Assembly (NCBI GenBank): GCA_037447655.1
Contig: JBBHKE010000890.1
Coordinates: 372,001 to 436,000 of the forward strand
DNA length: 64,000 bases
Direction: 5' to 3'
DNA from: Zygnema cylindricum
Taxonomy: Eukaryota > Streptophyta > Zygnematophyceae > Zygnematales > Zygnemataceae
Positions 1 through 64,000 of the stretch are shown here, in pieces. Each line of letters begins with the position of its first letter. The stretch's first letter is position 1. The position numbers were made by a program, and so were the translations under genes. The notes under the pieces were generated by a model, which ran no database searches, was not told the DNA's origin, and saw only the letters and a list, made by a program, of their open reading frames with translations.

Positions 1-2366
1 AGGATGGCATGGATGGAATGTGGCGGTTTTGGAACAAAAAGAAACTCATCGAAGTCCAGAAAGACAGCCCAACGAGAGGTGAAATGTGATCGATATGCAC
101 AATCATTCACAACCAGTACCTGCAAAAAATTCATACATGCTTTGTGAACGGGAGAAACTGATTTTAGGCTAAGCATTTTTATGATTGTTGAAGGTATTAC
201 AAGCTGTTTCCTTTTTGCTAGTGACATCAAATTGCATAAGAGCGCAATATAAACAGTAATGTGTATGAATATGACTTCTTTGGGAAAATGTTGTAAAATG
301 TTGGCGACATCTTACTGACTTCAAAATCCATCTGCCAACTAGAATCTCAACAATCTGGACAGCACATTCATGGACTAAAAATACATAACATTAACAGCTT
401 CCAAAAAACATGCATTTACAATATGGACATTAACAGTAATGGAACCCATGGACAGCAATCCATGTTGAATATCTTTCCAATCCTCTGAGCATACACCCTA
501 CATCTGGTTAATATTAAAGCTCACGCACTATTCGAAAACCGAAATCAGGTCAGGAATCCCAGGTGAATGGGGCAATGGCACAAACGAAAACCATAAGATT
601 ACTGGGTTTTCCTTGTTCGGGGTGATTTGTACCCCCTTTTATACCCCTCTTGTACCCTTTTTATACCCTATGTACCCCTTTTTTATCCTAATAAAATTTT
701 AAAAAAGTGTTTGGATCATAGAAATATTTGAATGTAGGAAAGTTTCGGGGATTTATTTTGGTTTTGGTAGGTGATCAATACCCCTTTTTTACCACTTTTT
801 TATCCTAAGATCAGCTTTTGCAAAAGGTTTGGAGTATAAAAAAAGAGGGAGGGAGGGAGGGAGGGAGGGAAGACGAGAGACAAAGAAGTTTAGATAAACG
901 TGGATTCTGTATGGTAGCTTTTCGGGAAGTGGAATGGAGCATCTGCAGTATGTTAGTTTGGGTCTCGGACAAAAAAGTAATTCCGAGTCACAAAAGATTG
1001 CACTTGTAATCCCGGTCCATTTCCGTTCACACGCGCAATTTTAACAGTACATAAAGTGACAATTAGAAACAGGGACCTTCAAAAAGGAAAGTTTAAGTCC
1101 CAAAGTGCACGGTGTCACAAAAACGAAAACATGCCTTAAGACTCACCTGTGCATACCATGTTTGGAAATTTTTTGTCACTTCAGTGATGTCCGTGATTGT
1201 CATCATGCCTTTCTTCACATATGGCCGAAGTACGTTTATCAGCTCTATATCGATTCCCCCATCGTCGTACATGTGGAATAGGTCGAATCCGTGCATTAAG
1301 CGGTGGAAATCCAAAAATTGCCGCATCCGGAACGAATCAAATCTTCTGAACATCGGGGAGGAACAAAAGGTGATATTACTCTTAAACGGTGGGTGGGGCT
1401 GCGGAATCAGTAAATCCAGTTTCCCATCCATATCTTCCCATTAATTAACAAGTTCAATGTCGTCAACAATTCATTCAGTAGAAACCTCTACAAAAAAAAC
1501 ATAGTGGTCCATGATGCCCACGTAAATCTATACAGCCGGAGGCAAAAAACCAATATGCTGCTCAAAAAAAGCTTCATCTAGGGACTCCTTTCCAAAAACC
1601 AAGATTACGCATGTCAGAATAATTAGGCTAGGATGACTTTGTAGTATGGACGAGTAAACCTTAAAATCCATACCACTTCGTGCACATGATCACAAGCACT
1701 AAGATGGACACAATTGTCAATCTACGTTACCATCGGTACACCGCCCATTGCTATCAGAGTTAATCACCCTAATTTCAGGTGGTGTTCTTTTGACCCGAAA
1801 TCATACATCAGTGTTGATAACTCTATTTAATTGAGTGGCCACAACAAGCCACATTGCAAAACTCAATTTTAGTGAAGTTAATTCTAATAGAGTCTTAACA
1901 TAATTCTCTAACTCTACCAGTGATGGGCACTGCAGTTGACAATGGTCCACACTAATACATGGGTGACCCTAAAATATGGGCACCTAAACTTGGAATGTTG
2001 CAGAAAACTTAATAAAAATGTTTTACGGGCCCTGCCCGAAAAATGGAAGACACGTACATGTGTGTTCCTGCATAAATTTAAATGTGAATTTGGGAGACAG
2101 GGTTAATGCTCTCACATTGTTCGGCTTGTACTTCGACCGTCTTTTGTCGGGTTTTTCCAATAAACTTTTAATTCCACCATATCAATTGTCATAAACAGCT
2201 GCCCCCCAACTGCGATCGGCAGGTCTTCTGTTAGAGTACAGATGAGCAGAGCCACTTCATAGTCTTTCTTATGGGCATCCCCGGGGTAGTCCACACGCAA
2301 AGTCCCTTGAATGATTGTGCCATCTGGTCGTATCCATTTGTTGCATAGAACAGCACAAGAAAAGAA
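1..2366 (-). CDS. GT92 (DUF23) family glycosyltransferase, partial gene
   Basis: At least three exons are readable on the minus strand. The first runs from 2366 down to about 2120: acceptor GGGGGCAG, then FFSCAVLCNKWIRPDG; its donor is uncertain. The second is 1398-1147: acceptor CCGCAG, donor CAG/GTGAGT, with the segment DFHRLMHGFDLFHMYDDGG. The third starts at 120 after TTTTTTGCAG and runs off the window, with NDCAYRSHF and RWAVFLDFDEFLFV. Exons two and three join in phase 0 as WYAQ/VLVVNDC. The order (CAVLCNKW, then HRLMHGFD..YDDGG, then NDC..R..W...DFDEF) is that of plant GT92 proteins such as beta-1,4-galactan synthases; the D-x-D-E-F motif probably binds the nucleotide-sugar and metal. 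Such proteins are type II Golgi membrane enzymes. The 3' end lies outside the window. The join between the first two exons is not settled, so a further exon may be missing. Confidence 0.8.
602..869. repeat. Low-complexity TACCCC-rich tract and GGGA microsatellite
   Basis: At 623-677 the sequence is an irregular run of TACCCC and TTTTTATACCC units. At 846-869 there is a GGGA/GGGAGG purine repeat. Both lie in the intron between the last two readable GT92 exons. No coding sequence is seen here. Confidence 0.7.
1739..1932. mobile_element. Degenerate MITE of the CACCGCC family
   Basis: The left end CACCGCCCATTGCTATCAG follows TA and matches the terminal repeat of the clean copies at 43314 and 43700. 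The right end, AGTGATGGGCAC, is a decayed inverse of it. It sits in a GT92 intron. Size is close to the 203-206 bp of the clean copies. Confidence 0.5.
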
Positions 2367-3193
2367 CTGCCCCCTCAACGAAACTTATGTAAGATATTGG
2401 TTATCTACACACCGAAGAATTTACATCAAATAAGGTTCACACTTTCCAAGTTAAAGGAGTATCTGCTGTAAAAATGGATTGCAAACTAGATTTTTGCGAT
2501 CAGAGTGATTTGGCTGTCATGCGTAGGTTGTGTCAAAGGCCATTGAACTACTCTCTCCTTATGCAAGTATTGTGACATTCAGAGTTACAGGATATCATCG
2601 TCCTTCGTTCAGCTACTCTAGACTGACTGTTCTCTGATGTGCGCGGAAAGATTTATCCACTTTCATGCATCCATGATTATTGATGATTATTTTGAACTTA
2701 CCTGACAACACCACATAACACAACAGAATGATACGACAATACTTTGATTAAAAAACACAAGACTTGGTGACCTTGTTTATTTACCCTCTTAATAAATGAA
2801 TTTCATGTTCAGAATTTAACTTTGAAACTTCCAAGTCATAGTTGTGAATCATCTGCATTTCCCTCAACACTTTCTACTATTTTTTAAAATGACCTCTCGA
2901 CTTTCCTATAGTACTTGTATCGACGGTGAAATGACCGAGGAAAAAACGACACACCTAAAAAGAAGAGCACAAAACAGCAACAAATAAGGGGAAAAAGAGA
3001 AGGAAATGAAGTTAGAACAAATGTGTAACATACACTTCAGCAGAAGAATTTGAATGGAACTCACCTACAACCTTCTCCAGAGATAGAATGATGCAAAGCG
3101 AGAGCCGTCAAGCCTATTGTAATAAATGTTGACGACGAAAGTCGATAAGAACTAAAAAATACGAATCCCTGGCATCCATCCATTAGCTTCATA

Positions 3194-3412
3194 TCAATAG
3201 GCAACTATGTAATTTAATTCTACAGCAAAAAGCTTTAAGCACCTAAGGAATTGGTTGATATACACACACATCTCTGGATGGTGTTGCAGTATCAAACAGA
3301 TGAAACTAATGGCTGTGATGAAGATAGAAGAAATACCTGAAATCCATGTCCTCGTGTTATTATGGACCAAAATGTGAGAAGGCTCGCTTGGATGGGAAGT
3401 GCAATTCTTCAT
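3194..3412 (-). CDS. Possible N-terminal exon with membrane anchor (GT92 gene)
   Basis: This minus-strand reading frame begins MKNCTSHPSEPSH and has one hydrophobic stretch, ISSIFITAISFICLIL. It lies upstream of the GT92 exons on the same strand. GT92 enzymes usually start with a short cytosolic tail and a signal anchor, so this could be the first exon. No clear donor or joining exon was found, and chance remains possible. Confidence 0.25.
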   Translation of the reverse strand: MKNCTSHPSEPSHILVHNNTRTWISGISSIFITAISFICLILQHHPEMCVYINQFLRCLKLFAVELNYIVAY

Positions 3413-3419
3413 ATCTGTT

Positions 3420-5189
3420 CGACAAGGATTACTCCAAAGTCGGGGGACATCACTGCATCGTCAGTCAAACAACGATTTTTTCAAAAATGGACAGCATGTC
3501 AACGGTTGTTTATAAGCAAAAATTTGAAGCCAAGAGAGTTAATCCTATTCTTTGGTGTTCTTCATTCAAGTCCATCAAGGAGTAACCCTAAAAAACCTTA
3601 AAGAATCAGTTTGGAATTCTAAAAGCTAAAATGATAAATCAGTTCAATTCTACCAGCTGAAAGCGACCTGAATTTCCTGGATCAGCGTAGTTCTGGAACA
3701 GTATCCATACTTTTCATTGTTTTTTTTGTGACAGAAACAATAGCTATCATTAGGTGGAATGTTGGGCGAGAGAGCTAAAAGGTTGTCTACGTACGCCAAC
3801 ACAGTCCTTAAGAAGGCTTGTTGAAACTTAATCCAATGTTGTCATTATTTTCCACAACGAAGACAAGTTGCAGCATATTAAAACACGTGCAAGATCGTGA
3901 TCGATTCTAGGAAAACATGCAAAAAAAAGTGTCTGTGATTACAGTAGCAATGTGGAGACTTATTCGCTGCCGTGTCTACTCGAAAGTTGTAACCAAATCA
4001 ATTGAAGGAAAATAGACATAGAAGATGCAAATACTGCAAATGCTACTTGAAGGTTACATCTCGGAACATTAACTTTCCAAGAAGAACATATAATTTACAT
4101 ATGTTATGAGATACGTTTTTTACTTCTTCATACTGCTCCAAAGTGTCCGCATAATAGGCATAGTTGTGATGATATTTTAAATTCAACATATTTTGTTCTA
4201 TAACAAAACATGCGGCGATAACCTTTTACCCAAAGAAAAAAAGGGATGAAGTATCTTAGCTCAAAACTTTTAAAGAGTCTCATGGGCTTTTTGTTTAGAT
4301 GCGGACAAAGGTATAAAACACTGTCAAAAATGGCATAATTTGATGATTACAACAAATCATAAAATATGCAGCAAGCACATTGCAATCAGATACATTCACA
4401 TTTTTTTAGAAATCAAGTCACCTAAATGACTGTAATGGTAATGGTAAACATAATTACCATAATTTGCACGACAAGTCCTGCAAAGATCTGTCTACTTAAA
4501 GGTAATACATACAAGTTGAAAGTTAAGGAGTAACTTACCCAGAGAAGTTGAAATAAGTGATACTATTTGTACATATGAGGAGAAAGATAAGAGTCCTGTT
4601 GTGCCCTCTCAACCTAATAACAAAATTTCTCCTTGTAAACGTAATGTTTACTTGCTAACTTCACAAATAACTTCAAAAAAAATCAGAGTCCAGTCGTGCT
4701 CTCTCAACCTAAAAAAAGAGCGTGTAAGCATAATGCCTGATCGCAAACTTCACAAACAACTCCAAAAGAGATATCAGTTCTGGAGTTCCTCTGAAACTAA
4801 CGCTAAATCTCCTCCGAGTGAGCATAATACATCCGTTGGCTACCGTAACTTCCGTTCCATGTGCGGCCTCCGTGAGAAAATTCCGTTACACTCCGAACAT
4901 CAGCTTCTAGGCCGAGAATTTAGTCGAACTCCACCGCCCTAGCGCTCTACTGGCTGCAGTACTATAGGGGGGGCTTTCCATGTTCGGGCAGGATAAATTA
5001 AAAAGCACGATGGTAAACCATCTGAGTTCGGGGGCTTTCCATGTTCGAGTTCAATTCTAATTTGATCAGCAGTCGTTTTAAGATGATCGAGTTGCAAGTT
5101 TATGGGAGCGGGACAACTTTGCCAGCATCACCGACGGAATTTTTCCGTTAACTTTAATTTATCTTTTGTACAGTATGGCACAAGAGGAA
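3420..5189. other. No recognisable gene
   Basis: This stretch upstream of the GT92 gene is AT-rich to about 4790, then more GC-rich from 4790 to 4980 with many CCG/CGG steps, as in a promoter or 5' UTR. No ORF in it has recognisable domains or convincing splice sites. Confidence 0.4.
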
Positions 5190-5613
5190 TTTTATAACTT
5201 CAATTTGGATAATTACAGTAGCTACACGAGGATCCCGGGAATAATTAGAATACGGAAATGCCGTTTAAACTTCTGTAAAACAGTTAAATCGTCTAACGGC
5301 ATGAGCTGTCGAGCCGCGAAACAGAATTGGATTGGACCATGGAAACCACCTCAAGGATGGCTCTACAGCCTACTGTAATGCAACAGTCGAGTACACCGCC
5401 CATCGAATTATTCACGTTCGCACTTTATTTAGAATTTAACTACAGTGCACTATGTTCAGCAATGTGGCTCATTATGGACCACTTAGGATAACTACAGTAT
5501 AGCAGTGTTACTTACGCTGGTCGAACAAATAGAGTGATAAACAATATTAGCAGTCTTTTCTCCTTTTCTCTCTTCTCTCCTCATTTTGCTCTCTCCTTCC
5601 TTTTTCCCGAGCT

Positions 5614-7402
5614 ATGGCTTCCGTGAGGGCCATGACTGCCTCCTTCGCCTCCCGTTCCTCTACCGCTTTCTCTCCAATGCCCTTTTTTGGCCAAGGAGAA
5701 ACCCTCGCCTCCCTGTCTTCATCTTCTCCCGGCGTCCTACTCGTACGAAACGGTGGTTCAGGTTAGATTGGAGAGCGGGAGAGGGGGAGAGGGAGAGAAA
5801 CGGGAGAAGAAACAGGGAGAATGAAGAGAGCTAGAGTTTTATTGTGGTTGTTTGTTAGGGTTTTTTGCGGATCATTGTGGTGTTGAGGAAGTTTTTTTTT
5901 TTTTTTTTTGTATGTTTGTTGAGTATGAGGTGGCTGTGGTGTTGTGTTATTTTCAAGCCATAGTTATGGCTGGATTAATTTTGTTATTCAATTGTGCATG
6001 GGTTTGTGTTTCCCACTATCATTTATTTGGTTTTTACAAAACCCTAAAAACCCTCATTGTTCTCGCTGTTCTCCTTCAATCGCACCAACATGAACGTGAA
6101 CAGCTGTCAAACCTCCTGTCTAAGCATAGTTCAAAGGTGCGAAAACAATTGAAAATGCTATTTGTGGTTACCCCATTCTACACGCGTATTATACTGTATG
6201 ATGTGCGTATAGTACAGGGTAACCCATACAGTGCTCGTATAGTACTGAGTAGCCTCATGTAATGCGCATATAGTATGGGGTAACGACATATAGCCTTTCA
6301 ATTTTTTTCGCACATTTGAATAATGTGTCTAAGGATGCAGATGGTCCAAAAAAACCTGAAGCACAACGCTCGCTGCAGGCCTCTTATGGTTCCCTAGAAG
6401 AAGTTCTTGTAGCACAAATTTTAGGGTTTCAGCGGCATATGATCCCGAGAACAGAGAGCCAGAAGAATTGAGTGGTAGTAACAGCGCCAAATCTTCTACA
6501 AAAGTGAAAGCAAAGAGGAGTCGAGGATTTGGAGATAAGAGTGGGGAATCATCTTCGCAAAAAACCAAAGGAGGTTTATCCTCAGTTGTTGAAATATCTC
6601 CAAGTTTAAGTGGTGATGGCAGCAACGATGGAGGAGGATTAGGGCAAAGTAGGCGAGAGAGTGGCATCAAAAGAAGACCTTCACCAGAGAAGCCTCTGGT
6701 AGCCGTACAGCCTACAGAGCAAGAGAAACAAATTGCCTCTGGTAGCCGTACAGCCTACAGAGCAAGAGAAACAAATTGATAATGGAGCAGTTGTTCTTCT
6801 CGGTATTCTCTTTGGTGTAATTTTTCTCGAAGGAACTTTTTTGGCGGTTGCTGGTATGTCTAATTTCTACCTTTCTGTGCAAAGAATTTGTGACCAAAGG
6901 GCCAGTGAACAGCAGCAAAATCATGTAACAATAGACTGTCAAAAATTTAGGTTTAGATTGGAACGTGGTAACTGGCTTATCTTAGTGTTGCTATGTCGGA
7001 GTTCTCTGTTATCATTCGGCAAATGCTCAAACCAATATGTAAAAACGCACTTCTGCATTTAGAAAGTCTTCAATATTGACTACAACCAAATGCTAGGGCT
7101 AGGAACACTTGTAGAGATTGTTTCCTATTGCTGTTCAAATTTCAAATATTTATTGCAGCAAGCTTCTTGACAAGAACCAATTTGTGTCTGCTCAAAAATG
7201 TAGAGTAACGTGAAACTGTTTTTCTAATTCAGGTTACTCCACCTTTTCCATCCTGGTCTTTGCAGGCTTTCTTCCAGAGTCCGTGGACACATTCGCAGTG
7301 GACGTTGTATATCCAGCATTCACACCGTCAGTTGGTGTGTTCCTGGCCGTTGCGGCTTCTTACGGCCTCTATAAATATTTAGGTGTGCCAGGGCAAAAAT
7401 GA
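5614..7402 (+). pseudogene. LPA2: LPA2 (Low PSII Accumulation 2) copy 1, frameshifted
   Basis: The gene has the same three-exon structure as the intact copy at 16963. Exon 1 is 5614-5761 (donor CAG/GTTAGA), exon 2 is 6379-6853 (acceptor CGCTGCAG, donor CTG/GTATGT) and exon 3 is 7266-7402 (acceptor TTTGCAG). A 43-bp tandem duplication starting near 6691 repeats the stretch encoding PLVAVQPTEQEKQI. Because 43 is not a multiple of three, the frame shifts to SGSRTAYRARETN and stops at 6779, just before the first membrane helix. Exon lengths sum to 760, also not divisible by three. Exon 3 still encodes GFLPESVDTFAVDVVYPAF, so decay is recent. The transit peptide region is undamaged and has one CSTNFRVS unit. 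Expression of a truncated protein cannot be excluded. Confidence 0.85.
6183..6290. repeat. Short degenerate direct repeat in LPA2 intron 1
   Basis: Units resembling GCGTATAGTACAGGGTAA recur three to four times in intron 1 of copy 1, and again at 17540-17650 in copy 2. The repeat therefore predates the segmental duplication. No function is evident. Confidence 0.5.
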
Positions 7403-8790
7403 GAAACGGTCGTTGAGATGAATGAGTGTGAATGCATTGGGTGAACTTCGATTACGAACATTTACCCTCAAGAGTGGTTTGCAATATGCCACGTGTAATT
7501 TCTATTTGCCTACAATTTTCACATCAGACTGACGTGTTTTTTTTAGAGTGTTTCGTGCAATTACACTCCATTTTGGAGTTTGCCATCCAACTAATTTTTG
7601 GTTCTAAAGAGCTCAAGTTTTAAGTCAGCTCTCACAAAAGACTTTCAATTCGGGCAACATAAGATATGTAGAGAAAGGGGTTCCCTGCCCATATTTGCCA
7701 GTGTGTTTATAAATTAAAAATATCATGCAAAGCATGTTTTATTCAGGACAGGCAGTCTTGCTTTTGTTTCCATAGATCGAGCTCCATTAGAGTTCATCAT
7801 ATATGTCTCTTCCTTGCCAATATTATCAAACTAATGTTCGCGAAGTGATTGATCTTGACTCCAGTTCAGAAGAAACCTGTTTTTTTATTTAGGGTTTTCC
7901 GGGCTTGCAAAGGTCAGGCAATCTATTCAGCTTATGAAGCTTCATGACTTTACGCTACTCGATGCTTAATCCGGTTGCATTTCAACCTTGGAGAAAGCAT
8001 TAAACGGAGCTGTCCATTTCTTTCTTAACAGATGAATTGTGAGAATGTTTTGTTTTTTGTGCTTGTGAGTGATGATGATAAATAACTTCACAGTTTCCAG
8101 CAGTCGTGGCCTCCAATCAGCACGAGGAAGGTTGGGTTATGCTCATTAGAGCCGTTTTCGACCATGATGCCTATCCATTATTCAGTTAATGCCACTTGAG
8201 AACTCTTCTGATATTCCTTCGTTATCGTGTGGAAAAGCTTTGGTTATTCGTTCATATCCTCTCCTGTTTAATCATCAATTTCAGCTAACAACTGAAATAG
8301 TTCAGAGATGAATAATCAAGCTAAATAAACACAATTTCATATACCTTTTCTGAAACTCAATTCTCGAACTCTAGAATCAGTTTTGATGCTTTTATTTAAC
8401 TGAAGGATACGCTGAAGCATTTGCTATGTTTTGTAGCTTCAGTTTGTAATCTGGGAATTGCGGTTACATTTTTAATGTTGTTAGCAGTGAATGAAGAGTC
8501 CACTCTAATTAAACACCTTCTTCAATGGGTTTATGCAATTGTTTTAAGTAGAGTTCCAATCTAGTAAGATATACCCTTCAAGCGAGCAATTAGTTTGCGC
8601 AATTGCTATAAGTAGAGTTTCAATATAATAAAGTATACCATCCAAGGGATCAATTTGTTTATACAATCGTATTAATTACATCCTTAAGTGTTGGTTTTGC
8701 TGACTTAAATGTTGATTTGTTCTATAAACTTTTACGTGGACATTGACCTACATCAGCTTTCTTTGGAAACAGATGGTAATTCTCATGCGT
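7403..8790. other. Downstream region of LPA2 copy 1, no gene seen
   Basis: This interval between the LPA2 stop codon and the minus-strand gene fragment is closely matched by 18774-20230 in copy 2. It presumably holds 3' UTRs and intergenic sequence. No supported ORF was found. Confidence 0.5.
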
Positions 8791-8859
8791 AGTTCAGTTT
8801 TTTATCGCGTATTCCCATACGCTTCTTCTCCACAGAACCAACAGTGTAAGACTGTACGG

Positions 8860-9240
8860 AATATCGAGGATCGCTCGTGACCCTGTATCGCGAATCTGAT
8901 TGTTTTCCTCAATTTTGGAAATTTTCTGTAAACAAGAGTCGACATGATTTTCTTGTAAAAGGATGAAGGAAGGTTTCAACAGGTTTGTAGAATTGCCCCG
9001 CAAGTTCCAATGGTCTTTGCAAGATATGCTTTTCCATGGAGAGATCTTCCGCCATTGGTCCTGATCTGTAATTGTGTTGCCCCCCGGGATGATCTCGCAT
9101 GGCAAGATATCCCTCTAAGGTCCCTTCAACCTCGCTGATTGCAGCGCTGTCAATACTCGGATGAACCAAAAGATGGGTGAAAATGTAGTTCACAGGCACA
9201 AGCACAAATAATATCAACATCAAAGCACAAATAGACCAGC
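8860..9240 (-). pseudogene. Truncated copy of a signal-anchored protein gene
   Basis: It matches the ORF at 20237-20647 (FTHLLVHP, AAISEV, PMAEDLSM, QRPLELAG are shared). The duplication breakpoint near 9244 removes the first codons, including the start. A one-base loss (TTTGTG against TTTTGTG) shifts the frame right after it, and further indels alter the C-terminal half. The protein family is not recognised. Confidence 0.6.
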
Positions 9241-9249
9241 ATGAGCGAC

Positions 9250-9545
9250 TAATTTCGACGAATTAGAGTCACTGATTTCCTTGAAAATCCCCAAATTCCT
9301 AATTAACGTTGATCACACTAATTTTTTTTTAACACTAAATATTTGTTAACGCTAATAGCGATTCGCGGTGTACTTTACTATTGCCGATATTTATCGAGCC
9401 GGTGATATCGCGATACGAAAACTGATTAATATCGGTTTCTCATCGCGATATCGTCAAAACCATTATATCGGGACGATCTGCTGATTATCGATAGGTCAAA
9501 AAAGAGGCATATCGGCAGTCGGCAAACGGCTACCGCTACACAACA
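9250..9545. mobile_element. MITE and hAT terminal remnants
   Basis: ACGCTAATAGCGATTCGCGGTG followed by TA at 9351-9372 is the right end of the CACCGCC MITE family. It is followed by TATCG-rich sequence (ATCGCGATA, TATCGGCAG, TACACAACA) typical of the TAGTGTTGTGTATCGG hAT family. Neither element has both ends here. Confidence 0.5.
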
Positions 9546-9548
9546 GTG

Positions 9549-9865
9549 AAAAAAGCCCTGCTTTGCCTTCCACTCTCTTATTTCTCGTCCTCCTTCGCTC
9601 TCCCTCTTGCCCTACCTTATCTCCTTTCTACCCTCTCTCTCCTCCTTTCCATCCATTCCCCCACACTGTCTCCATCTCTCCCTCCTGCAGCATTTTCCGT
9701 CCTCGCCTATCTCTCCTCCCCTTCCTTCTCTTCGCTTTTTTTTTCTCTTTGCCTTTCTTCTCTCTCTCCTCCTTTCTCTCCCATTCTTTTCTCTTTCCTC
9801 TTTTCTTTCCTTTTCTTTTCTCTCTCCCTTTCTTTTTTCTCCCTGTCTTTTCTTCATTTTCAAAG
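9549..9865. repeat. Polypyrimidine tract
   Basis: About 310 bp of almost pure C/T (CCTT, CTCTCC, TTTCTC) on the plus strand. It abuts the truncated end of copia element D. The long ORFs seen on both strands here are low-complexity artefacts (Ser/Leu/Phe-rich or Lys/Glu/Arg-rich). Confidence 0.85.
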
Positions 9866-12404
9866 TCAAAGTAAAAAAACTGATCCGTTTCAAATCTGAT
9901 TTTGACTTCTTTATTATATTTGAATGGATCAATGGACTTCTCTTCATTCATCACCATTATGTGTTTTACCATAATTATATCTCTCTTTTTCAAGTCATAC
10001 ACTCGGTATTCTTTTGTGCTCTCATCATATCTTACAAGATATCCTGGCTTCCCTCTCCCCTCTAACTTCCATTTAGTCTTATCGGAATCCAAACTGTAGA
10101 CTTGACTTGCGAACACTCTCAAACTAGATAAATCAGGCTTTCTTCATGTCCACCTCTCATACGGAGTTTCCTCCTTATTTGCTGAAGTTAGGACTCTATT
10201 TTTAATGAAATTAGCATAGTTCATAGACTCTGCCCAAAAATGCAACCATATCCTCTTATTAGTTAACATACTTCTAAACATATCTCCTAAAGTTCTATTC
10301 ACTCTTTCTGCTACTCCATTTTGTTCCGGATTATAGGGAACAGTTTTCTCATGATGAATTCCTTCTTCTTTAAGATATTCTTCAAATTCCCTTGAGGTGT
10401 ATTCTTTCCCATTATCACTTCTTATCTCTTTTATTGAGGCTTCATGTAGTTTTTCACTCCATACTCTATACTCTTTGAAACATCTTAATACCTCTGACTT
10501 ATGTCTGAGAAAGTATACCTTTGTGTATCTATACCAATCATCTGTGATGGTTAACATCCATCTCTTCCCCCCATGTGAAGCATACCTAGCAGGTCCCCAA
10601 ACATCAGTGTGAACTAGATCTAATACTTTCTCTCTCCTAAATGTGGTTGCCTTTGGAAATGGAAGTCTATGAATCTTCCCTTGGGCACATCCACTACAAT
10701 CATCAAATGTCTCATTATCCTCAAAAGTAATACCCTCCACTATTCCCTTTTTCTTCATTTTCTTTAATCTATCTAGATGCACATGCCCCAACTTTTTATG
10801 CCAAAGCATCATCTCACTTGCACACGAGTAGAGAACACTCTTTTCATTGCAAAGAACAATTCTGAACATTCTTTGACTGCCCTTCTCAGCTATGAAATAA
10901 ACCTCACTATCAAAGCTTGCTGTGAAGATTCCTTTCCCAGTTCCTGTTTCAAACTCCTTTTCATCTAGGACAGCTATAGAGACTAGGTTCTTGCTAAGCT
11001 GTGGAATGTAAAGAACATCTGAGAGTGTTACAATTGAGGCTTTTCCATCAACTAGAACCTTCAAGTCAACAGTTCCAACAAGACTTGTGGTTTCTACTCT
11101 ACCATCTCCGTACTCTATCTCAACTGTTGGGATCTTTCTCAGTTTAGTGAACCACCGCTTATCTTTGCACATATGCATCGAAGCCCCTGAGTCTATGATC
11201 CACCCATCCTCGGGTGGATCCCTTTTACCTCCAAAAGCACACTTTTGTCTTCGTGGAATGTCGACATGCTTTTCAATGTTTTTCGGATTAAGAAGAAGCT
11301 CTGAAGCTCCTCTTTTGGTTCAGTTTTTCCTTCCACTTCCACATCGTGAACTTGAGTTAGGAAAGCCTTTTTCTTTCCTCCATCCCTTGAGGTTCCTTGA
11401 CCATCTTTCAGTCGAAGATCTGCAAGTTTGACACAATCTGCCATATAGTGTATGGTTTCTTGCAGAAGTGACATAATCCTCCTTGAGAAGTTCCTCTCCC
11501 CTGTCTATCAAATCTGCCACCTCGTTGTCCTCTTCTACCAAAGTTTCAATAGGGATCTTTCCCTCTCTCCTCATCACGCTTCCGCGAATCAGCTCCTGCA
11601 GACAATGCTTGAACACTTGGACTCCCTCTCATAAGCTCAATGGTGCTTTCTTTCACTAAAATCATTCCCACTGTATCATCCAAATCCCAATTGCTATCTC
11701 CCATGTCCTACAATCGGTTAATGATATTTTTATACTCTTCAGGTAGTTTCATCATTAATGTGTTCACTCTTTGTATCTCGGACCATGAGTTACCTGCACT
11801 CTCTAACTCTCCAAATAATGCTCCTAAATCATTGCAAAAATTATTCATACTTCCTCCTTTATAAGTTTAAGCTGCAATCTTATTTTCGGCCAATTGTTGT
11901 TGCTGCAATGATCCACTCTTATATTTGTTAACTAGTGATATCCAAATCTGAGATGAAGATTTGACATGCATAAAGGGAATGGTAATGCCCTTTGCTACAC
12001 TTTTAAGAATTAAGAGCTTAGCAACATTGTCTTTGTTGTTCCATTTTTCATACTCTGATCTTTCGGTCTAAACCCTTGTCGCCGTTTTTGGTGGTGTAGC
12101 TGCCGGTATCGCCTTCGGCAAAGGTGTCACTTCAGTTGCAACTCCTCCCTTTTCTCCTTCCATGACAATCTCCTCTCCTTCCTCATCTTCATCCTCGGTG
12201 ATGGTGGCAGCTGTTCTACCAATTGTAGAGGCGGAGGTGCCAGAAAAACGTGTCCCTCCAAACCCAGGTGGAGGTGGGCATCGAATTTGTCCAGACACTA
12301 TGCCCCATAGATGCTTCTCAAATAGTTCTCCCTCCATCATCATTTCCCAATAAAGAAATTCTGATCCATCAAATATGGGCACCCTAGATGGTGGGCCCAT
12401 AACC
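9866..12404 (-). pseudogene. Copia element D: gag, protease and integrase remnants
   Basis: Reading from 12424 leftward: gag N-terminus (12424-12068; FLYWEMMMEGELFEKHLWG), decayed middle gag (12060-11640), zinc-knuckle region (11616-11193), then the GAG-pre-integrase and integrase frame (11178-10144) with WHKKLGHVH, CSGCAQGK, HTDVWGP, RSDNGKEY and NPEQNGVAER. The post-integrase region continues to about 9866. Reverse transcriptase and RNase H are missing: the element ends at a polypyrimidine tract. Several stops and frameshifts break the frame, so it is dead. Domain order and motifs match element C closely. Confidence 0.85.
12392..12404 (-). other. Primer binding site of element D
   Basis: The minus-strand sequence GGTTATGGGCCCA directly follows the LTR and is complementary to the anticodon arm of initiator tRNA-Met. 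It is identical to the site in element C. Confidence 0.75.
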
Positions 12405-13183
12405 TGAAATTTTGTGGTCTCCATTGACCCACAGAATGAGCAGCCTATGTAAAGCCTCTAGTATAATATTTGCCCCTTCTACTTTCCCGCTGAATAAGAG
12501 ACACCCAGGCACACAAAAATTTTGACCACTCTCACCCCTATGAGGACAAGACTCCTTTGAGTCAAACGCAAAAAGAATCACTGAATATGCTCCCCTAAGC
12601 AGTAAGTTATGGCTGGTCAAAGATGACCTTTATAGTTACAAGCTCTCTTAGAGAGAGAGGTACATAAATATTACTAAGTCTCGGTCTGCCTACTCACGAC
12701 TAGCTACTACTAAACCCGAGTCCAATAAGAACACTATATTGTACAAAAAGGTACAATGGGCAATGTACTTATTGTACGACCATTGTACGACAAGGTCTAC
12801 AAGGTGACACCTGTCAAATCGGAAGCCATGGTTCCTCCTCCCATCTTCTCCGGTATCAAATAATGTGGCGCCACGTGGCATTGCGTGACGCTATCTCCGG
12901 ATGCTGCCAAAAGCTCACTTCGCGTGGCGGCTATAATGCCAGCCGTCCAATCAAAACATATTTTACACGGTTCAGATTTGCGTACATGCAGGTATTGCTC
13001 CTTTTGGTTTATTCTGTTGTTAATTAGATGTTGCGTTAATGTTTATATATTTATGAAACCTGTCACGTGAATTGTTTCGTAACGCCTTAATGGTGAAGGC
13101 GTTAGGCTATGGAGACTCTAGAGGTCGCATGTTCAAATCTAGACTTAGGCATCATTTTAGTAAAATACCATTTACTTCAAAAA
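12405..13183 (-). mobile_element. 5' LTR of copia element D
   Basis: It begins TGAAATTTTGTGGTCTCCATT and aligns with the other LTRs throughout (AAAAAGAATCACTGA; GTACGACCATTGTACGAC; GCCACGTGGCA). The far end, CCATTTACTTCAAA, has lost the usual CAACA. A tRNA-like block is present at 13083-13147, but the hairpin segment found in other LTRs is deleted. No target duplication can be tested because the left end of the element is gone. Confidence 0.75.
13083..13147 (+). promoter_or_regulatory. tRNA-like block in LTR of D
   Basis: An A-box-like GCCTTAATGGTGAAGGCG is followed about 40 bp later by a B-box-like TGTTCAAATCT. It lies on the strand opposite to the element's mRNA, at the same place as the blocks in the other LTRs. 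Confidence 0.5.
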
Positions 13184-13289
13184 TTGGCACTTTCTAAATA
13201 TGGCGGCATCCACGGCGCGCCTTTGATCCTCACTCTCTTTCTATAAACCAAAACTAAAATAGGGAAGTTAACTATTAATTACCTCTTTT

Positions 13290-13560
13290 CAACAATACGG
13301 ATATTGTACGTATATGTACGAAAAATGTAAGTCCTTATAACTAAAATATAGGGAAAAGCATGGAAATGTACCCTAAAAATCTAAAAAAAAAACTGTCAAA
13401 AGTACAAAAAAATACGGACACTGTACGTAAATGTACGAATAATGTTTGGTTGTTTAACATAAATATTTGAGAACGCACGAGAATGTACCAAATTCTCAAC
13501 TCTATGGTAATCGAATGTACGAAAATAATACGTGAATGAAAATATACGGTATTACATCAT
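13290..13560. repeat. GTACG-rich AT-rich tract
   Basis: GTACG and TACGG words recur roughly every 20-40 bp (GTACGTATATGTACG, GTACGTAAATGTACG, ATACGGTA). The same words fill the subterminal regions of the CATAGTTGTTC hAT family, so this may be a remnant of it. No ends were identified. Confidence 0.4.
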
Positions 13561-13699
13561 ACGCATTTAATAACATTTTTCACGCCGGATCGTGCGAGTA
13601 TTCATACCTTTTTCGTGCGTATTTACGCCGGAAAACTATGACATAAGCATCGGTTGTCTTAAAATATTTAGACGCCAATTAGTGGATAATATACAACGG

Positions 13700-13962
13700 A
13701 CAACAAATTTTTGGTGGCTTCAACTGCAAAACAAAATGAAAACTTTGACGCTGCAACCCATGCTTCTATTCATCAATAGTAGTATTTTGATTAAAAAGCA
13801 CGCATTTTGATTCCAGCGTGTGGTGAAGATGAGCGAAGGGCCCGCGATAATTCCGCCAAATCGTTGACTTTAAAGTTCCAAGATGACGAAACGCATTTGA
13901 GTTTGCCCATTTTCGTCGGCGAATCTTTCAAGCAGGAAGTCCCATTTTCCGAAAAAGAAAAC
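13700..13962. mobile_element. 3' part of a Harbinger-like element
   Basis: It resembles 15040-15275 (TCTATTCATCAATAG, TGTGGTGAAGATGAGC, GTTCCAAGATGACG, GGAAGTCCCATTTT). It is cut at 13963 by the TATCG-rich hAT MITE that follows. Confidence 0.5.
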
Positions 13963-14336
13963 TAGCGTTGGTATCGGTAAAGTTATCGCGATAACACCAT
14001 AACGGAGCATTTGGTTATCGAACGGTCGAGCCACCAATATTTTGTACTTCACTTCGTCCGTAGTACGTGGCGCTCTGTGATCCCACAGCGACGTTTGCTA
14101 ACGTCGATGAAAGGTACATTTTATCCGAGCCGCAAGTCGTACATATCTTATGCGGCTACCAATTTCATACCGCACAAAATGATTCACCCTTACGTTTATA
14201 TTTTGTTTGCGAAGGATGATTGCGTACTTTATCTCACGATCCGTACATATATCTCCGTACCGATATATGGATTATCGGCTACCCGAAAAAAGGCCCATAA
14301 CGGTTATCGGCAAATCCTTACCGATACACAACACTA
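13963..14336. mobile_element. hAT MITE, TAGTGTTGTGTATCGG family
   Basis: The left end TAGCGTTGGTATCGGTAA and right end TTACCGATACACAACACTA are inverted copies. The interior holds ATCGCGATAACACC and GATTATCGGCTACCCG as in the other copies. The 8-bp flanks (AAGAAAAC and AAAAAAGC) match only partly. Confidence 0.6.
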
Positions 14337-14394
14337 AAAAAAGCCCTTGAACACATGGGGACACGCCCTTATATAACTTCAATTTGGATAATTA

Positions 14395-15311
14395 GGGGGT
14401 GTTACCATGTAACCGAAACTTTGAAACGTTACTTTGGATTTTAGCGCAGATTTTACGGTGTTCTTTTCAAAGTGTGCCTATATCAATCATTACTTGCGCC
14501 TTCATTACTTCAAATATGTGACACTTGTCGACGTCTACAAAATGTGCGACATTCTACGAAACGAAATGAAAACGACTACGAAACTTCCTAAAATTGGTGA
14601 CGTCTACAAAAACAGCGACGGTTGTAGACCTCGAGGTTTTTGTGACGTTGTAGATGTTTAGGGTTTTGTGACACAACGAAGTCATGTTACCATGTGACGT
14701 CACCAGAACGTAGATTTTTCCCCATGGCTTCCCTATTTTGTTTTCTTATCTGTTATCATTCAATATGCCATCAAACTTAGACGAAAAATATATATTTTTT
14801 CATTTGATACTATTATTGCCGCATCTCGTGTAAATAAGAGAGAAAGAGGAGTGGTCGAGTGAGAAAGTGGGGGAGAGACGAGGACTACTTAAAATTTTGA
14901 AAAGGCCCATGAATGAAAGTGGAGGTCCGAGACCCCAACGATTTTTTTTTCGTACATGCTCGTCATTTTCGTACGTACATGCGCGTGACGAGCAGGGGAA
15001 AAAATAGAGTGTACTCTCCGTCGTTCAAAATTTTCGAATACCTTTGACGAGTACAATCATGGTTTTCTATTCGTCAATAAGGTAGTCTTTTGATAAAAAT
15101 CAGGTCGCGATTTAATTTCAGTGCAAGTGTGAAGATGAGCTGGACGTGGGTCGCGATGATAATAACGCCAAATTGTCCTACCTTTCAAGTTCCAAGATGA
15201 CACAAAATATACTTGTGTTTTTGCCCATTTTTCGTACGGCGTAATATTTTCTTGTTGGAAGTCCCATTTTTCTGTGAAAACGACGGAAAACCCTAAAACA
15301 ATAAACACACC
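14395..15311. mobile_element. Harbinger/Tourist-like non-autonomous element
   Basis: It starts GGGGGTGTTACC and ends AACACACC, flanked by TTA on both sides (14392-14394, 15312-15314). GGGGGTGTT ends and a TTA target duplication are typical of plant PIF/Harbinger MITEs. At copy 1 the corresponding site is uninterrupted (GGATAATTACAG near 5215). No transposase is encoded. Related copies lie at 13700-13962 and 44918-45716. Confidence 0.6.
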
Positions 15312-15360
15312 TTAGCTACACACGCATTATTTTATCGAGATAGGATTTGGGAATAATTAG

Positions 15361-16556
15361 TAGTGTTGTGTATCGTAAAAAAATTATCGCGATAACAACG
15401 ATACCGTATAGTTATTAATCAAATGGTTAGAGGTCTTGATATATCGGTCGAGACCAACAAATTCCAATTTGGTATAACTTAAAATATGAGAGCATACGCT
15501 AGTATTTTATAACATATTGTATTATATTATTGACTCTATATAGCGTGGCATGCCACGCATAAGATCTGTTCCGTCCATGTTTAACTGTGATTTATTACGG
15601 AGAGTGCAACACATAAACGTTGACAAATTTAAAAGAATACTTTATAGTTCTAAAACTATAGTACCGAAACCATAGTGGTTCGTACTATTATTTTTTTTTT
15701 CCCGAATTCTACGAATTGTCAGTGACTTTTGAAAAAATCGAAAAAACACGTGGAGTACTTTCTGTCCGGTAAACTTAACGGAAAATTTACGGGAAAAAAT
15801 ATACAATTTTTTACGGGATGTGTACGGAATTTGACGAAAAGATACGTTGCACTTTGTAGTACTTTTTGGCCGGTTAATTGAACAAATTTTCAACAACGTA
15901 CAGAATGGAACTGAAAAACTGGTGAACATGGAACGGAAAAATGATGGCGGACACAAAGTACAACGGATGCAAAAAAACTGTTTGCGTGCCGCCGGAATTG
16001 AACAGACGACTTGGAATGAGAAAATACGAGCGGACAGGCAACGTGAGCGTCGGCATCATAGGATGGCTTTTTGGCGGCTTATGCCAAAAAATCCGACAGA
16101 TTGACACGTGGCAGGTCTTCACTGGATATCAAGGATGAAAGGGACAAAGCCATGGCGTAGGATGTGAAAGGTACATCGTTTTTATTAGATCCGTACCAAA
16201 ACCGCACAGACCTCATGGCGGCTACTGTACTTTATGTACTTTATATGATTGTGCAACTGTACAATATCAGTGATCTGATTTGTAGACACCCCAGTAGATA
16301 GGGGTTGTGAGTAGGGCGCTTCCGTGAAATAACACAAACAGTTGAGTGTAATGGCCGTACATTTATCTGTACGGTCTATATAGATATTGCGAACAATTAT
16401 CGATATCGGTGTTATCGCCAATAATAACCGATAAATATCGGTTATTTATCGCCGATAACACTGATACTGATATATCGTAGCAATATATGGATTATCGACT
16501 TTTTGAAAAAATGCCCATATCGGTTATCGGCAAATCCTTACCGATACACAATACTA
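15361..16556. mobile_element. hAT element, TAGTGTTGTGTATCGG family
   Basis: Left end TAGTGTTGTGTATCG, right end CGATACACAATACTA. The 8-bp flanks are ATAATTAG (15353-15360) and ATAAGTAG (16557-16564), one mismatch, and copy 1 of the duplication has the empty site ATAATTAG near 5240. The interior shares ATAGCGTGGCATGCCACGC with 54340-54375. From about 15670 to 15900 it contains TACGG-rich sequence related to the CATAGTTGTTC family, possibly a nested insertion. No transposase ORF. Confidence 0.8.
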
Positions 16557-16962
16557 ATAAGTAGAATACGGAAATGCCATTTTAACTTCTGTAAAATAGT
16601 TAAATTGTCAATGGCATGAGCTATCAAGCCATGAAACAGAATTGGATTGGACCATAGAAAACACCTCAATGATTGCTATACAGCCAATGCAACAGTGGAG
16701 TACACCGCCCATCGCTATTACAAATTCGTTACTGCAGTGAATTATTCACGTTCGCACTTTATTTAGAATTTAACTTCAGTAAAGTGCACTATGTTCAGCA
16801 ATGTGGCTCATTATGGACCACTTAGGATAACTACAACATTGTTATCAACACTAATTTTTGATTTTGGGTCGAAAAAATAGAGTGATTAACGATAACACCA
16901 GCTTTCTATCTATTTCACTCTTCTCTCCTCAAATTTGCTCTCACTTTCCCTTCTCCCAAGCT

Positions 16963-18773
16963 ATGGCTTCCGTGAGGGCCATGACTCCCTCCTTCGCCTC
17001 CCATTCCTCTGCCGCTTTCTCTCCAATGCTCTTTGTTGGCCAAAGAGAAACCCTCGCCTCGCTGCCTTCATCTTCTCTTGGCGTCCAACTAGTACGAAAC
17101 AGTGGTTCGAGTTAGATTGGAGAGTGGGAGAGGGGTAGTGGGAGAGAAACGTGAGAAAATAAATGGAGAATAAAGAAAGCTAGATTTTTATTCTGGTTGT
17201 TTGTTACGGTTTTTGACAGATCAATGTGGTGTTGAGGAAAGTTTTTTTTTTTTTTTTTTTTGGTATGTTTGTTGAGTATGTTGTGGCTGTGGTGTTGTGT
17301 TCTTTTTAAGCTATAGTTATGGCTGGAATAATTTCGTTATTCAATAATGCATTGGGTCATGGGTTTGTTTTTCCCACTTTCATATATCTGGTGTTTACTA
17401 AACCATGAAAACCCTCATTGTTTTTGGTGTTCTTCTTTAATCGCACCAATTTGAACGTGAACTGTTGTCAATTCTCTTGTCTAAGTATGGTTCAAAGGTG
17501 CAAAAGCAATTGGAAATGTTATTTGTGGTTACCCCATTCTACACGCGTATTATACTGTATAATGTGCGTATAGTACAGGGTAATCACATATACTGCGCGT
17601 ATAATACTGAGTAGCCTCATGTAATACGCATATAGTATGGGGTAATGACATATAGCCATTTCAATTGTTTTCGCACATTTGAATAATGTGTCTAAGGATG
17701 CAGATGGTCCAAACAAACTTGAAGCACAACGCTCTCTGCAGGCCTCTTATGGTTCCCTAGAAGAAGTTCTTGCAACACAACTTTTAGGGTTTCTTGCAGC
17801 ACAACTTTTAGGGTTTGTTGCAGCACAACTTTTAGGGTTTCAACGGCATATGATCCCGAGAACAGAGAGTTAGAAGAATTGAGCGGTAGTAACAGCGCCA
17901 AATCTTATACAAAAGTGAAGGCAAAGAAGAGTCGAGGATTTGGAGATAAGAGTGGGGAATCATCTTCGCAGAAAATCAAAGGATGTTTATCCTCAGTCGT
18001 TGAATTATCTCCAAGTTTAAGTGGTGATGGCAGCAGCGATGGAGGAGGAGGATTAGGACAGAGTAGGCGAGAGAATGGCGTCAGAAGAAGACCTGCACCA
18101 GAGAGGCCTCTGGTAGCCGTACAGCCTACAGAGCAAGAGAAACAAATTGATAATGGAGCAGTTGTTCTTCTCGGCATTCTCTTTGGTGTAATTTTTCTCG
18201 AAGGAACTTTTTTGGCGGTTGCTGGTACGTCTAATTTCTGCCTTTCTGTGCAAAGAATTTGTGACCAAGGGGCCAGTGAACAGCAGCAAAATCATGTAAC
18301 AATAGACTGTCAAACATTGAAGTTTAGATTGGAACGTGGTAACTGGCTTATCTTAGTGTTGCTATGTCGGAGTTCTCTGTTCTCATTCGGCAAATGCTCA
18401 AACCAATATGTAAAAACGCACATCCGCAATTAGGAAGTCTTCAATATTGGCCACAACCAAACGCTAGGGCTAGGAACTCTTGTAGAGATTGTTCCCTATT
18501 ACTGTTCAAATTTCAAATATTTATTGCAGCGAGCTTCTTGACAAGAACCAATTTGTGTCTGCTCAAAAATGTAGAGTAACGTGAAACTGTTTTTCTAATT
18601 CAGGTTACTTCACCTTTTCCATCCTGGTCTTTGCAGGCTTTCTTCCAGAGTCCGTGGACACATTCGCAGTGGACGTTGTATATCCAGCATTCACACCGTC
18701 AGTTGGTGTGTTTCTGGCTGTTGCGGCTTCTTACGGCCTCTATAAATATTTAGGTGTGCCAGGGCAAAAATGA
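16963..18773 (+). CDS. LPA2: LPA2-like photosystem II assembly factor, chloroplast precursor
   Basis: Three exons: 16963-17110 (donor at GTTAGA), 17742-18224 (acceptor CTCTCTGCAG, donor CTG/GTACGT) and 18637-18773 (acceptor TTTGCAG). They sum to 768 bp, or 255 residues. The N-terminus MASVRAMTPSFASHSSAAF and the Arg/Ser-rich continuation form a chloroplast transit peptide. A basic, Ser/Gly-rich middle follows, then two membrane helices: GAVVLLGILFGVIFLEG and PSVGVFLAVAASYGLYKYLG. Between them GFLPESVDTFAVDVVYPAF matches the hallmark of LPA2 proteins, which sit in the thylakoid membrane and help build CP43 into photosystem II. Exon 2 starts with a 24-bp unit repeated three times (17771-17842), giving three CSTTFRVS-like octapeptides where copy 1 has one. 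The family call rests on remembered LPA2 motifs. Confidence 0.85.
17771..17842 (+). repeat. 24-bp triplication inside the LPA2 transit peptide
   Basis: Three consecutive units with core GCACAACTTTTAGGGTTT encode three (C)STTFRVS-like octapeptides in frame. Each unit also carries a potential acceptor TTTTAG, but the CTCTCTGCAG acceptor at 17741 is in better context and keeps the frame. Confidence 0.85.
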
Positions 18774-20236
18774 GAAACGGTTGTTGAGATGAATGAGCGT
18801 GAATGCATTGGGTGAACTTCGATTACGGACATTTACCCTCAGGAGTGGTTTGCAATGTGCCACATATAATTTCTATTTGCCTACAAATTTCACATCAGAC
18901 TGACGTGTTTTTTTGAGTGTTTCGTGCAATTACACTCCATTTTGGAGTTTGCTATCCAACTAATTTTTGGTTCTAAAGAGCTCAAGCCAGCTTTCACAGA
19001 AGACTTTCAATTCGGGCAACAGAAGATATGTAGAGAAAGGGGTTCCCTGCCCATATTTGCCAGTGTGTTTATAAATTTAAAATATCATGCAAAGCATGTT
19101 TTATTCAGGACAGGGAGTCTTGCTTTTGTTTCCATAGATCTAGCTTCATTAGAGTTCATCATATATGTCTCTTCCTTGCCAATATTATCAAACTTATGTT
19201 CGCAAAGTGATTGATCTTGACTCCAGTTCGGAAGAAACCCGTTTTTTATTTAGGGATTTCCGGGCTTGCAAAGGTCAGGCAAAGTTCAGGCAGTCTATTC
19301 AGCTTATGAAGCTTCATGACTTTACGCTACTCGATGCTTAATCCGGTTTCATTTCAACCTTGGAGAAAGCATTAAACAGAGCTGTCCATTTCTTTCTTAA
19401 AGCATTAAACGGAGCTGTCCATTTCTTTTTTAACAGATGAATTGTGAGAATGTTTTGTTTTAGTGCTTGTGAGTGATGATGATAATTAACTTCACAGTTT
19501 CCAGCAGTCGTGGCCTCCAATCAGCATGAGGAAGGTTGGGTTATGCTCATTAGAGCCGTCTTCGACCATGATGCCTATCCATTATTCAGTTTATGCCACT
19601 TGAGAACTCTTCTGATATTCCTTCATTATCGCGTGGAAAAGCTTTGGTTATTTGTTCATATCCTCCCCTGTTTAATCATCAATTTTAGCTAACAACTGAA
19701 ATAGTTCAGAGATGAATAATCGATACCTTTTCTGAAACTCAATCCACGAACTCTAGAATCAGTTTTGATGCTTTTCTTTAACTGAAGGATAGGCTGAAGC
19801 ATTTGCTATGTTTTGTAGCTTCAGTTTGTAATCTGGGAATTGCGGTTACATTTTTAATGTTGTTAGCAGTGAATGAAGAGTCCACTCCAAATTAAACACT
19901 TTCTTCAATCAGTTTATGCAATTGTTTTAAGTTGAGTTTCAATCTAGTAAGATATACCCTTCAAGCGAGCAATTAGTTTGCGCAATCGCTATAAGTAGAG
20001 TTTCAATATGATAAAGTATACCATCCAAGGGATCAATTTGTTTATACAATCATATTCTTTACATCTTTAAGTGTTGGTTTTGTTGAATTAAATGTCGATT
20101 TGTTCTATAAACTTTTACAGGGACATTGACCTATGTCAACTTTCTTTGGAAACATATGATAATTCTCAAGCGTAGTTCCGTTTTTTATTGCGTACGCCCA
20201 CACGTTTTTTTTCCACAGAACCAACCGCATAAGACT
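18774..20236. other. Downstream region of LPA2, no gene seen
   Basis: It matches 7403-8790 of copy 1. A short internal tandem repeat (AGCATTAAACRGAGCTGTCC twice, 19366-19420) is present only here. No supported ORF. Confidence 0.5.
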
Positions 20237-20647
20237 CTACGGGATATCGAGGATCGCTCTTGACCCTGTATCGCGTATTAGATTGTTTTCCTCAATTTTG
20301 GATTTTTTTGTAAACAAGAGTTGACATGATTTATTTTGGAAAATGACAAGGAAGATTTCAACAGGGTCGTAGAATAGCCCAGCAAGTTCCAATGGTCTTT
20401 GGAAGATTCGCTTTTTCATAGAGAGATCTTCCGCCATAGGTCTTGATGTGTAACTCTGTTGCCCCCTGAGATGATCTTGCATGGCAATATATCCCTTTAA
20501 GGTCCATTTAACTTCGCTAATTGCAGCACTGTGATTACACGGGTGAACCAAAAGATGGGTGAAAATGTCGTTCCCATGCACAAGCACAAAAAATATCAGC
20601 ATCAAAGCACAAAATAGACCAGCTTGAGAGACGAATTTTCTTTCCAT
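20237..20647 (-). CDS. Unknown protein, N-terminal signal-anchor exon
   Basis: The ORF of 136 codons starts MERKFVSQAG and has a strong hydrophobic segment (LFCALMLIFFVLV) at residues 11-23, followed by a luminal-type region with NHSAA and PMAEDLSM. It looks like a signal peptide or type II anchor of a secreted or Golgi protein. The last third may run into an intron; no clear donor was chosen. A truncated copy lies at 8860-9240, where conserved stretches support coding status. The family is not recognised. Confidence 0.45.
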   Translation of the reverse strand: MERKFVSQAGLFCALMLIFFVLVHGNDIFTHLLVHPCNHSAAISEVKWTLKGYIAMQDHLRGQQSYTSRPMAEDLSMKKRIFQRPLELAGLFYDPVEIFLVIFQNKSCQLLFTKKSKIEENNLIRDTGSRAILDIP

Positions 20648-21281
20648 GTAAATAATGAATCAGCAGAACAATGCTCTTCCATGTTGTGAATTTTCACTTT
20701 AGGCAGAAATGCAAATCAGGTTTAAGTCTCGTTTCGACTGCACACTGAGTAACAACGCAGATTCTATTCATCTTATAGAAAGGTTATGTTTCCATATCCT
20801 CAAATATATCACATAAGTTCGCTTCGTAAATCTCTTTCGCAGATGACCGCGTTCTTTCCAAATTCACCTCTTAAAAGTGTCTCTAATAGTAAACCGCATT
20901 ACCAGCATCTCCATTTATTCCACATCCATCTGAAATCTGCACTCAAATCCACATCGAAAAGTACCTCTGCAACGCAACAGAAACTGCCACGACGTCACCA
21001 TTCCCTTTCAACAAGCGGCTGGTTTTGATGCTCGGAGCGTAACTCCGCGGCATCTAAGTTAGGTGCAGACACTCTGACCCGTGTCACACATGTCACATAC
21101 ATCGACCATTCTTGCATGGGACACATTTTAACTATTTCCCCAATCTCATAAGTCTCGGAAAGTACTAGTGAAACCACAATATATTGAGGCTCAACCTCTT
21201 CCCTAATCTCGCCTTTTTTCTAATGAATTTGTCTTTCCCTTTTACCCTTATGTTTGTGGTTACGAACTGCTACTTGGCAGC
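20648..21281. other. Unassigned region between duplication and element A
   Basis: It contains short ORFs on both strands (20786-21028 +, 20995-21177 -) without recognisable motifs. It may hold the promoter and 5' UTR of the minus-strand gene at 20647. Confidence 0.3.
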
Positions 21282-21631
21282 ATACTTTTCTGTACGGAAG
21301 TGCAATATGATTGGCTCCGTACATCAGTAGATAGAGTCTGTGAGAGAGATACGACTTAGAAAAATTAGTAGATAGGACCCTCTCTCCCAGAGAGCTTCTA
21401 TACTAAATGTCAAATTTGACCCTCCATAACTTACAGCTCAACGGAGCAAATTCAGAGATTCTTTTTGCTATCGACTCAGGGGAGTCTTACCTTCAAAAGG
21501 GTGAAGGTAGTCAGAGTTTTTGTCTGCCAAGGTAGCACTTGTTCTTGGTAAAACACAAAGGGGTGAAGGTTATCCTAGAGGCTTCTTGGAAGATGTCCAT
21601 TTTGAGGACTTATGGAGGTCTCAGAGTTTGA
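21282..21631 (+). mobile_element. 5' LTR of copia element A, truncated
   Basis: Only the 3' third of an LTR is present, from CTTTTCTGTACGGAAG. It aligns with 52095-52382 (GTACATCAGTAGATAGAGTC, TAACTTAC, CTCAGGGGAGTCTT). The upstream part, including the tRNA-like and hairpin modules, is missing. Confidence 0.8.
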
Positions 21632-24600
21632 AGTTATGGGCCTATCCTCTAGGGTACCAATATTTAATGGAATTGGCTTCATATACTGGAAAGTATGATG
21701 ATAGGAGCTCTATAGGAAAAAAAGTTTTGAAGGATAGTGAGTGGACGAGTGGGGCGTCCATCAAGTCTTGGAATTCCTCCAGGGTTTGGAGGTAGCAGAT
21801 TCACAAAGAAAGCAGATCCACCTTCAACGATGGGGACAAAGGAAGGAGAGGTGGTGGACAAAGGAGCAGAGAAGGAGACCACCACACCAATAGCAACTGG
21901 TTCACCATTCATGTCACCTATTCCGAGGAGCGAGGAGAATGATACTGAAACCTGGGACTTCAACAACATGGCGGCAAAACACTTCATCCTTGGCCATCTT
22001 ACTCAAGGACTTGCATGTTCTCATTTGCAGGTAGAAAGGGCATCCGATCTTTGGATGGCTCTCATAGAGATGTACCGAAGTGGTACGATTCAGCAACAAC
22101 AGTAAGCTGATCAGAAAGTTAATGAGTATGTATACAAAGGGGGGACGATGTTGGATTTCTTCAATGAGCTTGCTACACTCTTCATGGAGCTAGAGAGTGC
22201 AGGAAAAGATTTTAGTGAAAAAGAAAAGGTTAACTGTTTACTGATGAAGTTACCGGATGAGTTCGAGAACATAGTCAACCGCGTGTAGGACTTGCCTGAC
22301 TCAAGGTGGATATGGAACTCAGTGGTAGGGACGATTCTCGTTCGGGAGAATACGAGTGAGATCCGAAGGGGAGGAAAGAGTGGGCAAGCCTTGGCAACTG
22401 CGACCGATTGGAGGAACAAGGATTCCCGAAATCAGGTCGGAAACTATGGGGGGAGGGAGCAAAAAAATCAGACCGACGAGTTAGGACCAAGGGCTCCCAA
22501 AGGTTTATGTCATTTTTGTAAGAAATCGAGACACTATATGGTAGAGTGCACTAAGCTAATCAAGCTTTGGTTAAAGGAGGGACAGACCGGTGGAACCCCC
22601 AGAGGAAAAAAAAAGGCCCTTGTGACACAAGTACATGAGGCAAAATCTGAGGACGAGGATGATGAGCTCCTTTTGGATGAGGAGTTGGAGGCGAAAAACG
22701 AGGTCAAAATTCCACGAAGGCAGAAATGTGCTTACGGTAGATTGAAAGGTGAATCGGCCTAGATTATAGATCCAGGTGCCTCCATGCACATGTGTAAGGA
22801 TAGGCACCTGTTCACTAAGATAAAGAAGATTCCCACCGTAGAGATAGAGTACGGGGATGGGAGGATAATCACCACTACTCTTGTAGGATCGGTAGATTTG
22901 AAAGTGTTACTAGAAGGAAAGACATCTATAGTAACATTCTCCGATGTATTGTTTATTTCGGAGTTGAGCAAAAACCTCATCTCTACATTTTTATTAGATG
23001 ATAAGAATTTTTTTACTAGCACTAGGGAAGGAGTCTTTACTGCTAGTTTTGAGGAGGATGTCTATTTCATTGCTGAGAAAGGTAGCCATGGGATGTTTAG
23101 GCTGATTTTAAGTAATGAAACAAAGAAACTTTATTATGCTGGTGTTCATGATATCATGATGTGGCATAAGAGGCTTAGGCATGTGAATCTAGATAAGTTA
23201 AGAGAGATGAAAAAGATGGGAGTGGTGGAAAGGATTCAGTTCAGTGAGAGTGATAATATAAGTGATTGTAGTGGATGTGTTCAAGGTAAAGCACACAGAT
23301 TACCCTTTCCTAAAACAACCACCTATAAGGGAGAAAAAAATATAGATCTAGTACACACAGATATTTGGGGACCGGCTAAAGTGCCCTCACCCGGGGGGGA
23401 AGAGATTTATAATGACTATCACTGATGATTGGTCTCGGTATTCCAGGGTGTATTTTTTGAAAAACAAGTTAGAAGCTCAGGATTGTTTTAGACAATATAA
23501 AGCATGGAGGGAAAAACTCCATGAAACTCCAATCAAGAGAGTAAGGAGTGACAATGGTGGTGAGTATACTTCTAACCAGTTTGAGGATTTTCTGGGGGAA
23601 GATGGAGTCCAACACCGAAAGACAGTTCCAGAAAACCCGGAACAGAATGGGGTAGCTAAAAGGTTAAATAGAACACTAAGTGATAACGCTAAAAGTATGT
23701 TGTCAGATAAAAAGATAGGAAAAAGGTTTTGGGTAGAAACAATGAACTATGCTAATTACCTCAAAAATAGAGTTCTTACTTCAGTTATAAAATATCAAAC
23801 ACCTTATAAGAGATGGAGAGGCCGGAAACCAGACATATCTCACTTAAAGGTTTTTAGCAGTCAAGTATTCAGCCTAGATACTGATCGGTCTAATTGGAAG
23901 CTAAATCCTAAAAGAAAACCGGGATACTTATTAGGATATGATGAGGATGTTAAAGGATATAGAGTTTATGATCTAAAGAGGGAAGATATAATCTTAGTGA
24001 AGCATGTAGTAGTTATGGATGAAGGAAAGTTTGTAGATCCCTTCAAGAATACAAAGTCAATAAAAATCAGATTTGAGGCAGAAAATTCCGTTGACTTTGA
24101 GCTTCCTAACTATCCAGGTTTTAGAGAAGATAACATTCTTGGAGGTACAAATCAGACCAAAAAGGACTCGGCTGCGGAAACTCTAGTGACAACTCTACGC
24201 GAAGCGGAAGACGTGGTGGAAATTTATTCGGAATCAAGAGATAGGGTAGAAGTCGAGTTTGTTCGAAAGAATCCACGAGAACCATCTATTCTGACCACAG
24301 ATATTGAGGGGGGAAGAAGAAGTAGCAAAAGATTGCAAGAAAAACAAGTTAATAACAAGGTAACAAAACTATCTCATCAATATGAACCTTAGACTTATGG
24401 AGAGGCGATGACTTGTCTAGGAAGGAACCGGTGGAAGACAACCATCAATGAGGTGATGGCCTCAATTATGGCAGCCATTACTTGGGAGCTGGTGGATTGT
24501 CAACCTAACCGAAAACCAATCGGTTGTAAGTGGGTTTTCAAATTAAAACTGAACCCTCATAACACAATTGAGCGCTACAAGGCCCGATTAGTGGCAAAGG

Positions 24601-25044
24601 GATTTACCCAAAATGAGGGAATTGACTACGAGGAAACCTTTACCCCGATCGTCAGATTTCCCTTCGTCCGCATACTTTTTAGTCTGGCAGCAACGAAGAC
24701 ATAGAGGTGCACCAGATGGACATCAAGACAACCTCTTTGCGTGGAGAATTGGAACAGGAGCTCTTCATGCGACAACCCGAAGGATCTGTGGAGGAAGGAG
24801 AGGAGAGCAAGGTATGCCGACTGATTAAATATCTTTATGGTTTGAAACAGGTTCCTCGACAGTGGAATAAGAAGCTCGATGAGTTTCTTACCGGTTTGGG
24901 ATATATCCGGATTAGCTCAAATCACTCAATCTATGTTTTTGAAGATGAAGAAGGTGATATAATTATTGCAATTTATGTTGATGATATGCTTGTTTTGAGT
25001 AAATCAATGGAAAAAATTAATAAACTGAAAACCGATCTTAAGGG
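21632..25044 (+). pseudogene. Copia element A, 5' part: gag, protease, integrase, RT
   Basis: After a PBS-like AGTTATGGGCCTAT comes gag (FIYW near 21680; knuckle CHFCKKSRHYMVEC at about 22510, with R replacing the usual G), protease (IIDPGASMHMC near 22763, where DSGA has become DPGA), GAG-pre-integrase (WHKRLRHVN), integrase (HTDIWGP, RSDNGGEY, NPEQNGVAKR with K for the usual E) and reverse transcriptase (YVDDM near 24980). Several stops and frameshifts interrupt it. At 25044 it is split by element B and resumes at 37709. With at least one catalytic acid lost it is inactive and the oldest member of the nest. Confidence 0.9.
25040..25044. repeat. Target site duplication of element B, left
   Basis: AAGGG here is repeated exactly at 37704-37708 on the other side of element B. 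Confidence 0.9.
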
Positions 25045-25757
25045 TGTAATTCTGTGACCTCCATTGGTACACAGCATGTCCAGCTTATGTGAAGCCTCTA
25101 GGATAGTATATACACTTTTGACTTGGAAAATAAATAATTCCCACCCTGGGACGCAAAAACTTTGACTGACTACTTTGTTGTGTAGCCTAGACTCCCATGA
25201 GTCCGCTGCAAAAAGAATCACTGAAATTGCTCCCTTGACCATTAAGTTATGGCTGACCAAAGTTGGTCCATAAATAGAGGTGCACTCTGGGAGAGAGGCT
25301 GAAAAACCAAAAAATATTCTAAGTCCTAAGCTACCTCTCTAAACCTATATATAAGGTACTAGACCAATCATATGACTGTAAAGTACAAGAAGGTATAGGT
25401 ACCGCTGTACTTATTGTACGACCATAGTACGACATGGCAGGTCTGCTGACGCGTGTCAGTTCTGGAGCCGTAGTTGCTCCTCTTGTTATATCTGTTGTCC
25501 AACCATATGTTGCCATGTGTCATCCGCCGACATCTAGTCCGCAAATCGCAAAACTTCTATTTTGGCATTCCGACTCCACTGTGAGTTGTCCAATCAGATC
25601 CGACATTTGATTTCGTCCGTTGAAATTACATGTCGATTCGGGTATTTCGTGCGGTCCGATTTCGTGCAAACCGGTATGTCGAGTAATTTGTTTAAAAAAA
25701 CGGAATATTCGACGTGGTACATCTTTAAATAAATATCGCGTTATATACGTGTATCGC

Positions 25758-25833
25758 TCTTCTAAGACCTATTGGATAAGGCGTATGGCTAGTCCGTACC
25801 GCGGTCATCCAGAGGTCCTTAGATCAACTCCCA
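25758..25833 (+). promoter_or_regulatory. tRNA-like block in LTR of B
   Basis: AGACCTATTGGATAAGGCG resembles a tRNA D-arm (A box), and AGATCAACTCC a B box. It lies on the strand opposite to the element's mRNA. The right LTR has the same block at about 37466-37552 with B-box-like GGATCAATTCC. Confidence 0.45.
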
Positions 25834-25914
25834 CAATTGGCAGAGTATGTTTTGCAAAGACAATATTAGTGGTCTGCCTGTCTCTTTAGCTGGTAGAGGC
25901 AGCCATGGCTGCCT

Positions 25915-25950
25915 GCAGGTCCTCAGTAACTACGACAAGTATGAGGACTG
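25915..25950 (+). other. Conserved LTR hairpin (element B)
   Basis: Stem GTCCTCA / TGAGGAC pairs perfectly around the loop GTAACTACGACAAGTA. The loop matches those in the LTRs at 29136, 40498, 45819 (minus) and 51488 (minus). Confidence 0.6.
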
Positions 25951-25995
25951 CTGTAAGGTCACAAGAGAGACTACAAAATACCTCTTTTTTCAACA

Positions 25996-28204
25996 CTCCC
26001 CTTATTTTCTAGTCTATTTTTTGCTTTTGTCCACACTTCTCCCTACAAAATAATAATTTAGAAGAAGGAACCGGTTTAGTCTTCATATCTACTACCATCT
26101 CACCATCTCGTCTATATTCCAAACTAATGATTTTATTCTCAACTTTCTCCCTAACAAAGCTCCAACGAATATCTATGTGTTTTGCTTTAAAATGATGCTT
26201 ACGGTTTGCTGCAATTGCAATCGCAGCTTAATTATCACAAAATATCTTTTGTACTTCATTTTTCATGTATCCCAAACCTTGAAGCAAAGATTTCACCCAC
26301 GTTAATTCTTTTACACCAGAACAAGAGGCCATATACTCAGCCTCCATGGTGGACTCTGCAATCATCTTTTGTTGCTTACTGCTCCAACAACAAGCCCCAT
26401 TCCCAACATACAACACATATCCAGAAGTACACCTCCTCATCGGAGCATCCCCATAACAGGCATCACTCCAAGTAGTGATGTCAGTGTTATCCCCACCCAG
26501 ACGCAACCACAAATCTCTTGTTCCTACCAAATACCGCATGACCCTTTTGGTCGCTTACCCATCTTTCTTCCTAGGATCATTCAGACTCCTTCTTAATACT
26601 CCCATAGCTGCAGCTATATCAAGACGAGTACAATTCATAAAGTAGATCAAACTATCGACAACCTGTATGTACGCAATAGTTTGCATGAACTTGCTTTCCT
26701 CAAGTCCTAGCTCATTATCCAAGATCAAGACTCCCTCCTCTGAGCTCCCCTGATTTCCCTACTTTAAGTCCATTGGAGTCGTACAGCTATTTGCCTTTTC
26801 CATTTGAAAATTTTCAAGCATAATCCTAATTGCTTCCTTTTGAGTCAGTCTAATTGTTTTCTTTTCTCTATCCCTCTCCATTTGAATTCCCAAAATGTAC
26901 TTTGCCACCCCCAAATCTTTCGTTTCAAATCTACTCTTTAGATCCTTTTTCAATCTATTAATTTTCACCCAGGGATTTACTCAAAACAGGCAAATCATCA
27001 ACATATATGACAATGAAAATTATACCTTCCTCATCCTCAAATAAGTAGATGGAATGATCCGAACTGATTCGGATATATCCCAAACTTGTCCAAAGCTTGT
27101 CCAACTTTTTGTTCCATTGGCGTGGAGCTTGCTTTAGTCCATAAAGGGAATTTATCAATCTGCACACCTTGCTTTCTTCTCCTTTCTCCACAAATCCTTC
27201 CGGTTGTCGCATGAAGATCTCCATCTGGTGCACTTCTATGTCTTCCGCTGCCGCGAGACTAAGTAGAATCCGGACGGATGGGAATCTAACAACTACAGCA
27301 AATGTCTCCTCATAATCGATTCCCTCCTTCTGTGTGAACCCTTTTGCCACTAATCTAGCTTTGTATCGCTCGATAGTGTTATCTGGATTGAGCTTCAACT
27401 TAAATACCCACTTGCACCCTATTGGTTTACTATGCGGAAGGCAATTCACCAACTCCCAAGTGTTTGCTTACATAATGGAAGCCATCTCATCATTAATATC
27501 AGTCACCCATCTCCCACTTTCCGGACTATTAACTGCTTCTGAGTAAGTCTGGGGTTCGCTCAAATGTGATAGCTTAGTTAACTTATTACTCACCTGTCTC
27601 TCTTGAAGTCTCTTGGTGCTTCTCCTTCCTCCTTCATATTCTGACGCGGGAATCGAAGGTAATCTCGGGTTCCTGCGTACAACTTCACCTTCTCCCCTAT
27701 CCGTGGAGTCCATCTCCGGTCGTTCATCGTCCGTTTCCTGTATTTCCTCGTTTTCTTCCTCGGTTTGAATCGGAAGATGTGACTCCAAAAGCGGGTCACT
27801 CTCGGTCAGATTTTTCTCTTCCTCTGCACGGTCAGGCTGAACCGGAGTTCGGTTAGTAGAATCTGCATCTAACTCACTTTCGGATTCAATTCTAATTCTG
27901 ACCGGTTTAGTATACTTAAAGGGATCTATGGATTTTCCTTCATCCATAACTACCAAGTGTTTTACTAGAATTATGTCTTCTCTACCGAGATCATAAACTC
28001 TATACCCTTTTACGTTCTCATCATACCCAAGTAAGTATCCGGCTTTCCTCTAGCATCTAACTTCCAATCAGATTTTTCTGTGTTTAAACTAAACACTTGA
28101 CTTCCAAACACCTTTAAGTGTGATATGTTAGGTTTTCTCTCGGTCCATCTTTCATAAGGTGTTTGACCTTTAACAGTTGAGGTAATGACTCTATTTTTGA
28201 GATA
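25996..28204 (-). pseudogene. Copia element B, 3' part: integrase end, RT, RNase H
   Basis: From 28204 leftward it encodes the C-terminal integrase region, an acidic linker (27956-27468), reverse transcriptase (27452-26958; [20 protein letters not shown] and YVDDL) and RNase H (26539-26228; TTWSDACYGD, CDN). A polypurine tract precedes the 3' LTR. Stops and frameshifts are frequent. The frame is split at 28204/34623 by element C. Confidence 0.9.
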
Positions 28205-28209
28205 GTTAG
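28205..28209. repeat. Target site duplication of element C, left
   Basis: GTTAG is repeated exactly at 34618-34622 on the other side of element C. Confidence 0.9.
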
Positions 28210-28964
28210 TGCAATTCTGTGTCCTCCATTGGACTACAGAATACAGGAAGCCTCTAGATAGTGGTTAACTAACCCACTTTAAGCCACGACCACTTCTGCC
28301 CAAGAAGGCAAACTGACAATTTGACTGCACCCCTGTATAGCCTGGACTCCCCTGATTCCGTAGCAAAAAGAATCACTGAAAACGGCCAACCAGCCGATAA
28401 GTTATAGGGTGGCAAAGATGCCAATTTATACAAACTCTCAAAGAGAGGACTATCTACCTAAATTTTCCTAAGTCCTAGTTTTTCCTACTTCCCTCTCACA
28501 GCTCCTATCTACTGCCTGTACGAACCAATCCCAAAACTGTATAGTACAAGAAAGTACTACTGCCGATGTACTTTCTGTACGGCCTCTGTACGACACGGCC
28601 ATTAAATGGACGCGTGTCCACTTTCCACTCGTCCGTACGTTCCTCGGAATTCCCGCGACCGAATGATGTCTTCCCACGTGGCGCCAGGTCATGCCACGTC
28701 ACTAAATGCCAAAATGACCATTCCGGGATTTTGGCGATGATGTGCGCTGTTAGATTTGACGTGAAATTTAATCTCGGCCGTAATAAATACTTGCGCGATA
28801 TTTGTTTCGCTTTCGAAACAAAATGCGCGATATCCATTTCAAACAAGTACAGTACTTCGTATTTCGCAGAACTGTATCTATGTGTGGCGTTAAGGGTTTC
28901 AGTTAAATGAATCTAGTACATTACAATAGTTTAAATAGTAATGAAACCCTATATCTCCTAACGG

Positions 28965-29040
28965 ACTTCTACGACAGACTGGTTAGAGCTAACGGCTACG
29001 CCGCGCTCTGCCGGTCGGGGGTTCGAGTCCTGCCGGACTC
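28965..29040 (+). promoter_or_regulatory. tRNA-like Pol III promoter block in LTR of C
   Basis: TACGACAGACTGGTTAGAGC reads like a tRNA D-arm (A box) and GGTTCGAGTCC (29020-29030) is a perfect B box. CGGGG / TCCTG can form the T stem. The anticodon arm is malformed (long loop, 4-bp stem CGGC/GCCG), so it is not a working tRNA gene. It is antisense to the retrotransposon mRNA. The identical block in the other LTR is at 34331-34407. Confidence 0.6.
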
Positions 29041-29110
29041 AACCTTTTGTTGAGAGTGGCTTAAGCCACTCTTTAGTCCTTCCTATAGAGTTGAGGTAGC
29101 CATGGCTCCA

Positions 29111-29172
29111 TTGCTCTCTCTCTCTCTCTCCTTCAGTGACTACAACAAGTATGGGGGCGAGAGAGAGAGAAG
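29111..29172 (+). other. Conserved LTR hairpin (element C, left)
   Basis: A CT-repeat arm pairs with a GA-repeat arm, then CCTTCA pairs with TGGGGG around the loop GTGACTACAACAAGTA. TTTT follows at 29195-29198. The right LTR has the same structure near 34480-34535. Confidence 0.6.
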
Positions 29173-29252
29173 AAATAGAGGCAGGCTGCCTACATTTTCT
29201 TTTCTAATAAATTTAGACCTAGAAAATATAATAAAAACCATTTATTTCAACA

Positions 29253-29266
29253 CTCCCCTTATTTTC
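29253..29266 (-). other. Polypurine tract of element C
   Basis: GAAAATAAGGGGAG on the minus strand lies directly before the 3' LTR and would prime plus-strand DNA synthesis. It overlaps the TAG stop codon of the polyprotein ORF by one base. Confidence 0.9.
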
Positions 29267-32200
29267 TAGTCAAATTTTAATTTTTCTTTTAACCCGCATT
29301 TCTCCCGACAATATTTTAATTTAGGAGAGGGCACAGGTTTTGTCATCATGTCAGCCACCATTTCTTCATCAGGTCTATACACGAGATTTAAAATTTTATT
29401 TTCAACTTTTTCTCTTACGAAGCTTAATCTTATGTCCATATGTTTTGCTTTGAAGTGATGTTTTGGATTGGCTGCGATTGCGATTGCAGCTTGATTATCG
29501 CAAAAGATTTCATGCACTCCCTCCTTCATATATCCCAGTTCTTGCAACAATGACTTCACCCACATTAGTTCTTTCACAGCAGAACAAGACGCCATATACT
29601 CAGCCTCCATAGTATACTGAGCAACCACCTTTTGTTGCTTACTGCTCCAACAGCAAGCACCTTCTCCAACATACAACACATACCCAGAAGTGCATCGTCT
29701 CATAGGTGCGTCTCCATAACTGGCATCACTCCAAGTAGTGATGTCAGTGTGCTCCCCTCCCAAATGCAACCATAACTCTCTAGTTCCCACTAGATATCTC
29801 ATGACTCTCTTGGCTGCCTCCCAATCCCTCTCCCTAGGATCATTAAGACTCCTACTGAGTACACCAACTGCCGCCGCTATGTCCGGCCTGGTACAATTCA
29901 TAAAATAGATTAAGCTTCCTACGACTTGTCTATAAGGGATAGACTTCATGAACTCTCTCTCCTCTGGACTCATCTGATCGTCTAAGATCATCACTCCTCC
30001 TTCTACACTCCCATCACTTACTTTTTTCAAGTCCATGGGAGTGGTACAACTGTTAGCATTTTCCATCTGGAATTTCTCAAGCATATTACCTATTGCTTCT
30101 TTTTGAGTAAGTCTGATAATTTTCTTCCCCCTATCTCTCTCCATTTGGATCCCCAAAATATATTTTGCCTCCCCTAAATCCTTCATATCAAATCGGCCCC
30201 TAAGATCTTTCTTTAGTCTATTGATATTCTCCAAAGACTTACTTAACACAAGCAGATCATCCACATAAATTGCAATAAAAATGACACCATTCTCATCTTC
30301 AAACATATAGATAGAATGGTCAGAGCTGATCCGGATGTATCCCACATCAGTGAGAAACTCATCTAGTTTCTTATTCCACTGTCGGGGAGCCTGTTTCAGT
30401 CCATATAAGGATTTTATGAGCCTGCACACTTTGCTCTCTTCTCCTTCTTCCACAAACCCCTCGGGTTGCCTCATAAAAATTTCTTCCTCTAACTCACCAT
30501 TAAGAAAAGCAGTCTTAATGTCCATCTGGTGAATTTCCATGTCTTCCGCTGCAGCCAGACTGAGGAGAATCCTTACCGATGGGAACCGAACAACTGGAGC
30601 AAAGGTCTCCTCATAGTCAATCCCCTCTTTTTGGGTGAACCCCTTCGCTACCAATCGAGCCTTATACCTCTCAATTGTATTATCTGGGTTCAGTTTTAGT
30701 TTAAATACCCATTTACATCCAATAGGTTTTCTGTCTGGAGGGCAATCCGCTAGTTCCCAAGTATTTGCTTCCATGATAGAAGCCATCTCATCATTTATGG
30801 CTCTAATCCATCTTTCTTTCTCTGGACTATTCACTGCCTCTAAGTAAGACTGAGGCTCATCTGGGTGAGATAGCTTAGTTACCTTATGGGCAGCTTGTTT
30901 TTCCTGTATCCTTTTGCTGCTCCTCCTTCCTCCCTCAAACTCCGAAGCTGGAATGGATGGAAGTCTTGGATTTCTTCTCACTGTCTCATCGGCTCCCCTG
31001 TCCATAAAAACCGTATCTTGTCCCGCTTCTTCCATCTCCTCGAAGTCCATAGGAGTATGTGAGGTTTTCGGTGAGTCTCCTGTATCTTCGATCTCCCCTG
31101 AATCTGTAATCACAGTTTCACTTATGTCTTTTTCGGGAACGACTGAGTTCTCCTCACTTTCGGACTCAAATTTGATCCTTATCTTCTCTGTATATTTGAA
31201 GGGGTCAAATGACTTCCTTTCATCCATGACAACTAAGTGTTTGACCAAAATGATATCTTTCTTTGCTAAGTCATAGACTCTATATCCCTTAACATCCTCA
31301 TCATATCCCACAAAGTATCCAGGTTTTCCCTTAGCATCTAGTTTCCAGTTTTTCCTATCCGTGTCAAGACTGTAAACTTGGCTACCAAATACTTTAAGGT
31401 GTGAGATATCTGGTTTCCTTCCAACCCATCTCTCATAAGGTGTAACTCCCTTTACAGCTGAGGTAAGGACTCTATTTTTAATATAGTTGGCACAGTTCAT
31501 TGCCTCTACCCAAAATCTCTTTCCTATTTTCTTGTCTGCCAACATACTGCATGCACTATCTCCTAGTGTTCTATTCAACCTCTCAGCTACCCCATTTTGT
31601 TCCGGGTTATATGGTACAGTTTTCTGGTGTTGCACTCCCTCATCTCTAAGATATTCCTCAAATTGGTTAGAGGTATATTCTCCCCCATTATCACTCCTTA
31701 TCCTCTTAATAGGGGTTTCATGCAATTTCTCACTCCATGCTTTATACACTTTGAAGTAAGTTGATGCTTCAGACTTATTTTTCAGAAAGTAGACTCTAGA
31801 GTATCTAGACCAATCATCAGTTATTGTCATCATAAACCTCTTTCCTCCAACCGAAGGTACTTTTGCAGGTCCCCAAATGTCTGTGTGGACCAAATCTAAC
31901 ACTTTCTCACCTCTATATGTGGCGGCTTTGGGAAAGGGAAGTCTGTGAGCCTTACCTTGAGCACAACCACTACAATCATCCATCACTTCATTATCCCCAA
32001 ACTGAATGCCATCTACTACCCCAAGCTTTTTCATTTCCCTTAACCTATCAAAATGCACATGCCCCAATCGCTTATGCCAAATCATCACCTTAGGAACACC
32101 AACATAGTAAGCATTCTTCTTTTCATTACTCAAGTTAAGCCTAAACATTCCTTGGCTACCCTTATCTGCCGTAAAGTAAACTTCATCTCGATACTTAGCT

Positions 32201-33615
32201 GTAAAGACTCCCTTTCTAGTGAAAGTATCAAACTCTTTGTCATCTAACACAGACGTAGAGACAAGATTTTTACTCAGCTGGGGAATGTAAAGTACATCTG
32301 AGAATGTAAGTATCGAAGTCTTTCCCTCCACTAAGACTTTCAGATCTACTGATCCCACTAGATCTGTAGTAACCACTCTCCCATCCCCATACTCTATCTC
32401 TACAGTAGGAATCTTTCTTAACTTAGTGAAGAGTTCTTTATCACGACACATATGCATGGATGCACCTGAGTCGATGATCCATCCTTCCTGTGGAGCTTCC
32501 CGAATTGCTCCAAGGGCACACTTTTGTCTCCGAGGGATCTCCTTCTCCTCCAGACTCTCGTCAAGAAGAAGCTCCCCATCCTCCTCAGAAGACTCATCCT
32601 CGCTTTCTCCTGACACTTTTGTAACCACAAGTGCCTTTTTCTTCCCTTCGGAAGGACCTCCTCCACGGTTCTCTTGGAGCCTTAGCTCTGATAGTTTGAC
32701 ACAATCTGCAATAAAGTGTCCCGGCTTTTTGCAATAGTGACAAAGACCCTTTGGGGGCCTCTGTCCCCCAGACAGATCTCTTTCCCCTCTATAAGGTTTC
32801 TTCGGGTCCTTCCCCCATTGATCCCCTCCTGCTGCTAGAGCTTGAATGCTCTTTCCTCCTCTCCTAATCTCCATTGTGTTTTCCTGCACAAGTATCATCC
32901 TAACTACTGTGTTCCATTTCCATGAACTATCAGGCATTCCCTGTACTCTGTACACTATGTTTTCAAACTCATCTGGTAATTTCATGATAAGGGTGTTAAC
33001 TTTCATTTTCATTGTACCTGTCCATCCGGCACTTTCCATTTCCATATACAAACAAGAAAGATCATTACAGTAATCTAACATCTTTCCTCCTTTGTAAGTG
33101 TAACTCAATAATTTTTGCTCAGCCAACTGGAGCTCCTGAATAGTTCCAGCTCTATAAATCTCCACTAAACTCTCCCACAACTCCTCCGCTTTGTAAATGT
33201 GAAGATGAGGAGTGGCCAAACCTTGAGTGAGGTGCCTCAGAATGAAGTTCTTGGCAGCCATGTTTACATCCTCCCACATTTGAGTATCGTTCTCCACGGT
33301 CTTCACGGTCGCCGCTCCCGATACTGTGGCAATAGGAGTGAGGGGTGTCTCCTTCCCTTTGTCCTTTTCGGACACACTGCTGTCCCCATCATCTGCCTCC
33401 TCCGCTGAGGCAGCCGTTGTTGCAGAGAACCTTACTCCCCCAAATCCTGGTGGAGTTCCCGAAGGCGGACGTTTCACTTGTCCACTCACGATACCCCAGT
33501 ATCGTTTTTCACACAAAGCTCCCATCATCATGGCTTCCCAATAGATAAACCCAGATCCATTGAAGGTGGGTACCCTAGAGGGTGGGCCCATAACCTGGAA
33601 TTCTGTGTCCTCCAT
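29266..33615 (-). CDS. Ty1/copia Gag-Pol polyprotein, intact (element C)
   Basis: A single uninterrupted ORF of 1449 codons. Domains in order: gag (about 1-280) with zinc knuckle CHYCKKPGHFIADC near 292; aspartic protease with IIDSGASMHMC near 380; GAG-pre-integrase with WHKRLGHVH and CSGCAQGK; integrase DD35E (HTDIWGP, RSDNGGEY, NPEQNGVAER); reverse transcriptase ([41 protein letters not shown] near 1118); RNase H (TTWSDASYGD, TMEAEYMA, CDNQAA, KHMDIR). All expected catalytic residues are present. The first ATG is 20 bases inside the 5' LTR, so residues 1-6 are LTR-encoded; a second ATG at residue 9 lies inside the primer binding site. The stop overlaps the polypurine tract. The element could be autonomous and active. 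Confidence 0.97.
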   Translation of the reverse strand: MEDTEFQVMGPPSRVPTFNGSGFIYWEAMMMGALCEKRYWGIVSGQVKRPPSGTPPGFGGVRFSATTAASAEEADDGDSSVSEKDKGKETPLTPIATVSGAATVKTVENDTQMWEDVNMAAKNFILRHLTQGLATPHLHIYKAEELWESLVEIYRAGTIQELQLAEQKLLSYTYKGGKMLDYCNDLSCLYMEMESAGWTGTMKMKVNTLIMKLPDEFENIVYRVQGMPDSSWKWNTVVRMILVQENTMEIRRGGKSIQALAAGGDQWGKDPKKPYRGERDLSGGQRPPKGLCHYCKKPGHFIADCVKLSELRLQENRGGGPSEGKKKALVVTKVSGESEDESSEEDGELLLDESLEEKEIPRRQKCALGAIREAPQEGWIIDSGASMHMCRDKELFTKLRKIPTVEIEYGDGRVVTTDLVGSVDLKVLVEGKTSILTFSDVLYIPQLSKNLVSTSVLDDKEFDTFTRKGVFTAKYRDEVYFTADKGSQGMFRLNLSNEKKNAYYVGVPKVMIWHKRLGHVHFDRLREMKKLGVVDGIQFGDNEVMDDCSGCAQGKAHRLPFPKAATYRGEKVLDLVHTDIWGPAKVPSVGGKRFMMTITDDWSRYSRVYFLKNKSEASTYFKVYKAWSEKLHETPIKRIRSDNGGEYTSNQFEEYLRDEGVQHQKTVPYNPEQNGVAERLNRTLGDSACSMLADKKIGKRFWVEAMNCANYIKNRVLTSAVKGVTPYERWVGRKPDISHLKVFGSQVYSLDTDRKNWKLDAKGKPGYFVGYDEDVKGYRVYDLAKKDIILVKHLVVMDERKSFDPFKYTEKIRIKFESESEENSVVPEKDISETVITDSGEIEDTGDSPKTSHTPMDFEEMEEAGQDTVFMDRGADETVRRNPRLPSIPASEFEGGRRSSKRIQEKQAAHKVTKLSHPDEPQSYLEAVNSPEKERWIRAINDEMASIMEANTWELADCPPDRKPIGCKWVFKLKLNPDNTIERYKARLVAKGFTQKEGIDYEETFAPVVRFPSVRILLSLAAAEDMEIHQMDIKTAFLNGELEEEIFMRQPEGFVEEGEESKVCRLIKSLYGLKQAPRQWNKKLDEFLTDVGYIRISSDHSIYMFEDENGVIFIAIYVDDLLVLSKSLENINRLKKDLRGRFDMKDLGEAKYILGIQMERDRGKKIIRLTQKEAIGNMLEKFQMENANSCTTPMDLKKVSDGSVEGGVMILDDQMSPEEREFMKSIPYRQVVGSLIYFMNCTRPDIAAAVGVLSRSLNDPRERDWEAAKRVMRYLVGTRELWLHLGGEHTDITTWSDASYGDAPMRRCTSGYVLYVGEGACCWSSKQQKVVAQYTMEAEYMASCSAVKELMWVKSLLQELGYMKEGVHEIFCDNQAAIAIAANPKHHFKAKHMDIRLSFVREKVENKILNLVYRPDEEMVADMMTKPVPSPKLKYCREKCGLKEKLKFD
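33583..33595 (-). other. Primer binding site of element C
   Basis: GGTTATGGGCCCA directly follows the 5' LTR. It is complementary to the anticodon arm (TGGGCCCATAACC) of eukaryotic initiator tRNA-Met, not to its 3' end. Drosophila copia is known to use a 5' half of that tRNA as primer. In this element the same bases are codons for V-M-G-P of gag. Confidence 0.85.
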
Positions 33616-34617
33616 TGGACTACAGAATACAGGAAGCCTCTAGATAGTGGTTAACTAACCCACTTTAAGCCACGACCACTTCTGCCCAAGAAGGCAAACT
33701 GACAATTTGACTGCACCCCTGTACAGCCTGGACTCCCCTGAGTCCGTAGCAAAAAGAATCACTGAAAACGGCCAACCAGCCGATAAGTTATAGGGTGGCA
33801 AAGATGCCAATTTATACAAACTCTCAAAGAGAGGACTATCTACCTAAATTTTCCTAAGTCCTAGTTTTTCCTACTTCCCTCTCACAACGAACCAATCACA
33901 AAACTGTATAGTACAAGAAAGTACTACTGCCGATGTACTTTCTGTACGGCCTCTGTACGACACGGCCATTAAATGGACGCGTGTCCACTTTCCACTCGTC
34001 CGTACGTTCCTCGGAATTCCCGCGACCGAATGATGTCTTCCCACGTGGCGCCAGGTCATGCCACGTCACTAAATGCCAAAATGACCATTCCGGGATTTCG
34101 GCGATGATGTGCGCCGTTAGATTTGACGTGAAATTTAATCTCGGCCGTAATAAATACTTGCGCGATATTTGTTTCGCTTTCGAAACAAAATGCGCGATAT
34201 CCATTTCAAACAAGTACAGTACTTCGTATTTCGCAGAACTGTATCTATGTGTGGCGTTAAGGGTTTCAGTTAAATGAATCTAGTACATTACAATAGTTTA
34301 AATAGTAATGAAACCCTATATCTCCTAACGGACTTCTACGACAGACTGGTTAGAGCTAACGGCTACGCCGCGCTCTGCCGGTCGGGGGTTCGAGTCCTGC
34401 CGGACTCAACCTTTTGTTGAGAGTGGCTTAAGCCACTCTTTAGTCCTTCCTATGGAGTTGAGGTAGCCATGGCTCCATTGCTCTCTCTCTCTCTCTTTCA
34501 GTGACTACAACAAGTATGGGGGCGAGAGAGAGAGAAGAAATAGAGGCAGGTTGTCTACATTTTCTTTTCTAATAAATTTAGACCTAGAAAATATAATAAA
34601 AACCATTTATTTCAACA
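33596..34617 (-). mobile_element. 5' LTR of copia element C
   Basis: It begins TGGAATTCTGTGTCC and ends TTTCAACA, followed by the target duplication GTTAG. Near identity with the 3' LTR indicates a recent insertion. It carries the same tRNA-like block (B box 34387-34397), hairpin and TTTT. Confidence 0.95.
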
Positions 34618-34622
34618 GTTAG

Positions 34623-36760
34623 CACAATTCATAGCTTCTGCCCAAAAACAGTTCCTTATCTTTTTATCCGTCAACATACTACGAGCACTATCACTTAATG
34701 TCCGATTTAGTCTCTCAGCTACACCATTTTGTTCCGGGTTCTTTGTGACAGTCTTTTGGTGTTGAACCCCTTCCTCTTTCAAGTAATCCTCAAACTCATT
34801 AGAAGTGAATTCCCCCCATTTTCACTTCTCACTCTCTTTATAGGTGTCTCATGAAGGTTTCACCCCATGATTTATATTCCTTAAAATTAGCCGAAGCCTC
34901 AGATTTGTTTTTCAAGAAATATACTCTACAGTATCTAGACCAATCATCAGTGATAGTAAGCATAAATCTTTTCCCTCCAACTGATGGCACTTTGGCCGGT
35001 CCTCATATGTTAGTGTGAACCAAATCTAAAAAATTTTCACCCTTATATGTTGCGGCTTTTGGAAAAGGCAATCTGTGAGCATTTCCTTGAGCACACCCAC
35101 AACAATCATCCAAAGTCTCATCATCTCCAAAATGTATGTCCTCAACTACACCCATTTTCTTCATTTCGTTTAATCTATCTAGATGCATATGTCCCAATCT
35201 TTTATGCCACATCATCATATCACTTATACCAGCATAGTAAACTCCCGTCTTTACATTACTCAAATTCAGCCTAAACATTACTTGCTACCATTTTCAGCTG
35301 TGAAGTACACTTCATTCTCATACCTAACAACAAAGACTCCTTTCTTAGTACTAGTCTCAAAACCCTTATCGTCTAAGACCGACGTAGAGATAAGATTCTT
35401 GTTCAACTCTGGAATCAAAATAACATCAGAGAAAGTGACTATGGATGCCTTTCCATCAACCAAGACTCTCAGATCCACAGATCCCACTAAATAAGTGGTG
35501 ACTATTTTCCCATCCCCATACTCTATCTTTACAGTAGGGATCTTTCTCATTTTGGTAAACAATGGTTTTTTTCTACACATATAAATAGAGGCTCCTGAAT
35601 ACATAATCCATCCTTCTTCAGAAGCTTCTCTTACTCCACTGAAAGCACACTTTTGCCTCTTTGGAATCTCCGGCTCACCTTTCACCTCCAGCTCCTCGTT
35701 GAGGAGAAGTTCTCCATCGTCCTCATCGGAGTCCTCTCCGATGACTTGTGTTGCCACAAATGCCTTCTTTTTCTTTGCGGCTGGTTTTCGGACCTGTTCC
35801 TCCTTCAATCTCAACTCTGACAGTTTAGTAGACTTCGCCATGTAATGTCCCGGCTTCTTACAAAAGTGACAAAGCCCCTTCGGAGGCCTCGATCCAAAGC
35901 CTTCCGATTGATTTCCTCTTCCCCCTCCACCAAAGTTTCCATAAGGTTTCTTGGAATCCTTGTCTCCCCAATTAGTTCCAGGAGCCAATGCCTGAACACT
36001 CTTTCCTCCTCTACGAATCTCAATTGTGTTTTCCCAAACCAAAATCATTCCCACAACGGAGTTCCAGATCCATCGATGATCTGGCATGTCTTGAACCTTG
36101 TTAACAATGTTTTCATAATCAACTGGGAGTTTCATGAACAAAGTATTCACCTTCTTTTTCTCGGTCTCCCTTTTCCCTGCACTCTCTAACTCCATAAATA
36201 ACCCGGCCAAGTCATTACAAAAATCTAACATCTTTCCCCCTTTGTACCCATAAGCTTGTACCTTCTAATCTGCCAGCTTCTTCTGCTGAATCGTACCACT
36301 CTTGTAAATGTTGACAAGTGCCTCCCACAACTCGTCCGCCTTGTCCACATGAAGATGAGGTGTAGCCACTACCTGGGTGAGACGCCCGAGAATAAAATGA
36401 GTCCCCACGGTATTATTGAAATCCCAGATTTCACTATCATTAGCCTCGGTTTTCTGAACACATGCTGCCAAAACCGATCGAGTAGGCAACGGTGTAAGTT
36501 TCTCCTTCCCCTTCTCCTTCCCTATGTCCGACACGATGCTCTGTCCAACATCCTTTTTCGCCTCTGCCCCCGTAGATCCTTCTATGAAACGAGATCCTCC
36601 AAACCCTGGTGGATCTCCCAATTTTGCTGATGGCCTACGCACACGACCACTCACAATGTCCCATAGCTGTTTTTCAACTAGTGCACCCCTTATCATGGTT
36701 TCCCAATAAATGAACCCTGTTCCATTAAAAATGGGCATCGTAGAGGGTGGGCCTATAACC
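34623..36760 (-). pseudogene. Copia element B, 5' part: gag, protease, integrase
   Basis: From 36780 leftward: gag start in the LTR (GFIYWETMIRGALVEKQLW), broken frame, then gag with knuckle CHFCKKPGHYMAKS (last Cys lost), protease region with MYSGAS in place of the usual DSGAS, GAG-pre-integrase (WHKRLGHMH, CCGCAQG) and integrase up to the insertion of element C at 34622. Stops at 36267, 36231 and elsewhere inactivate it. PBS GGTTATAGGCCCA (36748-36760) differs by one base from that of C. Confidence 0.9.
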
Positions 36761-37703
36761 TGTAATTCTGTGACCTCCATTGGTACACAACATGTCCAGC
36801 TTGTGTGAAGCCTCTAGGATAGTATATGCACTTTTGACTTGGAAAAAGAATAAGTCCCACCCTGGGACGAAAAAACTTTGACGGATTACACCCGTGTGCA
36901 ACGTGGACTCCCTTGAGTCTGTTGCAAAAAAAACCACTGAAATTGCTCCCCTGAGCATTAAGTTATGGCTGACCAAAGCTGGTCCATAAATACAGGTGCA
37001 CTCTGGGAGAGAGGCTGAAAAACCAAAAAATATTTTAAGTCCTAAGCTACCTCTTTAAACCTATTACTAGGGTACTAGACCAATCATATGACTGTAAAGT
37101 AGAAGAAGGTATACGTACCGCTCTACTTCTTGTACTGCCATAGTACGGCATGGCCGGTCCACTTATGCGAGTCAGTTCCGGAGCCGTAGTTGCTCCCCCG
37201 TAATATCTGCTCTCCAACCATATGTTGCCACGTGTCATCCGCCGACATCTTGTCCGCAAACCGCCATACTTCTAATCCGGCATTACGGCTCCACTGTGAG
37301 CCGTTCGATCAAATCCGGACATCTGATTTCGTCCGTCGAAATAACATGTCGATTCGGATATTTCGTGCGGTCCGATTTCGTGCGAAATGGTATGTCGCTT
37401 AATTTGTTTAAAAAAAAGGAATATCGGACGCGGTACATATTTGAATAAATATCACGTCATATACGTGTATCGTTCTTCTAAGACCTATTCGATAAGGAGC
37501 ATGGCTAGTTCGTACGGCGATCTTCCAGAGCTCCTTGGATCAATTCCCAAAACTGGTAGAATATGTTTTGCAAGACAATATTAGTAATCTGCCTGTCTCT
37601 TTAGTGCTAGAGGCAGCCAAGGGCTTCGCCTGCAGGTCCTGGTGACTACCATTGCATAGGACCGAGTAAGGTCACAAGAGACTACAAAGACCCTTTTTCA
37701 ACA
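36761..37703 (-). mobile_element. 5' LTR of copia element B
   Basis: Starts TGTAATTCTGTGACC and ends TTTTTCAACA, followed by AAGGG. The tRNA-like block is at about 37466-37552. The hairpin keeps its stem (GGTCCT / AGGACC near 37640-37665), but its loop has drifted. Confidence 0.9.
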
Positions 37704-37708
37704 AAGGG

Positions 37709-38321
37709 GAGATTTGAAATGAAGGATATGGGGGAAGCAAAAAATATTTTGGGAATTCAAGTAGAAAGAGATCGGAAAAGAAAAATTATAAGATTGACTC
37801 AAAAGGAAGCAATAGGGAACATGCTTGAAAAATTTCAGATGGATAAAGGTAACAGTTGTACAACTCTAATGGAGTTAAAGAAAGGAAGTGAGGGGAGTGA
37901 GGAAGAATTAGCCATAGTCTTAGACGAGGAATTATCCCATGAAGAACAAAAGTTCATGAAGACTATTCCTTACAGACAAGTAGTGGGAAGTCTAATCTAT
38001 TTTATGAATTGTACCCGGCCGAATTTAGCTGCAGCTGTAGGAGTGTTGAGTAGAAGTCTAAATGCTCCCACTAAGAAGGATTAGGAGTCAGCTAAGAGAG
38101 TCCTTAGATATTTGATAAGAACTAGGGATCTATGGTTGCATTTGGGTGGGGAGAATACTGGCATCACTACTTGGAGTGATGCAAGTTATGGTGATGCTCC
38201 GATGGGGAGATGCACTTCTGGATATGTATTATATGTGGGTGATGGGGCTTGCTGTTGGAGTAGCAAACAACAAAAGGCTATTGCTCAGTCCACCATGGAG
38301 GCTGAGTATATGGCCTCTTGC
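37709..38321 (+). pseudogene. Copia element A, 3' part: RT end and RNase H
   Basis: It resumes element A directly after element B (RFEMKDMGEAKNILGIQVER), continues through MNCTRPNLAAAVGVLSRSL and into RNase H (TTWSDASYGD, STMEAEYMASC). It is interrupted by a stop near 38083 and then cut by the N gap, so the 3' LTR is not visible. Confidence 0.9.
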
Positions 38322-38331
38322 NNNNNNNNNN
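38322..38331. other. Assembly gap (10 N)
   Basis: Ten N bases truncate the RNase H region of element A. Sequence to the right is unrelated, so the true gap size is unknown. Confidence 0.99.
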
Positions 38332-38357
38332 TTTAACACGCTAAACTTGTTGATACT

Positions 38358-38458
38358 GATCTTGCCTACGTTTGTCATGAGATGTAATCTTGCTTACGTT
38401 TGTTATGAGATGTAATCTTGCCTACGTTTGTCATGAGATGTACTCTTGCCTACGTTTG
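38358..38458. repeat. 28-bp tandem repeat, first array
   Basis: About 3.6 head-to-tail copies of a 28-bp unit containing CTTGCCTACGTTTGTCATGA, with few differences between copies. Confidence 0.85.
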
Positions 38459-38904
38459 TTTGCTCGGACAATTCCATTCCAAGTTAATGCCCTTTTTACA
38501 GCAAAAAATTACTTTCGGCATGAAAAAGCATGTCACCGAATTTTTTTTTTACAGTGTTTTTCTTCGGATGACTTGTTTCCTAAACTAAGAGGTGCAAAAA
38601 ACCCGCATCTACACCTGGCAGCCTAAGTATTAGCCAATGCGGTAGCAGACTGTGAGAGTTATTTGTTCAGGCGCTTAGAGCTTACCTACTCCGGGTCACT
38701 TATTCCAAACTGAGAGTGTCAGACGATGGCGTAACCGATTATGAATCCGACGGTCCACATCTACGCCCAAAAAACGTGGAGAATCAAATCCTTTGTTCAG
38801 TAGGCTTCTTTTTGTGACATTTTTTTTTTAAGCCACTGTACGAAAAAGTACGGCTTTCATTAAAAAACGACATTTTTCCCGTAATTGAACCTTACCTTAA
38901 CAGG

Positions 38905-39013
38905 CTCGTTTGTTTGCATCCGTTCTCATGTAGAGTACTGTTTGCATCCGTTCTAATGTAGAGTATTGTTTGCATTCGTTCTAATGTAGAGTACTGTTTG
39001 CATCCGTTCTAGT
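38905..39013. repeat. 28-bp tandem repeat, second array
   Basis: About 3.7 copies of a different 28-bp unit with core TTTGCATCCGTTCTAATGTA. The array is interrupted at 39014 by a hAT element and its last unit resumes at 43040 (GTTCTAATGTAGAGTACTG). Confidence 0.85.
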
Positions 39014-40337
39014 CATAGTTGTTCAAATCGCACAATTTTTTCCTTTTTTACGATTGAAACGTACAGTTCGTGACTTTTGAAAAAATCGTTAAAAAACGTC
39101 TACTGTAAACTGAAACTGAAGTATTTACAGAAACTTGTAAGCAAATTATCAGAATCGAAATTGTTTTACCTGATATGTACGAATAAAGCGGAAATATGCG
39201 TCAGAAGTTATTGGTATACTTTCCTGTCTGAACTCAACATAAATGCCACAGTTGCACGTTTTAGAATCGAAAAAATGCACGGACATTTTCGAAAGAAGAC
39301 GCGAACGTCACAATTATTTCGCGCGTTCAATTTGAAATTTGTACAGGCGTCTTCTTCAATTTTTTTTTAAAGAAGACGCCATGGAACATTGAAAACAAAA
39401 CCGCGAGGAAGCCGCTTCCCCATATCCTACCCTCCTCCCTCCCAAGCTTTTGACTATCCTCGCCTCCAGACTATGACAAAAGCAATCATGCTCAAAAATC
39501 GAGGAGAGGAGTGGGAGCACATGAAGGTTGCAGACGGTGGGATTCTCCTGACCAACCATTTATGCATTTGTATTTATTACAATTTCGAATATAATGCAAT
39601 TATGTGTCCTCCATTGGACTACAGAATACAGGAAGCTTCTAGATAGTATTTAACAAACCCACTTTAAGCCACGACCACTGCTGCCCAAGAAGGCAAACTG
39701 ACAATTTGACTACACCCTTCTGTAGCCTGGACTGCCTTGAGTCCGTAGAAAAAAGAATCACTGAAAACGGCCAACCAGGCGATACGTTATGAGGCACTAA
39801 AAATGCCAATTTGTACAAACTCTCAAAGGGAGAGTTGACTACCTACCAAAATTTCTAAGCCCTGATTCCTTCTATTAATTTCTATCTACTGAAGTACGGA
39901 CCAATCAAATTACTATACCGTACCAAAAAGTACTACTGCCGGTGTACCTTTTGTAGGGCCTATGTACGACAAGGCTATTAAGTGGACGCGTGTCTGTTTT
40001 TTACTTGTCCGTACATTCCTCAGAATTCCTATGACCGAATGTCATCTCTCCACGTAGGTCCAGGTCATGCCACATCGCAAAACGCCAAGGTGACCACTCC
40101 GGGATTTTGGCGATGACGTGCGCCGTCGGATTCGTAATGAGACCTAATCGTAACCGTTTTAATTACATGCGAGATATTTGTTTCGCTGTCAAACAAATGC
40201 GAGGTATTCATTCTGTAAATAATGTCGTACTAAAATTGTATCTATGCACGCTGTATCTAGTTTTAGTTAAATGGATTTCCTACTACCTAAATGTATATAT
40301 ATCTATCACACTCTATAGCATGTAGCAATGTTCCTGG

Positions 40338-40410
40338 TTTAGTAGGATAAAGCTGACCGCTATCGGCCAGCTTCACGAACAGAAGGTACCGTGTTCAAAT
40401 CCCAGGTCCG
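40338..40410 (+). promoter_or_regulatory. tRNA-like block in solo LTR
   Basis: TTTAGTAGGATAAAGC (D-arm-like) is followed by GTGTTCAAATCCCAGG (B-box-like). It is antisense to the element, as in the other LTRs. Confidence 0.45.
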
Positions 40411-40482
40411 TCAAGACTATTTTTAATAACCTACTAAAAAATAACTGCCTGTTTGAACTAAAGGCAGCCATGGATCAACCAC

Positions 40483-40530
40483 CCTCTCTATCTTTCAGTG
40501 ACTACAACAAGTATGAGGGCTAGAGATAGG
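40483..40530 (+). other. Conserved LTR hairpin (solo LTR)
   Basis: TCTCTA pairs with TAGAGA and CTTTCA with TGAGGG around the loop GTGACTACAACAAGTA. The outer stem differs from that of element C, but both arms have changed together. Confidence 0.6.
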
Positions 40531-42476
40531 AGGCGGAGGCAGGCTGTCTGTCCTTTTTCTTTTTCCTAACATATTAAACCTAGAAAATACATATAGAAAT
40601 CTATGAATTTCAACATATTACGCCCAAGCGACGAGGATCAGAAATTATCTCCTTGGAAACGTAAAAAAAGCAAGGATTAAAGCCTGCACAATGTGCCCAG
40701 ATGAGGTGAAGGAGGAGTTTTGTGCATCGGAAACCCAAAAATCAGCGACTTCCTCTCAAAAACGTGTAATTTCCGACTTGGATGATCTCACCAGCAGTTC
40801 TCAATCGATTCCTAGTCCCAAAGTAAGAGGGGTGCAGACTAGAATACATGATGCTTTTAAAAGGTGTAATAAAAAAGAAGTCGATTTAGCATGGGCCACA
40901 ACTTTCTTCGGCAACGGATTGCCATTTCGACTTTTACAGGATCCATATTTCAAGGCAGCGTTGAATAAGACCGGTGTTCTAGGAGGATCTTACAAGTTAC
41001 AAATCCGTAGTGCAATGAGAAATTTTCTCTTGTTAGAGACCAAGAAGAAGGTGAAGAAAGGTTTAGCAAGTTACGAGGAAACTACTTCTCTCACAGGTGC
41101 CACGGTCACGTCAGACGGGTGGACAACAACCGACGATAAACCTCTCCTAAATATTCTAGCTGTCACCCTAAAAGGTGACATGTTTTTGACGGCGGAAGAC
41201 ACCAGTGGGCATATTAAGGACGCTGAGTTCATATGTCAGGTGTTGGAGAAGGGAGTGCTTGCTATAGAGGTGGAGAATGTGGTGCAGATTATTACCGATT
41301 TTGCCCCAGTGAACAAGGCAGCAGCATCGTTGCTCGCGACAAAGAACCCTTCTATCACGTGGACGCCATGGGCTGCGCACATTCTCGACCTGCTGTTGGA
41401 AGATTGGAGTAGGTTGTCATTTATGTCCAAACCTATCCGAGAGGCGAAAGAAATTATAAAATTCATCACTAATCATAGCATGAGTGTAGCCATATTCAAT
41501 CAAATTTCTGAACTTCGGCTTCTAAAACCTGGAGAGACTAGGTTTGCTACTAATTTTATTATGCTCCATTATTAGATGTGAAAGAGAGTTTGGAGCGTTT
41601 AATGTTTGATAACGAATACAAAGAATGGGTGGGGAAACCTATGTACAGGATAGAGGGGGCTAAGGTTAGGGGCCACATTTTAAGAACGGAGTTTTGGATT
41701 AGAGTGAGTGAAGTCGTGTCAATTTCAGAACCGGTGGTAAGGTTGATGAGGGAGTGCGACAAAGGTGTCCCGAATGTGGGGAAGGTTTACCACGGTTTTT
41801 ACGTGATTGGTCAGTTTTTGGACAATTTAGCTTGCGTTGGAGGAGGTAATATTCACAAGGGCATGGAAACTTTGGAAGAGTTGAAGACGGCTTCGGTGGC
41901 GAGGTGGAAGATGGCCTACAGCCCGATTTATGCGGTCGGTTTTGTACTCGATCCGGAGTATCTGAATCTTGCATATGGGCAACGTGCTAACTCGACAGTT
42001 ATGGACAATTTTGAGATAATGTTGGAGAGGATGTTTCCAAATGTGGAGGAGATAGAAGAAGCACACATGGAATTATCAAAATATAGACTTTTTGAGGGAG
42101 TTTTTGGTAGGGAAATGACAAAATCTTGTGCAAAGAAAATGCCGGCGTGGAAGTGGTGGCATGACTTTGGCCATGCCACTCCTATCTTGCAGAAGGTTGC
42201 AACAAAAATACTTGCGCAATGCTCAGCTGCAAGCTCCTGTGAGCATTATTGGTCAACATATGACCATATACACTCAAAAAAAAGAAATAGATTAACGGCT
42301 AAACGACCAATGATCAGGTATGGGTTTTCACTAATCTCAAACTGTTAAATAAAATAAAGGATGTTAGCTATGAACAGAGCATGGTGGCATGGGAAGAAGA
42401 GGAAAGGGAAGTAGGGGAAGAGGGTTCGGATGAAGACATCATGGACGTCGATGTAGGGGAAGATGATTTAGAGTAG

Positions 42477-43039
42477 AGATAGACGAAAAATATGTAATTT
42501 TTTTTTTATTAATGTGATTGATCTTTTTTAAATATCTTGTTTTTCTATGTCGTGCAAATTGTTGAATGTGAAAAATCAAGAATGTCATTAGTTCTTGGTT
42601 TGTATTTTATTTTTTTGGAGTAATGCGCTGTCTGCGAGATAGAGAAAGAAGGCACACAGAAGGCGGCCATGTCTGTCTGTCAGATAGGCTCGGACAGATG
42701 AAATTTCACAAAATTTTACCTTTGTGACATTTGAACCTGGGTACGTCACGTCCGCAGCATAACCTAAGGTGGACGACTAGACTACCGGTTGGTGAAAAAG
42801 TTTCGATACCGGCATAGTGTGTGATAAAAATATAAAGGGTTTATTGTTTTACCGCTCATTTAACTGAAAAGACTTGAAAACTGCGTTATATGTAATAGTT
42901 TTTTGTTTTTTTATGTACGGAATAGTACGAAAGGCAATTCATTAACGATTTTTACGATTTGATCAAAAGGTTTAATGCGTTTGTTACGTATAATTCGTCG
43001 CGTACGGTACGTTCGCACTAATCGCCGTGAACAACTATG
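42477..43039. other. 3' untranslated and subterminal part of the hAT element
   Basis: Non-coding, with TACGG/GTACG words towards the right end (42917-43018), as at the left end. These may be transposase binding sites. Confidence 0.5.
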
Positions 43040-43313
43040 GTTCTAATGTAGAGTACTGTACAGTACAATACTGTTCAGTAAAATAGTGTACTATACAGTA
43101 CACGATGAATCGTTATTAGCTTGTTGAACGCTAATTTGGTTCCCACAAATTTTTCCCAAATTCTCAAATAGATAATATTTCTTAAAATAGAATCTTATAT
43201 TTCAATCGTAACAGTCAGATCCCTGACTGGACATGCGTGTACAAAAAAAATGTTTATTGGACATGCGTCTACCGAAAAAAATATTTAAACATAAGAAAAA
43301 AATATTAACGCTA

Positions 43314-43516
43314 CACCGCCAATCGCTATTAGCGTACAAGTTTTTTTAGCTTACTGGAATAAATACCATTATTAACGCTAATTGGGAATTTGGAAATTTT
43401 CAAAGAAATCGTTTTCTCTAATTAGGAATTAGGATATTTTTTAAATAGCATCGATAACTCTATTTGAGAATTTGAGAAAAAAAAAACGTTCAATGCGCTA
43501 ATAGTGATTGGCGGTG
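43314..43516. mobile_element. MITE, CACCGCC family, complete
   Basis: Inverted ends CACCGCCAATCGCTATTAGCG and CGCTAATAGTGATTGGCGGTG, flanked by TA on both sides. 203 bp, AT-rich, non-coding. A TA target duplication suggests a Tc1/mariner-type MITE. Confidence 0.8.
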
Positions 43517-43523
43517 TACTATA

Positions 43524-43697
43524 CACCGCGAATCGTAATTTGAGTTAAAACACTAATTCCGTCACCCTTGATTTTGACTCTTTCACTATAAATAGAGTGT
43601 ACAATTCTAAATTGTTCTTTACATTATTTAAGGTACTTTCTGAATCAGTTAACAACTCGAATATAGTGTCATTTTCAGTAGTGTGGCGTACGGTCGG
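43524..43697. mobile_element. Partial MITE of the CACCGCC family
   Basis: CACCGCGAATCG after TA at 43522-43523 is a variant left end. No matching right end is clear before the next copy begins. Confidence 0.4.
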
Positions 43698-43699
43698 TA

Positions 43700-43905
43700 C
43701 ACCGCCAATCGCTATTAGCATAGTGTACGCTAATTTCGTCCCTTTTTTTTTCTCAAATAAATTATCCATACTAATTTAAAACAACCCTAATTCGTAATTA
43801 AAGTAAACCATTTTTTCAAAAAATTCCAAATTCCCAATTAGCGTAAACCACGCTAATTATTCATATACGCCAAAGAAACTACTACGCTAATAGCGATTGG
43901 CGGTG
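43700..43905. mobile_element. MITE, CACCGCC family, complete
   Basis: Inverted ends CACCGCCAATCGCTATTAGC and GCTAATAGCGATTGGCGGTG with TA on both sides. 206 bp, non-coding. Confidence 0.85.
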
Positions 43906-44239
43906 TACCTAACAGTGCAAAATTGTAATTTATTAACTACAAGAGCACTTTATTAACTAGAAAATTACAAAAAACGATTTAACACAGGTCGTTATCATGT
44001 AACTATGTTTTCGCAAACCGCGTAATGGAAACGTCATAATGACGTAAAACTGTACGTTTTGTCAGATTCTGTATATGTACCTAATTTACAACAAAGATAT
44101 TTAGCGTGGATATTTTGTACGGAAAGAAACCAAGATTAGAGTTAATGATAAATTATAGTATTTTTTTTTAGAAGGGTTAAGTACCCAAATTCGAGTAAAC
44201 ATAAATATTGTTTTAATTGGCAAAAGAAACTTTTCCAAC

Positions 44240-44720
44240 TAACGGTGAACCTCCATAAGGAGAAAAGTGGGGTTGTTTGCTGGAAGAAGTACATTTTCGT
44301 ACATATCCAGCTCATTTTCGTACAGAGCCGTACTGTTTTCTTTTCATTTTTTATAAAACATGATTATTGGAGATTCGTCAAGATTCTCCAAACTTCTGGG
44401 CGAATGGAGAAACGGCGTAATAGTGATACACGGTGTACTATACTGTAGTTCTAAAAATGCTATGAGTACTATTCAACATTTTAACTGTCGTACAACAAAA
44501 CATGACAAACGAAAAACATCACGGGGAACTGATATAGACAGGGAATTGTTAATCGTAGAGACATTTTTTGCTACGCGCAGGTAGTCGCGTCAACTTTTCA
44601 AAAATTGTACATTTTAACTGCAGATTAGTACAAGTTTTATGCTTGACGGTTAATCTGTCGAACAACTTTGGTTTGCAAAATATTGTAACGACCGGCTAAA
44701 AAAGCGTCGCGTTTCGAACG
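44240..44720. repeat. Dispersed repeat segments, inverted elsewhere
   Basis: 44244-44410 (GAACCTCC..., GGAGATTCGTCAAGATTCTC) recurs inverted at about 53135-53330. 44560-44710 recurs inverted at 48240-48445, where it forms one arm of a foldback. No coding potential is seen. Confidence 0.55.
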
Positions 44721-44917
44721 ACGACCGTCATGAAAAAACAACAGCTCACACGGACTTCCAAGGTTTACTGTAACAAAACTGAGGCAGCCACATGTCAAAT
44801 AAATTGTTGCGGGCATTTACTTTCTCACTTCAGCGGAATTGAGCTTCATTTGAAACGAAATAACTTCGTACAAGATAAGAAAACGTACCCACGTAAAAAT
44901 ATAAATAAAACTAAAGG

Positions 44918-45716
44918 TACTTTCCCATGTAACCGAAACTTTAGTCTTGAAACTTCATTTTTAGCGAAGATTCACCGTACTAGTTTCAGAGCATTTGTAC
45001 GTAAAAAAATGAAATCGTTACTTTAGATCGTGACGAATGTTGACGCAGGTGTAATTTGTGACGGTTGTAGACGACAACAAAAATTGCAACAAATGATGAC
45101 GTTGCAAAATAGCGACGGTTGTAGACATCTGGCTACTTGTGACATTGTAGATGTTTGGGGTTTATGACATTTTGAGGTCACGCTTACTTATGATAGCGTC
45201 GACGTCACTAAATCCAAAACATTCCGCCATGGTTTCCCGCTATTGTTTTTTCGTCCATTCTCACTCTCCTTGCCACCAAAATAAACGAAAAAAATAGCCA
45301 AAAGAAATCTTTTAGAGATCTTTCATTTGATACCTTTCTTTCTTTTTTTCATTGTAAGATTTGTGAGATATACGTGTTAGTGGGAGAGGAAGAGAGAAAG
45401 AGGCGCTTTCACGGACTTCGCTTTTGCGAAATGGCGTCCGCTGGTCGAGACCCCCTCCACGGCCACTGTATGGAAAAAGCGCACAGAAAAAAGTCTCGCA
45501 CAAGCTTGAAACGTGAAGTGGGTTTTTTTTTTGGTACTCCTCGCACAAAAATTGTCAAAGCCCTCCGTCGCTTACAAAATCACATGCTTATTCGTCCACG
45601 TCTTGGGACTTTATTTGAAATTACCTATCGAGGTGATTTTATATAATGTTTGAAGATGAGCTGAAAGGACGCGAAAATGGGTCGAAACACGTTAGACGAC
45701 AAACTCCGTCGCGCTA
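44918..45716. mobile_element. Harbinger-like element, second copy
   Basis: Shares CCATGTAACCGAAACTTT, AGCGACGGTTGTAGAC, GTAGATGTTTGGGGTTT and TTTGAAGATGAGC with 14395-15311. The right end is cut by the solo LTR at 45722. The ORFs inside (44730-45026, 45374-45646) have no conserved domain. Confidence 0.5.
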
Positions 45717-45802
45717 GACGATGTAGAAATAAAAGGTTATTTTGGTATTTTGTAGGTTTTGTAAAATGCAGAAAAGAAGCAGAGGCAGTTTGCCTCTAAC
45801 TC

Positions 45803-45850
45803 CTCTCTCCAGTTCCCACACTTGTCGCAATCACTGAAAGTTGGAGAGGG
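45803..45850 (-). other. Conserved LTR hairpin
   Basis: CTCTCTCCA pairs with TTGGAGAG around a loop whose minus-strand sequence GTGATTGCGACAAGTG is a variant of the consensus. TTTT on the minus strand follows at 45775-45772. Confidence 0.55.
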
Positions 45851-45922
45851 AGTTAGAGCCATGGCCGCCTATGCTATCCCGACGGGGACAGATATTAGGT
45901 TGGTAGATTTTACCAAAATGAG

Positions 45923-46012
45923 CTTGCCGCGCCCAGGATTTGAACCTGGTACTTGCCGTCCGTTAAGGTATCTAGTAGCCGGTAGCCTTAGCCAACTAGT
46001 CTAAACCAGAGA
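45923..46012 (-). promoter_or_regulatory. tRNA-like block in solo LTR
   Basis: On the minus strand TAGACTAGTTGGCTAAGGC (A-box/D-arm-like) is followed by CCAGGTTCAAATCCTGG, a T-arm with a perfect 5-bp stem and 7-base loop containing the B box GGTTCAAATCC. Confidence 0.6.
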
Positions 46013-46744
46013 TATATGATGTAGGGTTTGGTAGTTATTTAAATGTTAACACGTAGGCTATTTCATTCAACGGGATATTTAGACATAGATACAGTTTGTA
46101 ATGTACGGCGTACGGAACATCCGAAACGGATACCGCGCATTTTGTTTCGAAGGCGAAACAAATAGTGCGCAAGTATTTATGACGGCCACGATTGTAATCC
46201 GGCTTAATTGGACGGCCACGAAGCATGCCCAGATCGAGGAATGGGTTTTCGGCGGTTTGCGGTCGACGTCACATCAATCGCCACGTGGCACAATCACATT
46301 GGATTACGGCATCTCCGAGGATTCCAAGAACGAATCTAAAAATGACATGTGTCGACTTGTTGGCCATGTCATAAAATGGCCGTAGCACAAGTACCTTTAT
46401 GTACGATACACTATTATGATTGGTGTCGTAATTTGGTAGATAGATTTTTAGATAGAGATAGGACTTGGAAAAATTTGATAGATTGGACCCTCTCTTCAGA
46501 GAGCTTCTATACAAAATGTCAACTTTGACCCTTCATAACTTACTACTCAGGGGAGCAATTTAGAGATTCTTTTTGCTATAGACTCAAGGGAGTCTTGCCT
46601 TTCCAGGGGAAAAGGTGGTCAGAGTTTTTGTTTGTCAAGGTGGCATTTATTCTTGTTGAAACACAAAGGGGTCAGGGTTATCCTAGAGGCTTCGTGTGAG
46701 TTGCCTACTCTGAGGACCTATGGAGGTCTCACAGTTATAAACGA

Positions 46745-47267
46745 CAAATTGCAATACAAATAAAGTTTAAAGGTAACGCAACTTGTACTGTCGTAATTTC
46801 AGTTTTTAGTACGGCTGCGTATTTTCTCGTTTTTTTTAAGTTTTATACGAAAACGACAAAAAATAATTGTAATTTTAGCACAGGGAAAAGTGCCCTAAAT
46901 GATAAAAACGCGCGAATATTATCCTTTAAGTGCCTATTTTAATTTGCCTTTACGTGCGCATTTTGCTTTTTCGTGCTCATTTACCTTGCGCAACAAAGTC
47001 TCTAACCAAAGATCTCAAATCTAAAGCGCAAGCTCAAGTCGTACATCTACGTGTGCTTTTAGTACGGATTGACACGGCAGAGATGCCGCACAAAAGTTTG
47101 CAAAGCGTATAGCACAAACCGTTTGCAATTAATAGTATGGACCCGTTTGTCCGTATTTCCTAACATTATGGCACCGACAACGTATAGGTGCACAGACATC
47201 AACCGAAAAACACAGCTTTTTCTGTACGTTGGCCAAACGTCCACATCCGAAGATCAAGTGAACAAAG
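46745..47267. other. No recognisable feature
   Basis: AT-rich sequence between a solo LTR and a MITE; nothing supported. Confidence 0.4.
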
Positions 47268-47269
47268 TA

Positions 47270-47724
47270 CACCACGAATCGTAATTAGAGTAATGAAAAA
47301 ATAGAGTACAAAAACTAAAAAAACAATTATAGTAATGAACGCTAATTTATGTGATAGAGCTTTTTCAACTATGAAGCTTACTCTAATTTATTTATTACTC
47401 TAATTTGGCATCTTTATCCCTCTGTAATAAGTTATTCGTACAAATTTGGCGATACAGTTTATCGTCCTTATGACGTTTGCCTACGCGTTTTGTTATAGCA
47501 TTTACGCCTGTTTTTATTAATTATTATTTGTGTTTTGCCAATAAAGTACAATTTTGCACGTCGGAGATCCATAGTCCACACTATTTAGGATGAACATATT
47601 AGAATTAAAAGCGCAAATTAATCTTCACCTTAAATGAATAATGAAAAGTTAGGAGTTGTTTACTCTATTTCGTGATAGGTCAATTTTGACGAAATTAGAG
47701 GAATTTACTCTTGCGATTGCGGTG
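47270..47724. mobile_element. MITE, CACCGCC family, long variant
   Basis: Ends CACCACGAATCG and CTTGCGATTGCGGTG, with TA on both sides. About 455 bp, roughly double the clean copies. Confidence 0.5.
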
Positions 47725-48221
47725 TAGTGTGTGCTCGGCAAAGTTTTAGTAACCGATAGACTTTTTTGGGTTAGATGTCGGTAGTGACACAATATTCGAC
47801 ATCAGTATCATCATAGTATTCGGTTTGTATATCGGCGATGACAAATCTTTAACTATCGGCGATGGTTTTGCGGTTTATTACCGTCGGATGTGTTGTGTGG
47901 TCATTACTAAGCCGCCGTTTCCCGTTACAGTTTACGGAACAAGATGTACGGTGCATTCTGTTGTACTGAGCCGCCGTTACTCCATTACACAGGTTACGGA
48001 ACAAAAAGTTACAGGTGTCATACCACACTATTTAAAGTCAATAATATAATATAATATATTTTAAAGTATTTATTGTATGCGTACTATATTTTTTTTTAGT
48101 TATCGCCGATAAGGAATTTGTTGGTCTCGAACCCATATATCGGGACCTTTAGCCGTTCGATAACCGATAACAATCGGTATTGGTGTTATCGCGATGATTG
48201 TTTTGCCAATACACGACACTA
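47725..48221. mobile_element. hAT MITE, TAGTGTTGTGTATCGG family, diverged
   Basis: Left end TAGTGTGTGCTCGGCAAAG, right end CCAATACACGACACTA. The interior has ATCGCCGATAAGGAATTTGTTGG and repeated TATCGGCGATG as in its relatives. It directly abuts the MITE on its left; no 8-bp duplication is clear. Confidence 0.5.
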
Positions 48222-48354
48222 GAAGAAAGTGAAGTGAGAAAGTACCGACACTTTTTTCGCAAGCGAGGCACTTTTTTAACCGGTCGTTATAACATTTTGC
48301 AAATCAAAGTTGTTTGACAGAATTACCGTCGAGCATAAACTTAAAGGTACGTAA

Positions 48355-48712
48355 CTTGTACTAATCTGTACTATAAATGTACAATTTTTGAAAAGTTGAC
48401 GTGACTACCTGCGCGCAACAAAAATTATCTCTGCGATTAGCAATTCCCTATAAATAAGACACGCTGTCAACAAAACCGATGCACAATGAACGTAACATTC
48501 GGTCGGGTTAGGATATCCTCGAAACAGTTTCAGGGTTCCGTTTTGTTTTTTTGGCAAAAGATTAAAATAAAGTATGATAGAGCGAACGGTGCTGCAGGGG
48601 TTTGCACAGCATTTCGAGGATATCTAAAAGGGAATTGCTAATCGCAGTGACAATTTTTGCTGCGCGCAGTCACTTGCGCTAGCTTGTCAAAAATTGTACA
48701 ATTAAAGTACAA
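48355..48712. mobile_element. Foldback element with long inverted repeats
   Basis: The left arm 48365-48450 (TGTACAATTTTTGAAAAG, TGCGCGCA, GATTAGCAATTCCC) is inverted at 48632-48712 (GGGAATTGCTAATCGCAG, TGCGCGCA, AAAAATTGTACA). A second pair, GGATATCCTCGAAA / TTTCGAGGATATC, lies inside. It would fold into a long hairpin. No ORF. Confidence 0.65.
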
Positions 48713-48760
48713 CGTTTATTTGTGGTTTTGCTGTTCGGTTGAGTGTAATTGGCTAATTGC

Positions 48761-49226
48761 TAATGTTGTGTATCGGCAAAAAAATTATCGCGATAACACC
48801 GATACTGATAGTTATCGGTTATCGAGAGGTTTCGATATATCGGTCCGAAACCAACAAATTCCTTATCGGCGATAACTTAAAAAAAAATATAGTACGTATA
48901 CAATAGTACTTTATAATATACTGTATTATATTATTAACTTTATATAGCGTGGTATGACACGTGTAACAATTTGTTGCGTACTCTATGTAACGGTATAACG
49001 TTGGTTTATAACAACGGAATAAACCGTACAGTTGTATAGTGAAAACCGTACAACTATCCTCGATAATTATCGTTATCGGTGTTATCGCCAATAAATAACC
49101 GATTTTATCGGTTGTTTATCGGCGATAACACCGATGTCGATATATCGTGCCAACATATCGATTACCGGCAACCCGAAAAAAGGTCCATATCGGTTATCGA
49201 CAAATCCTTACCGATACACTACACTA
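48761..49226. mobile_element. hAT MITE, TAGTGTTGTGTATCGG family
   Basis: Left end TAATGTTGTGTATCGGC, right end ACCGATACACTACACTA. 8-bp flanks CTAATTGC (48753-48760) and CTAATTGA (49227-49234), one mismatch. 466 bp, no ORF; interior rich in ATCGGCGATAAC and inverted relative to the copy at 53905. Confidence 0.82.
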
Positions 49227-49627
49227 CTAATTGAACAGTTTGGTTTGGATAAAAACAATCGAAATCCGGTTTAAAATCGTTTGGTACCCTGGGAATAAAA
49301 CTAATTGAACGAACTGTGTACCAAGTCTTTCCCATATTTCTAGATTTAGCCTCGAACTTCATTTTGTAAAAACTTTAATTTGAAGCACGACGTCGAAGTA
49401 CACAAGTACGCACCATAATAAGAAAAAAACGAAAACCTATGATTGTGGGGTATTTTCACCATCACCCACAAGTGAGCGGGCGCAGTCGAATTTGCATCTC
49501 TTTGCGATCTCCTTGATAACAAGTGACGATGTTCAAACTTGGCTATCTACGAGAGAAATCATTAATGGTATCGACTTACTTGGAACAAGTAGACTCTTCA
49601 AGCATGCAATACGTAACCGATATTGAG

Positions 49628-49690
49628 GTCGGTGGCGCAATGGTTAGGGTGCTACCGCCTTTATTCAGAGGTTTCACGTTAGAGTGGCCG
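49628..49690 (+). other. tRNA-derived fragment (possible SINE head)
   Basis: GGTCGGTGGCGCAATGGTTAGGG reads like the 5' half and D-arm of a tRNA. The expected B box is degenerate (GGTTTCACGTT). It does not lie in a recognisable LTR. Confidence 0.3.
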
Positions 49691-49699
49691 CTTCACTCT

Positions 49700-51387
49700 T
49701 CTCTTTAACAAGACATTGCACTTTAACCCTTCAATTTTGTGAATCTTTACGTGGTATTAAAGATTCAAAGAGCTTATACCACCCTTACAATGTAAGGCCG
49801 CAAAGTTGTAGGTGTCACCCTTCGCTTAGATAAAAACCTTGCCTACTCAGCGTGACAATTTATTTGCTGACACATCTCTCCAATTATTTGTAAAGCCTAA
49901 AAAAAAAACACATGGTAAAAAAATGCTCTTCAAAGGTGCGTAAAAATGTTATCAACCTTTACACCGTTCATTCTTCTTAAATGGTGTTTCTATAAGGGAT
50001 TGTTTTTTATCCACTAAGGCATGTACAAGTATGCGAACATCATGCTCCTAACACATGAGCTTGCATTTTCTTGCTGCTTTTGTTCAAATGATTTTATTGA
50101 AACCTTTTACAGATATCAAAGGTTGGGACAATAGTCCTCCTAACCAAAGAATGAAAAAACATCTTCCATTGTGGGCACCCATTACTTATCGTAATCATAA
50201 CACACATTCAGAGCTCTATAGTATTCACATACTCAATTATCAATAATCACCAATCATCCTCGGCAAATCCTTTTTCAAAGGTAGAAAAAAAGGTGATGCA
50301 AAACCATACTACCCTTTGCTCTCCATCACCAAACTTTCATCTATTAATTCGTACACCTTTTTTTTCATGACCTCATTGTCAATATGACTTTAAGAATGTT
50401 GTTTCTACCATATTGTGGCACTTTCATCCACGATTCCAAGCGTCCCTTTGTCCAACCCCATTTATTTTACATACCCCACAATCTTTTCTCTACTATTGTA
50501 GAGCAGCCTACCTAATTGTTTCATTTATTTTCTTATCACTCTGTACAACCTCGACATATACATATGGTGATATAAAAAATGTCCACTTCTTCCACTTCTT
50601 TGTCCAAGTTCCTTTAATCTGTTGGACCCAAAATTAAAGCCTCGCTTGCATAGCGACGCAACAACCATTGTCTCTAAAGCTATAACTGTTGAAACTCCCA
50701 ATTTAACCATTCGACATTTTTTGTGAAATCTTATATAAAGTTGGGAAAATTGAGTTTACCCCCTATGTTTTTGAAAAACAACTCGTGCGTTGCATTATCA
50801 TGGTTGTAAGTATTTCTTTTGCCATGGAGGTCCACGTAAAGGACTGTAGAACATCAACACATTGGCAAATCAGTGTACGGAAAGAAAGGTGATGCATTGA
50901 GCCACTAATCGGCTCTAACTATTTTTAAAGATTCATGCATCCGTAATGGTATAATTATACAATTATGTATCGACAATATGTGTTCTTTTATGGAGGGTGT
51001 CAAATTTTTTTTTATGGAAAAGTGGTCGTGTTTAGGACCGAAGGCATGATATGGTGTTAGTTTTACACATTCCATACAAACTGAGCAACTTAGGCGGTTC
51101 TATATTTAAACAGATGTACAAAAAGACAACATCGATAAACGACAACGTCGATAAACAACGCACTGGTGGTTTCCTCATGCCAGCCAGAGTCAAAACGTTA
51201 CAATTTTGTGGAGTTCATTGTGGACATTTATTTTAGCGCGTCACACAACATTATTTGTGCGTTACAACTTTGTTATTGATTAAGGCGTTTGGTGACAAAG
51301 ATTAGTGCATATATTAAAGCTTGATACTTAAAATTGAGGTAAGAAATTATGGCACATTTCATTTTTTTATGTTAAGCGACCACTAAA
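49700..51387. other. No recognisable gene
   Basis: AT-rich, short ORFs only, without family motifs or convincing splice signals. No terminal repeats were found. Confidence 0.4.
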
Positions 51388-51470
51388 TGTAGAAATTAAT
51401 TGTACATTTTTAGTATTTTCTAGGTCTAAATAGAAATATAGAAAGAAGCCGAGGCAGTCTACCTCTAACT

Positions 51471-51522
51471 TCTCTCTCCAACTCTCAAACTTGTCGCAGT
51501 CACTGAGAAATTGGAGAGGGAG
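51471..51522 (-). other. Conserved LTR hairpin
   Basis: CTCTCCAA pairs with TTGGAGAG and TCTCA with TGAGA around a loop whose minus-strand sequence is GTGACTGCGACAAGTT. Confidence 0.6.
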
Positions 51523-51603
51523 CTAGGGCCATGGCTACCTAGGCTATCCAGAGGTTTACGAGAAATTTATTAGTTAAAGGGTTTATTTTATCTAAAAGGT
51601 ATG

Positions 51604-51686
51604 TGCCGGCCACAGGATTTGATCCCTGTACCTACCGGCCGGCAGACAGCAGATAGCCGGTAGCCTTAGCCGTTAAGTCTAGGACT
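51604..51686 (-). promoter_or_regulatory. tRNA-like block in LTR
   Basis: Minus strand: TAGACTTAACGGCTAAGGC (A-box-like), then ACAGGGATCAAATCCTGT (T-arm-like with B box GGATCAAATCC). Confidence 0.5.
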
Positions 51687-52382
51687 AGTGTTACGTAGTA
51701 TATAGTTTGATATTTATTTAAACATGTATACGTAGGATTACTCATTTAACTGTAATTTATTACGGGATACATAGATCCGGTAATGTGTAAAGTACGGATT
51801 ACGGTACGGAAAAAAAATCAATACCGCGCATTTATTTCTTAAGTGAAACGAATGCCGCGCATGTATTTATTACGGCTACGACTAAATCCGGATTTAATCG
51901 GACGCCCGGAATTAGCGCCGAGATCGGGGAAGAAGATTTCGGCTGTTTGTGGCCATCGCCACATCGGATGACGCGTGGCAAAATTACATTGGATTGTGGA
52001 ATCTCCGGAGATTATGTCACCGATTCCGGATATGACATGTGTCGACATTTAGGCCATGTCGTACAATGTCCGTACATAAAGTACACCGGCAATTGTACTT
52101 TTGCGTACGTAACTGTATTCTGATTGGTTTCGTACATCAGTAGATAGAGTCTGTGAGAGAGATAGGACTTAGAAAAATTAGAAGATAGGACCCTCTCTCC
52201 CAGAGAGCTTGTGTACAAAAGGTCAACTTTGACCCTCCATAACTTACTGCTCAGGGGAGCAAATTCAGAGATTCTTTTTGCTATCGACTCAGGGGAGTCT
52301 TGCCTTCACAGGGGTGCAGGTGGTCAGAGTTTTTGTCTGCCAGGGTGGCAGTTATTTTTGCTTAAACACAAAGGGGTCAGGA

Positions 52383-52392
52383 NNNNNNNNNN
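52383..52392. other. Assembly gap (10 N)
   Basis: Ten N bases at the end of a copia LTR. An internal element region may be missing here. Confidence 0.99.
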
Positions 52393-53134
52393 CACCTAAG
52401 CTCTCGCATATAGAAAAACTGCTGAGAAAGGGAAGCACCTTTCCTGAAACGCGTGTTTTGTATTACCACTTGCTATTTACGTGTTTAAAAATAAAAACTT
52501 TTCCTAAAGCTTTGTCAAACCATGTTGCTTTACTGTTCTAGCATGTTTAACATGTAAGCGTATCGCGACGATCTATCCTAGTAATTGTACAGACACGTTT
52601 ACTGGTAGTAATATTTGTATCACTTCTCCATCAGGTTGTGCCAACGAGGCACCAATTGCTGACGTGTTGGAATGCGATTGGAACAACGACGGATCTTGTT
52701 CAACAGGTTGAGAATATTAAAAGATTCGAAAAGCACAAAATCTGAACGGCGCATGTACGGACGATCGCATATTTAAATATCTAGCAGCGCTATGCGAATG
52801 TACAATTTGTACGATCTTGTCATTTCGTTGTACCAAACTGTTTCGAAATCCTTTTCAAAAATAAAAATTTGTGCATTTATCGTTCACCATTATGTTTTGT
52901 GCGCAAAGTCCTTTCCACGAAGGGAAAGAGTCGTCAAAAAGATATACGCTCTCGAATCCACCCTGTACAAAGACACGTGGCCTTTGCTAATTGTGAGGTC
53001 GTCATTGCTCGTCCGCCGTAGATGATACCTTTTTGTTTCCAAGTGGACCAATAGACATGTCCAATACCTGGCAAGTCTCCTCCTGAGGACACTTGATGAG
53101 ACTCGCCATAAACTGGATAGAAGGGACGTTTGCA
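52393..53134. other. No recognisable gene
   Basis: Short ORFs only (for example 52890-53210, minus) without recognised domains. Confidence 0.35.
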
Positions 53135-53480
53135 TCGAAAATTCAAAATCGGACGATGGAAGTTTTTCGCCAAAAAGCTTGGAGAATCTTAACGAATCTC
53201 CAGTAAACATGTTTTATAAAAAAATAAAAAATTACATATTGCTCAGGTACGAAAATGAGTTGGACTTCTACGAAAATACACTTTTTCCTAATAATGAACC
53301 TCACTTTTCGCTTGATTGAGGTTCACCCTAAGTACAACAGAATTGATAGTGTTCAAGGGACAAAAAAAAAGTGTTTTTAACGCGCACAAAAGTGAACGAA
53401 TACCAAAAGAAAAGTTTACGATTTTTTTTGACTAAGGATGAAGTTTCACTAGACGAAAAGTGAGGTTGTTTACAGAAATT
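53135..53480. repeat. Dispersed repeat with inverted GAACCTCACTTTTCG ends
   Basis: 53135-53330 is an inverted relative of 44240-44410. GAACCTCACTTTTCGCTTG (53289) and GACGAAAAGTGAGGTTG (53454) are inverted copies of each other, suggesting a small MITE of about 180 bp. Confidence 0.4.
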
Positions 53481-53621
53481 CGAACTCTCCGTACTACGAC
53501 ATACCTCTAATTTTGTTTTTATTCCGCAAACAACATTACACCAATATTCTCCAAAAGTTTGGGAGTTAACAATGGCCATTGGATGGTTTTTCGCGAAGCA
53601 TTCGCTTCGAACGTTTCTGTA

Positions 53622-53657
53622 AATTGGTGATGTACCTCGCGAGGTACATCACCAATT
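53622..53657. repeat. Perfect 36-bp palindrome
   Basis: The half-site AATTGGTGATGTACCTCG is followed at once by its exact reverse complement. Beyond it TTTCTGTA / TACAGAAA extends the arms with one extra base on the left. It has no spacer and would form a hairpin in single strands. Confidence 0.85.
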
Positions 53658-53904
53658 ACAGAAAAATTTGAGCCACGACACGTTGGATAATGAGCGTACG
53701 TGTCAAGATGTTAACCAACGGAAATCAAAAAAATCCGCACACGATATCACATTCAAAAATCCAATAGAAAATACAAACGAAACTTCGTAACACACTTTTG
53801 CCACGCTATTTTTGTAAGCGCCCATTCGTCACACTATCTTTGGCAGCGCTCATTTGTCACGCGTAAAACAAAAACCCTAAAAATATGAGGTGGTATTTGA
53901 CAAG

Positions 53905-55613
53905 TAGTGTTGTGTATCGGTAAGGATTTGCCGATAACCGATATGGACCTTTTTTCGGGTACCCGATAATGGATATACTGGTACAATATATTGCCATCGG
54001 CGTTATCGCCGATAAAATTCCAATATTTATCGGTTGTTATCGGCGATAACACCGATATCGATAACTATCAGCGATAACTGTACGGCCCGTACAGATAAAT
54101 CTGTACATATAAATATGGTTGCTATAAATGGCGGCAGCGGGCAGTCTGAAAAACGTGTTCAGTCTGCCCTGTTCGTCTGTTTATTTATTTTTCAAAAAAG
54201 TTTGATTCTCGAGTTTTACAATGTACTTTTTTTTTCGTTTCGGCAGTATAGTTTTAGAACTATAAAGCATTATTTTAAATTTGTCTTCGTTTATGTGCTG
54301 CGTTGGCCGAAATAATTTTCAGTTGAATAGATACGGAATTGATTGTTATACGTGGCATGCCACGCTATATAATGTAAATAATATAATACAGTATATTATA
54401 AAATACTATAGTAGGCGTGCTATATATTTTTGAAGTTATCGCCGATATGGAATTTGTTGGTCTCGTACCGATATATGGGCACCTTTGACTGTTCGATAAC
54501 CGATAACTATCGGTATAGGTGTTATTGCGATAAGTTTTTTACCGATACATGTAGAAATTAATGGTCCATTTATAGTATTTTCTAGGTCTAATATAGAAAG
54601 AAGCCGAGGCAGTCTACCTCTAACTTCTTTCTCCAACTCTCAAACTTGTCGCAGTCACTGAGAAATTAGAGAGGGAGCTAGAGCCATGGCTACCTAGGCT
54701 ATCCAGAGGTTTACGAGAAATTTATATTAGTTAAAGGGTTTATTTTATCTAAAATATATGTGCCGGCCACAGGATTTGATCCCTGTACCTACCGGCCGGC
54801 AGACAGCAGATAGCCGGTAGCCTTAGCCGTTAAGTCTAAGACTAGTATTACGTAGTATATAGTTTGATATTTATTTAAACATGTATACGTAGGATTAATC
54901 ATTTAACTGTAATTTATTACGGGATACATAGATCCGGTAATGTGTAAAGTACGGATTACGGTACGGACAGGAAATCAATACCGCGCATTTATTCCTTAAG
55001 TGAAACGAATGCCGCGCATGTATTTATTACGGCTACGATTAAATCCGGATTTAATCGAACGACCGAAATTAGCGCCGAGATCGCGGAAGAAGATTTTGGC
55101 GGTTTGTGGCCATCGCCACATCGGATGACACGTGGCGAAATTACAATGGATCGTGGAATCTCCGGAGATTATGGCACCGAATCCGGATATGACATGTGTC
55201 GACATTTAGGCCATGTCGTACAATGTTCGTACATAAAGTACACCGGCAGCTGTACTTTTCCGTACGGAACTGTATTTTGATTGGTTCCGTACATCAGTAG
55301 ATAGAGTCTGTGAGAGAGATAGGACTTAGAAAAATTAGAAGATAGGACCCTCTCTCCCAGAGAGCTTCTGTACAAAAGGTCAACTTTGACCCTCCATAAC
55401 TTACTGCTCAGGGGAGCAAATTCAGAGATTCTTTTTGCTATAGACTCATGGGAGTCTTGCCTTCACAGGGGTGCAAGTGGTCAGAGTTTTTGTCTGCCAA
55501 GGAGGCAGTTGTTTTTGCTGAAACACAAAGGGGTCAGATTATCCTAGAGGCTTCTTGGAAGTTGTCCACTCTGAGGACTTATGGAGGTCTCACAGTTTCA
55601 ATACACAACATTA
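53905..55613. mobile_element. hAT element, TAGTGTTGTGTATCGG family, split by a solo LTR
   Basis: Left end TAGTGTTGTGTATCGGTAAGG at 53905. The right end is divided: TTTACCGATACA before the LTR at 54549, then CACAACATTA to 55613. 8-bp flanks are TTGACAAG (53897-53904) and CTGACAAG (55614-55621), one mismatch. Without the LTR it is about 650 bp, with no ORF. Confidence 0.85.
54550..55600 (+). mobile_element. Solo copia LTR inside a hAT terminal repeat
   Basis: Starts TGTAGAAATTAATGG and ends CACAGTTTCA. The 5-bp flanks ATACA (54545-54549 and 55601-55605) are identical. It has the tRNA-like block (minus strand, about 54763-54845) and the hairpin (54630-54680). No internal sequence follows it. 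Confidence 0.92.
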
Positions 55614-55621
55614 CTGACAAG

Positions 55622-55950
55622 GCGTCTGCAAAAAGAACAAAAGCTGTGTTGCACGATGACCTGGGACGCACGTGCATAGTAAGCAAATGAAGATTTTTGT
55701 CAGTGTGAAAATTATTGACGATTTGCAATATCCAATCCTTAGTTACGTGGCACCACTCTTTTGCTAACACGTGAATTAAAAACTCTGCACAATTGAACTT
55801 CGTTCAAATTGTAGCACTCTGTAATGTTGGCTGTACAATTACAAAATGTCATGATGGAACTTCACCCTAAGTACGACAAATTTGATAATGTACAGGTGAC
55901 GCAAAACAAAAGTACTTTTAACTCGCACAAAAGTGATTCATTTTGAACAA
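55622..55950. other. No recognisable gene
   Basis: Flank of the hAT element, AT-rich, with short ORFs only. Confidence 0.35.
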
Positions 55951-55959
55951 AATGACTAA

Positions 55960-56420
55960 AAAGCGTTGTAGTTCAAATAGTGCGTTTTTTTCGTTTTTTT
56001 CGGATTGAAACGTATAATTTGTGACTATTGATAAAATAACAAAAAACCGCGATGTACTTTCTATCTCGTAAACTGAACAACTGATTTACGAAAACTGTAC
56101 GGTACTTTACGATATCTGTACGGTTTTGTACGGTAAATGTACGGACTTTGACGAAAAGATAAGTTGCACTTTGTAGTATTTTCTATCCGGTAGACTAAAC
56201 AGATATTTACGGAAATGTACGGAATTAAACCGAAAATGTACGGACTATTACGAAAAGATACGGAAATGTACGGAAAATGTACAAGCGTTAACGGTCATAT
56301 CGTACTTATTTCATGGATAGTGTGGTGTACAAAAGGTGTTTGTTCGTACAACACTGTACTTCGTAATCGAAAATCGTACAAATTCGGTTGCATACAGAAT
56401 TGCGCTTAAAATACATGTGG
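55960..56420. mobile_element. CATAGTTGTTC hAT-related repeat, TACGG-rich
   Basis: GTTGTAGTTCAAATAG and GATTGAAACGTATAAT match the left end of the 39014 element and of 57949. From 56098 to 56290 GTACGG or TACGG occurs about ten times. The right end is not clear. Confidence 0.5.
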
Positions 56421-56646
56421 AGTCGAGTTTGCGACAAACGCGTTCGCAAACCCAAATTACAATTATGGATTAATTATAGTAAAAGGATGCGACGTTGTAC
56501 AGATGGTCAAATTTTGTACTTCTACCTATTTTACTGTTTAAAAAATGACGGCAGATCCAATGTACCAAAATCAGCGTTATAGAGAAATTACAATTAGGGT
56601 TAAGTTCCATCAGACGTTTTTGTAATCGTACGGCAAACTTTACAGA

Positions 56647-56892
56647 CTAGGTTGATTGATAGCCTGTTCCAACCGGAGCATTTGTAACTTTTTGCCCATT
56701 CCGATGATTTTCCCCAAACTCATTGGAAAACGGGTCTTGTTCACACCAAAATTTTGGCACGTAACTTCGATTGAAGGTGTCCTGTGACACGTCACACGCT
56801 TCGATGTCATCAAACATAGGCGCGAAAACAAACCTGCAGTTTTTCACGAAGATTGTGGTTGAAAGTTGGACAGTTTTTTCGCGCGAAAACAA
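56647..56892 (-). other. Unrecognised ORF, 81 codons
   Basis: Contains FDDIEACDVSQDTFNRSYVP and FWCEQDPFSNEFGE. Composition is protein-like, but no family is recognised and there is no start context or neighbour to support it. Possibly a remnant of a transposon or host gene. Confidence 0.2.
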
Positions 56893-57339
56893 CGGAATAG
56901 ATGTTTGGATGTTGTTTTTTCTTCGTCAACTTTTGGGTTTACCGTTGGCCTATTTCAAAGAAATACGCAACCTTAAGCCGACTTCAATATCCTCAAATAT
57001 TTTGAGGAAGTTTTATTGTACGGTATTCCAAGAACTTATGAGAACAACAAAGTTGGTGCTTGGAAAGTCGTACATTATTCGAACACCCATCTGTTGAGGA
57101 AGGGATTTTTTTTCCGGTGGGAATAGGCTATGAGTCGATATTGCATCACGGAGAGTCTTTAATCCACGTGTTTTAAATTGACTAGCACCACACAAGCTAC
57201 GATCCGATATTTAATATCCTTAAAGATGTTTATCACCGACAAACTTAACTTCAAATCTTCACTTGCGTACCATGTACGTGCGTAAGAAATCAACATACGA
57301 CATAACTTTCATACCTTTTGCAGACGACAGTCTTTACGC

Positions 57340-57660
57340 CATCTCATTTTTTAGGGTTCTTGTTTTTTAACATAACGAAAATCTTTTGACAAAAATAGTG
57401 TGACAACCAAAATGTCCTTAAAATACAGTGACGAAAGAGAGTTACAAAATTCCATTTTTATTTTCGGTTGTATTTTTGAAAGTGCGTGTCATGTGCAAAT
57501 TTCGTCAATTTTCGTTGGTTTTACATCATGACACGTAGCTTAATCGTCCAGCGTGTCAAGATTTTTTTTTTTTCCTGTATCTGCCAACCCACCTCTTTGA
57601 GGTAGGTTGACAGTTACAAAGAAATATGAAGCAAACGCCTCGCGGATGAACATCCGACGG
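57340..57660. repeat. Repeat with a central hairpin
   Basis: AACCCACCTC TTT GAGGTAGGTT at 57587-57610 forms a hairpin. Flanking GACACG and GTGTCAAGATTT words also occur around the palindrome at 53622, so the two may belong to one family. Confidence 0.3.
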
Positions 57661-57948
57661 TTAGTATTACCTACCAGACCTTCGGAGAGTATTGGCAAGT
57701 TTCTCTGTAATGTTGTTTTTCATATAAAAACAAAACAAGCGGTACGGTTTGGTACGGATAGTCGCGGATTTTTGTAAACTACCTCACTTTTCGGCTGATG
57801 AAACGTTACCTTTAAACATTTTTTTATTTATTTTGCAATTCCCAAATTAGTATTAATAACACTAATTAATTATTGACACTAATAATTTCTACACGCTAAT
57901 AACGATTCACGGTGTAATTTTCATATGCGAGAAGGTAATGGAAATTTT

Positions 57949-58429
57949 GCGCTGTTGTTAAAATCGTGCGACTTTTTTCCTTTTTTTTGATTGAAACGTA
58001 TAATTCGTGACTGTTGAAAAAATCGCAAAAAATCGCGATGTACCTTCTGTCCGGTAAACTGAACGTCTAATCTACGGGAAATGTACGGTATGTTGCGATA
58101 ACTGTACGGTTATCTACGGTAAATGTACTGACTCTGACGAAAAGATACGTTGCACTTTGTAGTACTTTCTGTCCGGTAAACTTAATAGAAAGTTTACGGA
58201 AATGTACGGAATTAAACCAAAATGTACGGCTATTACGAAAAGATACGGAAATGTACGGAAAATGTACAAACTGCGGTACATGTAAAATTCATTTTTGTTT
58301 ACATGTACGCAATAGTACGGACAAAAATTCCTCAACGATTTTTACGATTTTTTCAAAACGGTCAATGCGTTCGTTACGTATAATTCGTCGCAATTGAATC
58401 GTTCTCACTAAACGGTGTGAACAACTATG
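57949..58429. mobile_element. hAT MITE, CATAGTTGTTC family
   Basis: The left end GCTGTTGTTAAAATCG with GATTGAAACGTATAATTCG, and the right end GTATAATTCGTCGC ... TGAACAACTATG, match the termini of the 39014-43039 element. The middle is filled with GTACGG words. About 480 bp and non-coding; the 8-bp flanks do not match well. Confidence 0.6.
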
Positions 58430-58557
58430 CTAAAAAGTAAAAACATAAGGTTGTATAAGAACGTATTTAAAATTGAGCTAAAAACAGAAAGTGTAAAATT
58501 TGACCGACGTAATGACCGTGAATTTTCATTTGGAAAAACAAAAATAGTAACGAAACG

Positions 58558-58965
58558 TTAACTTACCCGTAAAACACTGAACCGTAGATCAAATTTATCA
58601 ACGAATTTTTCTTGAAGTACGATCCTTTGTCGTTTATCCTTGTGAAAACTTTTCAGAAATATTTTAGTGTACTTCATCATACCCCTTCCCGAGTCATTTC
58701 GAAAGACGCCACATCCGCGATAATCCTTTTTAAATTTTAATCCGACGTCGCACACAATCTTCTTTTCATATTGTATATTGTATAGAGTTAGTTCCAACTG
58801 AAAATCTTGTCTTGTTCTACAACCGCATTCTAAGTCGTACGAATGTTGGAGTGTACAGTACGGATTTCTCACAAACCCTATTAAATCCCGTGCTTGGACT
58901 CTACTGTACAAACTAGGTTCGTTAAATTTTGGTAGGTGGTGTGGACCCCGTGGACATAGTGACAC
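58558..58965 (-). other. Unrecognised ORF, 135 codons
   Basis: Starts MSLCPRGPHHLPKF and contains several Cys (LECGCRTR, DVGLKFKKDYRGCGVF). No known domain, no signal peptide. In AT-rich DNA a frame this long is moderately unexpected, but it has no further support. Confidence 0.25.
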
Positions 58966-58969
58966 AGGT

Positions 58970-61120
58970 TCAAAAAACGAGTTAGTCCCACACTTCGCAA
59001 GAGACCTATCAGATACCTTGTCATTTCAAAAAAAAAAAATTGGCCGTTAAAACTGACCGTGAGATGTATATGGATTTTTATTTTACGTTAAATATTAGTA
59101 CGTTAACTCTTACCGTTTCCCGTAATAACAAATTAAGTCCTTTTGTCGACCAGCGCGGGTGTATGTCGCGTAACTGTTCGTATTTCATAATTCTTCGTCT
59201 ATAAGTGTTATCGTTAATAAAGGTATGTCCCCATGTGCATAAGTAAGGGTTTTTTTCTGTCGTTTTGGTGTAAAACTTAGCGCCTTACTGCCTAAGTTCT
59301 AACCTTACGAAGGAATCGCAAATTTGTAGAGTACAATTTGCGTCATCCTCGAACTTACGATGTACAAAAATTTGTGGTCTTGTGTTTTTCGACCCACTTT
59401 GACGACAAAAAACGTCATCTTCAACCTTATCTTTAAAACACACGCGCGATGTGTTTTAATACTAGGGATTTTATATAAACAAATAGGAACATATACTCGC
59501 ACGTGTCGTAATATTCGAAAATTTTCATATGATTTCTAAGGACAAATAAAAGTACAGAATTTGCTATTTTTTTACGGTTTCCATTCCAATACGACAAAGA
59601 AAAGTATACAATTTGTTTGGATTTGTCCGTTTTCGTCCAATACGGATTTTCTTTTTTGCAAGGGTCTTCAAATTCATATGCCATTTCACGTCGACCGGAC
59701 AGGAGTCGCAAAGGCAAAGCGCCTCGTCTTCAACCGTGAAACGACACAGGTTGGAATGCGCTACGTCTACAATGTCACGGTAAGACGTGCGACGTCACAA
59801 GCAGTTCCAAAAATTATCGTGCGACCACAAATTGTAGACGTTGACAGCCGTCACAGTTATTGTTGATGTATACAATCGTCACATGCGTAAGTTACGATTT
59901 CGTCATTACAGACACAGGGGACACTTGAAAACCGGGTTCGGCGGATCCGCGCTAAAATACAAAGTAAGTTTGCTAAGTTACAAGTACATGGGGACAAACC
60001 CTAACACATTCGAATGCTGTTCAGTTGGTCCCGTGATCATAAACTGAATCGCTCGCCCCCAAGTTGGCATTAATTAATCAAAGAAAATTAATTTTAGATA
60101 GTCGATTGCAATTTTCCACGCCTCCTTCCACCAAACTATTATTAGCGGTTATAATTTCGCGTTTTCATTAGTGGAGGGTTTCCCTTCGTAACGAGTGTCG
60201 AATGCAAACCCATATTTATGGCTTTTGATGGAAAATGTTGTTAACAATAAATAAAAGTGTGCACATCCCTAAATAATTTATTTGGAGTGTGTTATTTCTT
60301 GTATTTTTTCTCCATCTTGACACTAATTTTTATTATGAAAACAAACCTTATTTATCAACGTTCTTAGTACGGTTAACGGTGGCATTCCAAGGACATGTTT
60401 AATTACAAATATTATTTCATAACTTTGTTGGGATAATTCTGTTTATACAAGCTGCACCTTTATTTCCTAGTTGTTAAACTTATTAATTTTAATGAAATTT
60501 TTGTTTTATAATACGCCCACTAGTACATTGTTGCAGTCAAACATTGTTCTTATAGTAAATTGTTTCAATATTTATAAAAACTAACGCTATGTTGTTGTGT
60601 TTGTATATGCAGTATAAAAACATCATTTTCAAAATAACTAGTTACCTTCGCACTATGTTTAGTGTTAATTGTAGCGTGTGATTTCTTACGTATAATTAAT
60701 TACAAAGTGCTTCCACTTACACTTGTTTGGCTTTCAATATCGTGTGCTTACACTTGGTTGAATAGTAATCCTTTAATTTCATGGTCAAATAATAATCAAA
60801 GAATTTATTACCGATGACGTTTTAGCACACAAAGCATGTTTAAACCGTTGCTTACAATAACAAACCTATTTTGTGCGAGGACGTACAACATAGCAAGCAC
60901 AAAGCACCACAATAACCCCTTTTTGGGTTGAACCAACGAGAAATTGACCGGCGCACACGATCGCTCATTTAGACGTGCGTCGATAGTTACTTCAAGTTTT
61001 TAAACAATACGTATTACAACAAATAGCGAAAGTGTATAACCACGTGTTGTCGGGCTTTAAAAGAATATGAAATAATGCAAAGGAGTAAAAACAATACGTT
61101 TGGCACATATGTTTAGGACC
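58970..61120. other. No recognisable gene
   Basis: AT-rich; ORFs at 59305-59717 (-) and 59561-60047 (+) overlap each other and show no conserved motifs. GATGACGTTTTAGCACACAA (60813) is repeated at 61124. Confidence 0.35.
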
Positions 61121-61159
61121 ATCGATGACGTTTTAGCACACAAAGCATGTTTAAACCGC

Positions 61160-61345
61160 AATAACCCGATAACAAACCATTTTACCCGAATCCAACTCTA
61201 ACAATTACAAATGAACCGGAATAACCCGATAACAAACCATTTAACCCAAATCCAACTTTAACAATTACAAATAAGCCGCTATAACACGATAACAAATCAT
61301 TTAACCGAAATCCAACTTTAACAATTACAAATAAATAGAATATAT
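61160..61345. repeat. 60-bp tandem repeat, about three copies
   Basis: Units share AATAACCCGATAACAAACCA and CCAACTTTAACAATTACAAA with a few substitutions. Confidence 0.85.
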
Positions 61346-61424
61346 CTACTCAACGCATCCTAACTCCTATATAATTTTAAAAAACTCCTAAATTTACCCG
61401 TGATTGCACGTAACTCTTCTAATT

Positions 61425-61937
61425 TTAGGAAACGACCCAACCTTGTTGAAATTCTTTCTCATTCAATCCATCTTTCAAATCCGGTTTAGTTGTTATATAT
61501 AAGGCCTTTTTAAGTTCTACTGTGCTCCCACTAAACTTTTCTATTCTAAGTCTTTCTACAAAGTTTATGTTTTTTGTTAAATCCCACCACGGAACAGTCA
61601 TTGGCTTTTCAACACATTGCAATATATTGAGATAACAACTCCACTTTTTCCTCTCTCCTTTTGCCCATACTATGAATTTACATCCTTTTTTGGTTTTGTA
61701 TTTGTCTGTTTCAGTTGTATCAAATAACAACTTTATAGGAGGGTGGCCATTCAATCCATAATGGTACTCGTTCAATATAGATTCCACCTTGACATCACAC
61801 TCGTGGCTCTGTAGGGTGTATACTTGCCAATTGGCCCAACCTATAAGAAATGTATCAAGTTTGACATAAGTTGGGGTAAGAATCTGTGTGGAATGAATAG
61901 GGGGAATGTTGTTCTGTGAAAACTGGAGCAGCACCAA
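61425..61937 (-). other. Unrecognised ORF, 170 codons
   Basis: One of the longest frames outside elements and genes. It has Trp-rich segments (IGWANWQVYTLQSHECDVKV, FIVWAKGERKKWSCYL, TVPWWDLTKN) that look like a folded domain. The frame appears cut at its 5' side near 61937. The family is not recognised; it could be a host exon or a capsid-like remnant. Confidence 0.35.
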
Positions 61938-62506
61938 CTGCCACTAGATCACAAGCCATCACAGAACCAAAAGGGGAAGCACTCAAGTTACCAACTTCGG
62001 CCCACTGCACAAAGCAGTCAATATGGCCACATGGCCCCAAACTACTCCAGCATGTAGTTTAGCGCGTGTGCTGACAACTCACAAAGTTTCAAGCAAAACG
62101 CTCAAATAATCCAAGGGATATAGCCCAAAGAATATCCCTTAAAACGCACAAACGTGCCCTTTGAAACCTTGTACAAAGAATACATGAAAGTAACTAAGTC
62201 CTAGAATTTATACAAATAAATTCTACTACTGTCTAATTAGCCAATCACAGCAGTCTAAAGAATGTTACGGTACTATTTAACCGTACTCTAATGTACTCTA
62301 ACTAAATACGTGATATATGTTAAATTCATCTTCGGTGTCTACTGTTTAGTACAGTACAGACGAACCTTAATTGTCTACGGACGTCTATTACTAACCGTAC
62401 ACACTAATATACAATTACGTGAGAACACAAACTCCCGTTTCCACAGAGTCACCACCAACATTAAAACATTGTACGTTACGAAACTTGCCGCGACGTCACT
62501 GTGGTC

Positions 62507-62620
62507 CACTTCCAGATTTTGGTAGGTCTTTGTCGGTCCGATATTGTCTATTAGACGTTATGTCACTTCTAGATTCTGGTAGGTCTTTGTCGGTCCGATC
62601 TTGTCTATCGGACGTTTTGT
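62507..62620. repeat. 57-bp direct duplication
   Basis: Two adjacent copies sharing GGTAGGTCTTTGTCGGTCCG, with a few differences. Confidence 0.8.
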
Positions 62621-62777
62621 CATAATTAAGTAGTGCGTGCCATTTCGTAACCTTTCTTATCACATAAATATTGTTTGATAAAGGACTTCTTGTAAATCTT
62701 GTCACGGAGTATGTCTTGTCACGAAGAATACTGTAGTGACGTCTTCATACTAATTGTGCTACGTAGAATCAAGTAAC

Positions 62778-62787
62778 NNNNNNNNNN
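62778..62787. other. Assembly gap (10 N)
   Basis: Ten N bases; flanks are unrelated. Confidence 0.99.
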
Positions 62788-62892
62788 GGGTAACAAACGT
62801 CCCATCTCCAAAACCATAAGGTTGAAAAACGATCTAAACTGGTGGTCCAGGACGATCTCTGAAGACTTTGAGACTCTGGAGGTATTCAGGAG

Positions 62893-63177
62893 TGATAGGA
62901 CTTAGAAAAATTAGGAGATAGGACCCTCTCTCCCAGAGAGCTTCTGTACAAAAGGTCAACTTTGACCCTCCATAACTTACTGCTCAGGGGAGCAAATTCA
63001 GAGATTCTTTTTGCTATCGATGCAAAGGAGTCTTGCCTTCACAGGGGTGCAGGTGGTCAGGGGTTTTGTCCGCCAAGGTGGCAGTTATTTTTGCTGAAAC
63101 ACAAAGGGGTCAGGATTATCCTAGAGGCTTCTTTGAAGCTGTCTACTCTGAGGACTTATGGAGGTCTCAGAGTTTCA
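62893..63177 (+). mobile_element. Copia LTR fragment (3' part)
   Basis: From ATAGGACTTAG to AGTTTCA it matches the 3' third of the LTR at 54550. The upstream two thirds are missing and no primer binding site follows. Confidence 0.75.
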
Positions 63178-64000
63178 GAAGTCTCTAGCAGGACCTGGTG
63201 GTCAAATCTAGCAAAAAGTTGGAATACCAAAACCTCTACCCTGCAAACAATGGGCAAGGCCGAAGGGCCGGCCATATCTGTAAAAACAAACAGAGAGCTA
63301 TCCATTCACCTTTCGGTGCACATCTACTACGGCAAAGACAGAAAGCATCTATACATTGCCACCCACGGCAATATCTAGGAAGAAATTTCACTCGAGATAG
63401 TCACAGAAAAACCTCAAGGTCACTCACGGTTAGATAGCATGCAAGGAAAGCAAAGAAAATGCAAATGCTAAAAAAAAAGGTTCGTAATGGAACCAATCCA
63501 CACCAATCCCCTACACGAGTATCCACACTATAACGTGACGCTTCGCACCCGCCAAGCATCGGGATACTTACCAACACCTTTAGTACTCTAGTGAGCACGA
63601 AGGGTGAACCGGACTTGGTCGAAGCAAGTCGGATTTTGCAGAGTCCTCAAAATGGAATCCACTCCGGTTCCGAATAATTGTCCCAAGAACCACCACTAAA
63701 CACCAAAGAAGTTAGTATCCTGCTAGGGTACGCGTATCAGCGTTATGCCATGCTATACCCAACTATAAAGCCGTGATAGTTTTATGATATAATCCGTGCA
63801 ACTCTAATATATTGAATATATATTTTTGTTTTGCTAAGTTTTTTGAATGATTAAATTGTGCAAGACGAAATGAAAAAAAATATCAAATCCCACACAAACC
63901 AAACATCCACTAGATAGCAAAGTAAGTTGGAATAAGAGTAAGGAAGATAAGAAACATGGAGAAAATTTGAAGGAAAAACATAAAATACGGTAGGATTGGG
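63178..64000. other. Unassigned right end of window
   Basis: A frame continuing out of the LTR fragment (to 63378) contains IYYGKDRKHLYIATHGN, which looks protein-like but is not recognised. The remainder to 64000 shows no gene. Confidence 0.25.

Follow-up and report, generated by a model that had tools for sequence, protein, structure and literature searches.

LTRs of Ty1/copia elements in Zygnema cylindricum carry a tRNA-gene-like unit that runs antisense to the element. The units are homologous, their signals stand at canonical tRNA-gene spacing, constraint falls on specific sites, the structure of a tRNA is lost, and the carrier is an autonomous element. Comparison of the LTRs suggests that they hold a worn antisense copy of a tRNA gene whose on and stop signals were kept and whose remainder drifted, so that the Pol III machinery may be used for a purpose other than tRNA synthesis.

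Carrier elements and the antisense unit

The window, that is, the whole stretch of DNA analysed, comprises 64,000 nt of the forward strand of contig JBBHKE010000890.1 (positions 372,001-436,000; assembly GCA_037447655.1) and contains nested Ty1/copia elements (Table 1). Element C is assigned to Ty1/copia by the order of its domains, with integrase before RT, by its TG..CA LTR ends and by its PBS, its PPT, which adjoins 29252, and its 5-bp TSD (GTTAG at 28205-28209 and 34618-34622). The ORF encodes gag, integrase and RT domains recognised by Pfam, and because its 1457-aa frame is intact, we regard C as autonomous. The PBS is presumably complementary to the anticodon arm of the initiator-Met tRNA, which we take to be half-tRNA priming. 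The older element B encloses C between its two LTRs, which are 87% identical to each other. Nine LTRs in the window align and bear the block: two of C, two of B (B3 and B5), one of D and the solo LTRs S40, S45, S51 and S54. The solo-LTR signature of identical flanking 5-bp repeats is seen in 4 of the 38 query LTRs.

All nine LTRs can be aligned over their whole length and the block occupies the homologous place in each, in agreement with the sequence-only reading, which had claimed a tRNA-like block at the same relative position in these LTRs. Its claim that the block lies antisense in U3 is borne out as well. The minus-strand ORF, PBS, PPT and TSD fix the orientation of C, and the unit is located in U3 on the strand opposite to the element in 9/9 LTRs. 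It sits ~200-320 bp from the LTR start (LTR-profile positions 726-855) and points away from the LTR body. The profile built from the nine LTRs also matches partial LTRs at 21277-21637 and 62880-63179, both of which stop short of the block. Two eroded remnants absent from the earlier reading keep parts of the unit (Table 1).

Table 1. Element C, tRNA-gene-like units and eroded LTR remnants, in window positions
Feature	Positions	Strand	Details
Element C, complete copia	28210-34617	-	LTRs, TSD, PBS, PPT, ORF
C 3' LTR	28210..29252	-	1043 bp; 97% identity to 33596-34617
C 5' LTR	33596..34617	-	1022 bp; 97% identity to 3' copy
PBS of C	33581..33595	-	GGTTATGGGCCCACC
Copia gag-pol frame of C, intact	29266..33639	-	1457 aa stop to stop; Pfam RVT_2, rve, Retrotran_gag_2, others
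Unit, C 3' LTR	28930..29048	+	TATA-like to TTTT
Unit, C 5' LTR	34297..34415	+
Unit, B 3' LTR (B3)	25724..25853	+
Unit, B 5' LTR (B5)	37440..37569	+	older copy; G18 and C25 changed
Unit, D LTR	13042..13158	+	D stem 4/4
Unit, solo LTR S40	40294..40424	+	D stem 4/4
Unit, solo LTR S45	45915..46043	-	T stem 5/5
Unit, solo LTR S51	51594..51722	-
Unit, solo LTR S54	54751..54879	-
Eroded LTR remnant	42657..42870	-	TATA-like, GGTTCAAAT (C61 changed) and T-run kept; LTR profile E 5e-4, block profile E 0.63
Eroded LTR remnant	15973..16313	-	box B GTTCAATTCC and T-run, without box A part; E 4e-9 (16031-16313), block profile E 0.003 (15973-16012)

In a protein search, the closest match among 120 listed of 7835 is the metagenome protein P0017, with 79% identity over RT-RNase H on a contig of 4999 bp; the others reach at most 51%. 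A separate protein search matched at least 16 proteins. Copia relatives were not confirmed in viral contigs, where one search gave no match and another gave 18 pattern matches, nor in nine further viral pattern matches, in which RT or integrase never fell below E 0.14, nor among 74 matches to two patterns in prokaryote genomes. Two overlapping frames that adjoin solo LTR S40 (40607-42348) encode a hAT transposase with DUF659 and hAT dimerisation domains. The window also contains a ~4-kb segment present twice (5240-9255 and 16556-20638), ~11.4 kb apart at 85-95% identity.

Promoter signals, site-specific constraint and tRNA structure

Along its own strand, the unit consists of a TATA-like TTTAAATA, then a weak box A, a T33 whose spacing is exactly that of a tRNA, a box B and finally TTTT. 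The TATA-like sequence, TTTAAATA or near it, begins 89-99 bp before box B, a run of at least four T follows 14-18 nt past box B, and CTA occupies tRNA positions 32-34, each in 9/9 LTRs; the sequence-only reading had missed all of these. The T-run is specific to this place: TTTT within the next 36 nt in all nine LTRs is found at 32 of 1253 alignment columns, which form one single cluster at the unit. In canonical tRNA numbering, G10, G19, A21, T33, G53, T55, C56, A58 and C61 are invariant in 9/9 LTRs. The universal positions T8 and A14 fail, as does G18 in a single old copy. The numbering register was chosen after the alignment had been seen, except for T33 and positions 72-73, whose spacing was then forced. 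T33 is therefore a free test, since its column is fixed once the D arm has been placed. T33, C72, A73 and TTTT all stand at the spacing of a tRNA gene.

The box B site of the block fits GGTTCRANYCY, the published consensus for type 2 Pol III promoters, at 9-11 of 11 positions and is the best match on either strand of its LTR in 9/9 cases, with one tie (B3), which sustains the earlier claim of a box B in each block. Of the 10 occurrences of the motif GWTCRANTCC in the window, where 20 shuffles lead one to expect 2.0, 8 lie inside blocks. Box A, described earlier as an A-box-like stretch, turns out to be weak. Within 35-75 bp of box B, the best match to TRGYNNARBGG reaches 8-10 of 11 positions, a fit equalled by 2-55 sites per LTR on the block strand (own site counted), and the best consensus site is not always at the D-arm position, where the fit is poor (T8 in 4/9 LTRs, Y11 in 2/9, A14 in 2/9). 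A combined pattern of box A, box B and T4, composed after the LTRs had been seen, finds 6/9 units, missing both C copies and B5, and has no other match in the window, against a mean of 0.0 in 100 shuffles.

The core of the TATA-like sequence, TTTAAA, is near-palindromic and reads as TATA in either direction. A sense-strand TATA-like match is found there in 8/9 LTRs, B5 having a changed base, and a second one, TATATA, lies 16 bp away in 3/9. In the C-type LTRs, an inverted repeat GAGTGGCTTAAGCCACTC and then TTT directly follow TTTT (29054-29071 and 34421-34438; also noted at loci L012 and L025). At L012, this inverted repeat reads GAGTGACTTAGGTCACTC, with both arms changed and the pairing kept. 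Elsewhere in the U3 of C, a CT/GA-rich hairpin (29095-29190 and 34470-34548) matches Rfam families of miRNA precursors below threshold on either strand; these matches are probably simple-repeat chance.

The signals evolve more slowly than their surroundings. In the nine LTRs, 9/12 universal tRNA positions are invariant against 7/50 other ungapped block columns (Fisher p 8e-5), and with one LTR for each of six families the counts are 10/12 against 9/50. We also grouped 56 LTRs, taken from the window and from the first 38 genome loci, into 17 clusters. Mean conservation among these is 0.91 at universal positions and 0.68 in other block columns (p 6e-5), and maximum-likelihood site rates are 0.65 for universal positions, 0.69 for TATA and 0.67 for TTTT. 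The other block columns evolve at 1.13, the remaining U3 at 1.11 and the remaining LTR at 1.03. TATA (p 0.002) and TTTT (p 0.018) are slower than U3; because the 17 clusters are related, these p values overstate independence and serve as guides. The non-universal block columns do not differ in rate from the remaining U3 (p = 0.88, 17 clusters). Mean pairwise identity over six families is 0.521 in the block and 0.562 in the LTR, and R/U5, with an identity of 0.609, is better conserved and contains the best-conserved short windows. The site rates thus narrow the claim that the block evolves slowly: it does not as a whole, and its promoter and terminator positions do.

The structure of a tRNA, by contrast with these positions, is gone. 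The tRNA-finder and covariance-model check came out negative, with 0 tRNAs from ARAGORN at default and no Rfam tRNA match at the gathering threshold or at E 10. The D, anticodon and T stems pair in 60.0% of cells, compared with 58.5% in column shuffles. This pairing is above that of versions slid by 1-3 columns (32-56%), as expected of a decayed tRNA. The acceptor stem reaches at most 5/7, and the D stem is perfect in D and S40 only. As the sequence-only reading had it, the T stem at 45923 is perfect, there and in no other of the nine LTRs. The search for a conserved RNA fold predicted 3 pairs, of which none has both partners changed, and gave no common fold with covariation. We reject a functional tRNA gene, since ARAGORN and Rfam find no tRNA and the stems are no better than shuffles. 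At a lowered threshold, ARAGORN calls three blocks tRNA-Arg(acg), but these calls are uninformative because it makes 31 across the window. tRNA-Arg, which the D arm of B3 and the CTACG in C resemble, is a candidate parent. Judged from these alignments, what survives in the unit appears to be the DNA sites read by factors, together with a terminator. The Pol III promoter module proposed earlier thus stands as a tRNA-derived, Pol III-type, antisense unit in U3, common to diverged LTRs and constrained at promoter positions; its weak part is box A.

Copies across the genome

The whole genome (352.8 Mb) was searched with the C block and with the S54 block, the window's own copies being included in both searches. 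The C block gave 40 scored hits of 2535 first-look candidates, all at 100%, and the S54 block gave 40 of 4425 at 94-100%. An unselected sample was obtained from other LTRs that happen to fall in 83 genome loci (L010-L092), of which 14 span the block's place; all but one (in L049) lie within ~1.5 kb of a block hit, so they are not a random genome sample. The block profile matched 14/14 of these, TTTT is kept in 13/14 and box B is exact in 9/14. Of the five without an exact box B, four have one changed base and the fifth, L063 (profile E 1e-4), has neither box B nor TTTT. The inexact box B copies and the losses in L063 would fit copies decaying after insertion. Every examined LTR that spans the place keeps at least a trace of the block (56/56, and 14/14 unselected), and an empty site, an LTR without the block, was not seen among them. 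In the 30 kb beside the window, the truncated remnant L093 keeps GATCAAATCC, and no LTR was found in L094 and L095.

Nested LTRs occur at L012, L020, L021, L025, L028, L029, L031, L044, L057, L059, L076 and L092, and none of the 12 insertion points falls outside LTR-profile positions 209-369 and 725-1042. On a looser reading, L016 (~283) and L023 (~256) show further LTR-in-LTR insertions.

Function of the unit and relation to known systems

The closest published case is the TRIM element Helenus (TRIMp3), from which tRNA-like sequences in LTRs are known; their boxes are conserved and tRNA function is mostly lost (PMC10886601). Helenus is non-autonomous, 311-1263 bp in all, and its tRNA-like promoter is proposed to drive the element; autonomous partners are argued to need Pol II and to be unlikely to have a long LTR stretch in common with TRIMp3 (PMC10886601). 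Half-tRNA priming is reported there for fungal Copia and Helenus. The likeness to our LTRs lies in a tRNA-derived sequence that is conserved around boxes A and B and is mostly not a functional tRNA. In addition, most fungal families have a PBS corresponding to a tRNA anticodon loop (iMet commonest; Copia-like there) and 5-bp TSDs, as in C (PMC10886601). The difference is that C encodes gag-pol and has LTRs of ~1 kb with an antisense unit and its own TTTT, whereas Helenus is short and without coding capacity; we take the Helenus promoter to be in sense orientation. Cassandra, a TRIM derived from 5S rRNA, likewise has the Pol III promoter of a small-RNA gene in both LTRs, but it is non-autonomous and its 5S-type promoter starts the element's own transcript (PMC10886601). 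In Dictyostelium TRE5-A, the retroelement promoter has an oppositely oriented tRNA gene nearby, and enhancement of the promoter by an upstream tRNA gene is reported; the tRNA gene there is the host's and is reached by targeted insertion (PMC5911963), whereas here the unit belongs to the LTR. Yeast ETC sites and tDNAs are similar as TFIIIC sites that affect neighbouring Pol II transcription and differ in being single host loci not borne by mobile elements (PMC4228148). tRNA-derived SINEs (SINE2) resemble the unit in their tRNA head, in which boxes A and B are present and the cloverleaf has decayed; our unit differs in ending with TTTT at the tRNA 3' end without a recognisable body or tail, and its significant copies in the window are in LTRs only. 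Published studies reportedly also deal with tRNA-gene barriers (PMC11830863) and with an antisense Pol III MIR in Polr3e (PMC5358760).

The sequence-only reading knew of no copia lineage with such a module. This claim of novelty has to be trimmed because tRNA-like Pol III promoters in LTRs are already published (Helenus, PMC10886601). Those we found in print sit in short non-autonomous elements, where synthesis of the element RNA is attributed to Pol III. Among the titles and abstracts listed from the open-access (PMC) literature, none describes an antisense tRNA-like unit in an autonomous LTR element. What appears new here is the autonomous carrier, the antisense orientation and the unit's own terminator.

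The best explanation, which in our judgement has an even chance of being right, would be an ancestral antisense acquisition of a tRNA or tRNA-derived sequence, followed by selection on Pol III-read sites, with the unit acting as a divergent element that opens or insulates the Pol II promoter. A copia superfamily ancestor would have gained the tRNA gene, or a sequence derived from one, backwards in the U3 of its LTR, and the LTR families observed would descend from it. Selection may then have kept the sites that Pol III factors read, namely the TATA-like sequence ~33 bp before tRNA position 1, G10, G18, G19, A21, T33, box B and TTTT, while the tRNA proper decayed. Plant and S. pombe tRNA genes have a TATA at -30/-24 (PMC7279448). 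TFIIIC and TFIIIB would bind, and Pol III would make a short antisense RNA of ~85-100 nt or at least occupy the site. The simplest layout would be a divergent pair, with the Pol III unit facing one way and the LTR Pol II promoter the other, and the near-palindromic TTTAAA may serve both polymerases. The element would thereby have a built-in neighbour resembling a tRNA gene, and its Pol II promoter next to this unit would stay open or insulated; in yeast, both TFIIIC sites and Pol III complexes change Pol II transcription nearby (PMC4228148). Several points stand against this explanation. The TATA-like sequence could belong solely to the sense Pol II promoter, and the unit in the 3' LTR sits in the path of the element mRNA, where a strong Pol III complex could be a hindrance. 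In addition, box A is poor and not distinctive, and box B is exact only in the fraction of unselected LTRs given above.

A more specific form, which we offer tentatively and consider somewhat unlikely, is that a tRNA gene was domesticated by an autonomous lineage and now serves as a regulatory part, a divergent Pol III unit having a symmetric TATA in common with the Pol II promoter, and that TBP, TFIIIB and TFIIIC hold each new copy open or insulated at whatever site it inserts. If true, a mobile element would carry a tRNA-gene-like regulatory part for its own Pol II promoter and would have internalised what Dictyostelium and yeast elements get by inserting beside host tRNA genes. The general question of whether retroelements evade silencing more readily when close to tRNA genes would also become testable. 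With 4425 and 2535 first-look candidates for two LTR families, of which 40 each were scored, the element may spread many TFIIIC-type sites through one genome.

The product of the unit, and not its occupancy, might be what matters. U3 is present at the 3' end of the mRNA of LTR elements, and an antisense Pol III RNA would therefore be complementary to that mRNA; by pairing there or by feeding small RNAs, it might limit or tune the element. The retention of both start and stop signals is in line with this. Between the box positions, however, the sequence drifts at the rate of U3 with no conserved fold, and a self-limiting RNA is without obvious advantage to the element; we consider a functional RNA unlikely. 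Slightly less probable still is a passive relic, in which an old tRNA or SINE insertion was inherited by the LTRs and has no present function. One ancestral insertion can account for everything, including the decayed stems and box A and a block no slower than U3 as a whole. This reading is strained by the site rates, since universal positions, TATA and TTTT evolve at ~0.6 of the surrounding rate, and box B and TTTT are kept across families whose U3 flanks (34190-34290 and 34409-34460) are only 44% and 35% identical.

By analogy with the attraction of yeast Ty1 and Ty3 to tRNA genes, the unit might be an integration beacon through which existing LTRs receive fresh insertions of these or other elements. 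LTR-in-LTR nesting is common, with 15/81 outer-classed junctions inside another superfamily LTR, and of 12 insertion points, with a single one counted for each locus, 7 lie ~360-520 bp upstream of the unit, at LTR-profile positions 209-369. The other 5/12 fall at 725-1042, in or beyond it, the position window was picked post hoc and local LTR density is high. The clustering is suggestive only, and we think a beacon improbable. A chance resemblance to tRNA boxes, with the conserved sites serving as enhancer or TATA elements for Pol II, is very improbable: it accommodates the two-way TTTAAA and the sense-strand matches, and it runs against the tRNA-gene spacing of T33, C72, A73 and TTTT and against the combined pattern, which, post hoc as it is, occurs in units and nowhere else in the window. 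A promoter for the element's own genomic RNA, the role proposed for the LTR promoters of Helenus and reported for Cassandra, box A/B or 5S promoters in TRIMp3 elements (PMC10886601), has next to no chance here and is refuted for these LTRs by orientation and terminator, the unit being antisense in all nine and its TTTT ending any transcript after ~90 nt.
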